From NCBI GenBank assembly GCA_021732995.1, contig JAKFWA010000063.1, positions 1 to 64,000 on the forward strand: DNA of 64,000 bases, written 5' to 3'. The DNA is from Planctomycetaceae bacterium. Its GTDB lineage: Bacteria > Planctomycetota > Planctomycetia > Planctomycetales > Planctomycetaceae. The notes under the pieces are model-generated. The model saw only the letters and a program-made list of their open reading frames with translations. It had not been told where the DNA came from and ran no database searches. Position 1 is the stretch's first letter, and each line of letters opens with the position of its first letter. The position numbers and the translations under genes are program-made. Shown in pieces: positions 1 to 64,000 of this stretch.

Positions 1-8
1 CCCCCTGC

Positions 9-31
9 CCCTCTCCCCGAAGGGGCGAGGG
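9..31 (-). terminator. GC-rich hairpin after the hlyD-like gene
   Basis: A stem with one mismatch (CCCTCTCCCC against GGGGCGAGGG, three-base loop GAA) lies about 33 bp past the stop of the minus-strand hlyD-like gene. It could end the tolC-secA-hlyD transcript, but there is no T-tract, and such CCCTCTCCCC/GGGGCGAGGG hairpins can also be dispersed repeats. Confidence 0.35.
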
Positions 32-63
32 TAGCGATGCTTTTGAGAGGGTGCTTTATGCAG

Positions 64-939
64 TTACTCCCGCTCGATCTCGGCAGGCTTGCTGCTGATC
101 CGCTCCATTGGCTTGCCGTTGGCATTTGTCTTGGTGCCAAGGCCGGGAACGTCCAGATAACTGCGAGCGCCGCTGCGATACTTCAGAGACGGATTGCTGA
201 CGAGCACTCGGACGCGCACGGTTTGAGTTTCCGCATTCACAACTGGTGACACGAACTCAATCTTCGCGTCCGCGCGCTTGCTTTCGCCTTCAATGCGCAG
301 CGGCAATGATTGACCCGCTTTCAGTGCGAAAGCCTGAGGCGCCGGAACAGGAAATGTGACGGCCAATGGATCAAGTTGCACTACCGTCATGACTACGGGA
401 TCAGTCGGCGCCACGTACTCGCCAACATCGCGAAAGATCTGAGTTACATAGCCGTCGATCGGCGACTTCACCGTGCGATGTTCTAGCTGCAGGCGGATGC
501 GTTCGTAGTCGAGTGACTTGATAGCTGTTGTTTCCTTCGCCGATGCCAAGTGAGACTCGGCAATTTCCGTTTCGAGGGAAGCGCGGAAGATCTCCTCCTC
601 GCTGGCAGCACCTTTCTCACGCAGTTGCTGCAACTTCGTCAGTCGGTCCTGCCGCAGCTTCAACTCGGCTTCGGCGGAGATCAGTGCACTGGTGGCATCG
701 CGCTGCGCCTTGGCAATGTCGAGCGTCGCTTTCAGCACATCTTGATTGAGCGCCGCCAGCGGTTGCAGCTTCGTGACCTTGGCACCTTCCTGAACCATCA
801 GGTTGATCACGATGCCGGATTCGACTGCCGCGACATCGATCGATCGATACGGCTCGGTGAACCCTTCAATCTCTCCGGCATCTGCCGCAGCGAAAGCCGA
901 ACTCACCAACAACGCTGAAAACGCAAATCGACGAACCAT
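64..939 (-). CDS. HlyD/RND-type periplasmic adaptor protein
   Basis: This 291-residue protein is a membrane-fusion (adaptor) subunit, which would link an inner-membrane pump or translocase to an outer-membrane TolC channel. The first 20 residues form a signal peptide (MVRR then a hydrophobic run to about AADA). A biotinyl-lipoyl half motif (VESGIVINLMVQEGAKV, about 38-54) is followed by a helical hairpin of coiled-coil type (about 70-150), the second lipoyl half (VKSPIDGYVTQIF, about 159-171) and a beta-barrel to about 270. AAGGAG precedes the ATG by 8 bp. It is short for the family because the C-terminal membrane-proximal domain is small. The secA-like gene ends 26 bp upstream and tolC lies beyond it, so the three are probably one operon. 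The family assignment is firm; the cargo is unknown. Confidence 0.85.
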   Translation of the reverse strand: MVRRFAFSALLVSSAFAAADAGEIEGFTEPYRSIDVAAVESGIVINLMVQEGAKVTKLQPLAALNQDVLKATLDIAKAQRDATSALISAEAELKLRQDRLTKLQQLREKGAASEEEIFRASLETEIAESHLASAKETTAIKSLDYERIRLQLEHRTVKSPIDGYVTQIFRDVGEYVAPTDPVVMTVVQLDPLAVTFPVPAPQAFALKAGQSLPLRIEGESKRADAKIEFVSPVVNAETQTVRVRVLVSNPSLKYRSGARSYLDVPGLGTKTNANGKPMERISSKPAEIERE

Positions 940-965
940 CTCCCGAACTCCTTCTCTGCCGAGAC

Positions 966-2870
966 TTATTTCCAGATGCGCGCGAGTAACTCGTCACGCT
1001 GTTGTTCCTGCTGAAACGCCTGCCGCCGCTGCTGAAAGTGCAGGCGTTCGGCCTGCGATTGAATGCGGTGCACTGGATGAGAGAGGTCGCTGGGAATCTC
1101 TCCGTGCCGTTGCGGCAACCGCTTCATTTCCTCGCGAAACCAATCACCGTGCTGCGCGATGAGATCATCATCCGCAGAAACGAAAACCTGGGCCGAGCCC
1201 ACTTCACCCTGCCGTGCCGACCGGCCAATCAGTTGTCGATCGATCCGGCTGGAGTCATGCCGCTCACTGACAATCACATGCAGACCGCCCAGCGACTGTG
1301 CTTCTGCATCCGGCTTGATGTCGGTGCCACGCCCAGCCATGTTGGTGGCGATGGTGACTGCTCCCGCGCGACCGGCTTCAGCGATCACATTCGCTTCGGC
1401 TGCGTCCTGTCGGCCGTTCAACAACTGAAATGGGATCTGCAGAAGCGACAGCAGGTCCGCGAAATGTTCGCTGTCGTGAATGGACCTCGTACCAACCAGC
1501 ACTGGCTGCCCGTCGGCATGCAGTCTGGCCACCTCGCTGGCAATAGCATCCCACTTGGCGCGGGCATCACTGAAGTAGCGCGGTGGCAGTAACTGCCGGC
1601 GGCTGGTGCGATGCGTCGGAACAGGCTGCACGTCGAGCTGAAAGAACTCCTGGAACTCACGCTCGCTGCCTGTCGCCGTTCCGGTCATACCACACAGTTT
1701 GTCATAGAGTCGAGCGAAGCGTTGTCGGCTGATCCGCGCCAGCGTGGACTTCTCAGAAGTAATACGGAGTCGTTCGCGTGCTTCGATCGATTGATGCAAT
1801 CCGTAGCTCCAGGCACGTTCCTCGAACAGGCGACCGGTCGATTCGTCGACGATTACGATCCCGCCATCACGCACGACATAATGCACATCGCGGCGAAAGA
1901 CTTCTTTAGCGCGCAGTGCCTGTTCGACATAGCTGGACCACGGCCGTTTCAGCAGTTGTTGCGGCAAGCGATCGGCGCACTCCCACACCCGCGCGGTACC
2001 AGCGGCCGTCAAAGCGAATGCCCCGGACTGCCCGTTCGCGCGGTAGTCGACTTCCGGATGCAGTTGGTCCACCAGCTCGCGTGCGCCCAAGTAGATCGCA
2101 GCGTCTTCCGCTGCCTGATCGGCCTCACCGGACAAGACCAGCGGCGAGCATGCATCATCAATCAGCACGCTGTCGATCTCATCGACGATCGATGCCGCCA
2201 GTCCACGCTGCAAGGTGATTTGCCGGGCGGCGGGATCCAATCGCAGGCGCGACAGGAACTCATCGCCCAGCGGTCGCTTCGCAGCAGTTCGCAGAGTGAG
2301 CTGATCGCGCAAGTAGTCAAAGCCGAATTCATAGCCGGGGCCAAACGTGATATCGCAGTTATAGGCAGTGCGTTTGGCCTCGGCTGACTGTTCACGGGCA
2401 ATCAATCCCGTCGTCGCCCCCAGCAACTCAAACGCTGATCGCAGAGTCTGCCAATCACGAGCGGCCAGATACTCGTTGGATGTCGCAACATGCACTCCGC
2501 GACCAATCAGTGAGAAGTAGAACGCGGGGATGAGTGAGGTGAAGGTCTTGCCCTCGCCCGTCTGCATTTCCGCAACGCAGCCATTGGCCAGAGCCAGTCC
2601 ACCTTGCAGTTGCACGTCGTAAAGGTCGATGCCCAAAGCGCGGCGTGCGGCTTCAACGACAAGTGCAAACGCAGCAGGAAGAGGTTCGCCTTCACGCTGG
2701 CCAGCCGGTGCGAACCATCCATCACGTAAGTCATCGGCTCGATGACGCAGCTCGACATCGGACACTCCGGCGAGTTCCGTTGCTCGACGACGAACATCAG
2801 CAATCAGCGCGCTGCCGCCCAGCCGCGATTCGGCCGTTCTGCGTCGGCGAGAGGAAAGCAACGCGGGCAT
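966..2870 (-). CDS. Short SecA-like translocase ATPase
   Basis: The 634-residue product has the SecA motor: Walker A QTGEGKT (103-109), a Walker B-like DEIDSVLIDDACSPL where housekeeping SecA has DEVDSILIDEARTPL, a preprotein cross-linking region after it, and the second nucleotide-binding domain with AGRGTDI and GRSARQGEVGS. Housekeeping SecA is usually 830-950 residues. Here the protein ends soon after the second nucleotide-binding fold with a Gln/Arg-rich helix, so much of the helical scaffold and wing and the C-terminal zinc tail are missing. It therefore looks like an accessory SecA, not the main one. It lies between tolC (38 bp) and hlyD (26 bp) on the same strand, which suggests that it drives export through that channel. 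Only a weak ribosome site is seen before the ATG. Confidence 0.85.
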   Translation of the reverse strand: MPALLSSRRRRTAESRLGGSALIADVRRRATELAGVSDVELRHRADDLRDGWFAPAGQREGEPLPAAFALVVEAARRALGIDLYDVQLQGGLALANGCVAEMQTGEGKTFTSLIPAFYFSLIGRGVHVATSNEYLAARDWQTLRSAFELLGATTGLIAREQSAEAKRTAYNCDITFGPGYEFGFDYLRDQLTLRTAAKRPLGDEFLSRLRLDPAARQITLQRGLAASIVDEIDSVLIDDACSPLVLSGEADQAAEDAAIYLGARELVDQLHPEVDYRANGQSGAFALTAAGTARVWECADRLPQQLLKRPWSSYVEQALRAKEVFRRDVHYVVRDGGIVIVDESTGRLFEERAWSYGLHQSIEARERLRITSEKSTLARISRQRFARLYDKLCGMTGTATGSEREFQEFFQLDVQPVPTHRTSRRQLLPPRYFSDARAKWDAIASEVARLHADGQPVLVGTRSIHDSEHFADLLSLLQIPFQLLNGRQDAAEANVIAEAGRAGAVTIATNMAGRGTDIKPDAEAQSLGGLHVIVSERHDSSRIDRQLIGRSARQGEVGSAQVFVSADDDLIAQHGDWFREEMKRLPQRHGEIPSDLSHPVHRIQSQAERLHFQQRRQAFQQEQQRDELLARIWK

Positions 2871-2908
2871 GGTGACGTCCGTGTCAGCCTCACAGTGGAT
2901 GAGCCTGT

Positions 2909-5455
2909 TTATTGTTTGGGGGCTTGAATGATGGGCAGTTCGGGCATCTCTGGCAGCGGCAGATTGATCGGCGCTTCGCGGACCTTCTTGTTGACCACAT
3001 CCACCTGCAGGTTGCAGTTGAGCAGAATGCCGGTGGAGCGTTTCAAGTTGACGACCGACAACACATACCCAACCTGTGAGTTCACGAAGTCGGCTTCCTC
3101 TGCGGCGACGCGCACCTGAGCGTCCAACAGATTCTCCAGCAGGAAACTCAGCGACTGATCGTTGCCGGGCAGCAGCTTCCAGCGTTCTTCGAGGTAGCTC
3201 GCCTCATTCTCGGCGGCGACCATCGCCTGGAAATGACTCAGCATTTCCTGATACGCCGTCTGCATTTCGCGGACAGAGATCTCAACGTCGGTCATGCCAG
3301 ACTCGACCGAAGCTTCAAACTCCTTGACCGCCTTCATGAGCTCCCACTCGCGACGTTCATGTCTCGCCTTGGCCGCTCGATTACCCAATGGGTACTCGAA
3401 GAGCACACCCACCGTGAAACTCGGACGGCCGCGCGTGAACTGATCCTGAAACGATTGAGACACGTCGCCGTGCCCCTGCAGCCCCAGCACGTAGGTGCCG
3501 AACAAGACGTCCAGCTTGGGCAGCAGTTCGTTGCGGGCCACTCCCAATCGAAGAGTCTCGGCCTTGATGCGTTGAATCGCTTGAGCTACGTCCGGCCGAT
3601 GCGTCAGCGCGGTTTCGACGGAACCTCGCAACGAGACATCCATTTCATCAAGCATCGGAATCTCGGTAGGCAGCAGCTCGAGCTGAGAGTGTTCTTTGAG
3701 GTCACTGGAGTTTACCAGCAACCGCAGTTGAGACTCCACATTGCGAATGGTGGTATCCGCCCGGATGACTTCAGAACGGCGACTGGCAACGGCCGCTTTC
3801 GACCGCAGCACCTGACGATTGAGCGAGTCAATGCCCTGCCGCGCTTCCAACAATTTGCTGATCGCCGCGGCGCGTTCCAGCAGGCGTTCTTTCTGCAGAC
3901 GATTGGCACGGGCTCGATAGAGCGACCAGTAGGCTTGATAGACGGAAACCAGATGGTCCTGCAGTTTCTCAGACAGTTCATATGATGAGAATGACTGGTC
4001 CAGTTGAGCCAGCACGATGCGGCTTTGAGCCACCGTACTGCCCGCTCCGCGCAGCAGTGGCTGCGTGAAGTTGACTTCCATCCGCGTCGTCCCCTGATCG
4101 GCCGGGATGAAGTATGCCGCGTTGTTGTCCTGATAACCGACCCGCTGCGAAACATCGAGGCGACCGCCGTTGTCTAGCTTCTTCTTCAAGCCGCCACGGC
4201 TCGTCACGTTGTCGTCGCGGTAGCGATTGATGCCCGTCGAACCACGAATCAGTGAACTGCCAATCGGCTCGCTGCGCGTGTCGTAGTTCGTATCGAGGAA
4301 CGCGGTCCAATCGAAGTCGGCCATCTCTTCGTAGATGATCCATTCACGAATCGTCGGATCAATCCGCATGGCCGTGACCTGCGGCGAGTTCTCCAGAGCC
4401 TTCAGCACCAGGCTTTCGGCGTCGACATCCAGAGATGTGCTCTGGCCTCGAAAAGATCGGTTGATTACTCCGTCCCACCAGGGAGCGTAGTCCCTCGGGA
4501 TCTCTTTCAACTGACCATCCGGAATGACTGGATTCACCTTGTCAGGATAGTCCGCTGCACGACCCGAGTAACCGCTGAGCAACGCTTCAGCTGGAATCGC
4601 ACCATCTTCATCAGGATGTACGCGCGACGTGAAACTGGTCTGTTCAATCTTATGGACGGGCCGTTCGATCGGACCTTTCCATTGATTGGCTGTCACCTTG
4701 CCGCGCGGAGTGACCTCCGCATACGGATTAATCTGCGGTTCCAGACCCGCCGCCGATACTGCAGCTTCTGGACTGAACGGCAAAGGCTCGGGCGCCGGTG
4801 GAACATCCCAGCTCGTGCGTTTGAATTGTTGAGCACGCTCGCGGGCTACCAACTGCTCGGGCACCTGGTTCCAAACGGGCATGCCGCGATTCGCAGCAGC
4901 AGGCTCAGGTCTTCCGAGAGACGGTTGAGGCGGCGTCTGCGCCGTCCTCTTGGCAGTTGGTTGCGAGTTGGCTGCCCTACCTTGTTGGTTCAGCAATTCA
5001 GGAGCGCGTCGTTGAACATCAGCCGGTGAAGCTGCTGGCGCGCGATTCTTTGCCGAACCATTCGTCGGCGAGCCGTTATGTAGATTGTTGCCACTGCTGT
5101 TGCCGCCGCGTCCCGGCCATGGCGGCGGGATGACGATGCTGGGATCAGCGAAGGGGGCGGGCTCATCGTACTGAACTGGTCGAGCAGGCTGCGGCGCCGG
5201 CGGCTGAGGCAGAGGTCGCGGTGCCTGCTGTCCACTGACTTGTTGAGCAAACGGTCTCGGGGCAGCTGGTCGATGCGTGGAGTAACTGGCCCCAGATTGC
5301 GCACCGTATGGCCATGTATCGGGGACTTCGGGACCAGACTGATCAGCCCACTGCTGGGACACCGCCAGACCGGAAAAGCCCATGCCCGCCGCGATAACTA
5401 CGGCGGCAGTCAGCAGACTGAGCATGAGCCAGTGATTTCGGTCCCGGTAAAACAT
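2909..5455 (-). CDS. TolC family outer-membrane channel with long Pro-rich N-terminus
   Basis: This 848-residue protein (start chosen at the ATG that opens a clear signal anchor, MFYRDRNHW followed by about 20 hydrophobic residues; an upstream ATG at 5518 would add an Arg-rich stretch) has two parts. Residues about 35-330 are Pro/Gln/Ala-rich and look disordered. Residues about 370-830 match an outer-membrane efflux protein, with long amphipathic helices (for example YQAYWSLYRARANRLQKERL) and the duplicated TolC layout. TolC proteins are normally 430-500 residues, so the extension is unusual. It is the first gene of the minus-strand run tolC-secA-hlyD and is divergent from the giant surface-protein gene, its likely cargo. 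No ABC or RND pump gene is in view. Confidence 0.85.
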   Translation of the reverse strand: MFYRDRNHWLMLSLLTAAVVIAAGMGFSGLAVSQQWADQSGPEVPDTWPYGAQSGASYSTHRPAAPRPFAQQVSGQQAPRPLPQPPAPQPARPVQYDEPAPFADPSIVIPPPWPGRGGNSSGNNLHNGSPTNGSAKNRAPAASPADVQRRAPELLNQQGRAANSQPTAKRTAQTPPQPSLGRPEPAAANRGMPVWNQVPEQLVARERAQQFKRTSWDVPPAPEPLPFSPEAAVSAAGLEPQINPYAEVTPRGKVTANQWKGPIERPVHKIEQTSFTSRVHPDEDGAIPAEALLSGYSGRAADYPDKVNPVIPDGQLKEIPRDYAPWWDGVINRSFRGQSTSLDVDAESLVLKALENSPQVTAMRIDPTIREWIIYEEMADFDWTAFLDTNYDTRSEPIGSSLIRGSTGINRYRDDNVTSRGGLKKKLDNGGRLDVSQRVGYQDNNAAYFIPADQGTTRMEVNFTQPLLRGAGSTVAQSRIVLAQLDQSFSSYELSEKLQDHLVSVYQAYWSLYRARANRLQKERLLERAAAISKLLEARQGIDSLNRQVLRSKAAVASRRSEVIRADTTIRNVESQLRLLVNSSDLKEHSQLELLPTEIPMLDEMDVSLRGSVETALTHRPDVAQAIQRIKAETLRLGVARNELLPKLDVLFGTYVLGLQGHGDVSQSFQDQFTRGRPSFTVGVLFEYPLGNRAAKARHERREWELMKAVKEFEASVESGMTDVEISVREMQTAYQEMLSHFQAMVAAENEASYLEERWKLLPGNDQSLSFLLENLLDAQVRVAAEEADFVNSQVGYVLSVVNLKRSTGILLNCNLQVDVVNKKVREAPINLPLPEMPELPIIQAPKQ

Positions 5456-5833
5456 GAACGACCTGCGAGGATGAGGCAGCTCTCGAACGGAGCGCCGCCA
5501 GATCCGCGGTCGCCGCACGGCACAACATCAGCCTGCCAGCGGCCGCGACATGAGGGCACGCATCGGTCTTATCGGCACAGTTCACGCGACCGTTTGAGTC
5601 TGATTAAGTCCCGCAATCGACAAAGTCGGCAAAGTTTAACAAGCGAACACTGAAAGCACGGGCGTCAGGACCGCCGCAGATCATCCAGATTGCCACGTCG
5701 TCGCAGTCATGTTGCCAAAACGCAACGTCGTCGCATTTCCTGACCGCACTCGCCGGAAGCTCGGGAAAAGTCTTCTTCGTGGGATCAGTGTGCGCAGAGT
5801 GCCGCGCTCTGAGATGGCCTTTCACGGTGGCTT
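5456..5833. promoter_or_regulatory. Divergent intergenic region between tolC and the giant gene
   Basis: These 378 bp must hold the promoters of both transcription units. No strong sigma70 box is evident; TTCACG (5581-5586) and TTAAGT (5604-5609) with a 17-bp spacer is a weak plus-strand candidate. The clearest structure is a pair of direct repeats listed separately. Confidence 0.4.
5695..5735. promoter_or_regulatory. Two direct repeats, possible regulator site
   Basis: The 11-bp word ACGTCGTCGCA occurs at 5695-5705 and again at 5725-5735, a 30-bp period, close to three helical turns. The location in the divergent region suggests binding of a response regulator, perhaps under the kinase encoded at 16720. 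This is inference; chance recurrence in GC-rich DNA is possible. Confidence 0.3.
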
Positions 5834-8800
5834 ATGAGTTTTGACCAATTCCGAAATCGAACTCGCTGGGCATTTGCCGGGGCGGTCGCACGCGCTCGCG
5901 CGTTGCTGACGGCCCCCGCTGCGCCGCCTGCCCGGCAACTAGATCTGGTGGAGCTCGAAGAACGCGTGCTGATGAACGCCGTGCCTGCGGCAGTCATCGT
6001 GCAGAGCGCCGAGCCACCACCTGTTGTAACCGTCGAAATCGAAGCCGCTGTCATCGCCGATCTACGGACCAGCAATTCCACGCCTGCGGACAGTGCTCAA
6101 GCCGCAGCGAACGACAGCAGCGCGATTGACTTCACCATCGTCTCTAACTCTTCAGCGACATCACTGACGACTTCAGCCTCCGACGCCGGAACGACAGAAA
6201 CAGCCGCAGACGTTGCGGCTGTGAATCCACAAGCTCCGGTGACCGAGGTCGCTTTCGTGGATGCTTCGGCAGCAGACCATGAGCAGTTCGTGGCAGACCT
6301 CAACCGGCAGCGCGAAGCGGGACGAAGAATTGATGTCGTCGTCCTCGACTCGCGTCGTGATGGAATCACACAGATCGGAGAAACGCTGGCGCAGTATCAG
6401 AATCTCGACGCCGTGCATCTGGTCACGCACGGCAGCGGCGGCTCGTTGAAGCTGGGCTCAACGTGGCTGAGTGCGGCTTCGTTGCCGGGCTATGCCGGAG
6501 ACATCGCTCACTGGGGTCAGTCTTTCAGCGCCCACGGCGATCTGCGGCTTTATGGCTGCGAACTGGGTGCGACAAGCGACGGCCTGACGCTGATTGATGC
6601 AATCTCCAGTCTGACCGGAGCCGACGTTGCGGCCAGTGCGAACAACACAGGCACGTCGCAACTGGGAGCCGACTGGAATCTGGAAGTCACTGTCGGCCAT
6701 GTTGAGTCGGAAGGAGCCTTCACCAGCGACCTGCAGGCAAATTGGTATGGCTTGCTGGATACCTACGCCGTCACCAGCAGTGCCGACTCCGGAGCTGGCT
6801 CATTGCGGCAGGCGATTCTCGACGCCAACTCGCACGCGGGCTCTGACACGATCGAGTTCCACCTGGCCGGCTCGAGCGTGCATACGATCCAGTTGTTGTC
6901 CGCACTGCCCACGATCACTGACACCGTCGTTCTGGATGCCACAACTCAGACGGGCTACGCAGGTACGCCGCTTGTGGAACTGGATGGTTCCCTGACAGGG
7001 TCAGGCGTAGACGGACTCGTTATTCAAGCGACCGGTTCCACTGTTCGCGGTCTGGCGATCGGAGGGTTCTCGGGCTCGGGCCTGGTGTTGAATAGTTCGC
7101 TCGCGCAGATTTTGGATAACAGAATTGGCGTGCATGCCAATGGTGTGACAAACTTCGTGAACGGCAGCGACGGCATCGTGATCACCGGCAGCGGTAACAC
7201 GATCGGCAGCAGCACGAATGGCAACGTCATTGCCGGTAACGCGGGGTCGGGCATTCGCCTGACCGGCTCGGGAGCAACCAATAACACGATTGCCGGCAAC
7301 AAGATTGGCGTGTCCGCCAACAGTGTCTACGCCATCGCGAACCAGCAGGACGGTATCCGTCTCGAAGCAGGCGCCGCCAACAACTTGATCGGTGGCGCGA
7401 CCTCAGCCGCAGCGAACGTCATCGCGGGCAATGCGGACAACGGCGTTCTGTTGACTGGTTCCGGAACGAGTTCCAATCAAGTCCTCAGCAACTACATCGG
7501 AACAAATGCCAGCTCGGCGGCTTTGGGGAATAGCGGCGACGGAATCAATATCGCCAACGGCGCCACGAGCAACAGCGTCGGTGCGGGAGCTTCCAGCAGC
7601 GGAAACGTGATCCGCAACAACAGTGGCGCGGGAGTGGTCGTCACATCCTCGACGTCGACGGGCAACTCGATTCGCGGCAATGCCATCTCGACGAACACCG
7701 GGTTGGGGATTGATCTCGGTGATGATGGCGTCGACGCGGTTGATGCTCTGGACGCCGACACTGGCCCGAATCTTCGTCAGAACACGCCTGAGATTCTGAG
7801 CGTCACCGATGGCTCGACACAGACGGTCGTGCGCGGACGTTTCGAAGGCGCCGCGAATAGCTCCATCACGCTCGACTTCTATTCCACAACCACTCCAGAT
7901 GCTTCAGGAACTGGCGAAGGTGAATCCTATTTAGGTTCCACCAGCATCACGACCGATGCATCGGGTACGGCGAACTACAGTTTCTCAACGACCAGTCTGC
8001 TGTGGACTGGCGCTTACGTCACCACGACCGCAACCAGCTCGGCAGACAGCACGTCTGAGTTCAGCACGGCAGTCTCTCGAACCGACGCCGTCGCGCTGAC
8101 TCCGCGAGCTGAGACTCGCGTCAATTCAACCACAACGAGTACTCAGACAACCTCGAACGAAGATCGCGGCGCGCCGAACGCAGTCGCGATCGCGCCTGAT
8201 GGCCAGTACGCCGTCGTGTGGACCAGCACCGTCGGCCTCAGCACCGAAGTTCTGATGCGCCGCTTTCAGGCGGACGGCACCGCGATCACAGGTGAAGTGA
8301 CCGTCAACCAGACCACGCTGGGAACTCAACACTGGGCCAGTGTCGCGATGGATGACTACGGCAATGGTGTCGTGGTCTGGGTCTCGGACACCCAGGACAC
8401 GCTGACTCGCGGTGTATATGCGCGTCGCTTTAACAGCGCCGGAGCGATGGTCGGCAACGAGTTCCTGGTAAACACCACATCGGCGGGCAGCCAGAACAAT
8501 CCGGTCGTAGCTATGTCTGCCGATGGTGCCTTTGTAGTCGCCTGGGACGGTCAAGGCACGGGCGACGGAGCCGGAATTTTCGCTCGGCGATATGACAGCT
8601 CAGGCAACTCGCTCGGTAATGAATTCCGAGTGAATACTACCACCAGTGGAACGCAAACAGGCCCCGGCATCGCCATGAGTGCCAACGGCAACTTCGTTGT
8701 GGTTTGGAGTGACAACAGCGGCGTTCACGGACAGCGTTATGGAACTTCGGGCAGCGCAGCAGGAGCTGAGTTCCTGATCGACTCATCCTCGAACGCAAGT

Positions 8801-11800
8801 GATGCTGTCGTCGGAATGGCAGGTGACGGCAGCTTTGTCGTCGCCTGGCAGCGAGCCGCGTCCGACAAAGGCGTCTATATGCGGCGCTATGACGCAAATG
8901 GGACTAGCCTTGGTGCGGCTACGCTCGTAAATGCGGACGACACCGGCGATCAGGGCAGCCCGTCGATCTCGGTGTCTCCGAATGGGGACTTCGTGGTCAC
9001 TTGGGAGGGCAAGGGAGTCGGCGACACCAGCGGAGTCTACGCGCGGCGGTTCTCGTCCAACGGCACCGGCCTGACCGGTGACTTGCGTATCAATGCTACT
9101 ACATCCAACAACCAGGAAATGGCTTCCGTCGCAGTGCAGTCTGCTGGCAACTTCGTTGTTGTTTGGTCAGGTGAGGGCAGTGGCGACAGTTCCGGCGTTT
9201 TTGTGCGGCAGTACGGCCTCAATACGACGACCAGTATCCAGCAAACCGCGACAAATCCCGCGATTGATGGAGTCGCTGATACCAGTTGGGCTGATGTTCC
9301 GACGCGCAACATCTCACTGGTCAACACGGGCACCATCAGTAACTCGGCTGACCTGTCTGCCACATGGCAGGCCCAATGGGACAACACCAACCTCTACATT
9401 CTGGTGAACGTCACAGACGACGCCCTGGTCGGCAACAGCGGCAACTCCGGAACCGCGGCCTTCAATGACGACATCGTCGAACTCTACCTGGATCCCGATT
9501 ACTCGCATTTCTCCGCGTATGATGGAGTGAATGATTATCACCTCGGCTTCCGCGTGCTTGATGGAGTGGTCGCCGACACGACGGTGCACACCGGAGCCAA
9601 TTCAGTCACCAGCACAACCGGGATTCAATTCCAGACCGCGACGCAGGCAGGTGGCTATATCACAGAGATCGCAGTGCCATGGTCGTTGTTGGGGGTGACA
9701 CCCACGACCAGCACCCTGTTCGGCCTGGATGTTCAAGTGGCCGACGATGACGACTCCAACCCAGCCCGCGACGGACGGCTCGCCTGGAACACCGCGACCG
9801 ACACGGCTCATACCGACACTTCCACATTCGGGTCAGCAAGCCTCTCGGCGCTGACCACCACGAATACTCTGCCTCAAGCGGACGCAGGCGGAAGCTATAC
9901 CATCAATGAAGGCAGTTCGCTGAACCTGGATGCGTCTGGATCAACTGACAGCGACGGCGACACGTTGACTTACGCTTGGGACCTGAATCTGGACGGAGTG
10001 TTCGGTGATGCGATTGGCATTTCGCCGACCGTCACATGGAGCCAATTGGGCTCGTTCGGTATCACCAACAACGGGACCTTCTCTGTTGGCGTGCAGGTGG
10101 ACGACGGTCAGGGCGGAGTGACTACTGGCCTCGCAACGCTGACGATCAACAATGTCGCGCCGAGCGCTGGTAACGATTCGGGTGTCGGTTTCACGACCGA
10201 TGAGGACACGACGTTCATAACCGGAAACGTGAAGACGAACGATTCCGATCCGAACGTTAACGACACGCTAACGGTCACGGCACTCGACACCAGCAGCACG
10301 GTGGGATCAGTGACCAGTAATGGGGACGGCACTTTTACTTACAACCCGAACGGAAAGTTTGAATCGCTGGCGGCCGGTAGTCAGGCGACAGACTCGTTCA
10401 ATTACACCATCAGCGATGGCGACGGTGGCACCTCAACAGCCACGGTGACGATCATCGTCAGCGGGAGAAACGATTCACCGACAATCGGAAACGGTACGCT
10501 CAGCAATATCCCTGAAGGCACAATCAATCCGCCGGGTGATACGGTCTCGAATCTCTTCGGAAGTACGTTCACCGATGCTGACGCAGGCGCCAGCTTTAGT
10601 GGCGTTGCCGTGATCGGCAACTCGGTTTCCCCCAGCAGCGGTGTCTGGCAGTATTCGTCGAACGGAACCAACTGGTTCAATGTGGGCACGGTCGGTGATG
10701 ACTCGACAGCATTAACAATTGGAACCTCGTCGCGGCTGCGTTTTGTCCCTGCGACAGGATTCTCTGGAACGCCAACAGCGCTGCAGATTCGGGCGATCGA
10801 TAACTCTTACGCGGGTACGTTCTCGACCACGAACTCGGGTGAGAATCGAGTTCTCATCAACACATCAACGTCCGGCGGCACGACGGCGATCTCGGCTGCG
10901 AGCGGAACGCTTAGTACCTGGGTGACGCCGACCGTCACAGCCGCTCAATTCCTGCTCTCAACCGCCGGAGACGTCTCCAGCAGTGGAGCGCCCGGACTTG
11001 GCTCGTGGCAGTCCGGCGAGGTGCTGGTCTTCGGCGATCCCAGCTTCGGCAGCGGAAGCAATACCAGCGGCACGTTCTCCTCGTACAACAACTTTGGCTC
11101 AGGCCTCAATATCGACGCGGTGTATTACGTCTCACGCAGTATCACTGTCGGGAGCGGCGCCAACACCTTCAACTTGCAGCCCGGCGATGTGCTGTTCTCG
11201 ACAGACTCCACGCAGTCATTCGGGGGCCTGCTTAATACCATCATCGCGAACAAAGACGATGTTATCGTCTTCCGGCCGACTCTGCTGGGAAGCTTGCTCG
11301 GCGGCGACTACTACATCCTGCTGGACAATCTGAGTGCACAGCACGGAGGAACCGAGACGCGTTCGATCTCGCTGGTCGAGAAAGATACCGTCGTTGGTGA
11401 TACCACAGTGCAGGCAGGCTCGTTCCTGCTGACTCGCGACGGAGCAACGCAGAGCAACGACGTGCTGGTGTTTCAGCCGACGGGCGTTGGGAGTGGAACA
11501 ACCAACGGCACGACTCAGGTCCTGATTGAAGGCGACGACGTCGGTATCAATTCCAGCATTCAAGGTATGCACTTACTGGTGGCACCTCAGTCGCTGGCCG
11601 GACAATACCTCGCCGAGGGCACGCTGCTGGTGACAGTTTCGGCGAGCGATACTGTCGGCACTAACGGCCTGACAGTTGATAACTTCGATGTCTTCGCGCT
11701 CAATGCGACGACGACCACGTTGACGTCTGGTACCGCGACGGCGACGGCCACCCTGCTCTTTGATGGCAGCGATGTCGGGTTGAATCAGGCCAGTGAAGCG

Positions 11801-14800
11801 ATCGATGCACTGGCTCTGATCCCCAACAGCTTGCCGCCCATCGTCACTTTGCCGAGCGGTTCGGTGACTTACACCGAAGGCAATGCGCCCATCGCAATCA
11901 AAGCTTCGGCGACGGTCTCCGATCTGGATTCCACCAACCTCGATACCGGAACTCTGACCATCCAGATCAGCGGCAATGCGACTGTCGATGATCGGCTGAC
12001 GATTCGCGACGACGGCCTGCTGGGAATCAATCTGTCGGGCAACGCGATTTACTCGGTGCTCAGTCAGATCGGCACCTTCAGCGGCGGCACAGGGACAACT
12101 CCGCTGCAGATCACCTTCAACGCCAACGCAACCCCGGCCCTGGCACAAGCGGTGCTGCGAAATGTCTCATTCAGCAACGTCTCGATCGCACCCAGCCAGT
12201 TGGCCCGGACGATTTCCATCAAGCTGACCGATGGCGATGGCGGTGTCAGCGATATTGCGACCACAACGATCAACGTCGTGGGTATCAACAGCGATCCGAC
12301 CGTGTCCGGCACCGCGTCAGCCTCCACGTTGGAAGACACACCGCTCAGCTACTCCCATTCAGCGTTGCTGGCTCTCATCGGCGCCAACGACATCGATAAT
12401 CCGTCGTCCGATCTGACGATTACAATCAACAATGTGACCAACGGCAGTGTCAGCCTGTCAGGAGGCTCAGGCGGTCCGGGTACCACGTTTACATTCACGC
12501 CGACGCTCAACAGCGTCGCGGCGATAACGTTCAATTACTCCGTCCAGGATGGGGTGAGTTCATCGAACGTTGGCAGCGGCACCATCACTCTGACCGCAGT
12601 CAACGACGCTCCAGTGCTGACGTTGGCTGGCAATGTCACAGTCAACGAAGACAGCGGCAGTGTTTTGATCTCGAATCTGGCGACGGCGTCAGCAGGTGGC
12701 GGCAGCGATGAGACTTCGCAGAGTGTCGCGTTCAACGTGAACTTCACCAACGCGTCTCTGTTCGCCGTTGGTCCGAGCATCGACAGCACCGGCAAGCTCA
12801 CCTTCCAAACTCAGGCCAATGCCTTTGGCACATCGACGGTCACGATCTCGGCGACAGACAACGGAGGCACAGCGAATAGCGGAACCAACACCTCTGCCGA
12901 TCAGACCTTTGTGATCACGATCGTCGCGCAGAACGACACTCCCACTGCAAACAACGTCAGCTTCACGCTGCCTGAGAATTCATCCAACGGCACGACCGTC
13001 GGGACGGTTACAGCCGCAGACATTGACGGCGATTTGCTCACTTTTGCGATTGCGGGCGGCAACACGAACGGAGCCTTCGCGATCAACAGCACGACGGGTG
13101 AGATTACGGTCGCGAACTCAGCGGCCCTCGACTTCGAAGCACAGTCCGTGTTCAACCTGTCTGTCGAGGCACGCGATCCAAGTAACGCCGTCGCAACGGC
13201 CGCGGTCACGATCAACCTCACCAACGTGAACGAGACGCCGAGCGCATCCGGCTTCACTACTACGCTGACTGAGAACTCCGCCAACGGAACCACTGTCGGA
13301 TCAGTTACAGCCTCGGACCCAGACGGCAATGCGTTGACGTTCTCAATTACGGGCGGCAACACCGGTGGAGCGTTCGCGATCAACAGCACCACGGGAGCGA
13401 TCACCGTAGCCAAGTCCTCGGCGCTCAACTTCGAATCACAGTCTGTGTTCAACCTGACCGTAAAGGCTCAAGACCCCAGCAATGCGTCGGCGACAACTAC
13501 CGTCACTCTGAATCTATCAGATCTCAATGAGACACCGACGGTCTCGGGCTTCAACAGAAATCTGGCTGAGAACTCGACGCTTGGGACAGTTGTCGGAACG
13601 GTCACCTCATCCGACCCGGACGGGGACGCGTTGACGTTCTCCATCGTGGGTGGCAATACCAACGGTGCGTTCGCTATCAACAGTTCAACGGGAGCAATCA
13701 CCGTGGCGAACTCGGCGGCACTGAACTTCGAAGCGCAGTCTAAGTTCAGTCTGACGGTCAAGGCTCAAGACCCGGACGGCGCATTCAGCACGGGCACCGC
13801 GACAGTCAATCTCTCGGACGTGAATGACACGCCGACAGCCAGCGGCTTCAGTGCCACGCTACCCGAGAACTCGGCGGCGGGAACGCAGGTCGGAATCGTG
13901 ACTGGCTCAGATCAGGATGGTGATCTGCTGCTGTATTCGATTATCGGTGGCAACACCGGCGGAGCATTCTCAATCAACTTGCTGACCGGCCGGATCACGG
14001 TCAACGATCCATCAGCTCTGGACTTTGAAGCGCAACCATCCTTCAACCTCGCAGTCAGAGTTCACGATCTCAGCAACGCATTCACGACCACGACGGTGAT
14101 CGTCAATCTGACCGATCTCAATGAGGCGCCGAATGTCTCTGGCTTCAGTCGGAATCTGGCAGAGAACCCCGCGGCTGGCACATCCGTCGGGACGGTGACG
14201 TCCTCAGATCAAGATGGCGACGCGTTGATCTTCTCAATTGTTGGCGGCAACTCGAACGGTGCGTTCGCTATCAACAGCGCCACAGGGGAGATCACTGTCG
14301 CGAACGCCGCAGCTCTGAACTTTGAATCACAGTCCAAGTTCAATCTCACCATCAAAGCCCAGGATCCCGGCAACGCGTCTGACACGGCCACGGTGACCGT
14401 CAACCTCACCGATGTGAATGAGACGCCGACGGCCAACGGCTTCAGCACCACGCTGGCCGAGAATTCATCCGCTGGAACAACGGTCGGATTCGTGACCGGC
14501 ACTGACCCCGATGGTGACTCGCTGCAGTACTCAATCACCGGCGGAAATACCGGAGGCGCGTTTGCCATCAACGCCTCAACCGGCCGAATCACGGTTGCGA
14601 GTTCAGCGGCTCTGGACTTTGAAACTCAGTCAGCATTCAACCTCACGGTCAAAGTCCGCGACCCGGACAATGCCTTCGTGACCACCACGGTCGCTGTAAA
14701 CGTGTTTGACGTGAATGAGGCACCGGCGGTCAACGGTTTCTCGACCACATTGGCGGAGAACTCGACCATCGGGACGAGCATCGGAGCAGTCACGTTCTCA

Positions 14801-16648
14801 GACCCGGACAGCGACCTCTTGAGCTTCACGATTGTCGGTGGAAACCTCGGTGGCGCATTCGTGATCGATAGTGCAACGGGTGTGATCCGAGTCTCCAATA
14901 CGGCCGCTGTGAACTTTGAAACACATCCGTCTTTTAGCCTGACGGTCAGGGCAAGTGATGGAAACGGTGGCTTGGATACGGCAACCGTTAGCGTCGCTCT
15001 CGCGGACCAGAATGAAACCCCAATAGCCACGGGCTTCACAACCGCCGTACAGGAGAATCTCGCCAACGGAACATTCGTCGGCAGAGTGACTGGCGCAGAT
15101 CCAGACGGCGATACGCTGAGCTACGCGATCACCGGCGGCAACACATCAAACGCCTTCGTGATTAACACCGCGACGGGCGTGATTCGTGTGCTCGATTCTT
15201 CGCTGCTGGACTTTGAAAGCACATCGCAGTTCAACCTCGCAGTAACTGTGAGTGATACTCAAGGCCTGACAACCACCGTCGCAGCCACGGTTTCTCTGAC
15301 CAACCAGAACGAAGCCCCCACAGCCACCGGGTTCACGACCACTCTGACCGAGAACACCGCGAACAACACGATCGTGGGCGTTCCCTCGGGCACTGATCCC
15401 GACGGCAACACGCTGAGTTGGTCGATTATCAGCGGCAACACGTTCAGTGCGTTTGCCATCAACTCAATGACTGGTGCGATCCGAGTTGCGAACTCCGCGG
15501 CTCTGAACTTTGAAGCGCTGTCGCAGTTCACGCTCGTGGTACGAGCCCAGGACACCGGAGGATTGGGCAACACGGCATCCGTCATTGTCCACCTGACCGA
15601 CGTCAACGAAGCCCCAACGGTCATCAGTCCGCATGGCAACACGAACGGCGACGTGTCTGTCTTCGATGACGTTGCCAACGGTGCCACGGTCACAACGTTA
15701 GTAGCGACGGACCCAGATCTGGGAGATGTGCTGACGTGGTCGCTCACCGCAGGTGACCCCAACGGAGTCTTCGCTCTGGACGCTCAATCCGGACGCCTGA
15801 CCGTTGCCGATGTAAGCACTCTGGACTCCGCCACTCAGCCGCAGTTCCAACTGACTATGCAGGTTGCCGATCAGCAAGGGCTGACTCAAACGATCACGCT
15901 GGTCGTCAATGTCACTCCCCCCGTGCCAGTTGTCGTGCTGCCGCTCAACACTTCACTGCAGCCTCGTTTGGCTCCTCAATCCACGTCCGAAGTTCCTGAG
16001 TCCACGAGCGGATCAGCCGCGAGCACCGATACGACCGCGGAGACGACCAACAGCAGCACTGCAGATTCTGTCGCTATCGTGGCTCCGCCTGCGGCTGCTG
16101 GCGAATCCACGAACGCTGGGCCGGAAGCAGCGGCGGCGGAAGAACCCGTCGCCGCAACGGCCGCCGAAACGAATGCGGCTGTTACCGTCATTGCTCAGAC
16201 TCTTGAATCCGAAGAATCTGCCGCGCGATCGAGTGCTTCATCAATTACGGCATCCATCTCGCAGGCTGCTCTCAACGGGGCGTTCCGCGACTCGCTGGAA
16301 TCGGCCCGGGCCAGCCTGCGTTTCGATGGTGAAGACCTGAGCTACGTCGTCGACACGCGCTTCCTACAGGGCCTGCGAGAAGCCGAGCAGAATGCGGCGC
16401 TGGACGCTCCCGCCAAACGCATGGTGATCGGCACAGCCGTCGCGACGAGTGCCGGTCTGTCGGTCGGTTACATCGTGTGGATGATTCGCGGCGGTTATCT
16501 GCTGGCGAGTGTGCTGTCGACGGCGCCAGCGTGGCAGTACGTCGACCCGCTGCCCGTGCTCTCGGCGCTGGAAGGTGACGACGAGGATGACGAATCACTC
16601 GAAGCTCTCATTGAAGACGCTGAAGACCAGCAGGCGGTGGCGACATGA
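5834..16648 (+). CDS. Giant DUF4347 / beta-helix / cadherin-repeat surface protein
   Basis: The 3604-residue product is a modular surface protein. Residues 36-50 carry LDLVELEERVLMNAV, like the conserved N-terminal motif of planctomycete extracellular proteins; no classical signal peptide is seen. Then come a DUF4347 domain (about 136-306, THG at H199 and YGCELG at C242), a right-handed beta-helix opened by SSADSGAGSLRQAILDAN (about 310-640), about seven repeats of the FVVVWSG type (757-1130), a CBM9-like domain (1135-1340), a PKD domain (about 1344-1435), tandem-95/VCBS-like modules (1439-2360) and ten cadherin-like repeats of about 100 residues (2365-3365). A Ser/Thr/Ala/Glu-rich linker leads to a C-terminal membrane segment (about 3529-3565) and an acidic tail rich in Asp/Glu. 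The likely role is adhesion or cell-surface structure. GGTGG precedes the ATG. The kinase gene follows at 71 bp. Confidence 0.85.
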   Translation: MSFDQFRNRTRWAFAGAVARARALLTAPAAPPARQLDLVELEERVLMNAVPAAVIVQSAEPPPVVTVEIEAAVIADLRTSNSTPADSAQAAANDSSAIDFTIVSNSSATSLTTSASDAGTTETAADVAAVNPQAPVTEVAFVDASAADHEQFVADLNRQREAGRRIDVVVLDSRRDGITQIGETLAQYQNLDAVHLVTHGSGGSLKLGSTWLSAASLPGYAGDIAHWGQSFSAHGDLRLYGCELGATSDGLTLIDAISSLTGADVAASANNTGTSQLGADWNLEVTVGHVESEGAFTSDLQANWYGLLDTYAVTSSADSGAGSLRQAILDANSHAGSDTIEFHLAGSSVHTIQLLSALPTITDTVVLDATTQTGYAGTPLVELDGSLTGSGVDGLVIQATGSTVRGLAIGGFSGSGLVLNSSLAQILDNRIGVHANGVTNFVNGSDGIVITGSGNTIGSSTNGNVIAGNAGSGIRLTGSGATNNTIAGNKIGVSANSVYAIANQQDGIRLEAGAANNLIGGATSAAANVIAGNADNGVLLTGSGTSSNQVLSNYIGTNASSAALGNSGDGINIANGATSNSVGAGASSSGNVIRNNSGAGVVVTSSTSTGNSIRGNAISTNTGLGIDLGDDGVDAVDALDADTGPNLRQNTPEILSVTDGSTQTVVRGRFEGAANSSITLDFYSTTTPDASGTGEGESYLGSTSITTDASGTANYSFSTTSLLWTGAYVTTTATSSADSTSEFSTAVSRTDAVALTPRAETRVNSTTTSTQTTSNEDRGAPNAVAIAPDGQYAVVWTSTVGLSTEVLMRRFQADGTAITGEVTVNQTTLGTQHWASVAMDDYGNGVVVWVSDTQDTLTRGVYARRFNSAGAMVGNEFLVNTTSAGSQNNPVVAMSADGAFVVAWDGQGTGDGAGIFARRYDSSGNSLGNEFRVNTTTSGTQTGPGIAMSANGNFVVVWSDNSGVHGQRYGTSGSAAGAEFLIDSSSNASDAVVGMAGDGSFVVAWQRAASDKGVYMRRYDANGTSLGAATLVNADDTGDQGSPSISVSPNGDFVVTWEGKGVGDTSGVYARRFSSNGTGLTGDLRINATTSNNQEMASVAVQSAGNFVVVWSGEGSGDSSGVFVRQYGLNTTTSIQQTATNPAIDGVADTSWADVPTRNISLVNTGTISNSADLSATWQAQWDNTNLYILVNVTDDALVGNSGNSGTAAFNDDIVELYLDPDYSHFSAYDGVNDYHLGFRVLDGVVADTTVHTGANSVTSTTGIQFQTATQAGGYITEIAVPWSLLGVTPTTSTLFGLDVQVADDDDSNPARDGRLAWNTATDTAHTDTSTFGSASLSALTTTNTLPQADAGGSYTINEGSSLNLDASGSTDSDGDTLTYAWDLNLDGVFGDAIGISPTVTWSQLGSFGITNNGTFSVGVQVDDGQGGVTTGLATLTINNVAPSAGNDSGVGFTTDEDTTFITGNVKTNDSDPNVNDTLTVTALDTSSTVGSVTSNGDGTFTYNPNGKFESLAAGSQATDSFNYTISDGDGGTSTATVTIIVSGRNDSPTIGNGTLSNIPEGTINPPGDTVSNLFGSTFTDADAGASFSGVAVIGNSVSPSSGVWQYSSNGTNWFNVGTVGDDSTALTIGTSSRLRFVPATGFSGTPTALQIRAIDNSYAGTFSTTNSGENRVLINTSTSGGTTAISAASGTLSTWVTPTVTAAQFLLSTAGDVSSSGAPGLGSWQSGEVLVFGDPSFGSGSNTSGTFSSYNNFGSGLNIDAVYYVSRSITVGSGANTFNLQPGDVLFSTDSTQSFGGLLNTIIANKDDVIVFRPTLLGSLLGGDYYILLDNLSAQHGGTETRSISLVEKDTVVGDTTVQAGSFLLTRDGATQSNDVLVFQPTGVGSGTTNGTTQVLIEGDDVGINSSIQGMHLLVAPQSLAGQYLAEGTLLVTVSASDTVGTNGLTVDNFDVFALNATTTTLTSGTATATATLLFDGSDVGLNQASEAIDALALIPNSLPPIVTLPSGSVTYTEGNAPIAIKASATVSDLDSTNLDTGTLTIQISGNATVDDRLTIRDDGLLGINLSGNAIYSVLSQIGTFSGGTGTTPLQITFNANATPALAQAVLRNVSFSNVSIAPSQLARTISIKLTDGDGGVSDIATTTINVVGINSDPTVSGTASASTLEDTPLSYSHSALLALIGANDIDNPSSDLTITINNVTNGSVSLSGGSGGPGTTFTFTPTLNSVAAITFNYSVQDGVSSSNVGSGTITLTAVNDAPVLTLAGNVTVNEDSGSVLISNLATASAGGGSDETSQSVAFNVNFTNASLFAVGPSIDSTGKLTFQTQANAFGTSTVTISATDNGGTANSGTNTSADQTFVITIVAQNDTPTANNVSFTLPENSSNGTTVGTVTAADIDGDLLTFAIAGGNTNGAFAINSTTGEITVANSAALDFEAQSVFNLSVEARDPSNAVATAAVTINLTNVNETPSASGFTTTLTENSANGTTVGSVTASDPDGNALTFSITGGNTGGAFAINSTTGAITVAKSSALNFESQSVFNLTVKAQDPSNASATTTVTLNLSDLNETPTVSGFNRNLAENSTLGTVVGTVTSSDPDGDALTFSIVGGNTNGAFAINSSTGAITVANSAALNFEAQSKFSLTVKAQDPDGAFSTGTATVNLSDVNDTPTASGFSATLPENSAAGTQVGIVTGSDQDGDLLLYSIIGGNTGGAFSINLLTGRITVNDPSALDFEAQPSFNLAVRVHDLSNAFTTTTVIVNLTDLNEAPNVSGFSRNLAENPAAGTSVGTVTSSDQDGDALIFSIVGGNSNGAFAINSATGEITVANAAALNFESQSKFNLTIKAQDPGNASDTATVTVNLTDVNETPTANGFSTTLAENSSAGTTVGFVTGTDPDGDSLQYSITGGNTGGAFAINASTGRITVASSAALDFETQSAFNLTVKVRDPDNAFVTTTVAVNVFDVNEAPAVNGFSTTLAENSTIGTSIGAVTFSDPDSDLLSFTIVGGNLGGAFVIDSATGVIRVSNTAAVNFETHPSFSLTVRASDGNGGLDTATVSVALADQNETPIATGFTTAVQENLANGTFVGRVTGADPDGDTLSYAITGGNTSNAFVINTATGVIRVLDSSLLDFESTSQFNLAVTVSDTQGLTTTVAATVSLTNQNEAPTATGFTTTLTENTANNTIVGVPSGTDPDGNTLSWSIISGNTFSAFAINSMTGAIRVANSAALNFEALSQFTLVVRAQDTGGLGNTASVIVHLTDVNEAPTVISPHGNTNGDVSVFDDVANGATVTTLVATDPDLGDVLTWSLTAGDPNGVFALDAQSGRLTVADVSTLDSATQPQFQLTMQVADQQGLTQTITLVVNVTPPVPVVVLPLNTSLQPRLAPQSTSEVPESTSGSAASTDTTAETTNSSTADSVAIVAPPAAAGESTNAGPEAAAAEEPVAATAAETNAAVTVIAQTLESEESAARSSASSITASISQAALNGAFRDSLESARASLRFDGEDLSYVVDTRFLQGLREAEQNAALDAPAKRMVIGTAVATSAGLSVGYIVWMIRGGYLLASVLSTAPAWQYVDPLPVLSALEGDDEDDESLEALIEDAEDQQAVAT
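12930..15925 (+). repeat. Ten tandem cadherin-like coding repeats, period about 300 bp
   Basis: Each unit encodes about 100 residues opening with a NETP/NEAP-type linker, then GFTTTLTENSANGTTVG-like, DPDGD, GGNTGGAFAINS, TGAITVA and an ALNFE motif. Glu, DPD and DxN residues are the kind that bind calcium between cadherin domains. Units 2-6 are very similar to each other, as expected of recent unequal duplication; the last unit (from about 15605) has diverged. Confidence 0.85.
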
Positions 16649-16719
16649 GCAAGCCCAGGTCACTCAACTTAGACCGCGTTGTTCCACGAATCGCCTTCTG
16701 AAATCTGAAGATCACTGAT

Positions 16720-19278
16720 ATGTCCCCCCGTCTTCGAATCACCATTGGCCTCGCCAGTCTGCTGATGAGCGTTCTGCTCGGCGCAATGGTGCTGCGCATT
16801 GTTCCCGATCAACGACAAGCGGTGACCGAAGGTCGCAGCCGCCTGTGCGAAGCGATGGCCGTCAACAGCTCGGTAATGGTCAGCCGCCAGGACATGAACC
16901 GACTGCAGGCTATTCTGACGGTGCTGGTCGAGCGCCACGAAGACATCCTGTCCGCAGGAATCCGGCGCGCGGATGGGCGACTCGTCGTCGCCATCGAAGA
17001 TCACGCGGAACGCTGGCATGACATGCAGGGTGATGTCTCGGATGACTCGCAGATCTACGTGCCACTGCAGGGCCCCGGCGGAAAGTGGGGCGGGCTGGAA
17101 GTTTGTTTTACGCCCACACACGGCGACATCTGGTTTGAGATGACTCACAGCCCGTGGGTGCGGATGATCGGCTTCGTGTTGGTGCTGTCTTGTGGCCTCT
17201 GGTACTGGTATCTCGGCAAAGTGCTTGCTCAGTTTCATCCGTCGCAAGCTGTGCCGCGTCGAGTTCGTTCAGCGCTGGATACATTGTCTGAAGGGTTGCT
17301 GGTGTTGGACCGGAAGGGCCGGATCGTGCTGTGCAATCAGGCATTGTCGCAGGTACTCGGCGAGGACCACGAAGCGCTCGTGGGGCGAGCCGCCAAGGCA
17401 TTGCCGTGGCTGGGTGATCCCTCAATCGGGCCGGTGATGAGCTTTCCCTGGGATACCGTTCTTTCCGGCGAACAAACTTTCGGTTCCGCCACGTTGCGTC
17501 TGGCAGACGCGGAAGGACAGGCTCACATCTACCAGACCAACTGCTCGACTGTTTATGGTCAAGATGGCAAGAACCGCGGCGCAGTTTGCTCCTTTGAAGA
17601 CGTAACGGCTCTCGAATCTCAGAAGGTCGAACTGGCGCACTCGAAAGCCAGCGCAGAAGCGGCCAACAAAGCGAAGAGCGAGTTCCTGGCCAACATGAGC
17701 CACGAAATCCGCACGCCCATGAATGCGATTCTGGGCTTCACCGAAGTTCTACGCCGCGGCATGTACGACAGCGATGAGCAACGGCTGGAGTACGTCGAAA
17801 CGATTCGTTCGAGCGGCCAGCACCTGCTGCGATTGCTTAACGACATTCTGGATCTATCGAAGGTTGAAGCCGGCAAGCTGGAAGTCGAGCAGATCGCGTG
17901 CTCGCCGCTGGAACTGCTGGTCGATGTGGTCACGGTGCTCAGAGTGCGAGCGGAAGAACGCGGCATCTATCTGAAGCTGGAAGCCCCGGACGGTCTGCCC
18001 GAGCAAGTTGATACCGATCCGGGCCGAGTTCGTCAGATCATCACCAACCTGGTCGGCAATGCGATCAAGTTCACGGAGCACGGTGGCGTGACTGTCGCCG
18101 CTCGAGTGCGATGCGAAGCTCAGACATTCCTGCAGATTGACGTGACCGACACCGGCGTTGGAATTCCGGAATCGTCCATCGGAAAGATCTTTCAGCCGTT
18201 CACTCAAGCAGATGGCTCTGTCACGCGCAAGTTCGGCGGCACGGGCCTCGGCCTGACAATCAGCCGCCAGTTCGCTCAAGCTCTGGGCGGCGACATTGTC
18301 GTCACCAGCACGGTAGGCGCGGGCAGCACATTCTCGATCACGCTGGCCATTCCAGACGCCTCGTTGAGCGCCCGCATTGTCCGGTTGGACGAGTTTCTCA
18401 CCGCGAAGCGTAGTCGTCGCACGATCGTGCAAGGACAGAGGTATCTGTTCCCGACAACCCGCGTTCTGCTCGTTGATGACACTGAGGCGAATCGACAGCT
18501 CATTCATCTGTTCCTCAAGCGCAACAACATCGAGGTTGAAACTGCGACGAACGGGCAGGAAGCCGTCGACGCGGCAAATGCGGCGACCTTTGACATCATC
18601 CTGATGGATATGCAGATGCCGGTGATGGATGGTTACACCGCCACTCGACTGCTGCGTGATCAGGGTTACACACGACCGATTGTGGCGCTTACCGCTGGAG
18701 CCATGAAGGGTGATGAAGAGAAGTGTCGCGCCGCCGGTTGCAGCGGTTTCCTCACGAAACCTGTCGATCTGGATGAACTGCTCGCCTACCTGGCGGAGCT
18801 GATGCAGGCCGCGCCGGTGACCGACGCCGTTCCCGCAATTGTTGCGTCCACACCGACACCTACAGCATCAGTCCAAGCGGAAGCAACGTTGCTGCAGAAC
18901 GTGAAGGATCTGGGTCAGCAGACGGCGGCCGCAGCAGCGCCCAACAAGACAACTTCACGTCCGCGCCGCGCGCCGATCAAATCATCGCTCCCGTTTGTGG
19001 ATGCAGAGTTCGTCAAGATTGTGATCGACTTCGTCGCGAAGATGCGTGAGCAGATTCATCAACTGCAACTCGCTTGGGATCGTCGTGACCTTGAAGAAGT
19101 AGCACGGCTGGCCCACTGGCTAAAGGGCGCGGCCGGCACCGTCGGTTTCCGTGAGTTTACCGAACCGGCACTCGACGTGATGCGGTTAATCAAGGAACAA
19201 CGTCTCGATGAGGTCGGTCCAAAGATCGACGAAATCACGGGCATGCTCAGCGCTGTGGTTGTTCCTTCAGTATCGTAA
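16720..19278 (+). CDS. Membrane hybrid sensor histidine kinase with receiver and HPt domains
   Basis: The 852-residue kinase has a first membrane segment (about 5-27), a periplasmic sensor of about 120 residues, a second membrane segment (about 149-169), a PAS domain (about 183-290), HisKA with the phospho-His in MSHEIRTPMNAIL (H328), a HATPase domain with NAIKFTEHGG and DTGVGIP, a receiver domain with phospho-Asp in LMDMQMPVMDG (D630) and an HPt domain with AHWLKGAAG (H799). All phosphorelay residues are present, so it should pass phosphate His-Asp-His to a separate response regulator that is not in the window. It starts 71 bp after the giant gene on the same strand and is probably co-transcribed. 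Sensing the surface protein or its export is inferred from this. Confidence 0.92.
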   Translation: MSPRLRITIGLASLLMSVLLGAMVLRIVPDQRQAVTEGRSRLCEAMAVNSSVMVSRQDMNRLQAILTVLVERHEDILSAGIRRADGRLVVAIEDHAERWHDMQGDVSDDSQIYVPLQGPGGKWGGLEVCFTPTHGDIWFEMTHSPWVRMIGFVLVLSCGLWYWYLGKVLAQFHPSQAVPRRVRSALDTLSEGLLVLDRKGRIVLCNQALSQVLGEDHEALVGRAAKALPWLGDPSIGPVMSFPWDTVLSGEQTFGSATLRLADAEGQAHIYQTNCSTVYGQDGKNRGAVCSFEDVTALESQKVELAHSKASAEAANKAKSEFLANMSHEIRTPMNAILGFTEVLRRGMYDSDEQRLEYVETIRSSGQHLLRLLNDILDLSKVEAGKLEVEQIACSPLELLVDVVTVLRVRAEERGIYLKLEAPDGLPEQVDTDPGRVRQIITNLVGNAIKFTEHGGVTVAARVRCEAQTFLQIDVTDTGVGIPESSIGKIFQPFTQADGSVTRKFGGTGLGLTISRQFAQALGGDIVVTSTVGAGSTFSITLAIPDASLSARIVRLDEFLTAKRSRRTIVQGQRYLFPTTRVLLVDDTEANRQLIHLFLKRNNIEVETATNGQEAVDAANAATFDIILMDMQMPVMDGYTATRLLRDQGYTRPIVALTAGAMKGDEEKCRAAGCSGFLTKPVDLDELLAYLAELMQAAPVTDAVPAIVASTPTPTASVQAEATLLQNVKDLGQQTAAAAAPNKTTSRPRRAPIKSSLPFVDAEFVKIVIDFVAKMREQIHQLQLAWDRRDLEEVARLAHWLKGAAGTVGFREFTEPALDVMRLIKEQRLDEVGPKIDEITGMLSAVVVPSVS

Positions 19279-19336
19279 GCCGACACTGATTTACTGCATA
19301 CATTCAGCGAGCTGATCCGCCCGGATGAGGGGCAAG

Positions 19337-19975
19337 CTACCACTCCGGCAACGTCGCAGGATCCGGAACCGTAGAGAACGCAAGCACAAAAGCTCCGGCG
19401 ATCACAACCCAGGCAAACCCCAAGGCATGCCAGAACCACGCGCAGAAGACGACGCCCCATGAGTATTCGTGATCGTAGCGATCCGCGAGGGCTCGCAGCA
19501 GGACGAAGACCACAAACAGCAGCGCCACAAAGAAATGCACGCCGTGCATGACGACGAAGGCAAACGCTCCGGTTCGCAAGCCAAACTCGTGCGCGTGATT
19601 CGCCTGAGACAACAGACACCACAACGCGAACATTTGTGCGATCACGAAGCCCATGCCGATGAGCACCGCGCGCAGCAACGCCCAGCGAAACGGTTCCTGG
19701 TTCTCAACGCGGACAAAGGCACAAGCGCGTTCCAGTTGCCAGCTTCCGCACGCCAGCAGAACGGTGCTCAGCAGGAACGCGGGAATCAACACTGGCGGGC
19801 GTGATCCCCAGATCTGACGCGCGAACTCCATCAACTGCAGAGTCACCGCAATCGTGACGCCGAGAATCAACATCGCGCTGACGAAGAACCCCAGCGCAAA
19901 GTGACTCGAACGACTCAACACGCGGCTGAGTCGCGTCGACTGCTCAACGGAGAGGAATGGCGATTTCGGTGGCAC
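19337..19975 (-). CDS. Cytochrome c oxidase subunit III-like protein (orphan)
   Basis: The 212-residue integral membrane protein shows five hydrophobic segments and COX3 features such as HFALGFFVSAMLILG, FGLRTGAFAFVVMHGVHFFVAL and a C-terminal WFWHALGFAWVV. Subunit III stabilises heme-copper oxidases and does not carry redox centres. The start is GTG, with no clear ribosome site. No subunit I or II gene is near, so it may serve an oxidase or NO reductase encoded elsewhere. Convergent with the kinase gene, 58 bp apart. Confidence 0.8.
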   Translation of the reverse strand: MPPKSPFLSVEQSTRLSRVLSRSSHFALGFFVSAMLILGVTIAVTLQLMEFARQIWGSRPPVLIPAFLLSTVLLACGSWQLERACAFVRVENQEPFRWALLRAVLIGMGFVIAQMFALWCLLSQANHAHEFGLRTGAFAFVVMHGVHFFVALLFVVFVLLRALADRYDHEYSWGVVFCAWFWHALGFAWVVIAGAFVLAFSTVPDPATLPEW

Positions 19976-20093
19976 AGACTTTAAAGGCTGCGAGGAAGAA
20001 GCGGGTCCTCACAAACTTTAATCAAGTCTGCTGAGCGAATTGCATCTCAGCCTGAGTTTTCTCGGCAGTCGAAGGGCTCAGCGAAGCTGTCGC

Positions 20094-20879
20094 TTACACG
20101 TTCGGATGATGCTTGCTAACCACATCGAGCACCGGTTGGTGCAGCAGTCCATTCGACGCCAGCACGCTCGTCCGAGTCATTGGTAAAGGGTTGCCGTGGC
20201 AATCAGAGACTTTTCCACCCGCTTCTTCGACGAACAAAACGCCAGCCGCGAAGTCCCAGAACGCCAGCGTGTATTCAAAAAACGCGCCGAACATGCCGCA
20301 GCCGACGGCCACCAGATCCAGTGCTGCCGACCCGTTGCGACGGATGCCATGAATGTCATGCTGGAACAGTTCGCGAATGGAAGTCAGCGTTGCGTTCAGC
20401 AGTGCATCACGGTCGTAGTAGAAGCCTAATCCAATCAATGTTTCGCCCAGCCTGGCCTCGCGCGAAACGTGCATGCGTTGCCCGTTCCAGAATGAGCCTT
20501 CGCCGCGCGCGGCCGTGAACCAGTCACCACGGACCGGATTGGAGATAATCGCCGCCATCGGCTGACGATCGACATAGAACCCGATCGATGTCGCGAAGTG
20601 CGGGATGCCGTGCGCAAAGTTGGTCGTGCCGTCGAGCGGGTCAATGACCCACAAGGGGCCGTCCAGCGACTTTGGTTGAGTTCCCTCTTCACCCAGGATG
20701 CTGTGATCGGGAAACGTCGACCGAATCACTTCAACAATGACACGTTCGGCCTCGATATCGGCGTCAGAGACGAGATCGCACAGTCCCTTTTCGCGAATCT
20801 CAAGACCACTGCGGAAGTACTTACTGAGGACCGTTCCGGCAGCTTCAGCAGCCTGACGTCCGACGTCGAGTTCTTGCAT
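20094..20879 (-). CDS. Inositol monophosphatase family protein
   Basis: Start chosen at the ATG giving MQELDVGRQAAEAAG, for a 261-residue product, the usual family length; longer upstream frames would run back into the deacetylase gene. Motifs of the Mg-dependent family are complete: GEEG in ILGEEGTQ, WVIDPLDGTTNFAHG (metal-binding DPLDGT), and WDFAAGVLFVEEAGGKVSD near the C-terminus. Substrate may be inositol-1-phosphate, a sugar phosphate or 3'-phosphoadenosine nucleotides; the sequence alone does not decide. It lies 122 bp after the deacetylase gene, so it may be the end of the glycan operon or its own unit. Confidence 0.88.
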   Translation of the reverse strand: MQELDVGRQAAEAAGTVLSKYFRSGLEIREKGLCDLVSDADIEAERVIVEVIRSTFPDHSILGEEGTQPKSLDGPLWVIDPLDGTTNFAHGIPHFATSIGFYVDRQPMAAIISNPVRGDWFTAARGEGSFWNGQRMHVSREARLGETLIGLGFYYDRDALLNATLTSIRELFQHDIHGIRRNGSAALDLVAVGCGMFGAFFEYTLAFWDFAAGVLFVEEAGGKVSDCHGNPLPMTRTSVLASNGLLHQPVLDVVSKHHPNV

Positions 20880-21001
20880 GTTGACTTGTTCCAGAATGTT
20901 GCGAGCGCCGACGTAGTGTAGCGACTCATGGGGCGAACGTGCCCGAGTTCTCGGGTTCATCTCCCGCTGCGGGCTCATTCTCCGCCGCCCAATGTAGAGT
21001 G

Positions 21002-22009
21002 CTATGCAGCCGCCTTGGTTGAACCGCTGTGAGCGAAGCGTTCGGCGTACTCGGCCAGTGTGAGGCCGTCGCAGAGTTTTGAGGCTTCTGAGAACAGAGC
21101 TTCCATGTCGTCGTAGAGGCGTTCTATGTGATTCGCAGTCGGGAATCGCGGGCTGCAACCGGGCATGAACTCGGACGAATGCAACATGAACTCCACATAG
21201 TCGTGCCCGGCCTGCAGTGCGTCGCGCACGGTGTGAAGCAACTGGCGATCGTTGCGGCCGTCGGGACGCAGCCAGAATGTCGTCGGTGCGAGATGGTTGA
21301 GGACCTTCCGCGGGAACGAATGCAGGTTCCCGATGACCTCAGCAGCCTTCAATAACCCGGTGCGCGGTCGCTCGCGAATTGTGACGGGTAGTTCCAGCAA
21401 CGTCGGTTGAGAGCAACCTGCCGGAGTCGGACGTGAAATGTCTTGCGGGTCGAGCCAATACGCCTGCTCCGGAAAGCGCCGGTAGTCCACAACGTCCGGA
21501 TGCTGAGGGTCCTCATGCTGCCAGCGAATGTGCGGCGAGACAGAACAATCCACCTGATAACCGAACTCGACGAGCAGCCGCGCATAGGTTTCGTTGAAGG
21601 CCCAGCGACCGGCACGATGGCTCAGCATCTTCACCCCGAAGGCGTCTTCGAGTTGATGCGTCATCACGGCGATCTTGTCGCGCATCACGTCTTCGCTGAA
21701 CTGAATCAGGTACGGATGCAGGCGGTAGTCGTCCGTCGTCAATGGCACGATCGGCGGGTTGTTCCAGGCATGCAGATGCATGCCGATCTCGGCGGTCCCA
21801 CGCTGCAAGCAGTCTTTGGCGAAGTCGCGATAGACCGGGCACGTGACCATTTCCCAGTTCGTAAGCCACGTGGGTTTGAACCCGTAGCGCTCACAGAGCT
21901 GCTGGAAGCGCGGCAGGTACTTGGCGTTCTCCGTCGTGATCTCACGCGGACACGCCCACAGGTTGTCGCCTTCCGTATCGATCGTGATAAGAAATGCCGG
22001 TCGCATCAT
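21002..22009 (-). CDS. Polysaccharide deacetylase-like (NodB-fold) protein
   Basis: This 335-residue protein has the layout of a carbohydrate esterase family 4 relative: FLITIDTEGD for the catalytic Asp motif, EIGMHLHAWNN for the metal His motif and SHRAGRWAF where NodB proteins have the Arg-x-Pro motif. It would remove acetyl or similar groups from a polymer or lipid-linked sugar. There is no signal peptide, so a cytoplasmic substrate is likely. AGGAG lies just upstream of two adjacent ATG codons (22009 and 22006); the second has the better spacing. It starts 20 bp after the acyl carrier protein gene, in the same operon. Confidence 0.75.
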   Translation of the reverse strand: MMRPAFLITIDTEGDNLWACPREITTENAKYLPRFQQLCERYGFKPTWLTNWEMVTCPVYRDFAKDCLQRGTAEIGMHLHAWNNPPIVPLTTDDYRLHPYLIQFSEDVMRDKIAVMTHQLEDAFGVKMLSHRAGRWAFNETYARLLVEFGYQVDCSVSPHIRWQHEDPQHPDVVDYRRFPEQAYWLDPQDISRPTPAGCSQPTLLELPVTIRERPRTGLLKAAEVIGNLHSFPRKVLNHLAPTTFWLRPDGRNDRQLLHTVRDALQAGHDYVEFMLHSSEFMPGCSPRFPTANHIERLYDDMEALFSEASKLCDGLTLAEYAERFAHSGSTKAAA

Positions 22010-22029
22010 GAACTCCTGCCCGCGCCGCT

Positions 22030-22278
22030 TCAGGCCGCGGCGCGAGTCTGGCCAGCCAGGTACTGTTGAATCGCCGAAAATGAGACCAGCGCTGGCAGGT
22101 CGTCTGGAGCAATTTGCACTCCGAAGGACTCTTCAATGACAGCAGCCAGCGTCAGCGTGGCCAATGAATCCCACGCTGGCAGTGAACCCATCGCCGCGCC
22201 TGCGAACTCGCTGGTGGAAACGTCCGGGAAGACAACGGAAAAAACTTCTTCAAGCTGCGTTTGCAGAGGGCTGCTCAT
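22030..22278 (-). CDS. Acyl carrier protein
   Basis: The 82-residue product has the carrier-protein fold pattern and the attachment motif AWDSLATL, with Ser38 for the phosphopantetheine arm. It overlaps the end of the FkbH-like gene by 29 bp, which suggests coupled translation. In known FkbH systems a partner carrier protein receives a glyceryl unit from 1,3-bisphosphoglycerate; by analogy this carrier would hold glyceryl or a related short acyl group for transfer to a glycan. Confidence 0.85.
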   Translation of the reverse strand: MSSPLQTQLEEVFSVVFPDVSTSEFAGAAMGSLPAWDSLATLTLAAVIEESFGVQIAPDDLPALVSFSAIQQYLAGQTRAAA

Positions 22279-23998
22279 GATTGATGACCTGAGAAAAGAG
22301 TTGAGGGCAGTTCCAGGCGAACTGTGATTTGTGAAGTGTCACGCTGCCGCTGGGGGCAGTACCGCAGAGTTGTTGCAGAGTCTCCTGCAGCGGTCCGTTG
22401 CGATCGGTGGCCGCGAAGTCGAACTGCAAAGTGTCACAGCCGAGGCGGTCGAACAGCGCTTTCACGGTGGAGTGTTCAATGCGTCGTGAGAACGCACGGC
22501 AGCTCAGCACCCAGGCGTCGATGCGTGCGGTTTTTGAGTCGATCCGCTTACCAACAACGGCGGCAATCTTGCCGAGCGGTGCGTACTTGTCGGCGTAGCT
22601 CACGCTGAGCACGAAGGTCTGCGGATCGGCGAGTCGAGTTGACCAGCTTGTCTCATCAATGCGACGACCGTTGAGGTTGAACTGGTTTGTCTTGTTGAGC
22701 AGTTCAAACATCCGAGTGTCGGGCTGATTCCATTCCAGAGTGATCGTCGCTTGAGCCTGCGACAGGAACTCATCGGGGTTGGCTTCAGCCGCCTCGAACT
22801 GCTGATTGGCTTTGAGGCTCGCAACTCGCAGCTTGTCTTCTTCTGTAACTTGAGTTTTGCCGAACAGGCCTCGCAGCTCGTTCAACAACTGCACAATTGC
22901 CGCTTCGTTGCCGGTCGGAAATTGTTTGGTAGTGATCTGCGGAAAGGCACTAGCCACTTCGGCGAGTTCCGTCGGACTGTCGTCAACGAAGACCACTGCA
23001 TCGGGATGAATGTTCCAGGCGGTGAGGATGCGTCGAATGGATTCCGACTTTGGTCCCCAGTTGGCTTCGACTGGAAACAAGTTATCGGTCGGCACGACGA
23101 GGTCGGTTCGTGCCAAACCTTGAGTCGCAATCTTCGCGTCGTTCTTGCTGGCAACAGCGATCAAGACACCGAGATCCGCTAGCGCCGCCAGTTGTTCCTG
23201 ATAGAGCCCGTGACCCAGCGCATGATGGTCCAGATCCCACGCAACGTTGGCGACACCATCCTCGCCGATGATGCCGTGCCAGAGCGTGTTGTCGAGGTCT
23301 GTGATGATGCCCTTCTTCGCAGCTGCTGGTTTCAGCAAGGCAGCTAAGCCTTGGGCCAGCTTCGCGGCGTGTTCCATCTGATACGGATAGCCGGAACGCA
23401 AATCTGAAGCGGCATCATGTCGCGCGGCCAGCGGTGATTCCGTATCCAGCCATTGCGAATCGATGACTCGACAACGCGATGCGGCGGCGATGGTCGCAGC
23501 GAACTGTTGCACGCGAACTCGCAGGTTCCAGGCGACCGCATCGCCCGTTGCTGTCGGGCTCTTGAAGAGTGGTGGAAGGGGCAGTGTGGGCAATGAGACG
23601 GCTACGGACCGAGCTTCGGCCACGGCCAGCACTTCTTTGGCCAACTCATCCAGTCGACGGGTCACCGAATCCAGAATGTCGGCGTGCCGATCAGGGCGCC
23701 AACCGTGCGTCGTGCGCCAGCCAAGTCGAGGATCGAGATCGGACCATTCCAGAACTACAGCCACGCCACTGGGACCGGTGTCTCCCGCGTCGCGAACCTT
23801 GCGCAATGTGCCGAGCAGATCACCGAAGAGGCCGACATCCACCAGCACCGCACCACCCGAGATCCGTTGCGCGAGTTCTCCGCCGAGAAACGTCTTCAGA
23901 TGCAGTGGAGTGAAGCCACACGCCAGCACAAACCGATGCTGCGTGGACAGATCCTTCAGTCGCTCGTTCACAAGCTTCAGTGCTTCAATCAACTTCAC
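22250..23998 (-). CDS. FkbH-like HAD-IIIC domain protein
   Basis: The 582-residue protein has an N-terminal region of about 220 residues, a HAD phosphatase core with DLDNTLWHGIIGEDG, ASKNDAKIA and FVDDSPTELAEV, and a C-terminal acyltransferase-like domain with NKTNQFNLNGRR. FkbH proteins dephosphorylate bisphosphoglycerate and load the glyceryl unit on a carrier protein. The start is taken as GTG at 23998, because AAAGGA lies 7 bp before it and the product then opens with MKLIEALK; a GTG at 24031 would overlap the upstream gene by 11 bp. The adjacent carrier protein supports the assignment. Confidence 0.88.
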   Translation of the reverse strand: MKLIEALKLVNERLKDLSTQHRFVLACGFTPLHLKTFLGGELAQRISGGAVLVDVGLFGDLLGTLRKVRDAGDTGPSGVAVVLEWSDLDPRLGWRTTHGWRPDRHADILDSVTRRLDELAKEVLAVAEARSVAVSLPTLPLPPLFKSPTATGDAVAWNLRVRVQQFAATIAAASRCRVIDSQWLDTESPLAARHDAASDLRSGYPYQMEHAAKLAQGLAALLKPAAAKKGIITDLDNTLWHGIIGEDGVANVAWDLDHHALGHGLYQEQLAALADLGVLIAVASKNDAKIATQGLARTDLVVPTDNLFPVEANWGPKSESIRRILTAWNIHPDAVVFVDDSPTELAEVASAFPQITTKQFPTGNEAAIVQLLNELRGLFGKTQVTEEDKLRVASLKANQQFEAAEANPDEFLSQAQATITLEWNQPDTRMFELLNKTNQFNLNGRRIDETSWSTRLADPQTFVLSVSYADKYAPLGKIAAVVGKRIDSKTARIDAWVLSCRAFSRRIEHSTVKALFDRLGCDTLQFDFAATDRNGPLQETLQQLCGTAPSGSVTLHKSQFAWNCPQLFSQVINHEQPSANAA

Positions 23999-24020
23999 GG
24001 TGGCATCCTTTCGCACCGAC

Positions 24021-25112
24021 TCAGGCAACACGTTTCATCGGGAGAGCCGATTGCTGGCCTAAGAACGGGGGCCTCAATCCATTGTCGCACCAGTCGAAGT
24101 TGACCAGCCAGTGTGATGTGTCTTCAGGCCAGTCCGGTTTACGCAGCAGGCTGCCGATGACGAACGGGCGAGCGTTGGGGCGTTCTTTGAATCCGATCTG
24201 TTCCAGCACTTGCCGCAATGTGTCATCAGCGGCGGTCACGATGACTCCCTGTCGACGGCGCGAACCAGAGGAACTCACCGCAATAGCGGTCGTGATGCCA
24301 CGTACGAGTGTCAGCGAATCATCCGCATCGGCGTGAGCGACCAGCACGCGTTGCCGTTGTTCGTTGAGCACCACATAGCCCGCGGTGTCCGCACCGCGCA
24401 GGATGCGGAACAGCCGGTAGCGGACGAAGTCGATCTGTGTGTTGTAGCGCCAGTTCAACCAGTCGCAGTCCGCAGCCAGGCGAAACGCGAATGGCGACGT
24501 CTTTGGCAATAAGTCCGGTGTGAAACTAGCTTCTTCGACCACCGTGATCGCACGGTCGGAGTGAGTCGTTGCCAGTTGATCCACGCGCTGCCGCGTCGGC
24601 GACCACAGCAACAGATTCTTTGCCGCCGAGCGCCACCAGACATCACTGGGGTTCTCGGCGTAAGGTGAATTGAGTTCGAACTGACGAACTCCCGGATAGG
24701 TCGTCCAGCGTTTCGGGTCGAGCAGCCGATGCGTGTCCGGACTACCGCCGAAGATCAGGCCGTACTGACATTGCTTCAGCCAATTCAGGAAGAGGATGCC
24801 GCCAGCGCCGGGTTGAAAAGCTCGAAAGTTGGAACCGAATCCCAGCTTGATCCGCCGACCCGGCACATCAAACGGCACGACCTCATGACCGAGCACACCC
24901 AAAATCTGATCGGTCTCATCGACCAGCAGATTCAAGCGGCAGCTCGGCGCGTCGCAGTAGTAATAGTCGACGAAGTCGGGGTAGCTCAGCCCATGATACG
25001 GTTCGAGCAGGTTAACCAGCGGCCGAAACCACGCGCCGCGACTGCCATCAAACTCGACAATGCGAGTCTTCGGTCGCGGCTGAGTTGCGGGAGTTTCGGG
25101 CGCTGATGACAT
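24021..25112 (-). CDS. GNAT-like acyltransferase, glycan cluster
   Basis: A 363-residue protein. It looks like a distant GNAT or FemAB-type acyltransferase: about 35-160 contain YPDFVDYYYCDAP and ILGVLGHEVVPFDV, and a second half (about 220-330) shows ITTAIAVSSSGSRRRQG, which could bind acyl-CoA or acyl carrier protein. The start is uncertain: ATG at 25112 was chosen, but a GTG at 25202 overlaps the stop of the FkbM gene as GTGA, a usual sign of coupling, and would add 30 Arg/Cys-rich residues. In this operon it is the natural candidate to move an acyl group from the carrier to a sugar amine or hydroxyl. Function is inferred. Confidence 0.55.
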   Translation of the reverse strand: MSSAPETPATQPRPKTRIVEFDGSRGAWFRPLVNLLEPYHGLSYPDFVDYYYCDAPSCRLNLLVDETDQILGVLGHEVVPFDVPGRRIKLGFGSNFRAFQPGAGGILFLNWLKQCQYGLIFGGSPDTHRLLDPKRWTTYPGVRQFELNSPYAENPSDVWWRSAAKNLLLWSPTRQRVDQLATTHSDRAITVVEEASFTPDLLPKTSPFAFRLAADCDWLNWRYNTQIDFVRYRLFRILRGADTAGYVVLNEQRQRVLVAHADADDSLTLVRGITTAIAVSSSGSRRRQGVIVTAADDTLRQVLEQIGFKERPNARPFVIGSLLRKPDWPEDTSHWLVNFDWCDNGLRPPFLGQQSALPMKRVA

Positions 25113-25198
25113 CAAACGAACCGGGCTTATGAGGAACGATGAGCAGCGAGGTAGGCGGCAGCACATCAACACCGCCCGCGACCGTGCTTGAAGATCAA

Positions 25199-26047
25199 TC
25201 ACCGACTGGCATAAACGTCGAACAAACCGGCTTCAGAACCGACCGCCTGTTGCTCGAACGTCACGTTGAAACCGGCATGATCCAGAATTTGCAGGATGTC
25301 GCGCAGCACGTCGCCTTCATGATCGTGCACTTCCATGACGACCTGCTGAATCAGCGGCCAATGGTGCTTCTGGATGCCGTTAAGGATTTCCAGTTCGCAG
25401 CGTTCGGCATCGACCTTCAGCAGATCGATGCAGGTTAGATGATGTTCGTTGATGACCGACGACAGCGTGCGCATCGCACAGGCCAGGCGCAGCGGTTGAC
25501 CGAGCTTCTGTTGAGCGAGTCGTTCGATCGATGCGTCAGACAGCCACTTGGACATGCCGCGCCGTTCCGCTTCATCGCGGATGCTGGCCTTCAACACCTG
25601 AAAGTCTTCGGCCGTGTGTGCATGGAAGCCGGACAGAATCGAATACCCCGGATAGAACGTAAGTACGCTCGACCCGTTGCTGGACGATGCTCCGCATTCA
25701 TAAACGTGCGTCTTGCCGAGCGTGGTCTGCGTGTTGCGTCGCAAGGCTTCTGCAGCGATCGGTGAAGGCTCGAACGCGAAGATCGTCGCATCCGCGCAAA
25801 CTTGCCGGGTTCGCAAAGAGAACATGCCGATGTTGGCACCGACATCGAACACCACCGCTCCCGCAGGCAACTGCATGCCGCGACGGTAGTAGAGGTCCTG
25901 CTCGAAAATCTCTGAATACAGGAACTCGGTTTCGTGCCGATTGATTTCCCATACCGGTGTGCCGTTCGGCAGCTTCGTTGCGCGCAACCGATTGACCCAT
26001 TCACTGACTTCCGGAGAACTGGTTGCTGCCGCTGATTGCAATCCCAT
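25199..26047 (-). CDS. FkbM family SAM-dependent methyltransferase
   Basis: The 282-residue product begins at the ATG preceded by AAGGAAGGG (8-13 bp), giving MGLQSAAATSS; upstream ATGs lack such a site. The Rossmann glycine motif VVFDVGANIGMFSLRTR is followed by FAFEPSPIAAEAL and LLKVDAERCELEIL, the core motifs of FkbM methyltransferases, which O-methylate sugars or polyketides. It is the first gene of the minus-strand operon running through the GNAT-like, FkbH, carrier and deacetylase genes, so methylation of a surface saccharide is likely. Confidence 0.88.
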   Translation of the reverse strand: MGLQSAAATSSPEVSEWVNRLRATKLPNGTPVWEINRHETEFLYSEIFEQDLYYRRGMQLPAGAVVFDVGANIGMFSLRTRQVCADATIFAFEPSPIAAEALRRNTQTTLGKTHVYECGASSSNGSSVLTFYPGYSILSGFHAHTAEDFQVLKASIRDEAERRGMSKWLSDASIERLAQQKLGQPLRLACAMRTLSSVINEHHLTCIDLLKVDAERCELEILNGIQKHHWPLIQQVVMEVHDHEGDVLRDILQILDHAGFNVTFEQQAVGSEAGLFDVYASR

Positions 26048-26267
26048 GTCGATCGTCCCTTCCTTGGGAACCATAAGCGTGCGCACAAGTCGTGCATCCG
26101 CACCGCCGCGCGGCGGAGTTCTACGGCAGGCCAAAAGAGACGGTCAACGGCGCTTTTCGCGGTTGCGGTTTCTCAGCGAAATCCACGGCATCTGAACTTC
26201 ACCTGAATACTGACGACACAGCTCAACGTCGGCGTGAGTGTCATCATCCAACTGAATAGTTTGCATT

Positions 26268-26285
26268 CGCCCTTGGTTCCAAGGG
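26268..26285. promoter_or_regulatory. Palindrome in the divergent gap
   Basis: GCCCTTGG and CCAAGGGC face each other across two bases. The 8-bp perfect arms could be a dimeric repressor operator for the FkbM operon, whose first gene begins about 220 bp away, or a small hairpin. Confidence 0.3.
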
Positions 26286-26394
26286 CCGTCATGCGGACCT
26301 CGTTCGACATTGAGCGATCGTGAAGCCCGAGCAGGGGACACATCGGCCGCGATGCTTCGAAACCCGCATCCGCCGTGTTATGCGGAAGCTTCTC

Positions 26395-26424
26395 TTGAGT
26401 GATTGGAACCAACCTGTCTAGAGT
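26395..26424 (+). promoter_or_regulatory. Sigma70-like promoter candidate for the secreted protein
   Basis: TTGAGT (26395-26400) and TAGAGT (26419-26424) are 18 bp apart and are followed at once by CCCGC. Transcription would start near 26431, about 50 bp before the ATG at 26484. Confidence 0.45.
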
Positions 26425-26483
26425 CCCGCTCGGTCGCATGGAAGCGGCCGCTTTGATGCCCACCTGATGAGGGGACTTGCAGG

Positions 26484-27260
26484 ATGCAAGCGCGGCGAAA
26501 TGGATTCGGTACGACACTGCTCATGCTTGTGCCCATGCTCGCAGTGCCGGTGATGGCCATCTTCGGCATCCCACAGTTTGCTCCAGTAGCAGCCTCCCCG
26601 ACCGAGCCTGCGGAGCACTTCGATCATCCGCTGAAGGCGGAGAATCGAATTGGTTTCTCCGCGGCCGTGCCTGGCCGGGCGATTGAAGTTTCCAAGCGAC
26701 AACCACTGGACTTGTTCCGTCCGTATTCCACGACGGAAGGCGCCACTCAAGACGACGGCTCGAACACGTCATCAGCTCAGTGGTCTGATCCTTTGAAGTC
26801 GTTAAACGCGAAGCCGAGCGTCCGGTCGCTGCCGGCTCCCAGTTCACGAGCGACGGCAAACGCACGTGAAGCCAGCGTCCGATCGGCGCGGCAACTTCCA
26901 CAACAAGTCTACGATGTCTTCGCTGATGACTTTTCTGGACAGAATGCAAGGGCGAGCGACCCTGCCGGTGAATTGCCGCCCGCCCCGACTCCGAATCGAA
27001 GTCAGCCATCCGCCGAGCCAAAGCGTTTGCAGCCAGAGTTTCCGCAACTCACATGGCGGCAAGCCGTCGATCGTCTGAACACTCTCGGAGCATCGACCTA
27101 CCGCTTGACCCCAGGCATGCATCCTCAAGAGTTTCGCTTCGTGTGTTTCGTCACTTCGGTCGACGACATGCGCATTACGCGTCGTTTCGAAGCCGAATCC
27201 GCAGATCCGCTCGTGGCCGTCGAGAAAGTCCTTGCTCAAGTCGAGCATTGGCGTCGCTAG
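26484..27260 (+). CDS. Secreted hypothetical protein upstream of scpB
   Basis: I do not recognise this 258-residue protein. Residues 1-36 look like a signal peptide or anchor (MQARRNGF, then a hydrophobic run with LMLVPMLAVPVMAIFG). The middle (about 60-180) is rich in Ser, Pro, Ala and Arg and looks disordered. The last 80 residues look folded (FPQLTWRQAVDRLNTLGA, EFRFVCFVTSVDDMRITRRFEA, DPLVAVEKVLAQVEHW). A short C-terminal domain of this kind on a periplasmic tether suggests a binding or structural role. CAGG lies just before the ATG. The scpB gene follows after 48 bp that include a hairpin. Confidence 0.65.
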   Translation: MQARRNGFGTTLLMLVPMLAVPVMAIFGIPQFAPVAASPTEPAEHFDHPLKAENRIGFSAAVPGRAIEVSKRQPLDLFRPYSTTEGATQDDGSNTSSAQWSDPLKSLNAKPSVRSLPAPSSRATANAREASVRSARQLPQQVYDVFADDFSGQNARASDPAGELPPAPTPNRSQPSAEPKRLQPEFPQLTWRQAVDRLNTLGASTYRLTPGMHPQEFRFVCFVTSVDDMRITRRFEAESADPLVAVEKVLAQVEHWRR

Positions 27261-27267
27261 CGGTGGC

Positions 27268-27289
27268 TCTGATCGACCTCGCGATCAGA
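27268..27289. repeat. Short hairpin TCTGATCG/CGATCAGA
   Basis: Perfect 8-bp arms with a 6-base loop lie 8 bp past the stop of the secreted protein. It could attenuate read-through into scpB. It shares the core TGATCG...CGATCA with the hairpin at 44413, so both may belong to one small repeat family. Confidence 0.45.
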
Positions 27290-27308
27290 CTAACACAGGA
27301 CCTCGGAC

Positions 27309-28061
27309 GTGAACTCTTACGGTGTCAGCCAGGCAGCTATCTCTTCTGATGCTCGCGGTGGGCTAATGAAGAGTGCTCCGCGCAATGGATGGCATTGGCA
27401 GTTTCTGGTTCGGTCGCCCCGCATTGAAGCCGGTTCCGGTGCTCCAGCTGAGGCCGCAGGCACTGCGAATGAGTGCCGCCGGTCCGTTAAGATGGCTCGA
27501 TTGGAAGCGGTGCTGCTGGTGGCAGATCAAGCACTGTCTTTCCGCAAGCTGGCACAGCTTGCCACTCTGGCCGACGCCTCTGAAGCCCAGCATCTGGTTA
27601 AGCAACTCAACGCCGCTTACGACAAAATGGCGTGCGCGTTTCGAGTTGAGCAACTCGCGACGGGTTGCCGCCTCATGACTCGACCGCAGTTTGCCATGTG
27701 GCTCGACAAACTGCATCAGCGCCACGCAGAGATGAAGCTGTCGCCTCCGATGCTGGAGACGCTAACCATTGTGGCTTACCGCCAGCCCATCACGCGTGCG
27801 GAGATCGAAAAGATCCGTGGTGTGCAGGCAGCAGAGATGCTGAAGCAGTTGATGGAGCGTGGCTTGGTTCGCATTGGCGGTGAAGATGATTCTTTAGGCC
27901 GACCGTTCTTGTATGAAACAACACGACGCTTTCTGGAGTCATACGGATTGAAAGATCTTGGCGATCTTCCGCAAGCAGAGAAACTTCAACGTACGCGCGA
28001 TCCTCAATTGAAGTTAAACCTCGCGGATGATGAGATAGGACCCGTCGAGGGCGCCGCGTGA
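27309..28061 (+). CDS. scpB: ScpB-like chromosome segregation protein
   Basis: ScpB works with ScpA and SMC in chromosome condensation. The 250-residue product has the twin winged-helix pattern: ARLEAVLLVADQALSFRKLAQL, then CRLMTRPQFAMWL, LSPPMLETLTIVAYRQPITRAEIEKIRG and GRPFLYETTRRFLESYGLKDLGDLP, the last two being hallmark motifs. The GTG start has AGGA 9 bp upstream and gives about 60 extra residues before the ScpB core; an internal ATG at 27366 or 27492 is possible. No scpA gene is nearby, which differs from the scpAB pairing of Firmicutes. Confidence 0.9.
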   Translation: MNSYGVSQAAISSDARGGLMKSAPRNGWHWQFLVRSPRIEAGSGAPAEAAGTANECRRSVKMARLEAVLLVADQALSFRKLAQLATLADASEAQHLVKQLNAAYDKMACAFRVEQLATGCRLMTRPQFAMWLDKLHQRHAEMKLSPPMLETLTIVAYRQPITRAEIEKIRGVQAAEMLKQLMERGLVRIGGEDDSLGRPFLYETTRRFLESYGLKDLGDLPQAEKLQRTRDPQLKLNLADDEIGPVEGAA

Positions 28062-28103
28062 TGAGTGTTTCCTGCCAGCTTTCGAGAACTTCAGATTGCT
28101 CGT

Positions 28104-28131
28104 TTGCATGACATCGGAGCAAGGCTATAGT
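28104..28131 (+). promoter_or_regulatory. Sigma70-like promoter before the small acidic protein
   Basis: TTGCAT (28104-28109) and TATAGT (28126-28131) are separated by 16 bp, followed by CCCGCC. Transcription would start near 28138 and could cover the small protein at 28221 and nadC. Confidence 0.55.
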
Positions 28132-28220
28132 CCCGCCCGCACTCGGCTTGAATAGCTCGATACATGTTGGCGAACTCGCTCAGTTCGCAAGTACAGAGCT
28201 GTGCCACGGAGGAACGTTAA

Positions 28221-28424
28221 GTGAATCATCGCCTGAATCACTCTCGCTTGTCAGAAATCGAACTGTCTGTCGGCGAGAGTTTCCGCATTGAGGATGTCGT
28301 CGTGACATTGCTCGATATCAAGAACGGAGAACCGAGGTTCTTGGTGGAACGCCTGTCCGGCGAAGATTGCGATGACGACAGCTTTGATTCTGCCGAATTC
28401 GAGTTGCCAGCGTCCTTCCGGTAG
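28221..28424 (+). CDS. Small acidic conserved-looking protein
   Basis: This 67-residue protein starts at GTG with a strong GGAGG 8 bp upstream, and a promoter-like element lies 90 bp before it, so it is likely expressed. It has a compact beta-type core (SVGESFRIEDVVVTLLDIKNGEPRFLVERL) and an acidic stretch (EDCDDDSFDSAEFEL). I do not recognise a family. The pattern GESFRIEDVVVTLL...NGEPRFLVE recalls carbon storage regulator (CsrA)-like small strands, but the CsrA residues are not convincing. It lies between scpB and nadC. Confidence 0.7.
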   Translation: MNHRLNHSRLSEIELSVGESFRIEDVVVTLLDIKNGEPRFLVERLSGEDCDDDSFDSAEFELPASFR

Positions 28425-28557
28425 TAGTGCAGAATCGCATGCATTCCAGCTAAGCGTTGCCTTATCGTTTGGATCGTCACTCACCAGTGAGGACGAAGCT
28501 ACCATCACCGCCTGAGTGATGCGTTCCCAACCGCAGCGACTGTCTGGAATCGATTCC

Positions 28558-29463
28558 ATGCCCGATCAAACTTCTCTGAGCTTCGGCGCCAACGAACGTG
28601 CGAATGCTCTCACGCTTCTGACCTTGGCCCTCAAAGAAGACCTTGCCGAGATCGGGGACCGCACGTGTCAGGCGTTGATCGAGCCGACCGACCGGGCTGA
28701 AGTGCATGTGGTCGCACGCACGCATGGAGTTGTCGCCGGGCTACCTATCGGGGCGCTGGTGTTTGATGCTCTCAGCAACCGAGTCGCATGGATCTCAGAG
28801 ACTCTGGACGGTAGTACTGTTGAGCCTGGTCAGGTTGTTGCGCGAGTCGTCGGTCCGCTGAAGGACGTGCTCATTGGAGAACGCACGGTCTTGAACTTTC
28901 TGACGCACTTGTCAGGTATCGCGACGTTAACTCAACGCTTCGTCAGCGAAACGGCTGGAACCCGCGCAGTGATTCTGGATACACGCAAGACACTGCCGGG
29001 GTGGCGGTCGCTCGCCAAGTACGCTGTCCGAGCGGGTGGCGGAACGAACCATCGCTTGGGCCTCTACGACGGCGTGCTCATTAAAGACAACCACATCGCG
29101 GCCTGGTCGCGTCAGGTCGGCAATTCGTCTTTAGCCGCAGCCGTCAGGCAAGCACGCAGTAAAAGTCCCAAAGATCTCACGGTTGAAGTTGAAGTCGACA
29201 CGCTCAGCCAGCTTCACGACGCGTTGGACGGCAAGCCTGACATCGTGCTGCTCGACAACATGAACTGCGATCAGCTTAAGGAAGCGGTTCAGATCCGGGA
29301 CCACGCCGCACCTCACGTGCTGCTGGAAGCTTCCGGCGGAGTAACCTTGGCCACCGTCCGAGCCATTGCCGAAACTGGAGTCGATCGCATCAGCATTGGA
29401 GCGCTAACGCACTCAGCTCCGTCGCTCGACCTCGCCTTCGATTTCTTCCAGATCGAAAGCTGA
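28558..29463 (+). CDS. nadC: Nicotinate-nucleotide pyrophosphorylase (carboxylating)
   Basis: NadC turns quinolinate and PRPP into nicotinate mononucleotide in NAD synthesis. The 301-residue product carries the family signature in order: EDLAEIGDRTCQAL, GERTVLNFLTHLSGIAT, DTRKTLPGWRSLAKYAVRAG, GGTNHRLGLYDGVLIKDNHI and the C-terminal LEASGGVTLATVRAIAETGVD with SIGALTHSA. The start at 28558 (MPDQTSLSF) gives the normal length; a GTG at 28516 is an alternative. A strong hairpin ends the unit. Confidence 0.95.
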   Translation: MPDQTSLSFGANERANALTLLTLALKEDLAEIGDRTCQALIEPTDRAEVHVVARTHGVVAGLPIGALVFDALSNRVAWISETLDGSTVEPGQVVARVVGPLKDVLIGERTVLNFLTHLSGIATLTQRFVSETAGTRAVILDTRKTLPGWRSLAKYAVRAGGGTNHRLGLYDGVLIKDNHIAAWSRQVGNSSLAAAVRQARSKSPKDLTVEVEVDTLSQLHDALDGKPDIVLLDNMNCDQLKEAVQIRDHAAPHVLLEASGGVTLATVRAIAETGVDRISIGALTHSAPSLDLAFDFFQIES

Positions 29464-29486
29464 CTGAGTGCCAGTGGCGTTCAAGT

Positions 29487-29535
29487 AAACGAGGACATTC
29501 GAGATCTCCTTCGGGAGCTTCGAATGTCCTCATTT
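29487..29535. terminator. Bidirectional hairpin terminator with UUCG loop
   Basis: Perfect 12-bp arms GAGGACATTCGA (29491-29502) and TCGAATGTCCTC (29520-29531) enclose an inner CTCC-TTCG-GGAG stem. Short A and T tracts flank the stem (AAAC and CATTTG). It lies between the convergent nadC and hydrolase genes, so it can end both transcripts. Confidence 0.75.
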
Positions 29536-29580
29536 GTCGATGGGTCATGATCAGATTTCTGCTGCCCAGAAATCTTCCGA

Positions 29581-31791
29581 CTACGTCGTCAGCCATTCAG
29601 CAACGGCATCGGCTTCCTGAGCTTCGGGGATGTTCTTGGAGTGGATGCCCACTTTCGCCGCCAAGTAGGCCTTGCCGGTGATGTCGGGCAGCTTGCCGCC
29701 TTCGCCGGTCATCCACAGTTCTGCCGGAGCACACAGAGCGAGGAAGGCTGGCACGTCGCCGTACTTCACGGCTCCGGGCAGCAGGTTGACATCACGGATC
29801 TTGGTGATGGTTCCGAACCGCACACCATGAGTGCCAATGGCGAGCTTGTTGACGATACCACTCTGAGCACACGCGGCGGCAGCGATCACTCCCGACCAGC
29901 CGAAGCCGACGAGATGAATCTTCTGCGGTGGTCGCTTGTAGTTCTTCACGAAGCTGAGCAGCGTCAGCACGTCGTGCACGCGTTGGGAAAACAGCGGGTG
30001 ATTATAGCCCAACGTGTAGCCTGCGAACTCGCGCTGGTTGTTGACGATCCGTGCTTCCGTTCGCGGCGCACCGTCTTTGAGGAACTCGCCCTGATAGAGC
30101 AGATCAGACGCCGCCACCGCGAAACCCTTCGCCAGCAGCTTCTTGACGGCTCCTGTCGGAGCGCCGGTCGAGTCGAACAAATCGGACTTGCCCTGATCTC
30201 CGCCGACCCAGACGACGACTTCGTTATTCCAGTTGCTGGGATGCAGGAAGACCGTTGGCAGTTCCTCGCCGTACTTCTCGAGCTTCAGCGACGACGTGTA
30301 TTGCTTGAAACCCGAGTGTTCGGTCTCAGTGCGCCTTTCGTAGGTGATGTCAGTCGCAGCCGGCAGACGACGACCGATCATCACGTCGAGCGCACCGCCG
30401 ATGACTCGACGGTACTCCTTCAAGGATGCTTCGTCGCGCGGAGCCAGTGCAGAGATCTGCTTGTCTGAATCCGCATCCAACGCGCGCAGCACTTTGACTT
30501 CGTAGTTCTCACCCAACTCCGGAGCGCTATGCCCGCCGGACCACACGGTAGCCTCGTCCTTCGTCAGCGGCTTGAAGTCACGCTCTTCAATCTTGTCGAA
30601 GCCCAGATTCAACGTGCGATTGAAGAACTCGTACATCATGTGCCGGCTGGGGCTGTTGTAGTTGTGCGGGAACTTCATGTACTTCGCGGCCACGTTGTCC
30701 GGCACGCCCATCATCGCGAAGTGCTGCTTCAGTTCGGGTAGCCCCTTGGTCTCGATCTCGACCGTCCAGTCATCGGCGCCGGTCATGGCTATCGGTCGCG
30801 GCGCCATCATCGCGGCGAACTCGATGTTGCCCGTGTTCACGCGCAGGTAGGAAGCGTTCTCGCATGTGCAGCCGCCCTGCATCGCAGTCGACACCATGAC
30901 GGCTGGAAACGCCGCAGTCACTCGTTGATCGAGGGCCGCAATCATGAAAGTTTGAGTTCCGCCGCCGCTGGCTCCCGTCACTCCGATGCGCGTCTTGTCG
31001 ACATCCGGACGGCTCGTGAGCCAGTCGATGGCACGCAACGAGTTCCACGTCTGAATGCCAACCACATTGATCAATCGCAGCTCGGACTGAGCGCTGAACA
31101 GTCCCCAGTGCTCCGGGGATGAAAGCTGTTCGCGCTGCTTGGCGAAGCGATGGATGAGGTCGAACGTGAACGAGCCGTTGTCCGCGTAACCCTGCATGTC
31201 ATAGATAAAGACGTTGCAGCCCATGCGGGCCAGTTGCACGCAGCGGGCCTGCAAAGGATGACGACCGCTGACTTCGAACCGCTCGCCACCACTTTCAATT
31301 TCCTTCTTGATCTGTGCTTCGCCGTGATCGTGGAAGCGACCGTTCTGCCAATGACCGTGCGGGCACAGAACGGTCGGCAACGGGCCGCTCTTGCCCTTGG
31401 GACGATAGAGGCTGCCCGTCACCAGCAGGCCGGGGCTGCTTTCAAAGATCACGCGCTCTACCGTGTAGTCATCGCGATCAACCGAACCGTGAACGATTGC
31501 GTCAATCGCCGGACGCGACGGCATCGGCCAGAGGCTGCAGGCGACGAGCATCTGACGGCGCACGTACTCTTGCCGAACAGCCCATTCCTCTTTGTTCTTC
31601 GACGGAGCAAACGGGAAGTAGCCGTTGAGGTCCTTCAGTGCGCCCAACCGCTTATCCTTGGGCAATTCACCGGCGGGCAGCACGCGTGGAACATCGGCCT
31701 CTGCAAAGTGAGCGGTGTTGGCGAGACTCGCGGCAGCGAGAGCAAAGCTCATCTGCTGAATCATTTCACGACGTGTGATTCCGTGCGACAT
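29581..31791 (-). CDS. Tat-exported two-lobed alpha/beta hydrolase (acetyl xylan esterase-like)
   Basis: The 736-residue product starts at an ATG preceded by TGGAG (8 bp) and opens with a Tat-type signal (SHGITRREMIQQMSF). The first lobe (about 70-380) holds LPTVLCPHGHWQNG and the nucleophile elbow GVTGASGGGTQTF, as in acetyl xylan esterase/dienelactone hydrolase families. The second lobe (about 480-730) repeats a weaker alpha/beta fold (VFLHPSNWNNEVVVWVGG, IHLVGFGWSGVIAAAACA). Planctomycetes carry many such periplasmic esterases that strip acyl groups from polysaccharides. Substrate cannot be read from the sequence. Confidence 0.82.
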   Translation of the reverse strand: MSHGITRREMIQQMSFALAAASLANTAHFAEADVPRVLPAGELPKDKRLGALKDLNGYFPFAPSKNKEEWAVRQEYVRRQMLVACSLWPMPSRPAIDAIVHGSVDRDDYTVERVIFESSPGLLVTGSLYRPKGKSGPLPTVLCPHGHWQNGRFHDHGEAQIKKEIESGGERFEVSGRHPLQARCVQLARMGCNVFIYDMQGYADNGSFTFDLIHRFAKQREQLSSPEHWGLFSAQSELRLINVVGIQTWNSLRAIDWLTSRPDVDKTRIGVTGASGGGTQTFMIAALDQRVTAAFPAVMVSTAMQGGCTCENASYLRVNTGNIEFAAMMAPRPIAMTGADDWTVEIETKGLPELKQHFAMMGVPDNVAAKYMKFPHNYNSPSRHMMYEFFNRTLNLGFDKIEERDFKPLTKDEATVWSGGHSAPELGENYEVKVLRALDADSDKQISALAPRDEASLKEYRRVIGGALDVMIGRRLPAATDITYERRTETEHSGFKQYTSSLKLEKYGEELPTVFLHPSNWNNEVVVWVGGDQGKSDLFDSTGAPTGAVKKLLAKGFAVAASDLLYQGEFLKDGAPRTEARIVNNQREFAGYTLGYNHPLFSQRVHDVLTLLSFVKNYKRPPQKIHLVGFGWSGVIAAAACAQSGIVNKLAIGTHGVRFGTITKIRDVNLLPGAVKYGDVPAFLALCAPAELWMTGEGGKLPDITGKAYLAAKVGIHSKNIPEAQEADAVAEWLTT

Positions 31792-31905
31792 GCGGAAACT
31801 CCAGGTGTTTGAGTGCCAGGAAGCGTTCAGACGCGAAAGTAGAAGCGAGATCGGAATGAGCTGCGACTGAAGAGTCAAATGCACTGCGTGTTCGTCCGCA
31901 GAAAG

Positions 31906-31932
31906 TTGAGGCGCGTATGCTCGCCTTACAAT
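31906..31932 (+). promoter_or_regulatory. Promoter candidate for the metallophosphoesterase
   Basis: TTGAGG (31906-31911) and TACAAT (31927-31932) are 15 bp apart and followed by CCGCG. Transcription would start near 31939, about 50 bp before the ATG at 31990. The spacer is shorter than ideal. Confidence 0.4.
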
Positions 31933-31989
31933 CCGCGAGCGACGACCATCGGGAGTCCCATCAACGTGACGGGGCTAAGATCGATTCGT

Positions 31990-33234
31990 ATGACCGGGCC
32001 CGCGCCGGATTCTGTTTGGATTGGACTGCGACAGGAAACTTCGGACTTGAACCTGCTGATTTATCTCTTGGCGTTTCTCGTGCTGACGATCGGCAACTGC
32101 GAGTTGCTGGTGACGGCAGTCAATCGCGTGCATTCGCGCCCGATACGAGAGTTCTTTCTGCGGCAGCTCAGACACGCTCATGATCTGTTGATTCCGTTGT
32201 TTCCCGCATGGCTGCTGATCGGAATAGGTGGCATCGCCCCGGGAGTGCTGTTTCAGGACATTGAACCCGCTGTCACATGGTCGCTATTGCCATTCGCGGT
32301 GCAGTTGTATTTCGTGTGTTGCGGACTTGGGTTCATCGGCTTCGCCATGAGCGTCGCCCGCTATCACCTGAATCAGGTTCCCCGTCAGCAGATCGGGTTC
32401 TTGTCGCGAGTGATCAATATCGCCGACGAGCTCGGTGCGCCGCCCGTTGCGAATGGCCCATTTCGGTCGATGACACGTATTCCCGGTAACGAGTGCTTCT
32501 CGATTGAACTCAATGAACGCGTGTTAGAACTTGATCGCCTGCCCGCAGATTTGGACGGGATCAGGATTCTGCACCTCACCGATCTGCACTTCATTGGCAC
32601 AATCGATCTGCCGTACTACGAGCGAGTGCTCGGGCATGTCGCTCTACAGAAGTTTGATCTCGCAGTGTTTACAGGTGACCTGCTCGACGGGCTGCAGTTC
32701 ACCGACTGGATTCCTAAGACCTTGGGGAAAGTCGAAGCGAGAATCGGTCGTTACGCCATCCTGGGCAATCACGACTGGAATCTTCCGACCGCTCAAGTGC
32801 GCGACGCTATGACTGCAGCGGGATGGATTGACGTAGCTTCGCGCTGCGAGGTGTTGTCTGTCGGGAATGCAGAGATCGCAATCGGTGGCAACGAAACTCC
32901 CTGGATGGGCGTTGCGCCGAGCTTCGCGGATCAGCCACAGTCCGTGTTCCGCCTGGCCCTCAGCCACTCGCCCGACAACATCAACTGGGCGCGTCGGGAA
33001 CGCGTCGATCTGATGTTGTCCGGGCACAATCACGGCGGCCAGGTGGTATTGCCCGGAATCGGGCCGGTTTACTCCCCTAGCATCTACGGATGCCGCTTTG
33101 CCGGTGGTCTCTACTGGCTGGATCCGACACTGCTGGTGGTCTCAAGAGGCGTCTCGGGACGACATCCCCTTCGCATCGGCTGCAAGCCCGAGATCTCTAT
33201 TCTCGAACTGCGACAGGCCGGGAAGCGAAAGTAG
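31990..33234 (+). CDS. Membrane-anchored calcineurin-type metallophosphoesterase
   Basis: The 414-residue product (start chosen at MTGPAPDSVW, just after a promoter candidate) has three N-terminal membrane segments (LLIYLLAFLVLTIG, LLIPLFPAWLLIGIGG, LLPFAVQLYFVCCGLGFIGF) and a C-terminal two-metal phosphatase domain with all motifs: HLTDLHF (about 195), FTGDLLDG, LGNHDW and SGHNHGGQ. The family includes YaeI/YkuE-type enzymes that act on UDP-sugar or lipid phosphodiesters at the membrane. It is divergent from the esterase gene, with 198 bp between starts. Confidence 0.85.
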   Translation: MTGPAPDSVWIGLRQETSDLNLLIYLLAFLVLTIGNCELLVTAVNRVHSRPIREFFLRQLRHAHDLLIPLFPAWLLIGIGGIAPGVLFQDIEPAVTWSLLPFAVQLYFVCCGLGFIGFAMSVARYHLNQVPRQQIGFLSRVINIADELGAPPVANGPFRSMTRIPGNECFSIELNERVLELDRLPADLDGIRILHLTDLHFIGTIDLPYYERVLGHVALQKFDLAVFTGDLLDGLQFTDWIPKTLGKVEARIGRYAILGNHDWNLPTAQVRDAMTAAGWIDVASRCEVLSVGNAEIAIGGNETPWMGVAPSFADQPQSVFRLALSHSPDNINWARRERVDLMLSGHNHGGQVVLPGIGPVYSPSIYGCRFAGGLYWLDPTLLVVSRGVSGRHPLRIGCKPEISILELRQAGKRK

Positions 33235-33510
33235 ATACGCTTGGTCAGAGTTGGCTCGCAGCTGCTGCTGGAGCGACGAAAACGCCACTCGCTCGCTTGA
33301 GCTGCATCTACGCACCACAACCAGGGTGCGACGGCTTGAGGTGTTCCAACGGGTGGATGGTAAGAACGGGGTTGAAAGGCCGGCTGTCGAGTGTTACTCA
33401 CCCACAGCAGATTCGAGATTCCATTGTGGCCACGTTGCGGAATACCCGATGAGGTTCTTGTAACTGGTCCAATTCAACCGGCTGTGCGCTCCCGAATTCG
33501 GAGGCCGAAC

Positions 33511-34794
33511 ATGTGGAACTTCTTCGGGCCTGAGCGAAGATTTCGCGGAAATCTGTCACGTCGCGATGTTCTTCAAGTGGGTAGCTTATCGGTCGCGGGT
33601 TTGACACTCGCCGATATTCTGCGTTCGCAAGCCCTTGGGGCGCAAGAGCCCGTACGACCGAAGTCGGTCATCATGATCTGGATGCGCGGCGGACCGTCAC
33701 ATATCGATAGTTTCGATATGAAACTGGATGCACCTGCGGAGGTCCGTGGGGAGTTTAATCCGATCTCGACCAACGTGCCTGGAATTGAAATCTGCGAGTA
33801 CATGCCGTCACTCGCTGGCGTGATGGACAAGCTGGCGATCATTCGAGGTATCAGATCGAATGACCTCGGAGATCATACACCGCATTACATCATCACGGGG
33901 TCACCTGATCGAGGTAAGCGGCCTGCATTCGGCGGTATTGTCAGTCATCTGAAGCCGCGGACCGATGGTTTACCGCCGTATGTCAGCCTGATGTATAAGT
34001 CACCCGGACTATATGACAACGAGGGTCCGGTCTATCTCGGTAATGCTCATCGCCCCTTCGTTCCCAAGTCGGAGGGAATGGCAAACTTAAGTCTATCGCG
34101 GGATGTTTCTCTGGAGCGGTTAGGCGATCGTCGGAGGTTGCTCGGAGCCTTCGATGCCTTCCACGCCGAAGCTGATTACTGCGCTGCGATGTCTGGAATT
34201 GACACCTTCACGCAAAAAGCTTTGGAGATGGTGACCTCTCCCAAAGCGCGTGATGCGTTCGATGTGTCTCGCGAACCGGCTGAGGCTCACGCGCGTTACG
34301 GTAAGTATTGCGAAAACTTTCTGATCGCGCGGAGGCTGGTGGAGGCTGGAATCTCGGTCGTGACGCTGAAGGTTGGCGACTGGGATACTCATGAAAAGAA
34401 CTTCAAGGATATGCGTGAGCAACTGCCGCAACTGGATCGCGGCTTCCACGCCTTGGTAACCGACCTGCACGAACGCGGGTTGGATAAGGATGTCGCGGTC
34501 GTGCTGTGGGGTGAGTTCGGAAGGGCTCCCCGCATCTCGCGTGGCGACGGTCGGGATCACTGGCCAGAAGCCGGCGCGGCGGTGGTCGCAGGCGGCGGCT
34601 TCAAAGTCGGACAGATTATCGGGGACACGGACTCTCACGGCGGACGGGCGAAGGGGAAGGCTTACACTCCCGGTAACGTGATGGCGAATCTGTACCGTCA
34701 TCTGGATATCGATCCTGCGACGACCATCCCGGATCACAACCAGCGGCCAATGCATCTGCTCGATGAACGCGAACTCGTGCGCGAGCTGGTGTGA
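33511..34794 (+). CDS. DUF1501 domain protein, Tat-exported
   Basis: The start is the ATG with GGAGG 6 bp upstream. The 427-residue protein opens with a Tat signal (NLSRRDVLQVGSLSVAGLTL) and shows the DUF1501 landmarks IMIWMRGGPSHIDSFDMK, a central DWDTHEKNFKDM and VVLWGEFGRAPR, all typical of a sulfatase/alkaline phosphatase-like fold. DUF1501 genes often lie beside planctomycete cytochrome genes; here the 1379-residue heme protein follows 248 bp later. Biochemical function is not established. Confidence 0.88.
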   Translation: MWNFFGPERRFRGNLSRRDVLQVGSLSVAGLTLADILRSQALGAQEPVRPKSVIMIWMRGGPSHIDSFDMKLDAPAEVRGEFNPISTNVPGIEICEYMPSLAGVMDKLAIIRGIRSNDLGDHTPHYIITGSPDRGKRPAFGGIVSHLKPRTDGLPPYVSLMYKSPGLYDNEGPVYLGNAHRPFVPKSEGMANLSLSRDVSLERLGDRRRLLGAFDAFHAEADYCAAMSGIDTFTQKALEMVTSPKARDAFDVSREPAEAHARYGKYCENFLIARRLVEAGISVVTLKVGDWDTHEKNFKDMREQLPQLDRGFHALVTDLHERGLDKDVAVVLWGEFGRAPRISRGDGRDHWPEAGAAVVAGGGFKVGQIIGDTDSHGGRAKGKAYTPGNVMANLYRHLDIDPATTIPDHNQRPMHLLDERELVRELV

Positions 34795-34954
34795 GGCGTC
34801 GAGTACAGTCGGCAAGTGCAACCGATGTTCTGAGGGAACACCGCGCACCTGTCAGATTCAGAAACCCATTGTTCGCAGACGAATCAGCGACTGGGTTTTG
34901 AAACAGCAATCACGGGCCCGACCTCTGCAGCATCGAGCGACAAGGTCTACCGGC

Positions 34955-34960
34955 TATACT
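34955..34960 (+). promoter_or_regulatory. Minus-10-like TATACT before the heme/ThuA gene
   Basis: TATACT followed by CGCG lies 82 bp before the ATG at 35043. The best upstream partner is a poor TCGAGC at 34933-34938 with 16 bp spacing. It favours the 35043 start over an ATG at 34974. Confidence 0.3.
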
Positions 34961-35042
34961 CGCGACGCTGCGAGTGACTACGCATTCCATCCAGATCGCA
35001 GCGCACTACACGATCAACGACACAATCGTGACGAAGACTCCT

Positions 35043-38000
35043 ATGACAACTCGAAGCGCTTTCCTGTTTGTAACCTGGTTCTCTCTACTGCAAGGTCTGT
35101 CGTGGAGCCAGGAGCCGTGGGCTGATAAGAAGCTGCCAGTCAAAAGTGGGCTCGCGTTCTGGCTGGATGCGAAGGCTCAGCCAGAGGCGTGGAAGCAACA
35201 TGGAACTCGCAGCAGCCCGCTCATGGATGGCCGAGCCTTCGACGCATGGTTTGATGGTTCGGGCCACAAGCAACATTTCATTCAGCGCACCGACTCTGCA
35301 CAGCCTATCTTCCGGCAGATTGAGGACTACTCGTTCGTCAGCTTCGACGGCAAGGACGACTTCCTGAGCAACACTCTTTCGGGTCGCCGCTTCGACGAGT
35401 TCACCCTTATCGCGCTGGTCGCTCCACAATCGAACGGGGGTGGATTTCGCGCGTTCATGGGGGCCAGCGCGATCAGCCAGAACGATTATCAGAGCGGCTT
35501 CAACATCGACCAGTCCTTCTTTTCGACCGCGATGTTTCAGGATGTGAACGTGGAGGGTGTTGGATTCGGCGGGGCTCACGACCTGCTGCGCGATACTTAT
35601 CCGTTCGGAGAATTCCGTCTGATTGAAGCTGGTGTCGGCCCATCCAACGTGCGAGTGACTATCGATGGCAAAACACCCGGCGAAGCTCGATCGAGAGAGA
35701 AACGCCCGGTATCGCTCGAAGAGATCGTGATTGGTGCTCGGCTCTATTCGAATGAAGCCAAGCCACCTTTCGCGCAGGGTTTTCTGCACGGCGAGATCGC
35801 AGAGTTGCTCGTCTATAATCGCACGCTGACGCCAGACGAATCAGTGCAGTTGCGCAAGTACATCCATACGAAGTATCAAGACATCAACAAGCTGGCGTCG
35901 CGCGCAGACGATGCCAAAGGGCATCTCGTCAAGACAATTGAGAACCCTCCCGCCGTGCAGATGTTGGTACCTGGATTTGAGGTACGAGAGCTACCGCTCG
36001 AACTCCCCAACATCAACAACGTGCTCTATCGAGCTGATGGCAAGCTGATTGCGCTGGGATATGACGGCAGCATATGGCTGCTGAAAGATACTGACGGTGA
36101 TGGATTGGAAGACAACGCATCCCCGTTTTGGGAGAACCGAGCCCAACTGCAAGCGCCGGTAGGAATGGACCTGACGCCCGAAGGATATCCTCACGGTCGC
36201 GGCGTCTTTGTCGCGTCCAAGGGTAAATGTTCGCTCATTGTTGATACCAATAATGATGACGTCGGTGATCGCGAAATTGTTCTGGCGGAGGGCTGGGAGA
36301 AGCTCAACCACGGCGTGGATGCTTTGGGCGTAGCCTATGACCGCAAGGACGGCAGCATCTACTTCGGCTTGGGAACTTCAAATTATACTGACGCCTACCT
36401 GATCAATTCGAACGGCGTCGCCAAGTACGACCTGGCCAATGAACGCGGAACAATCCTGCGAATTGCGCCCGATTTGAAACAGCGCGAGATTGTATGCACG
36501 GGAATCCGGTTCCCGGTCGCTCTACGTTTCAATGCTCAGGGAGAGCTATTCTGTACGGATCAGGAAGGCGCCACCTGGCTGCCCAATGGAAACCCGTTCG
36601 ACGAATTGCTGCATATCCAGCGTGGACGACATTATGGGTTCCCGCCGCGACATCCAAAACATCTGCCAGCCGTCATCGATGAACCCAGCACCTATGATTA
36701 CGGACCTCAGCACCAGTCGACTTGCGGGTTGAACTTCAATGAGCCAACTGCGAACGGAAAGATCTTTGGGCCGGCGTGGTGGCGTGGTGACGCAATCGTC
36801 ACTGGTTATTCGCGAGGGAAGCTGTATCGCACCCAACTCATTCGCACTAACCTCGGATATGTGGCGCAAAATCAATTAATTGCCTGCATGAGCAAGTTGG
36901 CCGCAGACGCGTGCGTGTCTCCCACCGGCGATCTGGTGATTGCTACTCATAGCGGCGGTCCCGACTGGGGATCAGGTCCCGCAGGCAAAGGTAAGATTTT
37001 CAAAGTGGCTTTCAAGAACCGAGAAGCCGCCCAACCCGTACTCGCCTGGCCTGCGAGTGCTCAAGAAGTGCATGTCGCGTTTGATCGGCCAGTAGACCTG
37101 ACTGACGTGCAAGGGCTGCTGGGCAAGACACACATCGAACATAGCCAATCGACGAGCGCTGGTGATCGCTTTGAATCAGTACGCCCCGGCTATGCCGTCG
37201 TGCAGATGCAGATGGCGACGCGCCGATTTGACCTCAATGTTCTGGGCATACAACTCACTCCAGATCGGCGTACTCTGGTGATGAACACCGACAAGCACGT
37301 CGATCTGCACCAGTATGCCCTTTCCTTCCCGTGGAAAAGCCGTGGGGGTTCCAAGCCACAAGATCATTTATTGGATCAGATGAAGGACATCGATCTGCAG
37401 TATTCGCTCAACGGCGTCGCGGCCCAACTGACAGCGGCAGACGGCACATCCAGTTGGAGTGGCTGGCTTCCACACCTCGATCTGCAAGTGGCAAAGCAAT
37501 TCACAAATGCGAGTTCATCCCACGAAACGCTGTGGACGCAACTGGGAGCCAAAGTTGACGCGGCAAGTTCGTTGTCACTCAGCACGCAGTTCGAACTGTC
37601 GAACATGCTGCGGTCAGCGGTGCAACCGGGTTCACAACTACCCTTCAAATACTCCCCGGAGACCGTCACCTTAGTACTGACTTCCAACTTCCCTCTGCAG
37701 GTCGCGGCTGAGGCAGCGAAAGTGAAACCCCTGCCAACAGCAGACGGTAAGCACGCGGTTGAACTCCTGATCGACGCTCCGACAACCAAGTTAATCCCCG
37801 CGAAAATCACACTTTCCAAGATTAAACCAGCAATCGCACCCACTCTTGAAGTTGCCTGGTTCACTCACGAAGACGATCGTCGACGACCGGTACCATTGCG
37901 TCGCCTGTACGTTCCTTGGGCTACCCAAAGAGAGCGTACCGATGCCGGCGCACAGCAGCTTGCCAAACTGCACCCGGAGCTTGAAGGCGGTAGTTGGGGT

Positions 38001-39182
38001 CGCGGGCGGCAATTGTTCTTCGGCGACAAAGCTCAATGTTCGAAGTGCCATCGAGTCGGCTTGCAAGGCGGTCGTATCGGGCCACCGCTCACAAACCTGA
38101 TTCATCGCGACTACGAATCCGTCCGCCGCGACATCACACGGCCCAGCTTCGCGATCAATCCGGACCACCTGTCGTATTCGGTAGCGCTCAATGATGGGCG
38201 AGTGCTATCCGGTGTTGTGATGGGCACCGGCGAGAAGCTGATCGTCGGAGACAAGGACGGCAAGCTGACGGAGATCAATCGAGCGGATATCGACGAGTTG
38301 GTGCCGTCGAGTATTTCCATCATGCCGGAAGGGCTCGACAAGCAGTTGGGACCAGACGGTATGCGTGACCTGCTCACGTTCCTGCTGACTGCACCGCCGA
38401 GCATGCCGAATGATTTGCCCGGAGCGCCCGAGCCGCGTTCGCGCAAGGAAGTGGAAGCAATCCTCAGCGGTTCCGAGGAAATCATCTCCGCGCTCAAGCC
38501 ATTGAACGTCGTGCTGGTCGCCGGGCGCAAGGATCATGGTCCAGGCGAGCATGATTACCCGGCATGGCTCAAAGCGTGGGCGCAATTGTTTGAGGGTGCC
38601 ACCAGTATCAAAGTCACAACTGCGATGGATTGGCCGACGCCGGAGCAGTTCTCAACAGCGGATGCCATTGTGTTCTACCAGCAGGGGACCTGGAACGCCG
38701 AGCGCGCCAATGACATTGACGCTTTTCTGAAACGCGGTGGGGGTGTTTCTTACATTCACTATGCCGTGGACGGGGGACCAAATCCGGTCCCATTCGCAGA
38801 GCGCATCGGCCTGGCTTGGCAAGGGGGAGCGAGTCGCTTTCGACATGGGGAACTGGACCTCGTGCTGGAGTCCTCACATCCCATCACCCGCAACTTCCGG
38901 CGCGTTCATTTCCACGATGAAAGCTATTGGAACCTGAAGGGCGATCCATCCGGCATCACACTTCTCGCCAGTGGCAAGGAAGAAAACGCTCAGCAGCCGC
39001 TCATTTGGTGCCGTGAGCAAGGCAAGGGCCGCGTTTTCGTTTCCATTCCGGGTCACTATTCATGGACCTTTGACGATCCGCTGTTTCGGATCCTGCTGCT
39101 GCGGGGAATTGCTTGGTCGGTCCGAGAGTCCGTGGATCGGTTCAATGATCTGGCCACCGTCGGAGCGCGCTTTACGGAGTAA
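35043..39182 (+). CDS. LamG / sorbosone-propeller / heme c / ThuA fusion protein
   Basis: This 1379-residue secreted protein joins four parts. After a signal peptide (about 1-22) comes a LamG-like lectin domain (about 35-270: SFVSFDGKDDF, GFLHGEIAELLVYNRTL). A PVC-type propeller follows (about 295-650: VDALGVAYDRKDGSIYFG, GTILRIAPDLKQREIVCTG). A single c-type heme site, CSKCHR near 998-1003, sits in a PVC heme-binding domain with NPDHLSYSVALNDGRVLSG. The last 225 residues are ThuA-like (LNVVLVAGRKDHGPGEHDY near 1154). It probably oxidises a sugar or sugar alcohol in the periplasm and passes electrons to a cytochrome. The ThuA tail is thought to act in sugar use, but its chemistry is uncertain. 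The chosen start is the one that yields a signal peptide. Confidence 0.87.
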   Translation: MTTRSAFLFVTWFSLLQGLSWSQEPWADKKLPVKSGLAFWLDAKAQPEAWKQHGTRSSPLMDGRAFDAWFDGSGHKQHFIQRTDSAQPIFRQIEDYSFVSFDGKDDFLSNTLSGRRFDEFTLIALVAPQSNGGGFRAFMGASAISQNDYQSGFNIDQSFFSTAMFQDVNVEGVGFGGAHDLLRDTYPFGEFRLIEAGVGPSNVRVTIDGKTPGEARSREKRPVSLEEIVIGARLYSNEAKPPFAQGFLHGEIAELLVYNRTLTPDESVQLRKYIHTKYQDINKLASRADDAKGHLVKTIENPPAVQMLVPGFEVRELPLELPNINNVLYRADGKLIALGYDGSIWLLKDTDGDGLEDNASPFWENRAQLQAPVGMDLTPEGYPHGRGVFVASKGKCSLIVDTNNDDVGDREIVLAEGWEKLNHGVDALGVAYDRKDGSIYFGLGTSNYTDAYLINSNGVAKYDLANERGTILRIAPDLKQREIVCTGIRFPVALRFNAQGELFCTDQEGATWLPNGNPFDELLHIQRGRHYGFPPRHPKHLPAVIDEPSTYDYGPQHQSTCGLNFNEPTANGKIFGPAWWRGDAIVTGYSRGKLYRTQLIRTNLGYVAQNQLIACMSKLAADACVSPTGDLVIATHSGGPDWGSGPAGKGKIFKVAFKNREAAQPVLAWPASAQEVHVAFDRPVDLTDVQGLLGKTHIEHSQSTSAGDRFESVRPGYAVVQMQMATRRFDLNVLGIQLTPDRRTLVMNTDKHVDLHQYALSFPWKSRGGSKPQDHLLDQMKDIDLQYSLNGVAAQLTAADGTSSWSGWLPHLDLQVAKQFTNASSSHETLWTQLGAKVDAASSLSLSTQFELSNMLRSAVQPGSQLPFKYSPETVTLVLTSNFPLQVAAEAAKVKPLPTADGKHAVELLIDAPTTKLIPAKITLSKIKPAIAPTLEVAWFTHEDDRRRPVPLRRLYVPWATQRERTDAGAQQLAKLHPELEGGSWGRGRQLFFGDKAQCSKCHRVGLQGGRIGPPLTNLIHRDYESVRRDITRPSFAINPDHLSYSVALNDGRVLSGVVMGTGEKLIVGDKDGKLTEINRADIDELVPSSISIMPEGLDKQLGPDGMRDLLTFLLTAPPSMPNDLPGAPEPRSRKEVEAILSGSEEIISALKPLNVVLVAGRKDHGPGEHDYPAWLKAWAQLFEGATSIKVTTAMDWPTPEQFSTADAIVFYQQGTWNAERANDIDAFLKRGGGVSYIHYAVDGGPNPVPFAERIGLAWQGGASRFRHGELDLVLESSHPITRNFRRVHFHDESYWNLKGDPSGITLLASGKEENAQQPLIWCREQGKGRVFVSIPGHYSWTFDDPLFRILLLRGIAWSVRESVDRFNDLATVGARFTE

Positions 39183-39663
39183 GTTCGCACGTGGCCCGTG
39201 CATGATTGCTGGCATCGACGTGCGTCCCTGCTCATCGGCGTCATTTTGACCTGCGTGGTCGTTCTTAGACCTGATTGGCGCGCTCATCACCAACGCGTTC
39301 AGTCGGGAAGAATTGAACCCAAAACTGTTCGAAAATTTGAGCATTCGGAAATCACGCTGCGCCGCTGAATTACGACGCTGCGGGACGTCGAAAGCCGGTT
39401 CGCTGCACGCACCGACTCGGCAGGGAACGTTGTTTGCGTCCATCGCAACCACCGCCAGTGCGGGAGTAGTACCGCTGTCGGATGCGGCGATGCGAATGAT
39501 GTTGATGACCACTGATCCGTCGGAATCAGAAAACGCAGAGATTGCTCTCCTCGCTGGCGTTGGAGAATCGCTTGATGTCATCACTCCATAGCAGCGATGC
39601 CCTCTAAAAGTGTTCTCATCCCTGATCAGGTGGTTCTCAAATGACCCTCACAGGAACATGAAC
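39183..39663. other. Gap between heme/ThuA gene and small-protein group
   Basis: No gene is convincing in these 481 bp. A plus frame at 39313-39591 (92 codons) and a minus frame to 39584 that runs back into the heme/ThuA gene are both open, but neither has a good ribosome site or a recognised motif. A decayed gene is possible. Confidence 0.4.
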
Positions 39664-39852
39664 ATGGCAGCAACAGGAACAACGGCGGGACATCCGCGCT
39701 GGTGGCATCAGAAATATGACACCGCCTGGAATCGGGCGAAGGATGACATCCGGCAAAAGTGCAGCGAATGCAATTCAGAACAGAAGAGCCGCGGACTCAA
39801 CCAACGCCCCAGCAGCAGTGCCTCGGCGACCAGCGGTCGACAGACCAGCTAG
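39664..39852 (+). CDS. Small hydrophilic protein 1
   Basis: The 62-residue product (start at the ATG with AGGA 8 bp upstream) has an aromatic/charged first half, HPRWWHQKYDTAWNRAKDDI, and a Ser-rich tail. The WxxxYDxAWxRAKDDI pattern recalls the second small protein in the group, so the two may be distant relatives. I do not recognise a family. Confidence 0.5.
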   Translation: MAATGTTAGHPRWWHQKYDTAWNRAKDDIRQKCSECNSEQKSRGLNQRPSSSASATSGRQTS

Positions 39853-39870
39853 GGTGCGCCATCTCAAGGC

Positions 39871-40134
39871 ATGCCGACAAGCCCGATGAGCCAGTCTCAG
39901 TCGAACCAACCAGTTCCCACTCCTGAGGAAGAAGAACGAGCCTACCGTTACGGGTACGGGGCTCGACTGCACTACGGAAAGCAATTCTCCGAGTGGAATG
40001 ATGAGCTGGACAAGAAGCTGCAAGAGGACTGGCCGGAAGACTGGCAGAAGTCCCGCGAAAATGTCCGCAAAGGCTGGGACTATTCACCAGACAAAGCAGC
40101 GGGCAAGGGCAGCCAAGCTGCTCCTTCGGCCTGA
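39871..40134 (+). CDS. Small hydrophilic protein 2 (YRYGYGA motif)
   Basis: The 87-residue product has a conserved-looking core EEERAYRYGYGARLHYG followed by FSEWNDELDKKLQEDWPEDW, rich in Glu, Asp, Lys, Arg and Trp, and a Gly/Ser/Ala tail. It resembles short planctomycete proteins of unknown function with a YRYGxGAR motif. It begins 18 bp after the first small gene; no good ribosome site is seen, so coupling is possible. The role could be stress-related, but this is a guess. Confidence 0.6.
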   Translation: MPTSPMSQSQSNQPVPTPEEEERAYRYGYGARLHYGKQFSEWNDELDKKLQEDWPEDWQKSRENVRKGWDYSPDKAAGKGSQAAPSA

Positions 40135-40288
40135 TTGGCTGAACTGTGAATTCCTCATCCCGAGCTACTGGTGACCACTTAGTAAGGTAGGCACCTTGGC
40201 TTCGGGTGTAGTGATTGCTGAACGGCTTGGATCACGCAGGTGGCAAGCGTTGCCACTCACTTCGGAACCTACCAACAAGGAAGAACCC

Positions 40289-40501
40289 ATGCTGAACGAT
40301 TTCTCGAAGACGCAACACGGCTGCTGGTTTCTCTCTCGCCAACCTCAGGACTTTGATCTTTTCAAGCACGCAGTCCGCAAAGAATTCCCATCGATGTCGG
40401 ACGACGCGATCGACCGGGCGATTCAGGCCTGTCGGAAAACATTGCCCTCAAGCGACAGCCAGCATCAGTTCGTCAGTGGGAAATTGGTTGCTCAGCGTTA
40501 G
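40289..40501 (+). CDS. Small protein 3
   Basis: The 70-residue product starts at the ATG with AAGGA 8 bp upstream. It reads DFSKTQHGCWFLSRQPQDF and then a helical DUF3606-like portion, FKHAVRKEFPSMSDDAIDRA, with a final Gln/His segment. Third member of the small hydrophilic group; no firm family. Confidence 0.6.
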   Translation: MLNDFSKTQHGCWFLSRQPQDFDLFKHAVRKEFPSMSDDAIDRAIQACRKTLPSSDSQHQFVSGKLVAQR

Positions 40502-40595
40502 AAGCAATGGTGTTGCGCGGGCTCCATTTCCGATGGCTGCCTGCTGCCGCCCGTTACGTTTTTCCCCTCAGATTGGCAGATCCGCGACATTGCTC

Positions 40596-40625
40596 TGTAG
40601 GACGCGCCTCAACGGGCGTCCTACA
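40596..40625. repeat. Inverted repeat TGTAGGACGC/GCGTCCTACA
   Basis: Perfect 10-bp arms with a 10-base loop, 47 bp before the DUF1549/DUF1588 gene. The TGTAGG outer end matches the larger palindrome at 50477, and the two probably belong to a dispersed intergenic repeat family. Confidence 0.6.
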
Positions 40626-40672
40626 CTCTGCGGCACGTTTTCACCGTTCGCGCTCGCGGAGTTTCGCTACCT

Positions 40673-43024
40673 ATGTTCGCTCTTTTGAAGAGACCTCGTC
40701 GCCATCGAGAGTCATTGCATCCGGCTCTCTGGATGGTCGCTTGCTTTCTGGCGTTCGTCCCCCATGTCGGACGAACCGACGATAAGGCCACCAAAGAGGT
40801 CCCGTGCTGCGCACCAGTAAATGCTGCGTTCTTTGCGGATGAAGTCTGGGCCAAGGTCGGGGCTCTGGAATGCCTCAAGTGCCACAAAGTGGGCGGCGAT
40901 GCTGAAGACACTCAGTTCGTCTTGCTGGATCCCAAGCGGGTGCAAGGTGACGAGCAGGCCGAGGCGCTGCGCTCGAATCGAGAAGCCTTCACGCGCATGG
41001 CGCGCGCGAAGGAAGGTGATCAATCACGCCTGCTGCTGAAAGTTGTGGGCGGGCTGGATCACGGAGGTAAGCAGGTTCTCAAGCCTGACTCCGCGGGACA
41101 TAAGGTGCTGATGGAGTTCGTGCGCCGGCTGTATGCGCCGCTACCGAAATCGCCGGTACCAGCGGATCTGACGAACGCGCCGCCATTCTTCGAAGGCGTT
41201 GCGATGCTGGATGATCGACGTCTGCTGCGCCGCATCACGCTGTCGCTGTCGGGACGATTGCCAACCGACACGGAATTGGCGGAAGTCTCGCGCGATGGTT
41301 TGAAAGCCGTGCCGACACTCGTCGACAGCGTCCTGAAAGAAGATGCGTTCTACGACCGCTTGCGCGAAGGTTTTAACGACATCTTTCTGACGGTCGGTTA
41401 CGACGACGTCCCGGAAAATGCCCTCTCCTATGAGCACTTCAGCACCACGCGCGGGTGGACTCAGAAGTTCGATCTCAGCCACATCACCGACGAAGCGGAA
41501 CGTCGCAAGGCGGGCTACAAGCTGTCTGACGACTATCGCAAAGCCATGCTCGGCGAACCGATGAAGCTCATCGAGCACATCGTTCGGAACGATCGGTCGT
41601 TCACGGAGATCATCACGGCGGACTACATCATGGTCACGCCTTACACCGCGCGCGGCTATGGCATCTATGAGGAACTGAAGCCGACCTTCAAGAACCCGGA
41701 CGACCCTTTGGAGTACGTGCCCGTAAAGCTCAAGGCACTGATCTCACGCGACAAGCGTGATGATCAAGAGTCGGCCACCGGTTTCTATCCGCATGCGGGG
41801 ATACTCAGCACGTTTCAGTACATGAAGCGTTACCCGACAACGGAAACCAATCGCAACCGCCTGCGGGCGCGCATGTACTTTCAGCAGTTCCTGGGTATCG
41901 ATGTCCTGGAATTGGCCGCTCGCGTTTCCGACGCGGCGGCAGTGACCGCGAAGTTCGAGATCCCGACGATGCAGGCGTCGGAGTGTGTCGTCTGTCACAA
42001 GACGATCGACCCGGTCGCGGGTCTGTTTCAGGACTACTGGAAGTTCGAAGGCGTCTATGGTCGGCGCAAAGGTGGCTGGTTCACGGACATGTTCGGTGCC
42101 GGTTTCGAAGGCGAAGACTTGCCCGCCGAGGAACGCTGGCGATCTCTGCAGTGGCTCGGCGAACGTACCGCGAAAGATCCGCGATTCGCATCCACGATGG
42201 TTGAGCACGTCTACTACATCCTGACCGGGCGCAAGATGCTGCAGCCGCCGAAGGATCTGGAAGACCCACTCTTCGCCGCGAAGCAACGAGCCTACCAGGA
42301 ACAGCGCAAGACCGTTGAACGGATTGCGACGAAGTTTGCTCAGACCGGCTTCAATCTGAAGGAAGTCTTCAAGGACTGGGTTGTCTCGGACTTCTATCGC
42401 GCGGATGGGTTGGCCACCGTGGCTGCGAATCCTCAACGTCAGACCGAACTGGATGATCTCGGCGTCGTTCGCATGCTCGCGCCAGAGCAAGTCGAACGCA
42501 AAGTCGCCGCCATCTTCGGTAAGCCTTGGGGCCGGTTGCACGAGCAAACCGCGATGCTTTACGGTGGTATCGATTCCAAAGAAGTCACGGAACGAGCCAC
42601 GGATCCCAGCGGCGCGATGGGAGCAATTCAGCGTATCCTGTCCAACGACGTCGCCTGCAAGCACGTGGCCCTGGATTTCAGTCGCGAGCCTGCGGCGCGG
42701 CTCCTGTTCCCCAATATCGAACCGGATGTGCTACCCGGCTCATCTCCAGAGAACGACGCCAAGATCCGTCAGGCCATCGTACATTTACACCAGCGCATCA
42801 TCGGGCGTTCTGATGCGGTCGATTCACCGGAAGTCGAACGCTCGTATCAACTCTTCGCGGGCGTGGTGAGCGATGCCTCCCAGCGCAAGGGCATTGATCC
42901 ACGAGAAGCCTACTCCTGCCGACAAGGGTTATTGGCTGAGGTGCCCGATCCCAAATACACGGTCCGCGCCTGGCGGGCTGTTGTGACTTATCTGTTGCGA
43001 CATCAGGAGTTCCTCTACGAGTAG
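40673..43024 (+). CDS. DUF1549/DUF1588-like secreted cytochrome c protein
   Basis: The 783-residue protein has a signal anchor (about 15-35), a first heme site ECLKCHKVGG (near 66-75), a DUF1549-like segment (DDRRLLRRITLSLSGRLPTD, about 181-200), and a DUF1588-like segment with YFQQFLGIDVLELA and the second heme site CVVCHKTIDPVAGLFQDYW (near 438). Proteins of this PSCyt type sit beside DUF1501 partners, and one starts 85 bp downstream. They are thought to handle periplasmic redox steps in sugar or polymer breakdown, though no reaction has been shown. GGAG lies 11 bp before the ATG. Confidence 0.85.
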   Translation: MFALLKRPRRHRESLHPALWMVACFLAFVPHVGRTDDKATKEVPCCAPVNAAFFADEVWAKVGALECLKCHKVGGDAEDTQFVLLDPKRVQGDEQAEALRSNREAFTRMARAKEGDQSRLLLKVVGGLDHGGKQVLKPDSAGHKVLMEFVRRLYAPLPKSPVPADLTNAPPFFEGVAMLDDRRLLRRITLSLSGRLPTDTELAEVSRDGLKAVPTLVDSVLKEDAFYDRLREGFNDIFLTVGYDDVPENALSYEHFSTTRGWTQKFDLSHITDEAERRKAGYKLSDDYRKAMLGEPMKLIEHIVRNDRSFTEIITADYIMVTPYTARGYGIYEELKPTFKNPDDPLEYVPVKLKALISRDKRDDQESATGFYPHAGILSTFQYMKRYPTTETNRNRLRARMYFQQFLGIDVLELAARVSDAAAVTAKFEIPTMQASECVVCHKTIDPVAGLFQDYWKFEGVYGRRKGGWFTDMFGAGFEGEDLPAEERWRSLQWLGERTAKDPRFASTMVEHVYYILTGRKMLQPPKDLEDPLFAAKQRAYQEQRKTVERIATKFAQTGFNLKEVFKDWVVSDFYRADGLATVAANPQRQTELDDLGVVRMLAPEQVERKVAAIFGKPWGRLHEQTAMLYGGIDSKEVTERATDPSGAMGAIQRILSNDVACKHVALDFSREPAARLLFPNIEPDVLPGSSPENDAKIRQAIVHLHQRIIGRSDAVDSPEVERSYQLFAGVVSDASQRKGIDPREAYSCRQGLLAEVPDPKYTVRAWRAVVTYLLRHQEFLYE

Positions 43025-43109
43025 GGCCGCGTTTGAAAGGCTGCCCATTCGGACGTGACGACCAACAACGTGACTCGTGCGGAACATGCCCGCTGGAGCT
43101 TGAATAACG

Positions 43110-44393
43110 ATGAGACGAGACTTCCTGAAACTCTGCGGATTGGCTGGTTTGGGCTTTGCGTGCTCGGGCGGGCTGAGTTCTTTACTCCGCGCGGACACGA
43201 AGGAGCAGGCTCCCTATGAAGGCCCGTATTATGTGGTTTTCAACGCATCAGGCGGTTGGGACACCACCTATCTGATGGACCCCAAGGGCATTGGTGGTAT
43301 CAATCGTTTGTATGAGGAAGGTGATATCCTCACGCAGGGCAACCACAAGTTCGCGCCGACCGAAAAGCACAAGACGGGTGGCATGAGCAACGAAGAGTTC
43401 TACAAAGACTTCGGCTCTGAACTGTTGGTACTGAATGGACTCGATTACTCAGTCAACAACCACTCGCCCGGCGCGCGCTACATGGCGACGGGGAAGCTCG
43501 ACAGTCTGGCCTATCCGACGTTCGCGGCTCTGGTGGCGGCCTGCAAAGGTCCGACCTGCCCGTTGTCGTTTCTGACATTCGGCAACTATTCGGCGACCGG
43601 CAATATCGTAGCGATGTCCCGAGTTCCCTACTTGCCTTCGCTGCAACGCATCGCCAATGCGGATTCCATAGAGGGTAACCAGCGTTCGCCGTACCACGAT
43701 GACTTCGCCTTGGTACGCATTGAACAAGCGATGAAAGATCAGCACGACGCCCGCATCAAGCAGCCCGCGTTGCCGCGGCAGGAACGGGCGGAAAGCATGC
43801 TGTATGCGGCGCAGGTGAATTCCAAAGCGATGGAACGCATCACGCCGCACATTCCGAAGAACGTTCCGAAAGAACGACTGGCTCAGCAGGGTGAGATTGC
43901 GCTGGCATCATTCAAAGCGGGCGTTTGCGTGTCGGCCAACTTGTCGATCGGTCAGTTCGACAGCCACGCCAACAATGACGTCGATCAAATGAAGCTCTTG
44001 CCGGAGTTTCTGGCGGGCGTCGCTTACTTCATCCGGCGAGCAGAAGAACTCCAGATTCGCGACAAGCTGGTTGTGGTCATCCAGAGCGAGATGGGCCGCA
44101 CACCCACGTACAATCAGGGCAAAGGCAAGGACCACTGGTCGATCGGGTCAATTATGTTCATCGGCCCCGGCATCAAAGGCAACCGCGTGCTCGGTGCGAC
44201 GGACGAGAAGCAGTTCGGAGTAGCAATCGATCCAAAATCGCTGGCCCTCGACAAGGAAAAGGGTATCCGAGTTCGGCCTGAGCACATCCACGAAGCCCTG
44301 CGTCAGTTTGCTGGCATCGCCGATCACACGCACAGCAAAAAGTTCCCGCTGGGCGTGGCGGACAAAGAACTGCTGCAAGGTTTCTGGGGCTGA
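43110..44393 (+). CDS. DUF1501-like protein, Tat-exported
   Basis: The 427-residue product starts MRRDFLKLCGLAGLGFACSG, a twin-arginine signal. Landmarks are YYVVFNASGGWDTTYLMD, NNHSPGARYMATGK, GQFDSHANNDVDQ and VVVIQSEMGRTPTYNQGKG, which match DUF1501 but differ from the copies at 33511 and 45937 (no PSHIDSFD-type opening; a metal-like HANND instead). It is paired with the cytochrome gene before it and precedes the pectate lyase by 67 bp, a likely operon. Confidence 0.82.
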   Translation: MRRDFLKLCGLAGLGFACSGGLSSLLRADTKEQAPYEGPYYVVFNASGGWDTTYLMDPKGIGGINRLYEEGDILTQGNHKFAPTEKHKTGGMSNEEFYKDFGSELLVLNGLDYSVNNHSPGARYMATGKLDSLAYPTFAALVAACKGPTCPLSFLTFGNYSATGNIVAMSRVPYLPSLQRIANADSIEGNQRSPYHDDFALVRIEQAMKDQHDARIKQPALPRQERAESMLYAAQVNSKAMERITPHIPKNVPKERLAQQGEIALASFKAGVCVSANLSIGQFDSHANNDVDQMKLLPEFLAGVAYFIRRAEELQIRDKLVVVIQSEMGRTPTYNQGKGKDHWSIGSIMFIGPGIKGNRVLGATDEKQFGVAIDPKSLALDKEKGIRVRPEHIHEALRQFAGIADHTHSKKFPLGVADKELLQGFWG

Positions 44394-44412
44394 GTTACGA
44401 AGATAGAGTCGT

Positions 44413-44429
44413 TGATCGCTCCGCGATCA
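44413..44429. repeat. Short hairpin TGATCGC/GCGATCA
   Basis: Perfect 7-bp arms with a TCC loop lie between the DUF1501-like and pectate lyase genes. It shares its core with the hairpin at 27268. It may be a repeat-family member or a weak attenuator. Confidence 0.45.
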
Positions 44430-44460
44430 GAACGCAGCTCATTCATAGTCTGGTGCCGAA

Positions 44461-45909
44461 ATGCGAATCCCACTTTCTTGCTGGCTGGCAGTCCCGGCAT
44501 TGTGCATCGCCGCTGGCTCTGCGACGTCTGCAACAGCGGATGATGCTCTTCGAACCGACGCCCGTAAGGCGCTGCTCAAGGCTGCAGCGTTCTATTCCGA
44601 GAAGGTCTCATCGCACGGCGGATACCTGTATCGCTACAGCGCGGATTTGAAGAAGCAGGAAGGCGAAGGGCTCGCTGATCGAGATACTGTGTGGGTGCAG
44701 CCCCCTGGAACTCCGGCCGTGGGAATGGCATTGGTAACGGCCTATCAACGAACGCAGGAGCCCGCTCTGCTAAAGGCGGCTGAGGCGGCTGGCGATTGTT
44801 TGGTGCAAGGCCAACTCCGCAGTGGTGGCTGGAGCGATCAAATCGATTTCGCTGCGGACAACCGCGCGAAGATGTCCTATCGAGTTGATCCAGTCCGCCC
44901 TAAAGCATCCAACATCAGCACGCTGGATGACAATAAGACGCAGTCAGCTCTGCGCTTCATGACCCGGCTGGACGAGACCTTGCAGTTCAAAGACGCCCGC
45001 ATTCATGAAGCCAGCTTGTTTGCGTTTGATGGGGTCTTGAAGGCTCAGTTCCCCAACGGTGGCTGGGGACAACGCTTCGACGAGTATCCTGATCCGGCGA
45101 AGTATCCAGTGCTCAAGGCCAGCTACCCGGAACAGTGGCCCCGCACATATCCTGGCGCGAAGTATTGGATGTTCTATACGTTCAACGACAACTCGATCTC
45201 TGACACGATCGAGGCGCTGCTGCTGGCGGCTCACGTCTACAACGAACCGCGTTATCGCGACGCGGCGATCAAGGCTGGCGAGTTCATCCTGCAGGCTCAA
45301 ATGCCCGAACCGCAGCCAGCCTGGGCTCAGCAGTACAACTTTGAGATGCAGCCGGTTTGGGCTCGCAAGTTTGAACCGCCGGCGATTTCGGGCAGCGAAT
45401 CGCAGCGACTCATTGAAGCCTTGATGGTGCTCTACACAGAGACAGGGGATCGCAAGTTTCTGGAGCCGATTCCTAGCGCGATTGCGTACCTGAATCGTTC
45501 AGAGATTGCTCCAGGACAACTGGCCCGGTTCTACGAACTCAAGACCAACAAGCCGCTGTATTTCACCACAAAGTACGAGCTGACCTATGATGACTCCGAT
45601 CTGCCAACACATTACGGCTTCAAGGTTGGCAACAAGTTAAAGTCGATTTCAGAACGTTACGAAGCGTTGGCGAAGTTGACTCCAGAGAAGCTGGCCGCGA
45701 AGCGGGATGCACAATTCAATGCGTCTCGTGGAGCACCGAAAGACGCGGACGTCCAAGCGATCATCTCTGCGATGGACGAGCGTGGTGCCTGGGTCGAAGA
45801 CGGCCGGTTGAGTTATCACGGCAAAGACGACGACACCCGACGCGTCATCAAGAGCGAGACGTTCATCAAGAACATCGACCTGCTGAGCCGCTACATCGCG
45901 GCTAAATAG
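44461..45909 (+). CDS. Secreted pectate lyase (PL10-like)
   Basis: Pectate lyase cleaves polygalacturonate by beta-elimination. The 482-residue product has a signal peptide (about 1-25) and an alpha-toroid pattern with GGWSDQIDF, LKAQFPNGGWGQRFDEYPDP, YWMFYTFNDNSISDTIEALL, WAQQYNFEMQPVWARKFEPP and YLNRSEIAPGQLARFYELKTNKPL, as in the PL10/Pec_lyase family. It ends 27 bp before the convergent DUF1501 gene. Pectin use fits a marine or plant-detritus planctomycete. Calcium and catalytic-base residues were not checked. Confidence 0.88.
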   Translation: MRIPLSCWLAVPALCIAAGSATSATADDALRTDARKALLKAAAFYSEKVSSHGGYLYRYSADLKKQEGEGLADRDTVWVQPPGTPAVGMALVTAYQRTQEPALLKAAEAAGDCLVQGQLRSGGWSDQIDFAADNRAKMSYRVDPVRPKASNISTLDDNKTQSALRFMTRLDETLQFKDARIHEASLFAFDGVLKAQFPNGGWGQRFDEYPDPAKYPVLKASYPEQWPRTYPGAKYWMFYTFNDNSISDTIEALLLAAHVYNEPRYRDAAIKAGEFILQAQMPEPQPAWAQQYNFEMQPVWARKFEPPAISGSESQRLIEALMVLYTETGDRKFLEPIPSAIAYLNRSEIAPGQLARFYELKTNKPLYFTTKYELTYDDSDLPTHYGFKVGNKLKSISERYEALAKLTPEKLAAKRDAQFNASRGAPKDADVQAIISAMDERGAWVEDGRLSYHGKDDDTRRVIKSETFIKNIDLLSRYIAAK

Positions 45910-45936
45910 CGGCGTCGCCACTTAGCAGCTAGCTCT

Positions 45937-47388
45937 TTAAGCAAACAGCTCCATCACGGCCTGCCCCTTGCCGTCTTCGGTGGCGTAGAAGGGACGCTTC
46001 TCTACGTCGAAGCCGGTCTTGGGGCTGATGCCCATCGCGGTAAAGATCGACGCATGCAGGTCAGTGATGCTCATCGGATCTTTGATCGCCATGAAGGGAC
46101 GTTCGTTGGCGGTCTCTCCGTGCAGGTAACCGCGTTTGGTGCCGCCGCCCCACATCACCACGGACGAACCGCCCGTGAAGTGCCGATGCTGGCCGTAGTG
46201 TTTTAGCTCCTTCAGCACGTCCACCTTCTCGGTGGCCTGATCATTCGCGTTCGAGCCGGGTTTGCCTTCCATGATCATGTCGCGACTGAACTCACTGGCC
46301 AGGATCACCAGCGTGCGGTTCAGCAGGCCACTCGCTTCGAGGTCTCGAATCAGTTGTGCGATCGGTCGATCAATCTCTTCTTTGATGCGTTTGAGCGTCG
46401 TGTGCCCGTTGGCGTGAGTGTCCCAGTGCAGGAACGGAACGTACTCGGTCGTGACCTCGACGTAGCGGGCCCCTGACTCTACCAGCCGGCGCGCGAGCAG
46501 ACACCCGCGGCCGAAGCGGCCGGTGTCGTACTTCTCGTAGCTCTCTTTTGGCTCCAGCGAGATATCGAAAGCCGCCCGTTCGGGGGAACTCAACAGCCGC
46601 TGTGCATTGTCCATCGACCGCAGCAACGACTCCTGCTGGAAGTCGCTGAGGAACTCGCGGCGCGGGTTCTGGTCGATCAACTTGCGATAGAGCTGGTAGC
46701 GGTTACTGAACCGCCCCGGTTCCATGCCTTTCGGCGGACGCACCGACTGAGCGGCCTCTTCCGGATACGGCAGGTTCATTGGACCGAACTCATTGCCGAA
46801 GAACCCGGCCGTGGTAAACGCCTTGAGTTCTTCCTGCTCGCCCACGCCTTCCAGCCGTTGCCCGATGTTGATGAACGGCGGGATCACCGGGTTCTTCGGT
46901 CCCAGCACGCGAGCCATCCATGCCCCGATATGCGGACACGCCACGGTCTGCGGCGGCACGTAGCCGGTATGCCAGTGATACTGGTGCCGCGAATGCAGGA
47001 TCGATCCCAGGTCCGGCTGAAAGTGCGACCGAATGAGTGTCGCACGGTCCATGACCTGCGCGACGTTCTCCAGCCCTTGAGTGATCTTGATGTTGTCCAC
47101 GACGGTGTCGATCGCCGGGAAGGTGCTTTCGACCTGAGCGACCGGCACGCCCACTTCGAACGGCACATACTTTTTCGGATCGAACGTGTCCGGAGCCGCC
47201 ATACCGCCGCCCATCCACAGCAGAATGCAGGCATCCGCCTTCGCTGCCGGGTGAACAATCTGCTCGCCGGTGGGCGCAGCACTCAACAGCCGCGGCTGCC
47301 CCGCCATCAGCGCAGCCGTGGAAGCCACAGCCATCTGCTTCAGAAAGTCACGTCGCGCGACCAGTTCTTCCATCGAGTATCGAGGCAT
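45937..47388 (-). CDS. DUF1501 domain protein
   Basis: The 483-residue product starts at the ATG with GGGAGAG upstream. A Tat-like signal (ARRDFLKQMAVASTAALMAG) leads into ILLWMGGGMAAPDTFDPKKY, HFQPDLGSILHSRHQYHWHTG, HWDTHANGHTTLKRI and VILASEFSRDMIMEG, all DUF1501 landmarks. It begins 16 bp after the Rpn-type nuclease stop and is likely in one transcript with it, although their roles seem unrelated. It differs from the other two DUF1501 copies in the window. Confidence 0.88.
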   Translation of the reverse strand: MPRYSMEELVARRDFLKQMAVASTAALMAGQPRLLSAAPTGEQIVHPAAKADACILLWMGGGMAAPDTFDPKKYVPFEVGVPVAQVESTFPAIDTVVDNIKITQGLENVAQVMDRATLIRSHFQPDLGSILHSRHQYHWHTGYVPPQTVACPHIGAWMARVLGPKNPVIPPFINIGQRLEGVGEQEELKAFTTAGFFGNEFGPMNLPYPEEAAQSVRPPKGMEPGRFSNRYQLYRKLIDQNPRREFLSDFQQESLLRSMDNAQRLLSSPERAAFDISLEPKESYEKYDTGRFGRGCLLARRLVESGARYVEVTTEYVPFLHWDTHANGHTTLKRIKEEIDRPIAQLIRDLEASGLLNRTLVILASEFSRDMIMEGKPGSNANDQATEKVDVLKELKHYGQHRHFTGGSSVVMWGGGTKRGYLHGETANERPFMAIKDPMSITDLHASIFTAMGISPKTGFDVEKRPFYATEDGKGQAVMELFA

Positions 47389-47404
47389 CACAGCTCTCCC
47401 AAGA

Positions 47405-48322
47405 TCAATTGCGATGGAGGAGTTCATCCCAACTGGCCACATCCATCAACCGTTCCATCATCGCTTCCAACCGGTCAACATCAGCCTGTTGAAGTTGCCC
47501 CAAGACTTCCGGTGACGGCTGGCCAAGAAGCCGCGTCCCCAACTTGAGCAGTGCGGCATTCGCAGCCTGCAACTGTCCCTCAAGACGCCCTTCGAGACGT
47601 CCCTTCGCCAGAGCGGTCTTGATGCGCGCTGCTTCATCGCGTTGAGCCATCTGGCGGGCCTCATAGAGGTCGCGTTCGGTGGAGCTGTGTGACAACATAT
47701 TGAGAACCCCTGCCGCTTTGCGGATCTCAGACGTTTGCAGTTGAGGAGGGAACTGATCGACGTCCAGCTCTTCGCCATGTTTCAGGAAGTAGATCCAGCG
47801 ATCCAGCTCGCTATCGAGTTGAGCGAGCGTTTTCTGAAACTTCGGGAGCTCGATAACATGGATCGATAAATGATCGCTAAATCTTAAGCCGCTGTCGCCG
47901 TCAATCAGTTCGAATCTGCTGTGATGCTCAGTGGATTCACCGAACAGTACATCGTTCAACAGACAAACGACGATGACTCGCCCGAGTTTTGAATAGTCAG
48001 CGCCTTCGCTAAGCGTCTGACTGAGGTGCTTCGCCGCATAATAGACCAGTCGTCCGCGATAGTCCGCATGCGCCAGATTCTGCATCTCGATCAGGCTTTC
48101 GCGCTGCTGATCGTCGCGGGCCTTGATGTCCAGAATGAATAACCGGTCGTCCGCAACATCCTTAAAGCTGAAGGGATTGAGTAGTTCCACATCGCGAATG
48201 GGCGCGAGCGACGAGCCCGCGAAAATCGCGTTCAACAGGTTCGTGAGAATGTCCCGATTTTCCTCGCTGCCAAAGACGCGTTTGAAAGCGTAATCGACCT
48301 TCGGATCAATTCCCGTTCCCAT
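47405..48322 (-). CDS. Rpn family recombination-promoting nuclease (PD-(D/E)XK type)
   Basis: The 305-residue product has the family opening DYAFKRVFGSEENRDIL with LLNAIFAG, and the nuclease motif FILDIKARDDQQRESLIEMQN, which supplies the Asp, Glu and Gln of the PD-(D/E)XK fold. The C-terminal part is Gln/Glu-rich with QRDEAARIKTALAKGRLEGR. Rpn proteins nick DNA and raise RecA-independent recombination; many are mislabelled as transposases, but no inverted-repeat ends are found here. GGAG lies 8 bp before the ATG. Confidence 0.88.
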   Translation of the reverse strand: MGTGIDPKVDYAFKRVFGSEENRDILTNLLNAIFAGSSLAPIRDVELLNPFSFKDVADDRLFILDIKARDDQQRESLIEMQNLAHADYRGRLVYYAAKHLSQTLSEGADYSKLGRVIVVCLLNDVLFGESTEHHSRFELIDGDSGLRFSDHLSIHVIELPKFQKTLAQLDSELDRWIYFLKHGEELDVDQFPPQLQTSEIRKAAGVLNMLSHSSTERDLYEARQMAQRDEAARIKTALAKGRLEGRLEGQLQAANAALLKLGTRLLGQPSPEVLGQLQQADVDRLEAMMERLMDVASWDELLHRN

Positions 48323-48385
48323 ACCGTTGGCTCCGACGCAGGACCGCGAGGCACACCCTGATCAAAGCCACTAGTGTAAGAAAAT

Positions 48386-50434
48386 TTAGTTCACATTCCC
48401 AATCGCGTCGGCACCGACGATGGGTTGTTGGCATGCTCCCAACTGGCACGGGTAGAGCGTTGGGCGATTGTTGATGGCAACCTTATCGGCGAGCAACGAC
48501 TCGGTATGAGCCGACTTTGCCATTCCTGCTTGAGCTCGCAATGCGATCTTGTTCGGTCGGAATGAGCGATGCAGAGCCTGCCAGGCCGCGTCGTTCTCCG
48601 CCGAGTCCTGTCCGGGTACTAGAACGAATTCAAACGCAGGTCCGAGCCAGTAGTCGAGGGCCAGCAGCGTCTGGCCGCTGGCCATGGTGACTCGCATCAA
48701 CTGGCCGGATAGCAGCGTCAGCACATTCGCCGCGTGATCGCCAATGTCCGATCGCGACGTTAAGCGGGACAGGCGTAGCAGAGCGTAGGCCGCCATGCCA
48801 TTGCCGGACGGCGTCGCATTGTCCTGCGCATCTTTCGTGCGCGTGATGAGGCTTTCGTGATCGTTCGAAGTGTAGAAGAAGCCACCTTCATCCTTATCGA
48901 GGAACTGGTCGAAGAGGCGTGAGCTCAACTCAATCGCCGCGTCGACGAAGCGCGGCTCGGAAGTGGCCTGATAGGTATCAACCAGCCCGTCGATCAGACA
49001 GGCGTAGTCATCCAGGTACGCGTTGAAGCGGCTACGCCCGTCTTTGTACGAGTGTAGTAAGCGGCCATTAGGCTCCCGCATTTTCTTAAGGATGAAGTCC
49101 GCAGCACACACTGCGGCGTTAGCGTATTCAGGCTCATCCAGGATCATGGCCGCTTGAGCCATCGCAGCGATCATCAGGCCGTTCCACGACACCAGCACCT
49201 TGTCGTCGCGTCCCGGAGCAATGCGTGTGGAACGCACCGCAAACAACTTCCCTCGACAGCGCGCGAGCACTTCTTCAAGTTGCTGCGGGTCCTTCTCCAA
49301 CACGCGTGCGGCCTGATCGTGCGGCTTGGGGCGATTGAGAATGTTGTGGCCTTCCCAGTTGCCGCGCGTCGTGACGTCGTAGCAGTAACAGAAGAGTCGC
49401 CCGTCCTCCGCACCCAGCAACTGCAGCACTTCATCTTCAGTCCAGACGAAGAATTTTCCTTCCTCGCCTTCGCTGTCGGCATCTTGAGTGCTGTAGAAGC
49501 CGCCTTCTGGCTGAGTCATCTCACGCAGCACATAGTCCAGAGTCTCACGCACAACGCGTGCATAGTCCTCATTACCGGTCGCCTGATACGCCTCGAGATA
49601 CACCGACACCAGCAGTGCATTGTCGTAGAGCATCTTTTCGAAGTGCGGCACCAGCCAGGTGGCGTCAGTGGCATAGCGATGAAACCCGCCGCCCAGATGA
49701 TCGTAGATGCCGCCACGCGACATCTTGTCGAGCGTCAGTGTCACCACGTCCAGCGCGTCTGAATTGCCAAACCGCTTCCAGGTCCTCAGCAAGACCCGCA
49801 GGTCCATTGGATGTGGAAACTTTGGACTGCCGCCAAACCCACCGTTCGACCGATCCGCAGCGCGCAGCAGACTGCGTTCAGCAGTCTTCAAGATAGCGTC
49901 GTCCAACGGGCGAGCTTCATCTTCGACACCACTGATCCGCGCGATTGTGCCAGTCAGCTCGCTGGCGTTCTCTTCAACGGCCGCGCGACGATTCACCCAC
50001 GCGTCTTGCACGGCCATCAGAACCTGACGAAAGCCGGGCATGCGCATCCCCGGACGTGCCTCAGGCGGCCAGTAGGTGCCGCCAAAGAAGGGGCGCAGGT
50101 CGGGCATCAGAAAGACCGACATCGGCCAGCCGCCGTGCCCGGTCATAATCTGCACCGAAGCCATATAAATCTGATCGAGGTCTGGTCGCTCTTCGCGATC
50201 CACCTTGATACACACAAAGTGCTCATTCATCACGGCGGCGATGGACTCATTCTCAAAACTCTCATGTTCCATCACATGACACCAGTGGCACGCGCTATAG
50301 CCGATCGAGAGAAAGATCGGGCGGTTCAGTTCACGTGAGCGCGCAATGGCCTCTGCTCCCCACGGATACCAGTCAACAGGATTATTGGCATGCTGTAGTA
50401 AGTAGGGACTGGTTTCATGGGCTAAGCGGTTCAT
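48386..50434 (-). CDS. YyaL/DUF255 thioredoxin-domain protein
   Basis: The 682-residue product begins at the ATG (GAGG 8 bp upstream) with the family's NRLAHETSPYLLQHANNPVDW and the thioredoxin-like active site SACHWCHVMEHESF. The rest is an alpha-toroid similar to six-hairpin glycosidases (FGGSPKFPHPMDLRVLLRTW, DADSEGEEGKFFVWT, DDYACLIDGLVDTYQ). Family members are widespread in bacteria (spermatogenesis-associated protein 20 in animals); the role is unclear, perhaps redox or sugar-related. The protein has no signal peptide. Confidence 0.92.
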   Translation of the reverse strand: MNRLAHETSPYLLQHANNPVDWYPWGAEAIARSRELNRPIFLSIGYSACHWCHVMEHESFENESIAAVMNEHFVCIKVDREERPDLDQIYMASVQIMTGHGGWPMSVFLMPDLRPFFGGTYWPPEARPGMRMPGFRQVLMAVQDAWVNRRAAVEENASELTGTIARISGVEDEARPLDDAILKTAERSLLRAADRSNGGFGGSPKFPHPMDLRVLLRTWKRFGNSDALDVVTLTLDKMSRGGIYDHLGGGFHRYATDATWLVPHFEKMLYDNALLVSVYLEAYQATGNEDYARVVRETLDYVLREMTQPEGGFYSTQDADSEGEEGKFFVWTEDEVLQLLGAEDGRLFCYCYDVTTRGNWEGHNILNRPKPHDQAARVLEKDPQQLEEVLARCRGKLFAVRSTRIAPGRDDKVLVSWNGLMIAAMAQAAMILDEPEYANAAVCAADFILKKMREPNGRLLHSYKDGRSRFNAYLDDYACLIDGLVDTYQATSEPRFVDAAIELSSRLFDQFLDKDEGGFFYTSNDHESLITRTKDAQDNATPSGNGMAAYALLRLSRLTSRSDIGDHAANVLTLLSGQLMRVTMASGQTLLALDYWLGPAFEFVLVPGQDSAENDAAWQALHRSFRPNKIALRAQAGMAKSAHTESLLADKVAINNRPTLYPCQLGACQQPIVGADAIGNVN

Positions 50435-50476
50435 GCGGGCGTCCTCAATCATGTTCGAGCAGCGGCTGCCGATTGG

Positions 50477-50536
50477 TTGTAGGGCGGACAATCCTGTCCG
50501 CCAGCGTTTCAGCGGACAGGATTGTCCGCCCTACAA
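50477..50536. repeat. Perfect 25-bp inverted repeat, double hairpin
   Basis: Arms 50477-50501 and 50512-50536 are perfect complements around a 10-base loop. Each arm is also self-complementary (GGCGGACA-ATCC-TGTCCGCC in the left arm), so it can fold as one long hairpin or two small ones, as REPIN-type elements do. It lies between the small hydrolase gene and the YyaL gene. Confidence 0.8.
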
Positions 50537-50550
50537 GAGTCTGCTGATCA

Positions 50551-51537
50551 CTACTTGCGAGTGGCTCGACGTTGCTGGCTAAGCCATTGGCAAGCCGGGC
50601 CGGCCAGACCTTCGTGCCCGCCTTCGAAGATGGTAACTCGCGCCGCTCGCGACGACCGCCGCAGGATCACAGTTCGACCGAGGTCTGCATCTTCCACCTT
50701 ATCGAGCGGCGTGGCCTTTATTTCCTTGCCAGATTCCCACAACCGGTCAATGACCGCCTGCTCGATGACCCGAGTCTTATGACTGCGAGCAATCACATTG
50801 AACGCTTGCAGTGAATGTGCGACCGGCACCGATCCCGTATGTCCGTCGTGCACGCCGGCCATGATGTCGAGCGGCAGATCATCTACACGATGCAGCACGC
50901 TGACGGGCGAGCGATCCGTATAGTCTTGATCTCGCGCTTCCGATTCACCGGGTGGTCCACCAAGCGCCTTCAAGATATCTCCGGCATACTTATCCGGTTT
51001 CCCGTTCGGAGCGTGAAAGCGGTACCACTCGGCCATGTCGCCGATGCCGACCCAGGCCGACACCGCCGAAAATCGCTCGGGATGATTCCCGGCCATTAGC
51101 ATCGCCATGTGCCCGCCACCCGAAGTTCCGGCCAAGTAAATTCGCTGAGGGTCAATCTTCACGCTCTTCACGAGGAAGTCGACCGCATCCAAAATATCCT
51201 GCCTCGCGAACTTCGAGCCGCAGGCCTTCGGAGTGTTGTTCATCCCACGAAAGTTGGGATGCAGATAAGCCCAACCGCGACGCACGGCTTCCGCCTGCCA
51301 GAGCCGATTGTCCTGACGCACATCGCCACTCCATGAGTGCAGGAAGACTAGCAACGGAACTGATTCGGTCTTCGCATTCTCGGGAACCCAGTAGAGGATC
51401 GGCTGCTTTTCAGCATCCAACGTGCTGACGACCTCAGCCGACTGCAGCGCCGGAACAGCCGGTTCCTTCGGTGTGTCCTGAGCCTGACAGGTCCCAATCA
51501 AAACGGCCAAGATCGCGATCAACTTCAAGCAGCGCAT
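50551..51537 (-). CDS. Secreted alpha/beta hydrolase (prolyl oligopeptidase-like)
   Basis: The 328-residue product starts at the ATG with AGGGAG 6 bp upstream and a signal peptide (about 1-19). It shows the nucleophile elbow YLAGTSGGGHMAML, the oxyanion region PLLVFLHSWSG and the His-containing end IFEGGHEGLAGPACQWL, so the Ser-Asp-His triad is plausible. Such proteins cleave esters or peptides in the periplasm; the substrate is not known. Confidence 0.82.
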   Translation of the reverse strand: MRCLKLIAILAVLIGTCQAQDTPKEPAVPALQSAEVVSTLDAEKQPILYWVPENAKTESVPLLVFLHSWSGDVRQDNRLWQAEAVRRGWAYLHPNFRGMNNTPKACGSKFARQDILDAVDFLVKSVKIDPQRIYLAGTSGGGHMAMLMAGNHPERFSAVSAWVGIGDMAEWYRFHAPNGKPDKYAGDILKALGGPPGESEARDQDYTDRSPVSVLHRVDDLPLDIMAGVHDGHTGSVPVAHSLQAFNVIARSHKTRVIEQAVIDRLWESGKEIKATPLDKVEDADLGRTVILRRSSRAARVTIFEGGHEGLAGPACQWLSQQRRATRK

Positions 51538-51679
51538 GATGGTCTCCCTGCCTGCACGGTTTGACGGAATTGAGCCCATTCAAGCAAACAGCCCGGATGC
51601 TAAAGCAGCCGGGCCGCGAAGTAGTCGATCTCTGGCAAGTAAACCGGACAGGATGCCCGACCCACAAGATCTGTCGTCG

Positions 51680-52449
51680 TTATGGCATTTCGTCGCTGAG
51701 CAACACGGCCTTCATGTACTCGCGGTTCAGGCGGGCGATGTTGGACGCAGGCACTTCAGCCGGGCAGGCCGCTTCACACTCGTAAGTGTTGGTGCAGCCG
51801 CCGAAGCCTTCCTTGTCCATCTGAGCGACCATCTTCACGACGCGGCGAGCAGCTTCAGGTTCGCCTTGTGGCAACAGAGCCAACTGCGACACCTTCGCGC
51901 TGACGAACAACATGGCCGAAGCGTTCTTGCAGGCAGCAACGCACGCACCGCAGCCGATGCAAGCCGCGGCTTCCATCGCTTTTTCCTGATTGTGCTTCGG
52001 CACCGGCAGGCAGTTGGCGTCCTGAGCGTTACCCGTGTTGATCGACACGAAGCCGCCCTGCCCGATGATGCGGTCAAAAGCCGAACGGTCAACGACCAGA
52101 TCGCGAACCACGGGGAACGCAGTCGCGCGCCACGGTTCGATGACGATCGTGTCACCATCCCGGAAGCGACGCATGTGCAACTGGCAAGTCGTCGTCGCCT
52201 TGTCTGGACCGTGCGCCTGCCCGTTGATCATCAGGCTGCACATACCGCAAATGCCTTCGCGGCAGTCATGATCGAAAGCGACGGACTCTTCGCCGTGCTG
52301 GATCAATTGCTCGTTGAGCACATCCAGCATTTCCAGGAACGACATGTCCGGAGAAACGCCTCCGAGCTTGTACGTCTGAAATTCGCCTTTGGCTTTCGGA
52401 CCTGCTTGACGCCAGATCTTCAGCGTCAGATTCATACCTCGACCGGCCA

Positions 52450-52450
<1 letters not shown>
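51680..52450 (-). CDS. sdhB: Succinate dehydrogenase/fumarate reductase iron-sulfur subunit
   Basis: SdhB carries electrons from the flavoprotein to the quinone site. The 256-residue product has the [2Fe-2S] ligands in CREGICGMC (C63, C68, C71) and C89, then [11 protein letters not shown] and [10 protein letters not shown] for the [4Fe-4S] and [3Fe-4S] centres. Its ATG overlaps the sdhA stop (TAATG), so it is translated with it. It is the last gene of sdhCAB. Confidence 0.95.
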
Positions 52451-54387
<1,937 letters not shown>

Positions 54388-54483
54388 GAGCCTGACTCCT
54401 TAGAACCGCCGCAGCGGGGTGCGGGACATCGCCCGATGAGTTTCAGCGTAAGTAACTTCGTATCCGCGACGATGACTCCGCGA

Positions 54484-55251
54484 TCAGTTGGTTTGTTCCG
54501 ACTTGGCTTCCGGCTTCGCGGTCGCTTCCGGAGTTGGTTCGGCCTGCGACACGGTTGCCTGGTCAACAGCGGGTGCCGGCGTCGTGCTGGGTGCGCCCGT
54601 AAACGCCCATGCCCAACCCACGCAGCTTGCGAAACCAATACAGACCGATGCGGAGAACAACACCCCCACAATCCTGATCAACTGGTTGTACTTCTTGTGG
54701 TTGATCCCCAGGGTCTGGAATGTTGATGCAACTCCGTGCAGAAGGTGCAAGAACAAGAACAGGAACCCGGTGAGGTACCCGGCAGTCCGCAGCGGCGTGC
54801 GAAGCACTGCTCGAGCTTTGTCGAACGGAGCCAAGCCGTCGGTGTCGTTAAACTTGAAGTCCGACAGGTGGAGGATCAGGAAGCCCAGAATCACCAGGCC
54901 CGAGATGAACATGAACGAATCAGGCCGGCCCCAGCCGACTCCGTCGCCTTCGCCCTTGTTCTGCTTCACGGCGTATTCCTGGCCGCGAGCCATCCGGTTC
55001 CCGCCCGTCAGGCGGAACGCCAGCACGATGTGCACCGCGAACAAGGCAAAGAGCCCGATCTCGGCGACAAGCAGTAAAGCGGCTTGCTCGTGGAGCTTAT
55101 GAGCATAGCCGTTGTAGACGTCCGCTCCGGCCCAGAGCAGCAGGTTGCCAGCGAGGTGAGCAACCAGAAAACCGCACAGCAGCAGACCGGTGATCGCCAT
55201 CACAAACTTCCGGCCCAGGCTGGAAGAAAGTGCGTTGAGAAGCCACTTCAA
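54484..55251 (-). CDS. sdhC: Succinate dehydrogenase cytochrome b subunit with Pro/Ala-rich tail
   Basis: The 255-residue membrane anchor has five membrane segments and conserved His residues (for example VAHLAGNLLLW, HLSDFK and LHLLHGVAST) that bind heme b, as in the single-subunit cytochrome b558 family (Bacillus/Wolinella type). After the last segment comes a 40-residue tail rich in Ala, Pro, Thr and Glu, which is unusual. AAGGAG lies 6 bp before the ATG, and a promoter lies about 80 bp upstream. First gene of sdhCAB; sdhA follows after 96 bp. Confidence 0.9.
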   Translation of the reverse strand: MKWLLNALSSSLGRKFVMAITGLLLCGFLVAHLAGNLLLWAGADVYNGYAHKLHEQAALLLVAEIGLFALFAVHIVLAFRLTGGNRMARGQEYAVKQNKGEGDGVGWGRPDSFMFISGLVILGFLILHLSDFKFNDTDGLAPFDKARAVLRTPLRTAGYLTGFLFLFLHLLHGVASTFQTLGINHKKYNQLIRIVGVLFSASVCIGFASCVGWAWAFTGAPSTTPAPAVDQATVSQAEPTPEATAKPEAKSEQTN

Positions 55252-55329
55252 GGTCGGCTCCTTCGTTAGTCAGAGTCAGGAGGTGCCAATCGAGACTTCG
55301 GGCTGAGCAGGCCCGGGGTACGCGGCGGG

Positions 55330-55357
55330 ATTATAGGACCGCCCCTTTTGAAGGCAA
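55330..55357 (-). promoter_or_regulatory. Sigma70-like promoter of sdhCAB
   Basis: On the minus strand TTGCCT (55357 to 55352) and a perfect TATAAT (55335 to 55330) are 16 bp apart, followed by CCCGCC. Transcription would start near 55323, leaving a leader of about 70 bases before the sdhC ribosome site. Confidence 0.7.
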
Positions 55358-56711
55358 TCGACCCGAAACCGGTCCGCATCAACGACTCACCCGCGCCAGC
55401 ACACTCGTTCAACAACCGGCATCAACTCTCACGCGGCCAAGAGATCTAGACACATCGTCTTCCCGCCTGGTTCGTCGCGTCGCGGTGCAACTCGGGCGAG
55501 CCGCAGAAAGTTCCCGTTGCGATTTAAGGTGACTGCCGGGGCGATGAGTGTGGCACGAGCCAGCGTCGCCGGTGCGTTCACCAAAAATGCCATTCAGCGG
55601 CACCAGATGAAACCGTGATGGACTCGCTCAGGGGCTCCACATCAACCGGCGTCCGCGCATGCGAACCAGTCGACCGATCTTTGGCAGTGTCTAGGCCGAC
55701 CTGCTTTCGCTCACGCGCGAAGGCTTTCACGAATGCAAACGGTTGCCTTCGCCACACAAGTGAAAATGGGGCCGGTGAGACGTTGGGCAGAAGGGATGCT
55801 CACCGGCCCCGACGCAAAGTGAGGAAAACCTACAACACGATTCGACCTGAAACCGCCTCATCACTTACGGAACGCGGACGCAATCAACTCAATTCTCACA
55901 AATGGACACAAGGATCTAATGTGCTTGTTCAGTGTGCGTTTTAAGAAAATATACAAAAAAACATTACAAAAACGCGCGCTTCCAAGCCTTAGCGGATGAC
56001 CGGCAGAGGTTTGGAAGCTGAATTTCAAATCGAGGTGCGGAGCGATGCCGCGGCCCTTTAGCATCGCTCCGCCACACTCATGTTGGGCCGGGAGATTTTA
56101 CTATCACACAACCCAGCAAACTCTCCGCGCGTTATGCAAATAGGCCGGATCTAAGCGAAAACCACCCAGAGCCTGCTCTCTCACGCATTCCGAAATTCAG
56201 GAAATCGAAAACGGCATAACCTGACGTAGCGGTTATCGAAGCTCCGTTCGCACCGTACTGAAGTTGTTCGATCCATTTCAGACTTTGGGGTTCTCGTCAG
56301 GGGCCGCCAACCGCAATTCTTGGCCATGCCAAAATAGAATTCATGTGATCATTAGAAACATGGTGCGCGCGTCAGCAGGTTATTCATTAGAGTGCATCGC
56401 TGCTCAATTCGGTCAGCCAGATTCATTGAGTGAAGTCAACCGAATGCTCGAGCTAAGAAACTTCGAGAGTCCTCGACGAACTCCCGAGGGTGAGTTTGGG
56501 CTGGCATTGTTTGTGCTCACGAATTCCGCAGATCGTGTCGATGTTGTTCGCACGATTCCTGAAACAACTGCTCTGGTGAACCGAGTCGCCGCGTCTAAAC
56601 CAATCTCCGGTGCTGCCTGTCGATCGCCTCGGGCGACGAGATCGACTCACAGACAACATTGGGTGTGGCGTTTAGGCGCGGAGGCCGGTTCGCTTTTCCA
56701 ATTGGCGGACA
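55358..56711. other. Gene-poor region upstream of sdhC with clustered hairpins
   Basis: No certain gene is seen in 1354 bp. Four hairpins are listed separately. A plus-strand frame 56264-56782 (possible starts TTG 56264 and ATG 56360) reads with fair codon use but has no motif and overlaps the next frame by 70 bp, so it is not called. An A/T-rich stretch lies near 55946-55970. Confidence 0.45.
55717..56072. repeat. Cluster of four inverted repeats
   Basis: Arms are: 55717-55724 with 55745-55752 (8 bp, GCGAAGGC); 55768-55779 with 55799-55810 (12 bp, GGGGCCGGTGAG); 55978-55989 with 56007-56018 (12 bp, one mismatch, GCTTCCAAGCCT); 56037-56048 with 56061-56072 (12 bp, GCGGAGCGATGC). None carries a T-tract. 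They could be transcript structures, a small RNA or repeats. Confidence 0.55.
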
Positions 56712-57185
56712 ATGGACGCCGTCCCCTCGCCTTTGGAGAGATCCTCGCGAATGTTACAAGACCGGCCCCCCGTACGGCTTGAACTCCGCGTGGCGGATTC
56801 GCTCTTTAGTGAACTGTTTCGCGTGCTCGATGATAGCGGGCGAGCAGTCCGACTTGATCCAGAGGAACGTTACGCCGTGTTTCTTTTCGGCAACGACTAC
56901 GTCGTGATCAGGCGCTGCGGTCATCCGGACCATTGTCTGGCACAAGTTTACGCAACCAAGAATCTGCAGCGGGCAGTCTCAATTGCTGTTACGGGAACGA
57001 CGGAACTCAACCTCGCCGTTGAGATGATGCAGCTCAATATCATCAACGGGAAAGGGGGTAAGGTGGGCTGGAAGTGCGCCAAGTTTCAGAGCATGCCACT
57101 CGCACCCTTGGAAGTGGCGGTTGTGATCGAAAACCGCTTATCGAACCGCAGGCCGTCGCCGGACGATGAGAGCTCTCACGGTTAG
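56712..57185 (+). CDS. Hypothetical protein
   Basis: The 157-residue frame is coding-like (VRLDPEERYAVFLFGNDYVVIRRCGHPDHCLAQVYATKNLQRAVSI is typical of a folded protein) but I do not recognise it. It has no signal peptide or membrane segment. Starts at 56712 or 56751 are both possible. The gene sits in a gene-poor area beside a WD40 remnant, which suggests a recently acquired or decaying region. Confidence 0.45.
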   Translation: MDAVPSPLERSSRMLQDRPPVRLELRVADSLFSELFRVLDDSGRAVRLDPEERYAVFLFGNDYVVIRRCGHPDHCLAQVYATKNLQRAVSIAVTGTTELNLAVEMMQLNIINGKGGKVGWKCAKFQSMPLAPLEVAVVIENRLSNRRPSPDDESSHG

Positions 57186-57202
57186 TCCTACTCGCCGCAT
57201 GA

Positions 57203-57598
57203 TTGATTCGCGTAGTGACCGCAGAAAATCGAGGAAGCCTGCGACAGTCGCCGACTTCTGCCTTCAACCCAGACAGTGGCCGGCTGGCATCAGGCAGCGT
57301 AGATCAAGCGGTTAAAGTTTTGGACGCGGCGAGTGGCGTGCAGTTACTCACGTTCAAAGGACACACCAACGGCGTCATTGGCGTAGCGTTTAGTCCGGAC
57401 GGAAATCGATTGGCGTCGGCTGGTGGCGACAAGACTGTCAAAGTGTGGGATGCCAGCAGCGGCACAGAGCTGTTGTCATTGCAGGGGCATGCGAAGCTCG
57501 TTCAGCGGGTGGCATTCAGTCCCGATGGAAAGCGGCTTGCGTCAGCCAGTGATGACAAGACAGTAAAGGTGTGGGACGTAACACCACGAGGTGAGTAG
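57203..57598 (+). pseudogene. Three-blade WD40 fragment
   Basis: The 131-residue frame encodes about two and a half to three WD40 repeats (SAFNPDSGRLASGSVD, GHTNGVIGVAFSPDGN, GHAKLVQRVAFSPDGK, KVWDASSG). Planctomycete WD40 proteins usually carry seven or more repeats, often behind a Ser/Thr kinase. Here no kinase or signal peptide precedes them, so this is probably the remnant of a longer gene. Confidence 0.6.
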
Positions 57599-58032
57599 CG
57601 GTGTCGCAGGTGACCTCGATTGCCATTTCAATGGATACCGGGACGGGGTAAGCCGCCGGAAACGCGGCCAGTGCACAGAAGACCCGTGGCTTCTTGTCGC
57701 TTCGCAACCCGGATAGGCCGCAAGCGGTCAATCGGTGCCACCCCGCGTCACTGATTGCAGTTCGTCGTAGTTCAGCATCTCCGAGGCTGAACCTTCCGCT
57801 CAACGCCACGGACGAGTCAACTTGAAGTTAGCGACACGATGAGTGCTCAATCTCGGACAGACCGAACTACGTCGGCGATCATTCCATGACTCGCACTCCG
57901 ACACGCAGTGTGCCGCAGCCCACTTTGGGGTAAGAATCGTCAACACTCGCGGCACAACGCGGGTTAAGCTGGGCATTCGTATTGAGCCTTCGGGCAGTAT
58001 TGCAATCAGAAGACTATCGCGACTGAGACTTT
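57599..58032. other. Gap between WD40 remnant and secreted TIM-barrel-like gene
   Basis: I see no gene or strong signal in these 434 bp. A minus-strand frame to 57809 is open but unlike a protein. Confidence 0.4.
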
Positions 58033-59091
58033 ATGCAGAGAGCATTGATTTTCACTCTATTCCTGACTGTTTTCTCAACGATGCTGTCGGGGGAGGAGCG
58101 CAAGAATCCTGCAAACAGATATGCCGAATCGTATAAAGCCTATTTAGGCGCTCCGTTCCCCATCCAAATCGACTCTATCAAGAACTTCGTGTACTTCGCA
58201 CGAGATCGAGAGGCGATGCGCTCGAGTCCATTCCTGTTGAACTCCAGATTTGCCGGCGCCCAGATCATGTACCCCTGGGCAATTCTAGAGCCGGAAAAGG
58301 ATCAGTATGACTTTTCAACGATCTTGGCAGACGTTGAGTTCCTGAAGTCAAAAGGCAAGACGCTCTTCGTTCAGCTTCAAGATGCAACATTCACAATCAA
58401 ATTCAACGCTACCCCCAAGTACTTGTTAACAAAAGAATATGACGATGCCGCTACATTCCAGAGGGATGAGCACGGCAACCCTGAAGGCTGGGTAACAAAA
58501 CGCTGGAACCCCAAAGTGCGTGAGCGCTTTGCCAGGCTGCTGGCAGCGTTGGGGCGCGAGCTGGACGGCAAGATTGAGGGAATCAACCTGCAGGAGACGT
58601 CGATTGGGGTATCACCCAAAGACGACCCATCATTCTCGGAAGCAGCCTATGTTGACGCAGTCAAGGCCAACATGCGAGCGATGAAAGCAGCCTTCAGCAA
58701 ATCAGTGACCATGCAGTATGCGAACTTCATGCCTGGTGAATGGCTGCCCTGGGATGACAAGGGATTTCTCCGCTCAATTTATCAGTATGGCGAAGAGATT
58801 GGCGTCGGACTTGGCGCCCCAGACCTCATGTTTACCAAGAAAGGTCAACAGAACCATACCATCGCAATGATGCACGAGAATAAGTTTACCGTCCCAATTG
58901 GAATCGCAGTTCAGGATGGAAACTATATTGGAGAGACCAATTCTACGAAGGTCATCAAGAACCGGAAGAATCTGGTTCCGGCTTTGCATGCATTCGCGAA
59001 GGAATTCCTGCACGTGAACTACGTGTTTTGGTCCAATCAAGAGCCCTACTTGATTGAGGACGTCTTGCCTTCATTTCCGGTGGTGAAGTGA
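58033..59091 (+). CDS. Secreted glycoside hydrolase-like (TIM-barrel) protein
   Basis: The 352-residue product has a signal peptide (about 1-21) and the look of a TIM-barrel hydrolase: GAQIMYPWAILEPEKDQYDF and FLKSKGKTLFVQLQ recall GH42- and GH5-type openings, and IEGINLQETSIGV contains an acidic residue where the acid/base Glu often sits, with VNYVFWSNQEPY near the end. No exact family is assigned. It may be an accessory sugar hydrolase. The nearby genes give no support. Confidence 0.65.
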   Translation: MQRALIFTLFLTVFSTMLSGEERKNPANRYAESYKAYLGAPFPIQIDSIKNFVYFARDREAMRSSPFLLNSRFAGAQIMYPWAILEPEKDQYDFSTILADVEFLKSKGKTLFVQLQDATFTIKFNATPKYLLTKEYDDAATFQRDEHGNPEGWVTKRWNPKVRERFARLLAALGRELDGKIEGINLQETSIGVSPKDDPSFSEAAYVDAVKANMRAMKAAFSKSVTMQYANFMPGEWLPWDDKGFLRSIYQYGEEIGVGLGAPDLMFTKKGQQNHTIAMMHENKFTVPIGIAVQDGNYIGETNSTKVIKNRKNLVPALHAFAKEFLHVNYVFWSNQEPYLIEDVLPSFPVVK

Positions 59092-59122
59092 GGAGAATCA
59101 CCGGGGCCCTGAAGGTTACCGG

Positions 59123-59138
59123 GGCGGCATGAGCCGCC
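59123..59138. terminator. Hairpin GGCGGC/GCCGCC after the TIM-barrel gene
   Basis: Perfect 6-bp GC arms with an ATGA loop lie 31 bp past the stop codon. There is no T-tract; the following run of A leads into the ribosome site of the next gene. It could be a weak terminator or a dispersed repeat. Confidence 0.4.
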
Positions 59139-59160
59139 ACCATCGATAGAAAAAAGGAAT

Positions 59161-59562
59161 ATGAACAAACAGATCTTCCTCAACCTCCCCGTCGCCGACT
59201 TGCAGAAGTCGAAGGCCTTTTATCAGGCACTTGGCTACTCACTCAATCCGCAATTCTCCGGCGACGAGGCCGCGTGCGTCATCATCAGCGAGACGATCTT
59301 TGTCATGTTGGGCACGCATGCCAAGTTTCGCGAATTCACTCCCAAGGCCGTCTGCGATACGACCAAGGCGGTGGAAGTCCTGATCAACCTCACCTGCGAG
59401 AGCCGCCAGGAGGTCGATGATCTCGTCGCCAAGGCCCTCGCCGCCGGAGGCTCGACCTACGACAAGGCGGAGGACCTGGGCTTCATGTACTCGCACAGCT
59501 TTGTCGACCCCGACGGCCATGGATGGGGGCTGTTTCATATGCCCGAGTCGCCGCAGCCATGA
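59161..59562 (+). CDS. VOC family (glyoxalase/bleomycin-resistance fold) protein
   Basis: The 133-residue product matches the vicinal oxygen chelate fold: FLNLPVADLQKSKAFYQALGY, GDEAACVIISETIFVML and the C-terminal SFVDPDGHGWGLFHM. It has the PhnB-like arrangement with a late His/Asp-containing metal end. An A-rich stretch and GGA precede the ATG. It is 27 bp before a DHFR-like gene. Substrate and metal are not known. G/C-ending codons are more frequent than in the neighbouring genes. Confidence 0.8.
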   Translation: MNKQIFLNLPVADLQKSKAFYQALGYSLNPQFSGDEAACVIISETIFVMLGTHAKFREFTPKAVCDTTKAVEVLINLTCESRQEVDDLVAKALAAGGSTYDKAEDLGFMYSHSFVDPDGHGWGLFHMPESPQP

Positions 59563-59589
59563 TGCCGCTAACTCGCTTCAGGACCACGT

Positions 59590-60147
59590 ATGCGACCCCT
59601 TCAGTATTCCATCAACGTCACGTTGGACGGCTGCGTCGATCATCGGGCAGGTTCCAAGGACGAAGAACTGCATCGTTTCTGGGCCGAGAAACTCGCTCAG
59701 TCCGATGCCCTGCTCTTTGGCCGGGTTACTTTCGAAATGATGCAGGGCGCGTGGCGGTGGCCGGCAAATGGGGTGCGGCCCGAATGGATGGCCGAGTGGA
59801 TGGAACCCTTCGCCCGCACGATCGACGCGGCCAGGAAGTATGTTGTGTCGAGCACCTTGAGCCAGGTCGATTGGAACTCGGAGCTCTTGCGCGGAGACCT
59901 GGCCAAGGCCGTCGAGCAGCTTAAGCGGGAGCCGGGCAAGGGACTGTTCGTGGGAGGCGTGACGCTCCCGCTGGCATTGGCGGAGCTGGGATTGATCGAT
60001 GAGTACGAGTTCGTGGTCCACCCCAGGATAGCCGGCCACGGCCCGACATTGTTCGCCGGGCTATCGAAGTATGTCGACTTAAAGCTCGTGAGCCGACGGG
60101 AGTTCGGCTCGGGCGCGGTGGGGCTCCGGTATGAGCCGAGAAGGTAA
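59590..60147 (+). CDS. Dihydrofolate reductase family (RibD C-terminal-like) protein
   Basis: The 185-residue protein matches the RibD/DHFR family of the YwjB type: SINVTLDGCVDH, DALLFGRVTFEMM, RKYVVSSTLSQVDW, LFVGGVTLPLALAELGLIDEYEFVVHPRIAGHG and a C-terminal LKLVSRREFGSGAVGLRYEP. NADPH-dependent reduction of a small molecule is likely; folate is not established. It follows the VOC gene by 27 bp; the pair may move together. Confidence 0.83.
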   Translation: MRPLQYSINVTLDGCVDHRAGSKDEELHRFWAEKLAQSDALLFGRVTFEMMQGAWRWPANGVRPEWMAEWMEPFARTIDAARKYVVSSTLSQVDWNSELLRGDLAKAVEQLKREPGKGLFVGGVTLPLALAELGLIDEYEFVVHPRIAGHGPTLFAGLSKYVDLKLVSRREFGSGAVGLRYEPRR

Positions 60148-60518
60148 CCATCCCTTCTACCGGACCGCAGTGTGGCAAAGGCCGCGAACCATTACAGGGG
60201 GCCTGCATCGGCTCCTCCGCCGCTCCATACAGCCAACCGCTCCATACAGCCAACCGGTCCGCCCTGCGGACCGAATCTAAACGTGAAGTCGACTCCTTTT
60301 CGGACCAGTGGGCGCCATTTTTCAGATGTTCTTTGACGATCGGGGGATGCAACTCCGAAGGGTTTGCCAAACCCATCCGCGAGTTCAGATTGCTCTTCGA
60401 TGCAGAACTTGCAGGCGCTTCAAGCTGGATTGCGGCGCGTCAACGTTGCTGGCAGGGTCAGTCGTCGCCAGACTGCTGTGCTCGCTCAGTTTCCCGGACG
60501 CAGCTTCGAGGCCGCATC
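60148..60518. other. Gap with a 17-bp tandem duplication
   Basis: CGCTCCATACAGCCAAC occurs twice in tandem at 60221-60237 and 60238-60254. No gene is seen in the 371 bp; a short plus frame from 60308 overlaps the next gene and has no features. Confidence 0.5.
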
Positions 60519-63500
60519 ATGAGTCGTGTTTGGACGGACGAAGAACTGATTCGCTTCTGTCAGCAGGGGCCGTTTGACGATGTCAGCCCGGAACTGCTGG
60601 ACGCGTTGCGGCATCGCTGGTTTGAATCGCCCACGTTGCGCGAAGCAGTTGAAGCATCGCCGCGCAAAGAGTTTTTGTTGGAGCGGCTGGCTCACGTACC
60701 GGCCGCGCCTGAGACGGATGCTCCCCGCAAGACTGTGTTGTGGGGCGTCGTCGCGGCGGTGTGCCTCATCATCGGCGTCGCGGTTGGGCAACGCGGGCAG
60801 TGGCTGAACCGGCAGGCTGAGGTCGATCCGAAAGCTGAGAACACGGGCACGGCAGAGAACGTTGAGAAACCCGCAGATAAGGCAGATAAGACTGACGAAC
60901 CCGCCAAAGACGTTGCGAAGACAGACGCTCAACAGACTCCAGCAACTGGCACCTCGGGCGAGAAGATGACGTTGCCCGCGAAGCCAGACGACACTGCGGT
61001 TGCGGCGACGAAGCCGGAAACCAAACCAGCCGCACCCGTGGTGGCTGCGAACGAGATCTGGTCGGCGGCTTTGGATCTGCAGAAGGCACCGCTGTCGCCG
61101 CACGAAACCGTGTGGCAGCCGATCGCGTCCAGCAGCACGGATACCCTGCATCCCGACGTGTTCCGCAAGTGGTTCGCGGCCTATCCGGGGCGGCCGTTCA
61201 ACGTGGCCGAAGAGCGGATTGATACCCGCAGCTTCACGAACTTCGACGGCCAGTGTCGCCTGAAAGCTCCGTGGGTGAAGTCCTCCGTGTTGCGGATCAC
61301 TCCGTACGATATCGACCGCTGGGCGATCTATCTGTGGCGCGGCAACTCGGGCGTGCGACTGTCGTTCTATCGACATCGTCAGCCGCAGTTGTGGGGTGCT
61401 CATCGCGTGATTCGGCCAGACGGCAACGCGGCTCCGGTGGTCGGTGAGTTTCTGACGAATGATTGCGCACGCTGGCAACTGACTCAGAATGGCACCTTCG
61501 AACTCCGCGTCGAAGACGGGCATCTGGTCCTCGCACGAGGCATCGTCCCGTTGCTGCGAGTTCCGTTTGATGGCCTGCCGGATGAAGTTGCGATCGACGG
61601 AAAGCTGAAGTTCCGTGAGTTCAGTATGTATCGCGGCGAGCCTTTGCCACGTCAGTTGGTCGAACGCTTCCAGCAACATCCGGCACCGAATCGATTCGCA
61701 TCGACGAAACCGGCCGAACTGGAGTGGAAAGCCAAGCAACTGGAAGGCGTCGCGGTGCAGAAGACGCCGCCAACATCGGGCGGTGATGCTAGTGCCGTGG
61801 AACTCACTTCGGCCGCTGCTGTCAAAGAACCAGCGTGGGCATCGACGCCGCTGCCAATGCCCGGTCTTTCCGAAATCATCTTCAAAGTCGATCACGCGGA
61901 GCCGGGCACCGGCGTGTATCTCGGTCGAGCCGACGGCACGCCTCAAGATCGCTTCTGTTTTCTGTGGGATCCGACCGGCGGTCGGATGACCGCGTATCTG
62001 TCCGCTCCCTGGGAAAACAACCTCGTCGAAAAAGCGTTTGATGCGAACGTTGCGCCGCCTCCGTACGTGGGACCGTCCCAGTGGTATCGACTGGTCGCGG
62101 GCTATCACACGGTGACCGCGTGGGTCAGTCCAGACGGCGTGAGCTGGGGCTTCATTGGCGATCACCCGATGCCGACTGCTGGCGGACGCAATGCGTCGCT
62201 CGGGTTGTTTGTGCAACCGGGCGCTGACCGCCGCATTCGACTCAGCCATCTTGAAGTTCGCGAACTGCCGATGGTCGCCTCGGTGGCAGCTCCCGATGTG
62301 CGAACTCAAGTGAATTTAGAGGTGCTCGAACCACTCGATGCTCGAGACCTCGGTTCGTGGTTGCAGGCGGTGGTGAGGTCACGTCCCAAAGGCGTCGGGT
62401 TTGAAGCGTGGCGACGCGCCTGCGCGGTTGAGTCGTTGCGGGCTGTGCCGAATCCTCTGCTGGGGCGAGCACTGTTGAGCGGTCTGGTCGCTGAAGGATT
62501 GTTTGGAGATTTCGACGCGGTGGTTGGTCAGTCTAAACCGAAGACTGATGTAGCCGAGGGCAAGTCACTGGATGAGCGGCTTGATCGCGACCTGCAACTG
62601 CTGATGGAAGCGGGCATGTTGCATAACTCTCATGAATACACGGCAGCGTTACAGTTCGGTCAGTTGTGGCAGGCGGTTGTCGAGAAGCAACTAGTCACCA
62701 GCGATTCTCAGCAGGAGTTGGCGAAGCGGCCCCTCGTGACGGACCTCGCCATGACGGCGATGCTGGTCAATCCGCTATGGTTCAGCACACCGATTCCGAT
62801 TGTGCCCAACGATGCGCTGCGGCGCGAGCTGGTGTCGCTCGTGCAGGCGGGGCGTGGAGCCGACGTCCGTACGCTGATTGATCACGTCACGTTCTTCACG
62901 ACGTCCACTCACCCGCATCATTATTGGTGGAGCCACATTGATCCGCTCTACAACATCATTCAGTGGGCGGAACTCAGTTCGCATCGTGGACTTGATCCTG
63001 AGATGCAAGCCAAGCGACTGACGTTGCCGCGCCGCTGGAAGGCGACACCTGCGCCGCTGCGGCATTCACTGGCTCAACCGCTGAGCAAAGAAGCCTACAA
63101 CGTGATGGCTGAGTTCCAGGCGGCGATCTCGGGCAAGGCGTTCGCGGACGCCTGTCAGGTCATCGGATCGGCGGCTCAGGGGCATTTGCTGGGACTGTTG
63201 CCGGATGGACGTGACGACAGCGTGCTGGTCGCGTTTCCGAATGCCGTCGCGCTGGCGATGGACGACTATCCGGAACTGCGAACCACGATGAACGAGAAGT
63301 TCGGCCCGGTCGGTCGGCTGCGAGTTCGTCAGGCGATGGAGAACGGTGAAGTCAACGCGATTGAAGCCGCGACGGTGCAGTTCTTCGGCACTTTGGCCGC
63401 TGCGGAGAGCGAGCGGTGGCTCGGCGATCATGCTTTTGCGGGCGGCAACCTGGCTCAGGCACGCAGTCACTATCTGCGCGCGCTCGAAGGCTTCGCGATG

Positions 63501-64000
63501 AACTCGCAGGTGGTGACTGCTGAGATGACGGAACTCGCCGGTCGACTGCAACTCGTCGCCGCGATGCTGGGTTCATCGGAAACTCGCGAACTGCCGGCTT
63601 CGATTAACTTCGGCGATCAGACGCTGACGAAGGACCAACTCCAGGCCCTAGCCGCTGACCTGATGAAGACTTCGGGAGCCGTGCAGGGAGCGTCGCAGGA
63701 CGCTCAACGCAGTTATTCCCCGCGTTACGAACTGGTCAGCCACAAGGTGCCGCCGCTGGCGTCCTACAAGCTGGAACCGCGCGGCAAGTTCGAAGGTGAT
63801 GTCGGTGAGCACGCTGGCAACGGTGTCAGCGGGGATGTTGACTGGTTCTCGCGGCAGTTCGGTATCACCGTGGATGGTCCGTCGGCGTATCTCAGCAATC
63901 GCTTTCAGTTGATGTGTGTGGATCTGGTGACCGGTCAGCCACGCTGGAATCAGCAACTGGGCGGCGAACATGGTCATGCTCATCACTGGCCAATGGTGGC
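60519..64000 (+). CDS. Large membrane-anchored protein with PQQ-like propeller, right end cut
   Basis: The frame opens at ATG 60519 (GAGG 7 bp upstream) and stays open to the window edge, 1160 codons. Residues 1-70 are a cytoplasmic helical part (MSRVWTDEELIRFCQQGPFD), 72-91 a membrane segment, and about 92-170 a Lys/Asp/Pro-rich linker. The large periplasmic part contains two lectin- or jelly-roll-like stretches (NFDGQCRLKAPWVKSSVLRI; PGTGVYLGRADGTPQDRF) and a helical region with tetratricopeptide-like AFAGGNLAQARSHYLRALEG. The last part seen (FQLMCVDLVTGQPRWNQQLG) is the first blade of a PQQ-like propeller. A complete protein probably exceeds 1500 residues. Known planctomycete relatives have unknown function; the membrane topology resembles regulatory sensor proteins. 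Confidence 0.7.
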   Translation, partial: MSRVWTDEELIRFCQQGPFDDVSPELLDALRHRWFESPTLREAVEASPRKEFLLERLAHVPAAPETDAPRKTVLWGVVAAVCLIIGVAVGQRGQWLNRQAEVDPKAENTGTAENVEKPADKADKTDEPAKDVAKTDAQQTPATGTSGEKMTLPAKPDDTAVAATKPETKPAAPVVAANEIWSAALDLQKAPLSPHETVWQPIASSSTDTLHPDVFRKWFAAYPGRPFNVAEERIDTRSFTNFDGQCRLKAPWVKSSVLRITPYDIDRWAIYLWRGNSGVRLSFYRHRQPQLWGAHRVIRPDGNAAPVVGEFLTNDCARWQLTQNGTFELRVEDGHLVLARGIVPLLRVPFDGLPDEVAIDGKLKFREFSMYRGEPLPRQLVERFQQHPAPNRFASTKPAELEWKAKQLEGVAVQKTPPTSGGDASAVELTSAAAVKEPAWASTPLPMPGLSEIIFKVDHAEPGTGVYLGRADGTPQDRFCFLWDPTGGRMTAYLSAPWENNLVEKAFDANVAPPPYVGPSQWYRLVAGYHTVTAWVSPDGVSWGFIGDHPMPTAGGRNASLGLFVQPGADRRIRLSHLEVRELPMVASVAAPDVRTQVNLEVLEPLDARDLGSWLQAVVRSRPKGVGFEAWRRACAVESLRAVPNPLLGRALLSGLVAEGLFGDFDAVVGQSKPKTDVAEGKSLDERLDRDLQLLMEAGMLHNSHEYTAALQFGQLWQAVVEKQLVTSDSQQELAKRPLVTDLAMTAMLVNPLWFSTPIPIVPNDALRRELVSLVQAGRGADVRTLIDHVTFFTTSTHPHHYWWSHIDPLYNIIQWAELSSHRGLDPEMQAKRLTLPRRWKATPAPLRHSLAQPLSKEAYNVMAEFQAAISGKAFADACQVIGSAAQGHLLGLLPDGRDDSVLVAFPNAVALAMDDYPELRTTMNEKFGPVGRLRVRQAMENGEVNAIEAATVQFFGTLAAAESERWLGDHAFAGGNLAQARSHYLRALEGFAMNSQVVTAEMTELAGRLQLVAAMLGSSETRELPASINFGDQTLTKDQLQALAADLMKTSGAVQGASQDAQRSYSPRYELVSHKVPPLASYKLEPRGKFEGDVGEHAGNGVSGDVDWFSRQFGITVDGPSAYLSNRFQLMCVDLVTGQPRWNQQLGGEHGHAHHWPMV

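Follow-up and report, generated by a model that had tools for sequence, protein, structure and literature searches.

An FkbH operon with a carrier protein, a double-GNAT acyltransferase and a deacetylase-like protein in a planctomycete: a possible acyl-swap module for amino sugars

Operon and genomic setting

FkbH is commonly taken as a sign of polyketide clusters. In the locus described here it is encoded together with a carrier protein, a GNAT-like acyltransferase, a deacetylase-like protein and an FkbM methyltransferase. We analyzed a stretch of DNA (the window) from Planctomycetaceae bacterium, assembly GCA_021732995.1, contig JAKFWA010000063.1, positions 1-64,000 of the forward strand. 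Five packed genes run on the minus strand from 26047 to 21002 in the order FkbM, double-GNAT acyltransferase, FkbH, acyl carrier protein and CE4-like deacetylase, with the following features.

25199..26047, minus strand: FkbM-family SAM methyltransferase, 282 aa (TIGR01444 and PF05050)
24021..25112, minus strand: double-GNAT acyltransferase, 363 aa (N-myristoyltransferase-like fold by model; family across several phyla)
24798..24815, minus strand: QPGAGG, GNAT residues 100-105 at the motif A position (conservation and model position)
22250..23998, minus strand: FkbH, with N-terminal part, HAD-IIIC and C-terminal part (start GTG 23998 supported by homologues; longest ORF from GTG 24031)
23285..23299, minus strand: HAD catalytic motif DLDNT of FkbH (D245, D247; 593-aa numbering), conserved in homologues
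22499..22501, minus strand: Cys511 in the SCR motif of FkbH, candidate acyl-thioester cysteine
22030..22278, minus strand: acyl carrier protein, 82 aa (PF00550 match and WDS motif; start ATG inside the FkbH gene, 29-nt overlap)
22165..22167, minus strand: Ser38 of the carrier, predicted phosphopantetheine site (WDS motif)
21002..22009, minus strand: CE4-superfamily deacetylase-like protein, 335 aa (fold by model and weak profile match)

This five-gene operon had been proposed from the sequence alone, and both its reality and its coordinates were confirmed. Chance open reading frames were rejected because homologues with 46-71% identity occur in other genomes and the gene content is conserved. 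The sequence-only reading had also reported overlaps at both ends of FkbH, one of which held. At the 3' end FkbH runs 29 nt into the carrier gene, and FkbH-carrier overlaps of 1-65 nt are found in several homologues too. Since the FkbH homologues all begin at or near M(K/R/Q)L.EAL, the likely start is GTG 23998, 22 nt past the GNAT stop, and the 5' overlap is therefore probably not real. The larger genes in the 64-kb window yielded no polyketide synthase, peptide synthetase or glycosyltransferase, in agreement with the earlier statement that synthetases of the first two kinds are missing here.

FkbH and the carrier protein

FkbH scored 214.4 bits (E 2e-63) against TIGR01686, above the curated cut-off of 146.65, and its HAD part matched PDB 3slr (E 2e-18). 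Identity to seven homologues is 42-54%, while D245, L246, D247 and T249 are invariant in eight. The SCR motif is kept in eight subfamily members, in 25 other planctomycete FkbH proteins and in FkbH of Paludibaculum fermentans; by the FkbH literature its cysteine, Cys511, is a candidate for holding the acyl thioester. A scan of viral contigs with FkbH gave no match. The carrier is just below the PF00550 cut-off (20.1 bits against 20.8, E 8e-4). It has a WDSL motif whose WDS is invariant in eight homologues, giving it a DSL-type serine, and the same genome encodes a phosphopantetheinyl transferase of the ACPS family. These features are consistent with FkbH loading glyceryl from 1,3-bisphosphoglycerate on the carrier.

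Alternatively, the loaded carrier could supply a methoxymalonyl-type or tetronate building block to a polyketide synthase encoded at another site of the genome. That pathway does use FkbH, a carrier and a methyltransferase (PMC7489565), PKS-size ketosynthase proteins are encoded on contig C3 of the same genome, and M. trichosporium OB3b has a typical FkbH locus of this kind, in which FabH, E2 and a type I PKS accompany FkbH. However, neither the operon nor the larger window genes include the two dehydrogenases, or the FabH-like and E2-like partners, that stand beside a polyketide synthase in such pathways, and the same partner set was seen in none of the related loci examined. The FkbH clade of the operon is monophyletic (support 1.0) and distinct from the sampled PKS-linked and tetronate FkbH proteins. 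The GNAT and deacetylase-like proteins have no known role in making such building blocks. The separation from polyketide pathways drawn in the sequence-only reading extends to relatives, as no polyketide assembly line was found beside the cluster of any member of the FkbH clade. We therefore regard the building-block explanation as very improbable.

Acyltransferase, deacetylase-like protein and methyltransferase

The "GNAT-like" call was borne out by a confident AlphaFold2 model (pLDDT 82) with the double-GNAT fold of N-myristoyltransferases (NMT). This model aligned with NMT 4cav over 301 residues (Z 18.5, rmsd 4.4, about 9% identity, VIA-align) and matched the double-GNAT protein 2hv2 in Foldseek (E 6e-11). 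Because the protein matches no family in Pfam or NCBIfam and identity to NMT is only about 9%, it is predicted to share the fold but not to belong to the NMT sequence families. The Pfam search, at E 0.01, gave no match to the NodA profile either. The QPGAGG segment lies in the model between strand 86-98 and helix 103-112, where 12 homologues show no change at G102 and G104 and hardly any at G105, and is probably the pantetheine-phosphate binding loop. We propose that this gene product transfers an acyl group from the carrier to an amine. The family is rare, with members in Planctomycetota, Deltaproteobacteria, Acidobacteria and Armatimonadota, and a tblastn search of plasmids gave no match.

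The deacetylase-like protein matches neither PF01522 nor any other Pfam or NCBIfam family. The best Foldseek matches of its model are CE4 deacetylases (E 3e-6, with a mean pLDDT of only 63), and a profile comparison matched it to a DUF3473 deacetylase at E 4e-4. A signal peptide is not evident at its N-terminus. Homologues conserve D11-T-E, HLH, RxGRW and HS.E; the HLH (HxH) stands in place of the canonical CE4 metal motif HxxxH. The model thus points to a CE4 fold, while deacetylase activity is uncertain because of the HxH replacement, the lack of a Pfam match and the weak model. A likeness of the protein to Bordetella WbmS was borne out by no comparison and is not claimed. For the GNAT, deacetylase-like and FkbM proteins, searching PDB sequences returned no meaningful relative, and relatives were found via fold comparison only.

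FkbM matched TIGR01444 with 94.5 bits (E 8e-27), well over the cut-off of 37.7, and PF05050 at E 2e-11. A counterpart with 71-73% identity adjoins the GNAT gene in a genome of the same genus (L006/L015), and tblastn at E 1e-3 gave no FkbM match in the other GNAT loci. Since FkbM is thus confined to the genus among the loci sampled, the part assigned to it in the sequence-only reading stands as a tailoring step and not as a core one.

Related loci and FkbH in other Planctomycetota

All eight loci with GNAT, FkbH and carrier genes, which represent several phyla, have a deacetylase gene nearby, although the deacetylases belong to differing subfamilies; the counterparts in L014, L018, L019 and others match PF01522. 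The same genes were found near glycosyltransferases, as the sequence-only reading had suggested looking for, in four of these eight loci (L014, L018, L019 and L021). L014 is a full Wza-Wzz-Wzy polysaccharide locus with a GT4 gene, L018 has two GT2 genes and L019 one GT4 gene. Paludibaculum fermentans was also positive by way of an FkbH of the same clade, which is encoded amid O-antigen ligase, glycosyltransferase and deacetylase genes of a polysaccharide locus. No carrier gene was seen near this FkbH and the GNAT there is a different one. GNAT proteins of further FkbH loci (L033, L037, L045, L052) could not be aligned by profile with the GNAT family of the window, so they occupy the corresponding place in their loci although no homology could be demonstrated. 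Among these FkbH-ACP-GNAT loci, L052 has a CE4 gene and L037 has instead a PIG-L de-N-acetylase, an enzyme unrelated to CE4 that performs the same reaction.

A MaoC-SDR fusion gene adjoins the carrier gene in L013, L014 and L018, so the acyl group at these three loci may not be plain glyceryl. One possibility is that FkbH loads lactyl or another three-carbon acid, or that glyceryl is rebuilt on the carrier before transfer to the amino sugar, by MaoC-SDR in some lineages. The divergence of the operon's FkbH clade from common FkbH would fit this explanation, yet FkbH keeps its HAD motif and SCR cysteine, and MaoC-SDR is missing from the window operon, L012, L017, L019 and L021. We consider a non-glyceryl acyl group unlikely.

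We also counted PF01522 matches within 2.5 kb of FkbH at 24 FkbH loci, drawn from 19 further planctomycete genomes that encode FkbH. Such a match was present at six loci against 0.12 expected (about 50-fold more often, Poisson 3e-9); the value is 3e-6 when these are counted as four lineages, and the test ignores finer relatedness among genomes. In two of the genomes the FkbH-adjacent PF01522 match is the only one in the genome. FkbH neighbours in Planctomycetota include glycosyltransferases, deacetylases and methyltransferases. The operon had been described as not a typical FkbH setting; it is indeed free of polyketide synthases, but such FkbH loci are common enough in Planctomycetota for the setting not to be unusual.

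Proposed function

The best explanation of the operon, to which we give a probability of roughly 0.6, is a cytosolic acyl-swap module that de-N-acetylates and re-acylates amino sugars. FkbH would take the acyl group of 1,3-bisphosphoglycerate, dephosphorylate it and load D-glyceryl on the carrier. The CE4-like deacetylase would strip N-acetyl from an amino sugar in a glycan precursor linked to a nucleotide or a lipid, and the NMT-fold double GNAT would pass the carrier-bound glyceryl to the amine so exposed. In the genus of the window, FkbM may then O-methylate the glyceryl group or the sugar.

Points in favour are an FkbH above its cut-off with HAD motif and SCR cysteine, the carrier serine with ACPS in the genome, the two modelled folds, the deacetylase at eight of eight loci, the polysaccharide loci, the enrichment of PF01522 near other planctomycete FkbH and the Campylobacter precedent described below. 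Against these stand the lack of a glycosyltransferase near the operon in the window genome, the atypical motif and weak model of the deacetylase-like protein, the three loci with MaoC-SDR, and P. fermentans with another GNAT and no carrier gene near FkbH.

The same acyl chemistry could also serve another acceptor, such as a lipid, a polyamine or a peptide amine, with the deacetylase-like protein acting on a small molecule. The nearest fold, N-myristoyltransferase, acylates peptide amines, the deacetylase motifs are atypical and the window operon stands away from glycosyltransferases. Relatives sitting in polysaccharide loci and the link between planctomycete FkbH and polysaccharide deacetylases argue against such an acceptor, which we judge improbable, though marginally less so than a non-glyceryl acyl group. 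More broadly, and at slightly below even odds, the acyl-swap module may represent a dedicated pathway, shared by several phyla, in which N-acetyl on surface-glycan amino sugars is replaced by FkbH-derived glyceryl or by a related short hydroxyacyl group, with a bacterial NMT-fold protein as the acyltransferase.

Comparison with known systems and implications

Campylobacter jejuni makes di-O-methylglyceroyl pseudaminic acid (PMC3068675). In strain 12664, where flagellin does not carry this modification, the fkbH-domain gene cj1302 of the flagellin glycosylation locus is a pseudogene; strain 12661 is without the modification too, yet only 12664 is missing cj1302, so the correlation is weak (PMC7099621). 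The flagellin locus (cj1295, cj1302) resembles the operon in its FkbH-domain gene and in a methylated glyceroyl on an amino sugar (PMC3068675, PMC7099621). It differs in that Cj1295 is aminopeptidase-like, with no counterpart in the operon, and the sugar is a nonulosonic acid; the two were likened by description and not by sequence.

The logic of a swap is established in several systems. NodB-NodA-NodF-NodS of Nod factor synthesis combines a CE4 deacetylase, N-acylation from a dedicated carrier and methyltransferase tailoring, but its donor is a fatty acid rather than an FkbH-made three-carbon unit, and the operon GNAT has no NodA match. LpxC-LpxD of lipid A de-N-acetylates and then N-acylates an amino sugar, and HfsH-HfsK of the Caulobacter holdfast pairs a deacetylase with a GNAT in polysaccharide synthesis; neither has FkbH, and their enzyme families and acyl groups differ from those proposed for the operon. 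In the polyketide and peptide systems of FkbH (methoxymalonyl-ACP, tetronates, vioprolide) glyceryl enters an assembly line or is used by a FabH-like enzyme, whereas FkbH is here partnered by a GNAT and a deacetylase, and in relatives by glycosyltransferases too. We found no literature on FkbH with O-antigen and little on FkbH with polysaccharide. Both the swap logic and FkbH with glyceroyl sugars are thus already known, and the recurring module appears to be undescribed.

Throughout this FkbH clade, and for a large share of the family in Planctomycetota, FkbH keeps company with deacetylases, acyltransferases and glycosyltransferases. If the proposed function is correct, N-glyceroyl amino sugars would be predicted in many bacteria, and a testable route to the di-O-methylglyceroyl sugars of Campylobacter would be at hand. 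It would also provide an annotation rule for many FkbH genes, and would directly connect the decoration of glycans with 1,3-bisphosphoglycerate, an intermediate of glycolysis.

Organization of the FkbH operon

The sequence-only reading had described five tightly packed genes and proposed glyceryl or acyl transfer to a glycan; all five genes were confirmed on the minus strand of 21002-26047.

Genes of the operon, with results of Pfam and NCBIfam profile searches
FkbM methyltransferase: first in gene order, within 21002-26047, minus strand
GNAT-like protein, 363 aa: second, within 21002-26047, minus strand; no Pfam or NCBIfam match
FkbH: third, within 21002-26047, minus strand; TIGR01686, 214 bits, above cut-off
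Carrier protein (ACP), 82 aa: fourth, within 21002-26047, minus strand; weak PF00550 match and WDS motif
Deacetylase-like protein, 335 aa: 21002-22009, minus strand; no Pfam or NCBIfam match

The WDS motif is invariant in an alignment of eight carrier homologues. Overlaps had been noted at both ends of FkbH. The 3' overlap stands (29 nt, with the carrier gene), while the 5' overlap is probably not real, since it requires a start at GTG 24031 and homologues begin at or near the equivalent of GTG 23998.

The surrounding genes (inositol monophosphatase, ScpB, quinolinate phosphoribosyltransferase, a hybrid histidine kinase and a giant cadherin-repeat protein) are unrelated to the operon. A check of the larger window genes turned up no glycosyltransferase, PKS or NRPS, in agreement with the absence of synthetases noted earlier. 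The giant protein (5834-16648, 3604 aa) carries DUF4347, CBM9 and many cadherin and Ig-like repeats, and is followed by the histidine kinase (16720-19278), which has an Hpt domain. A lone protein weakly resembling cytochrome oxidase subunit III (19337-19975; CyoC, E 8e-7, far below cut-off) lies immediately downstream of the gene for inositol monophosphatase, and a long ORF without Pfam match (60333-63998, 1222 aa) extends past the window end. Elsewhere in this genome, contig C3 (L060, positions 1-19000) encodes, close to a contig end, a pair of large proteins with ketosynthase (~2290 and ~1400 aa). Their locus is of the type I PKS or PUFA-synthase-like kind and has no linkage to the operon.

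Folds of the two unclassified proteins

N-myristoyltransferases, which transfer acyl groups from a thioester to an amine, match the GNAT model (pLDDT 82, built with 12 sequences) along its full length (Z 18.5, 301 residues, 9% identity); double-GNAT proteins match it as well. Judging from the model and family knowledge, its conserved QPGAGG stretch is predicted to occupy the position where GNATs bind pantetheine phosphates. The model of the deacetylase-like protein is weaker (pLDDT 63); its best structural matches are CE4 enzymes, ArnD deformylase is also among the matches, and profile comparison ties it to DUF3473 deacetylase. It has HxH instead of the canonical HxxxH, so its deacetylase activity is putative. 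Together with a protein of locus L017 (7038-8024) it shares D-T-E, HLH and RxGRW and has no Pfam or NCBIfam model, so this group may represent a new subfamily of CE4 whose metal site is unusual. Neither the GNAT nor the deacetylase-like protein has an evident signal sequence at its start, so the substrate is likely cytosolic and nucleotide- or lipid-linked.

Gene neighborhoods of the GNAT family

Counting the query genome, members of the GNAT-like family occur in 3 of the 170 genomes from the same bacterial family and in 2 of the 392 genomes sampled across the phylum. In a scan of ~85,000 species genomes, its contigs were labeled Planctomycetota, Phycisphaerae, Brocadiia, Deltaproteobacteria, Acidobacteria, Blastocatellia and Armatimonadota, and homologues beyond the genus showed 33-46% identity. 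This patchy presence fits horizontal spread of the cassette.

Gene orders at loci with FkbH, ACP and GNAT (tblastn maps and Pfam scans)
Window: FkbM-GNAT-FkbH-ACP-deacetylase
L012: deacetylase-GNAT-FkbH-ACP
L013: GNAT-FkbH-ACP-MaoC/SDR-deacetylase
L014: Wza-Wzz-Wzy-GT4-deacetylase-FkbH-ACP-MaoC/SDR-GNAT-deacetylase-AsnB
L017: deacetylase (divergent)-FkbH-ACP-GNAT
L018: deacetylase-FkbH-ACP-MaoC/SDR-GNAT-GT2-GNAT-deacetylase-GT2
L019: FkbH-ACP-GNAT, then GT4 and DUF2334 deacetylase
L021: FkbH-ACP-GNAT; reading frames closely similar to those of L019 thereafter

A deacetylase-superfamily gene, of several subfamilies, is present in 8/8 of these loci. FkbM is confined, among the GNAT loci mapped, to the window and one same-genus genome, whose contig ends inside the GNAT gene. 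The suggestion to look for the same genes near glycosyltransferases was borne out (GT4 in L014 and L019, GT2 in L018), and the comparative evidence supports the proposed transfer to a glycan.

Proposed scheme and known systems

FkbH would form glyceryl-ACP, as its family is known to do (PMC7489565, PMC8949500). The deacetylase would free the amine of an N-acetyl amino sugar, the GNAT would move glyceryl from ACP onto it, and in this genus FkbM would methylate; we infer each of these chemical steps. The established systems NodB-NodA-NodF-NodS and LpxC-LpxD follow the same logic, while the acyl source proposed here would be new. Known parts and known logic would meet in a combination for which the literature searched has no description.

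In C. jejuni, Cj1295 is required for di-O-methylglyceroyl pseudaminic acid (PMC3068675). At the same locus, cj1302 (fkbH domain) has become a pseudogene in strain 12664, and the flagellin of this strain is without the dimethylglyceroyl group (PMC7099621). Connecting this gene loss with the missing group is our own step and suggestive only, since strain 12661 likewise lacks the group (PMC7099621).

FkbH relatives and the proposed reaction pair

In a tree of HAD and C-terminal regions, the window FkbH, its GNAT-linked relatives and the Paludibaculum fermentans FkbH group together in a single clade (support 1.0), to which L052, with the order FkbH-ACP-GNAT-CE4, is sister (support 0.99); the PKS-linked L049 and tetronate-type M. 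trichosporium OB3b proteins fall outside. The FkbH proteins compared retain the SCR cysteine and HAD aspartates. The P. fermentans protein (46% identity over 97%) is encoded on plasmid pPfer1 among genes for O-antigen ligase, GNAT, GT2, deacetylase, two glycosyltransferases and MBOAT; no carrier gene was seen nearby, and this GNAT has no detectable relationship to the window GNAT. In contrast, OB3b shows the textbook setting of FabH-like, FkbH, carrier, E2-like and type I PKS genes. The small plasmid (record 15895-45619) consists largely of polysaccharide genes, and P. fermentans, a cultured acidobacterium, would be tractable for tests.

Among 294 planctomycete genomes searched at E 0.001, 34 have a TIGR01686 match, and in 30 of these it exceeds the family cut-off. 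For 119 genes near these FkbH loci, radical SAM/SPASM, GT2, PF01522 deacetylase, GT4, MBOAT and methyltransferases are among the most frequent families, and ketosynthase is absent from the 25 families listed; L049, whose FkbH adjoins a PKS, lies outside this set. Across 19 genomes (74 PF01522 matches, ~92 Mb), PF01522 lies within 2.5 kb of 6 of 24 FkbH loci versus 0.12 expected (Poisson 3e-9), or 4 versus 0.09 counted by lineage (3e-6). In two genomes (G193, G282) the FkbH-proximal match is the sole PF01522 match in the genome. Two genomes of one genus (L033, L036) have their only PF01522 match, of DUF3473 type, less than 2 kb from FkbH and carrier; in L033 a ~344-aa protein without Pfam family lies between.

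Another locus, L037 (7920-12399), follows the same scheme in one run of FkbH, carrier, Acetyltransf_9 GNAT and PIG-L de-N-acetylase, an unrelated enzyme that catalyzes the same reaction. The GNATs of L037 and L052 cannot be aligned with the window family. The repeated pairing of FkbH and ACP with deacetylases and GNATs that are unrelated to one another argues for selection on the pair of reactions, exposure of an amine and transfer of an acyl group.
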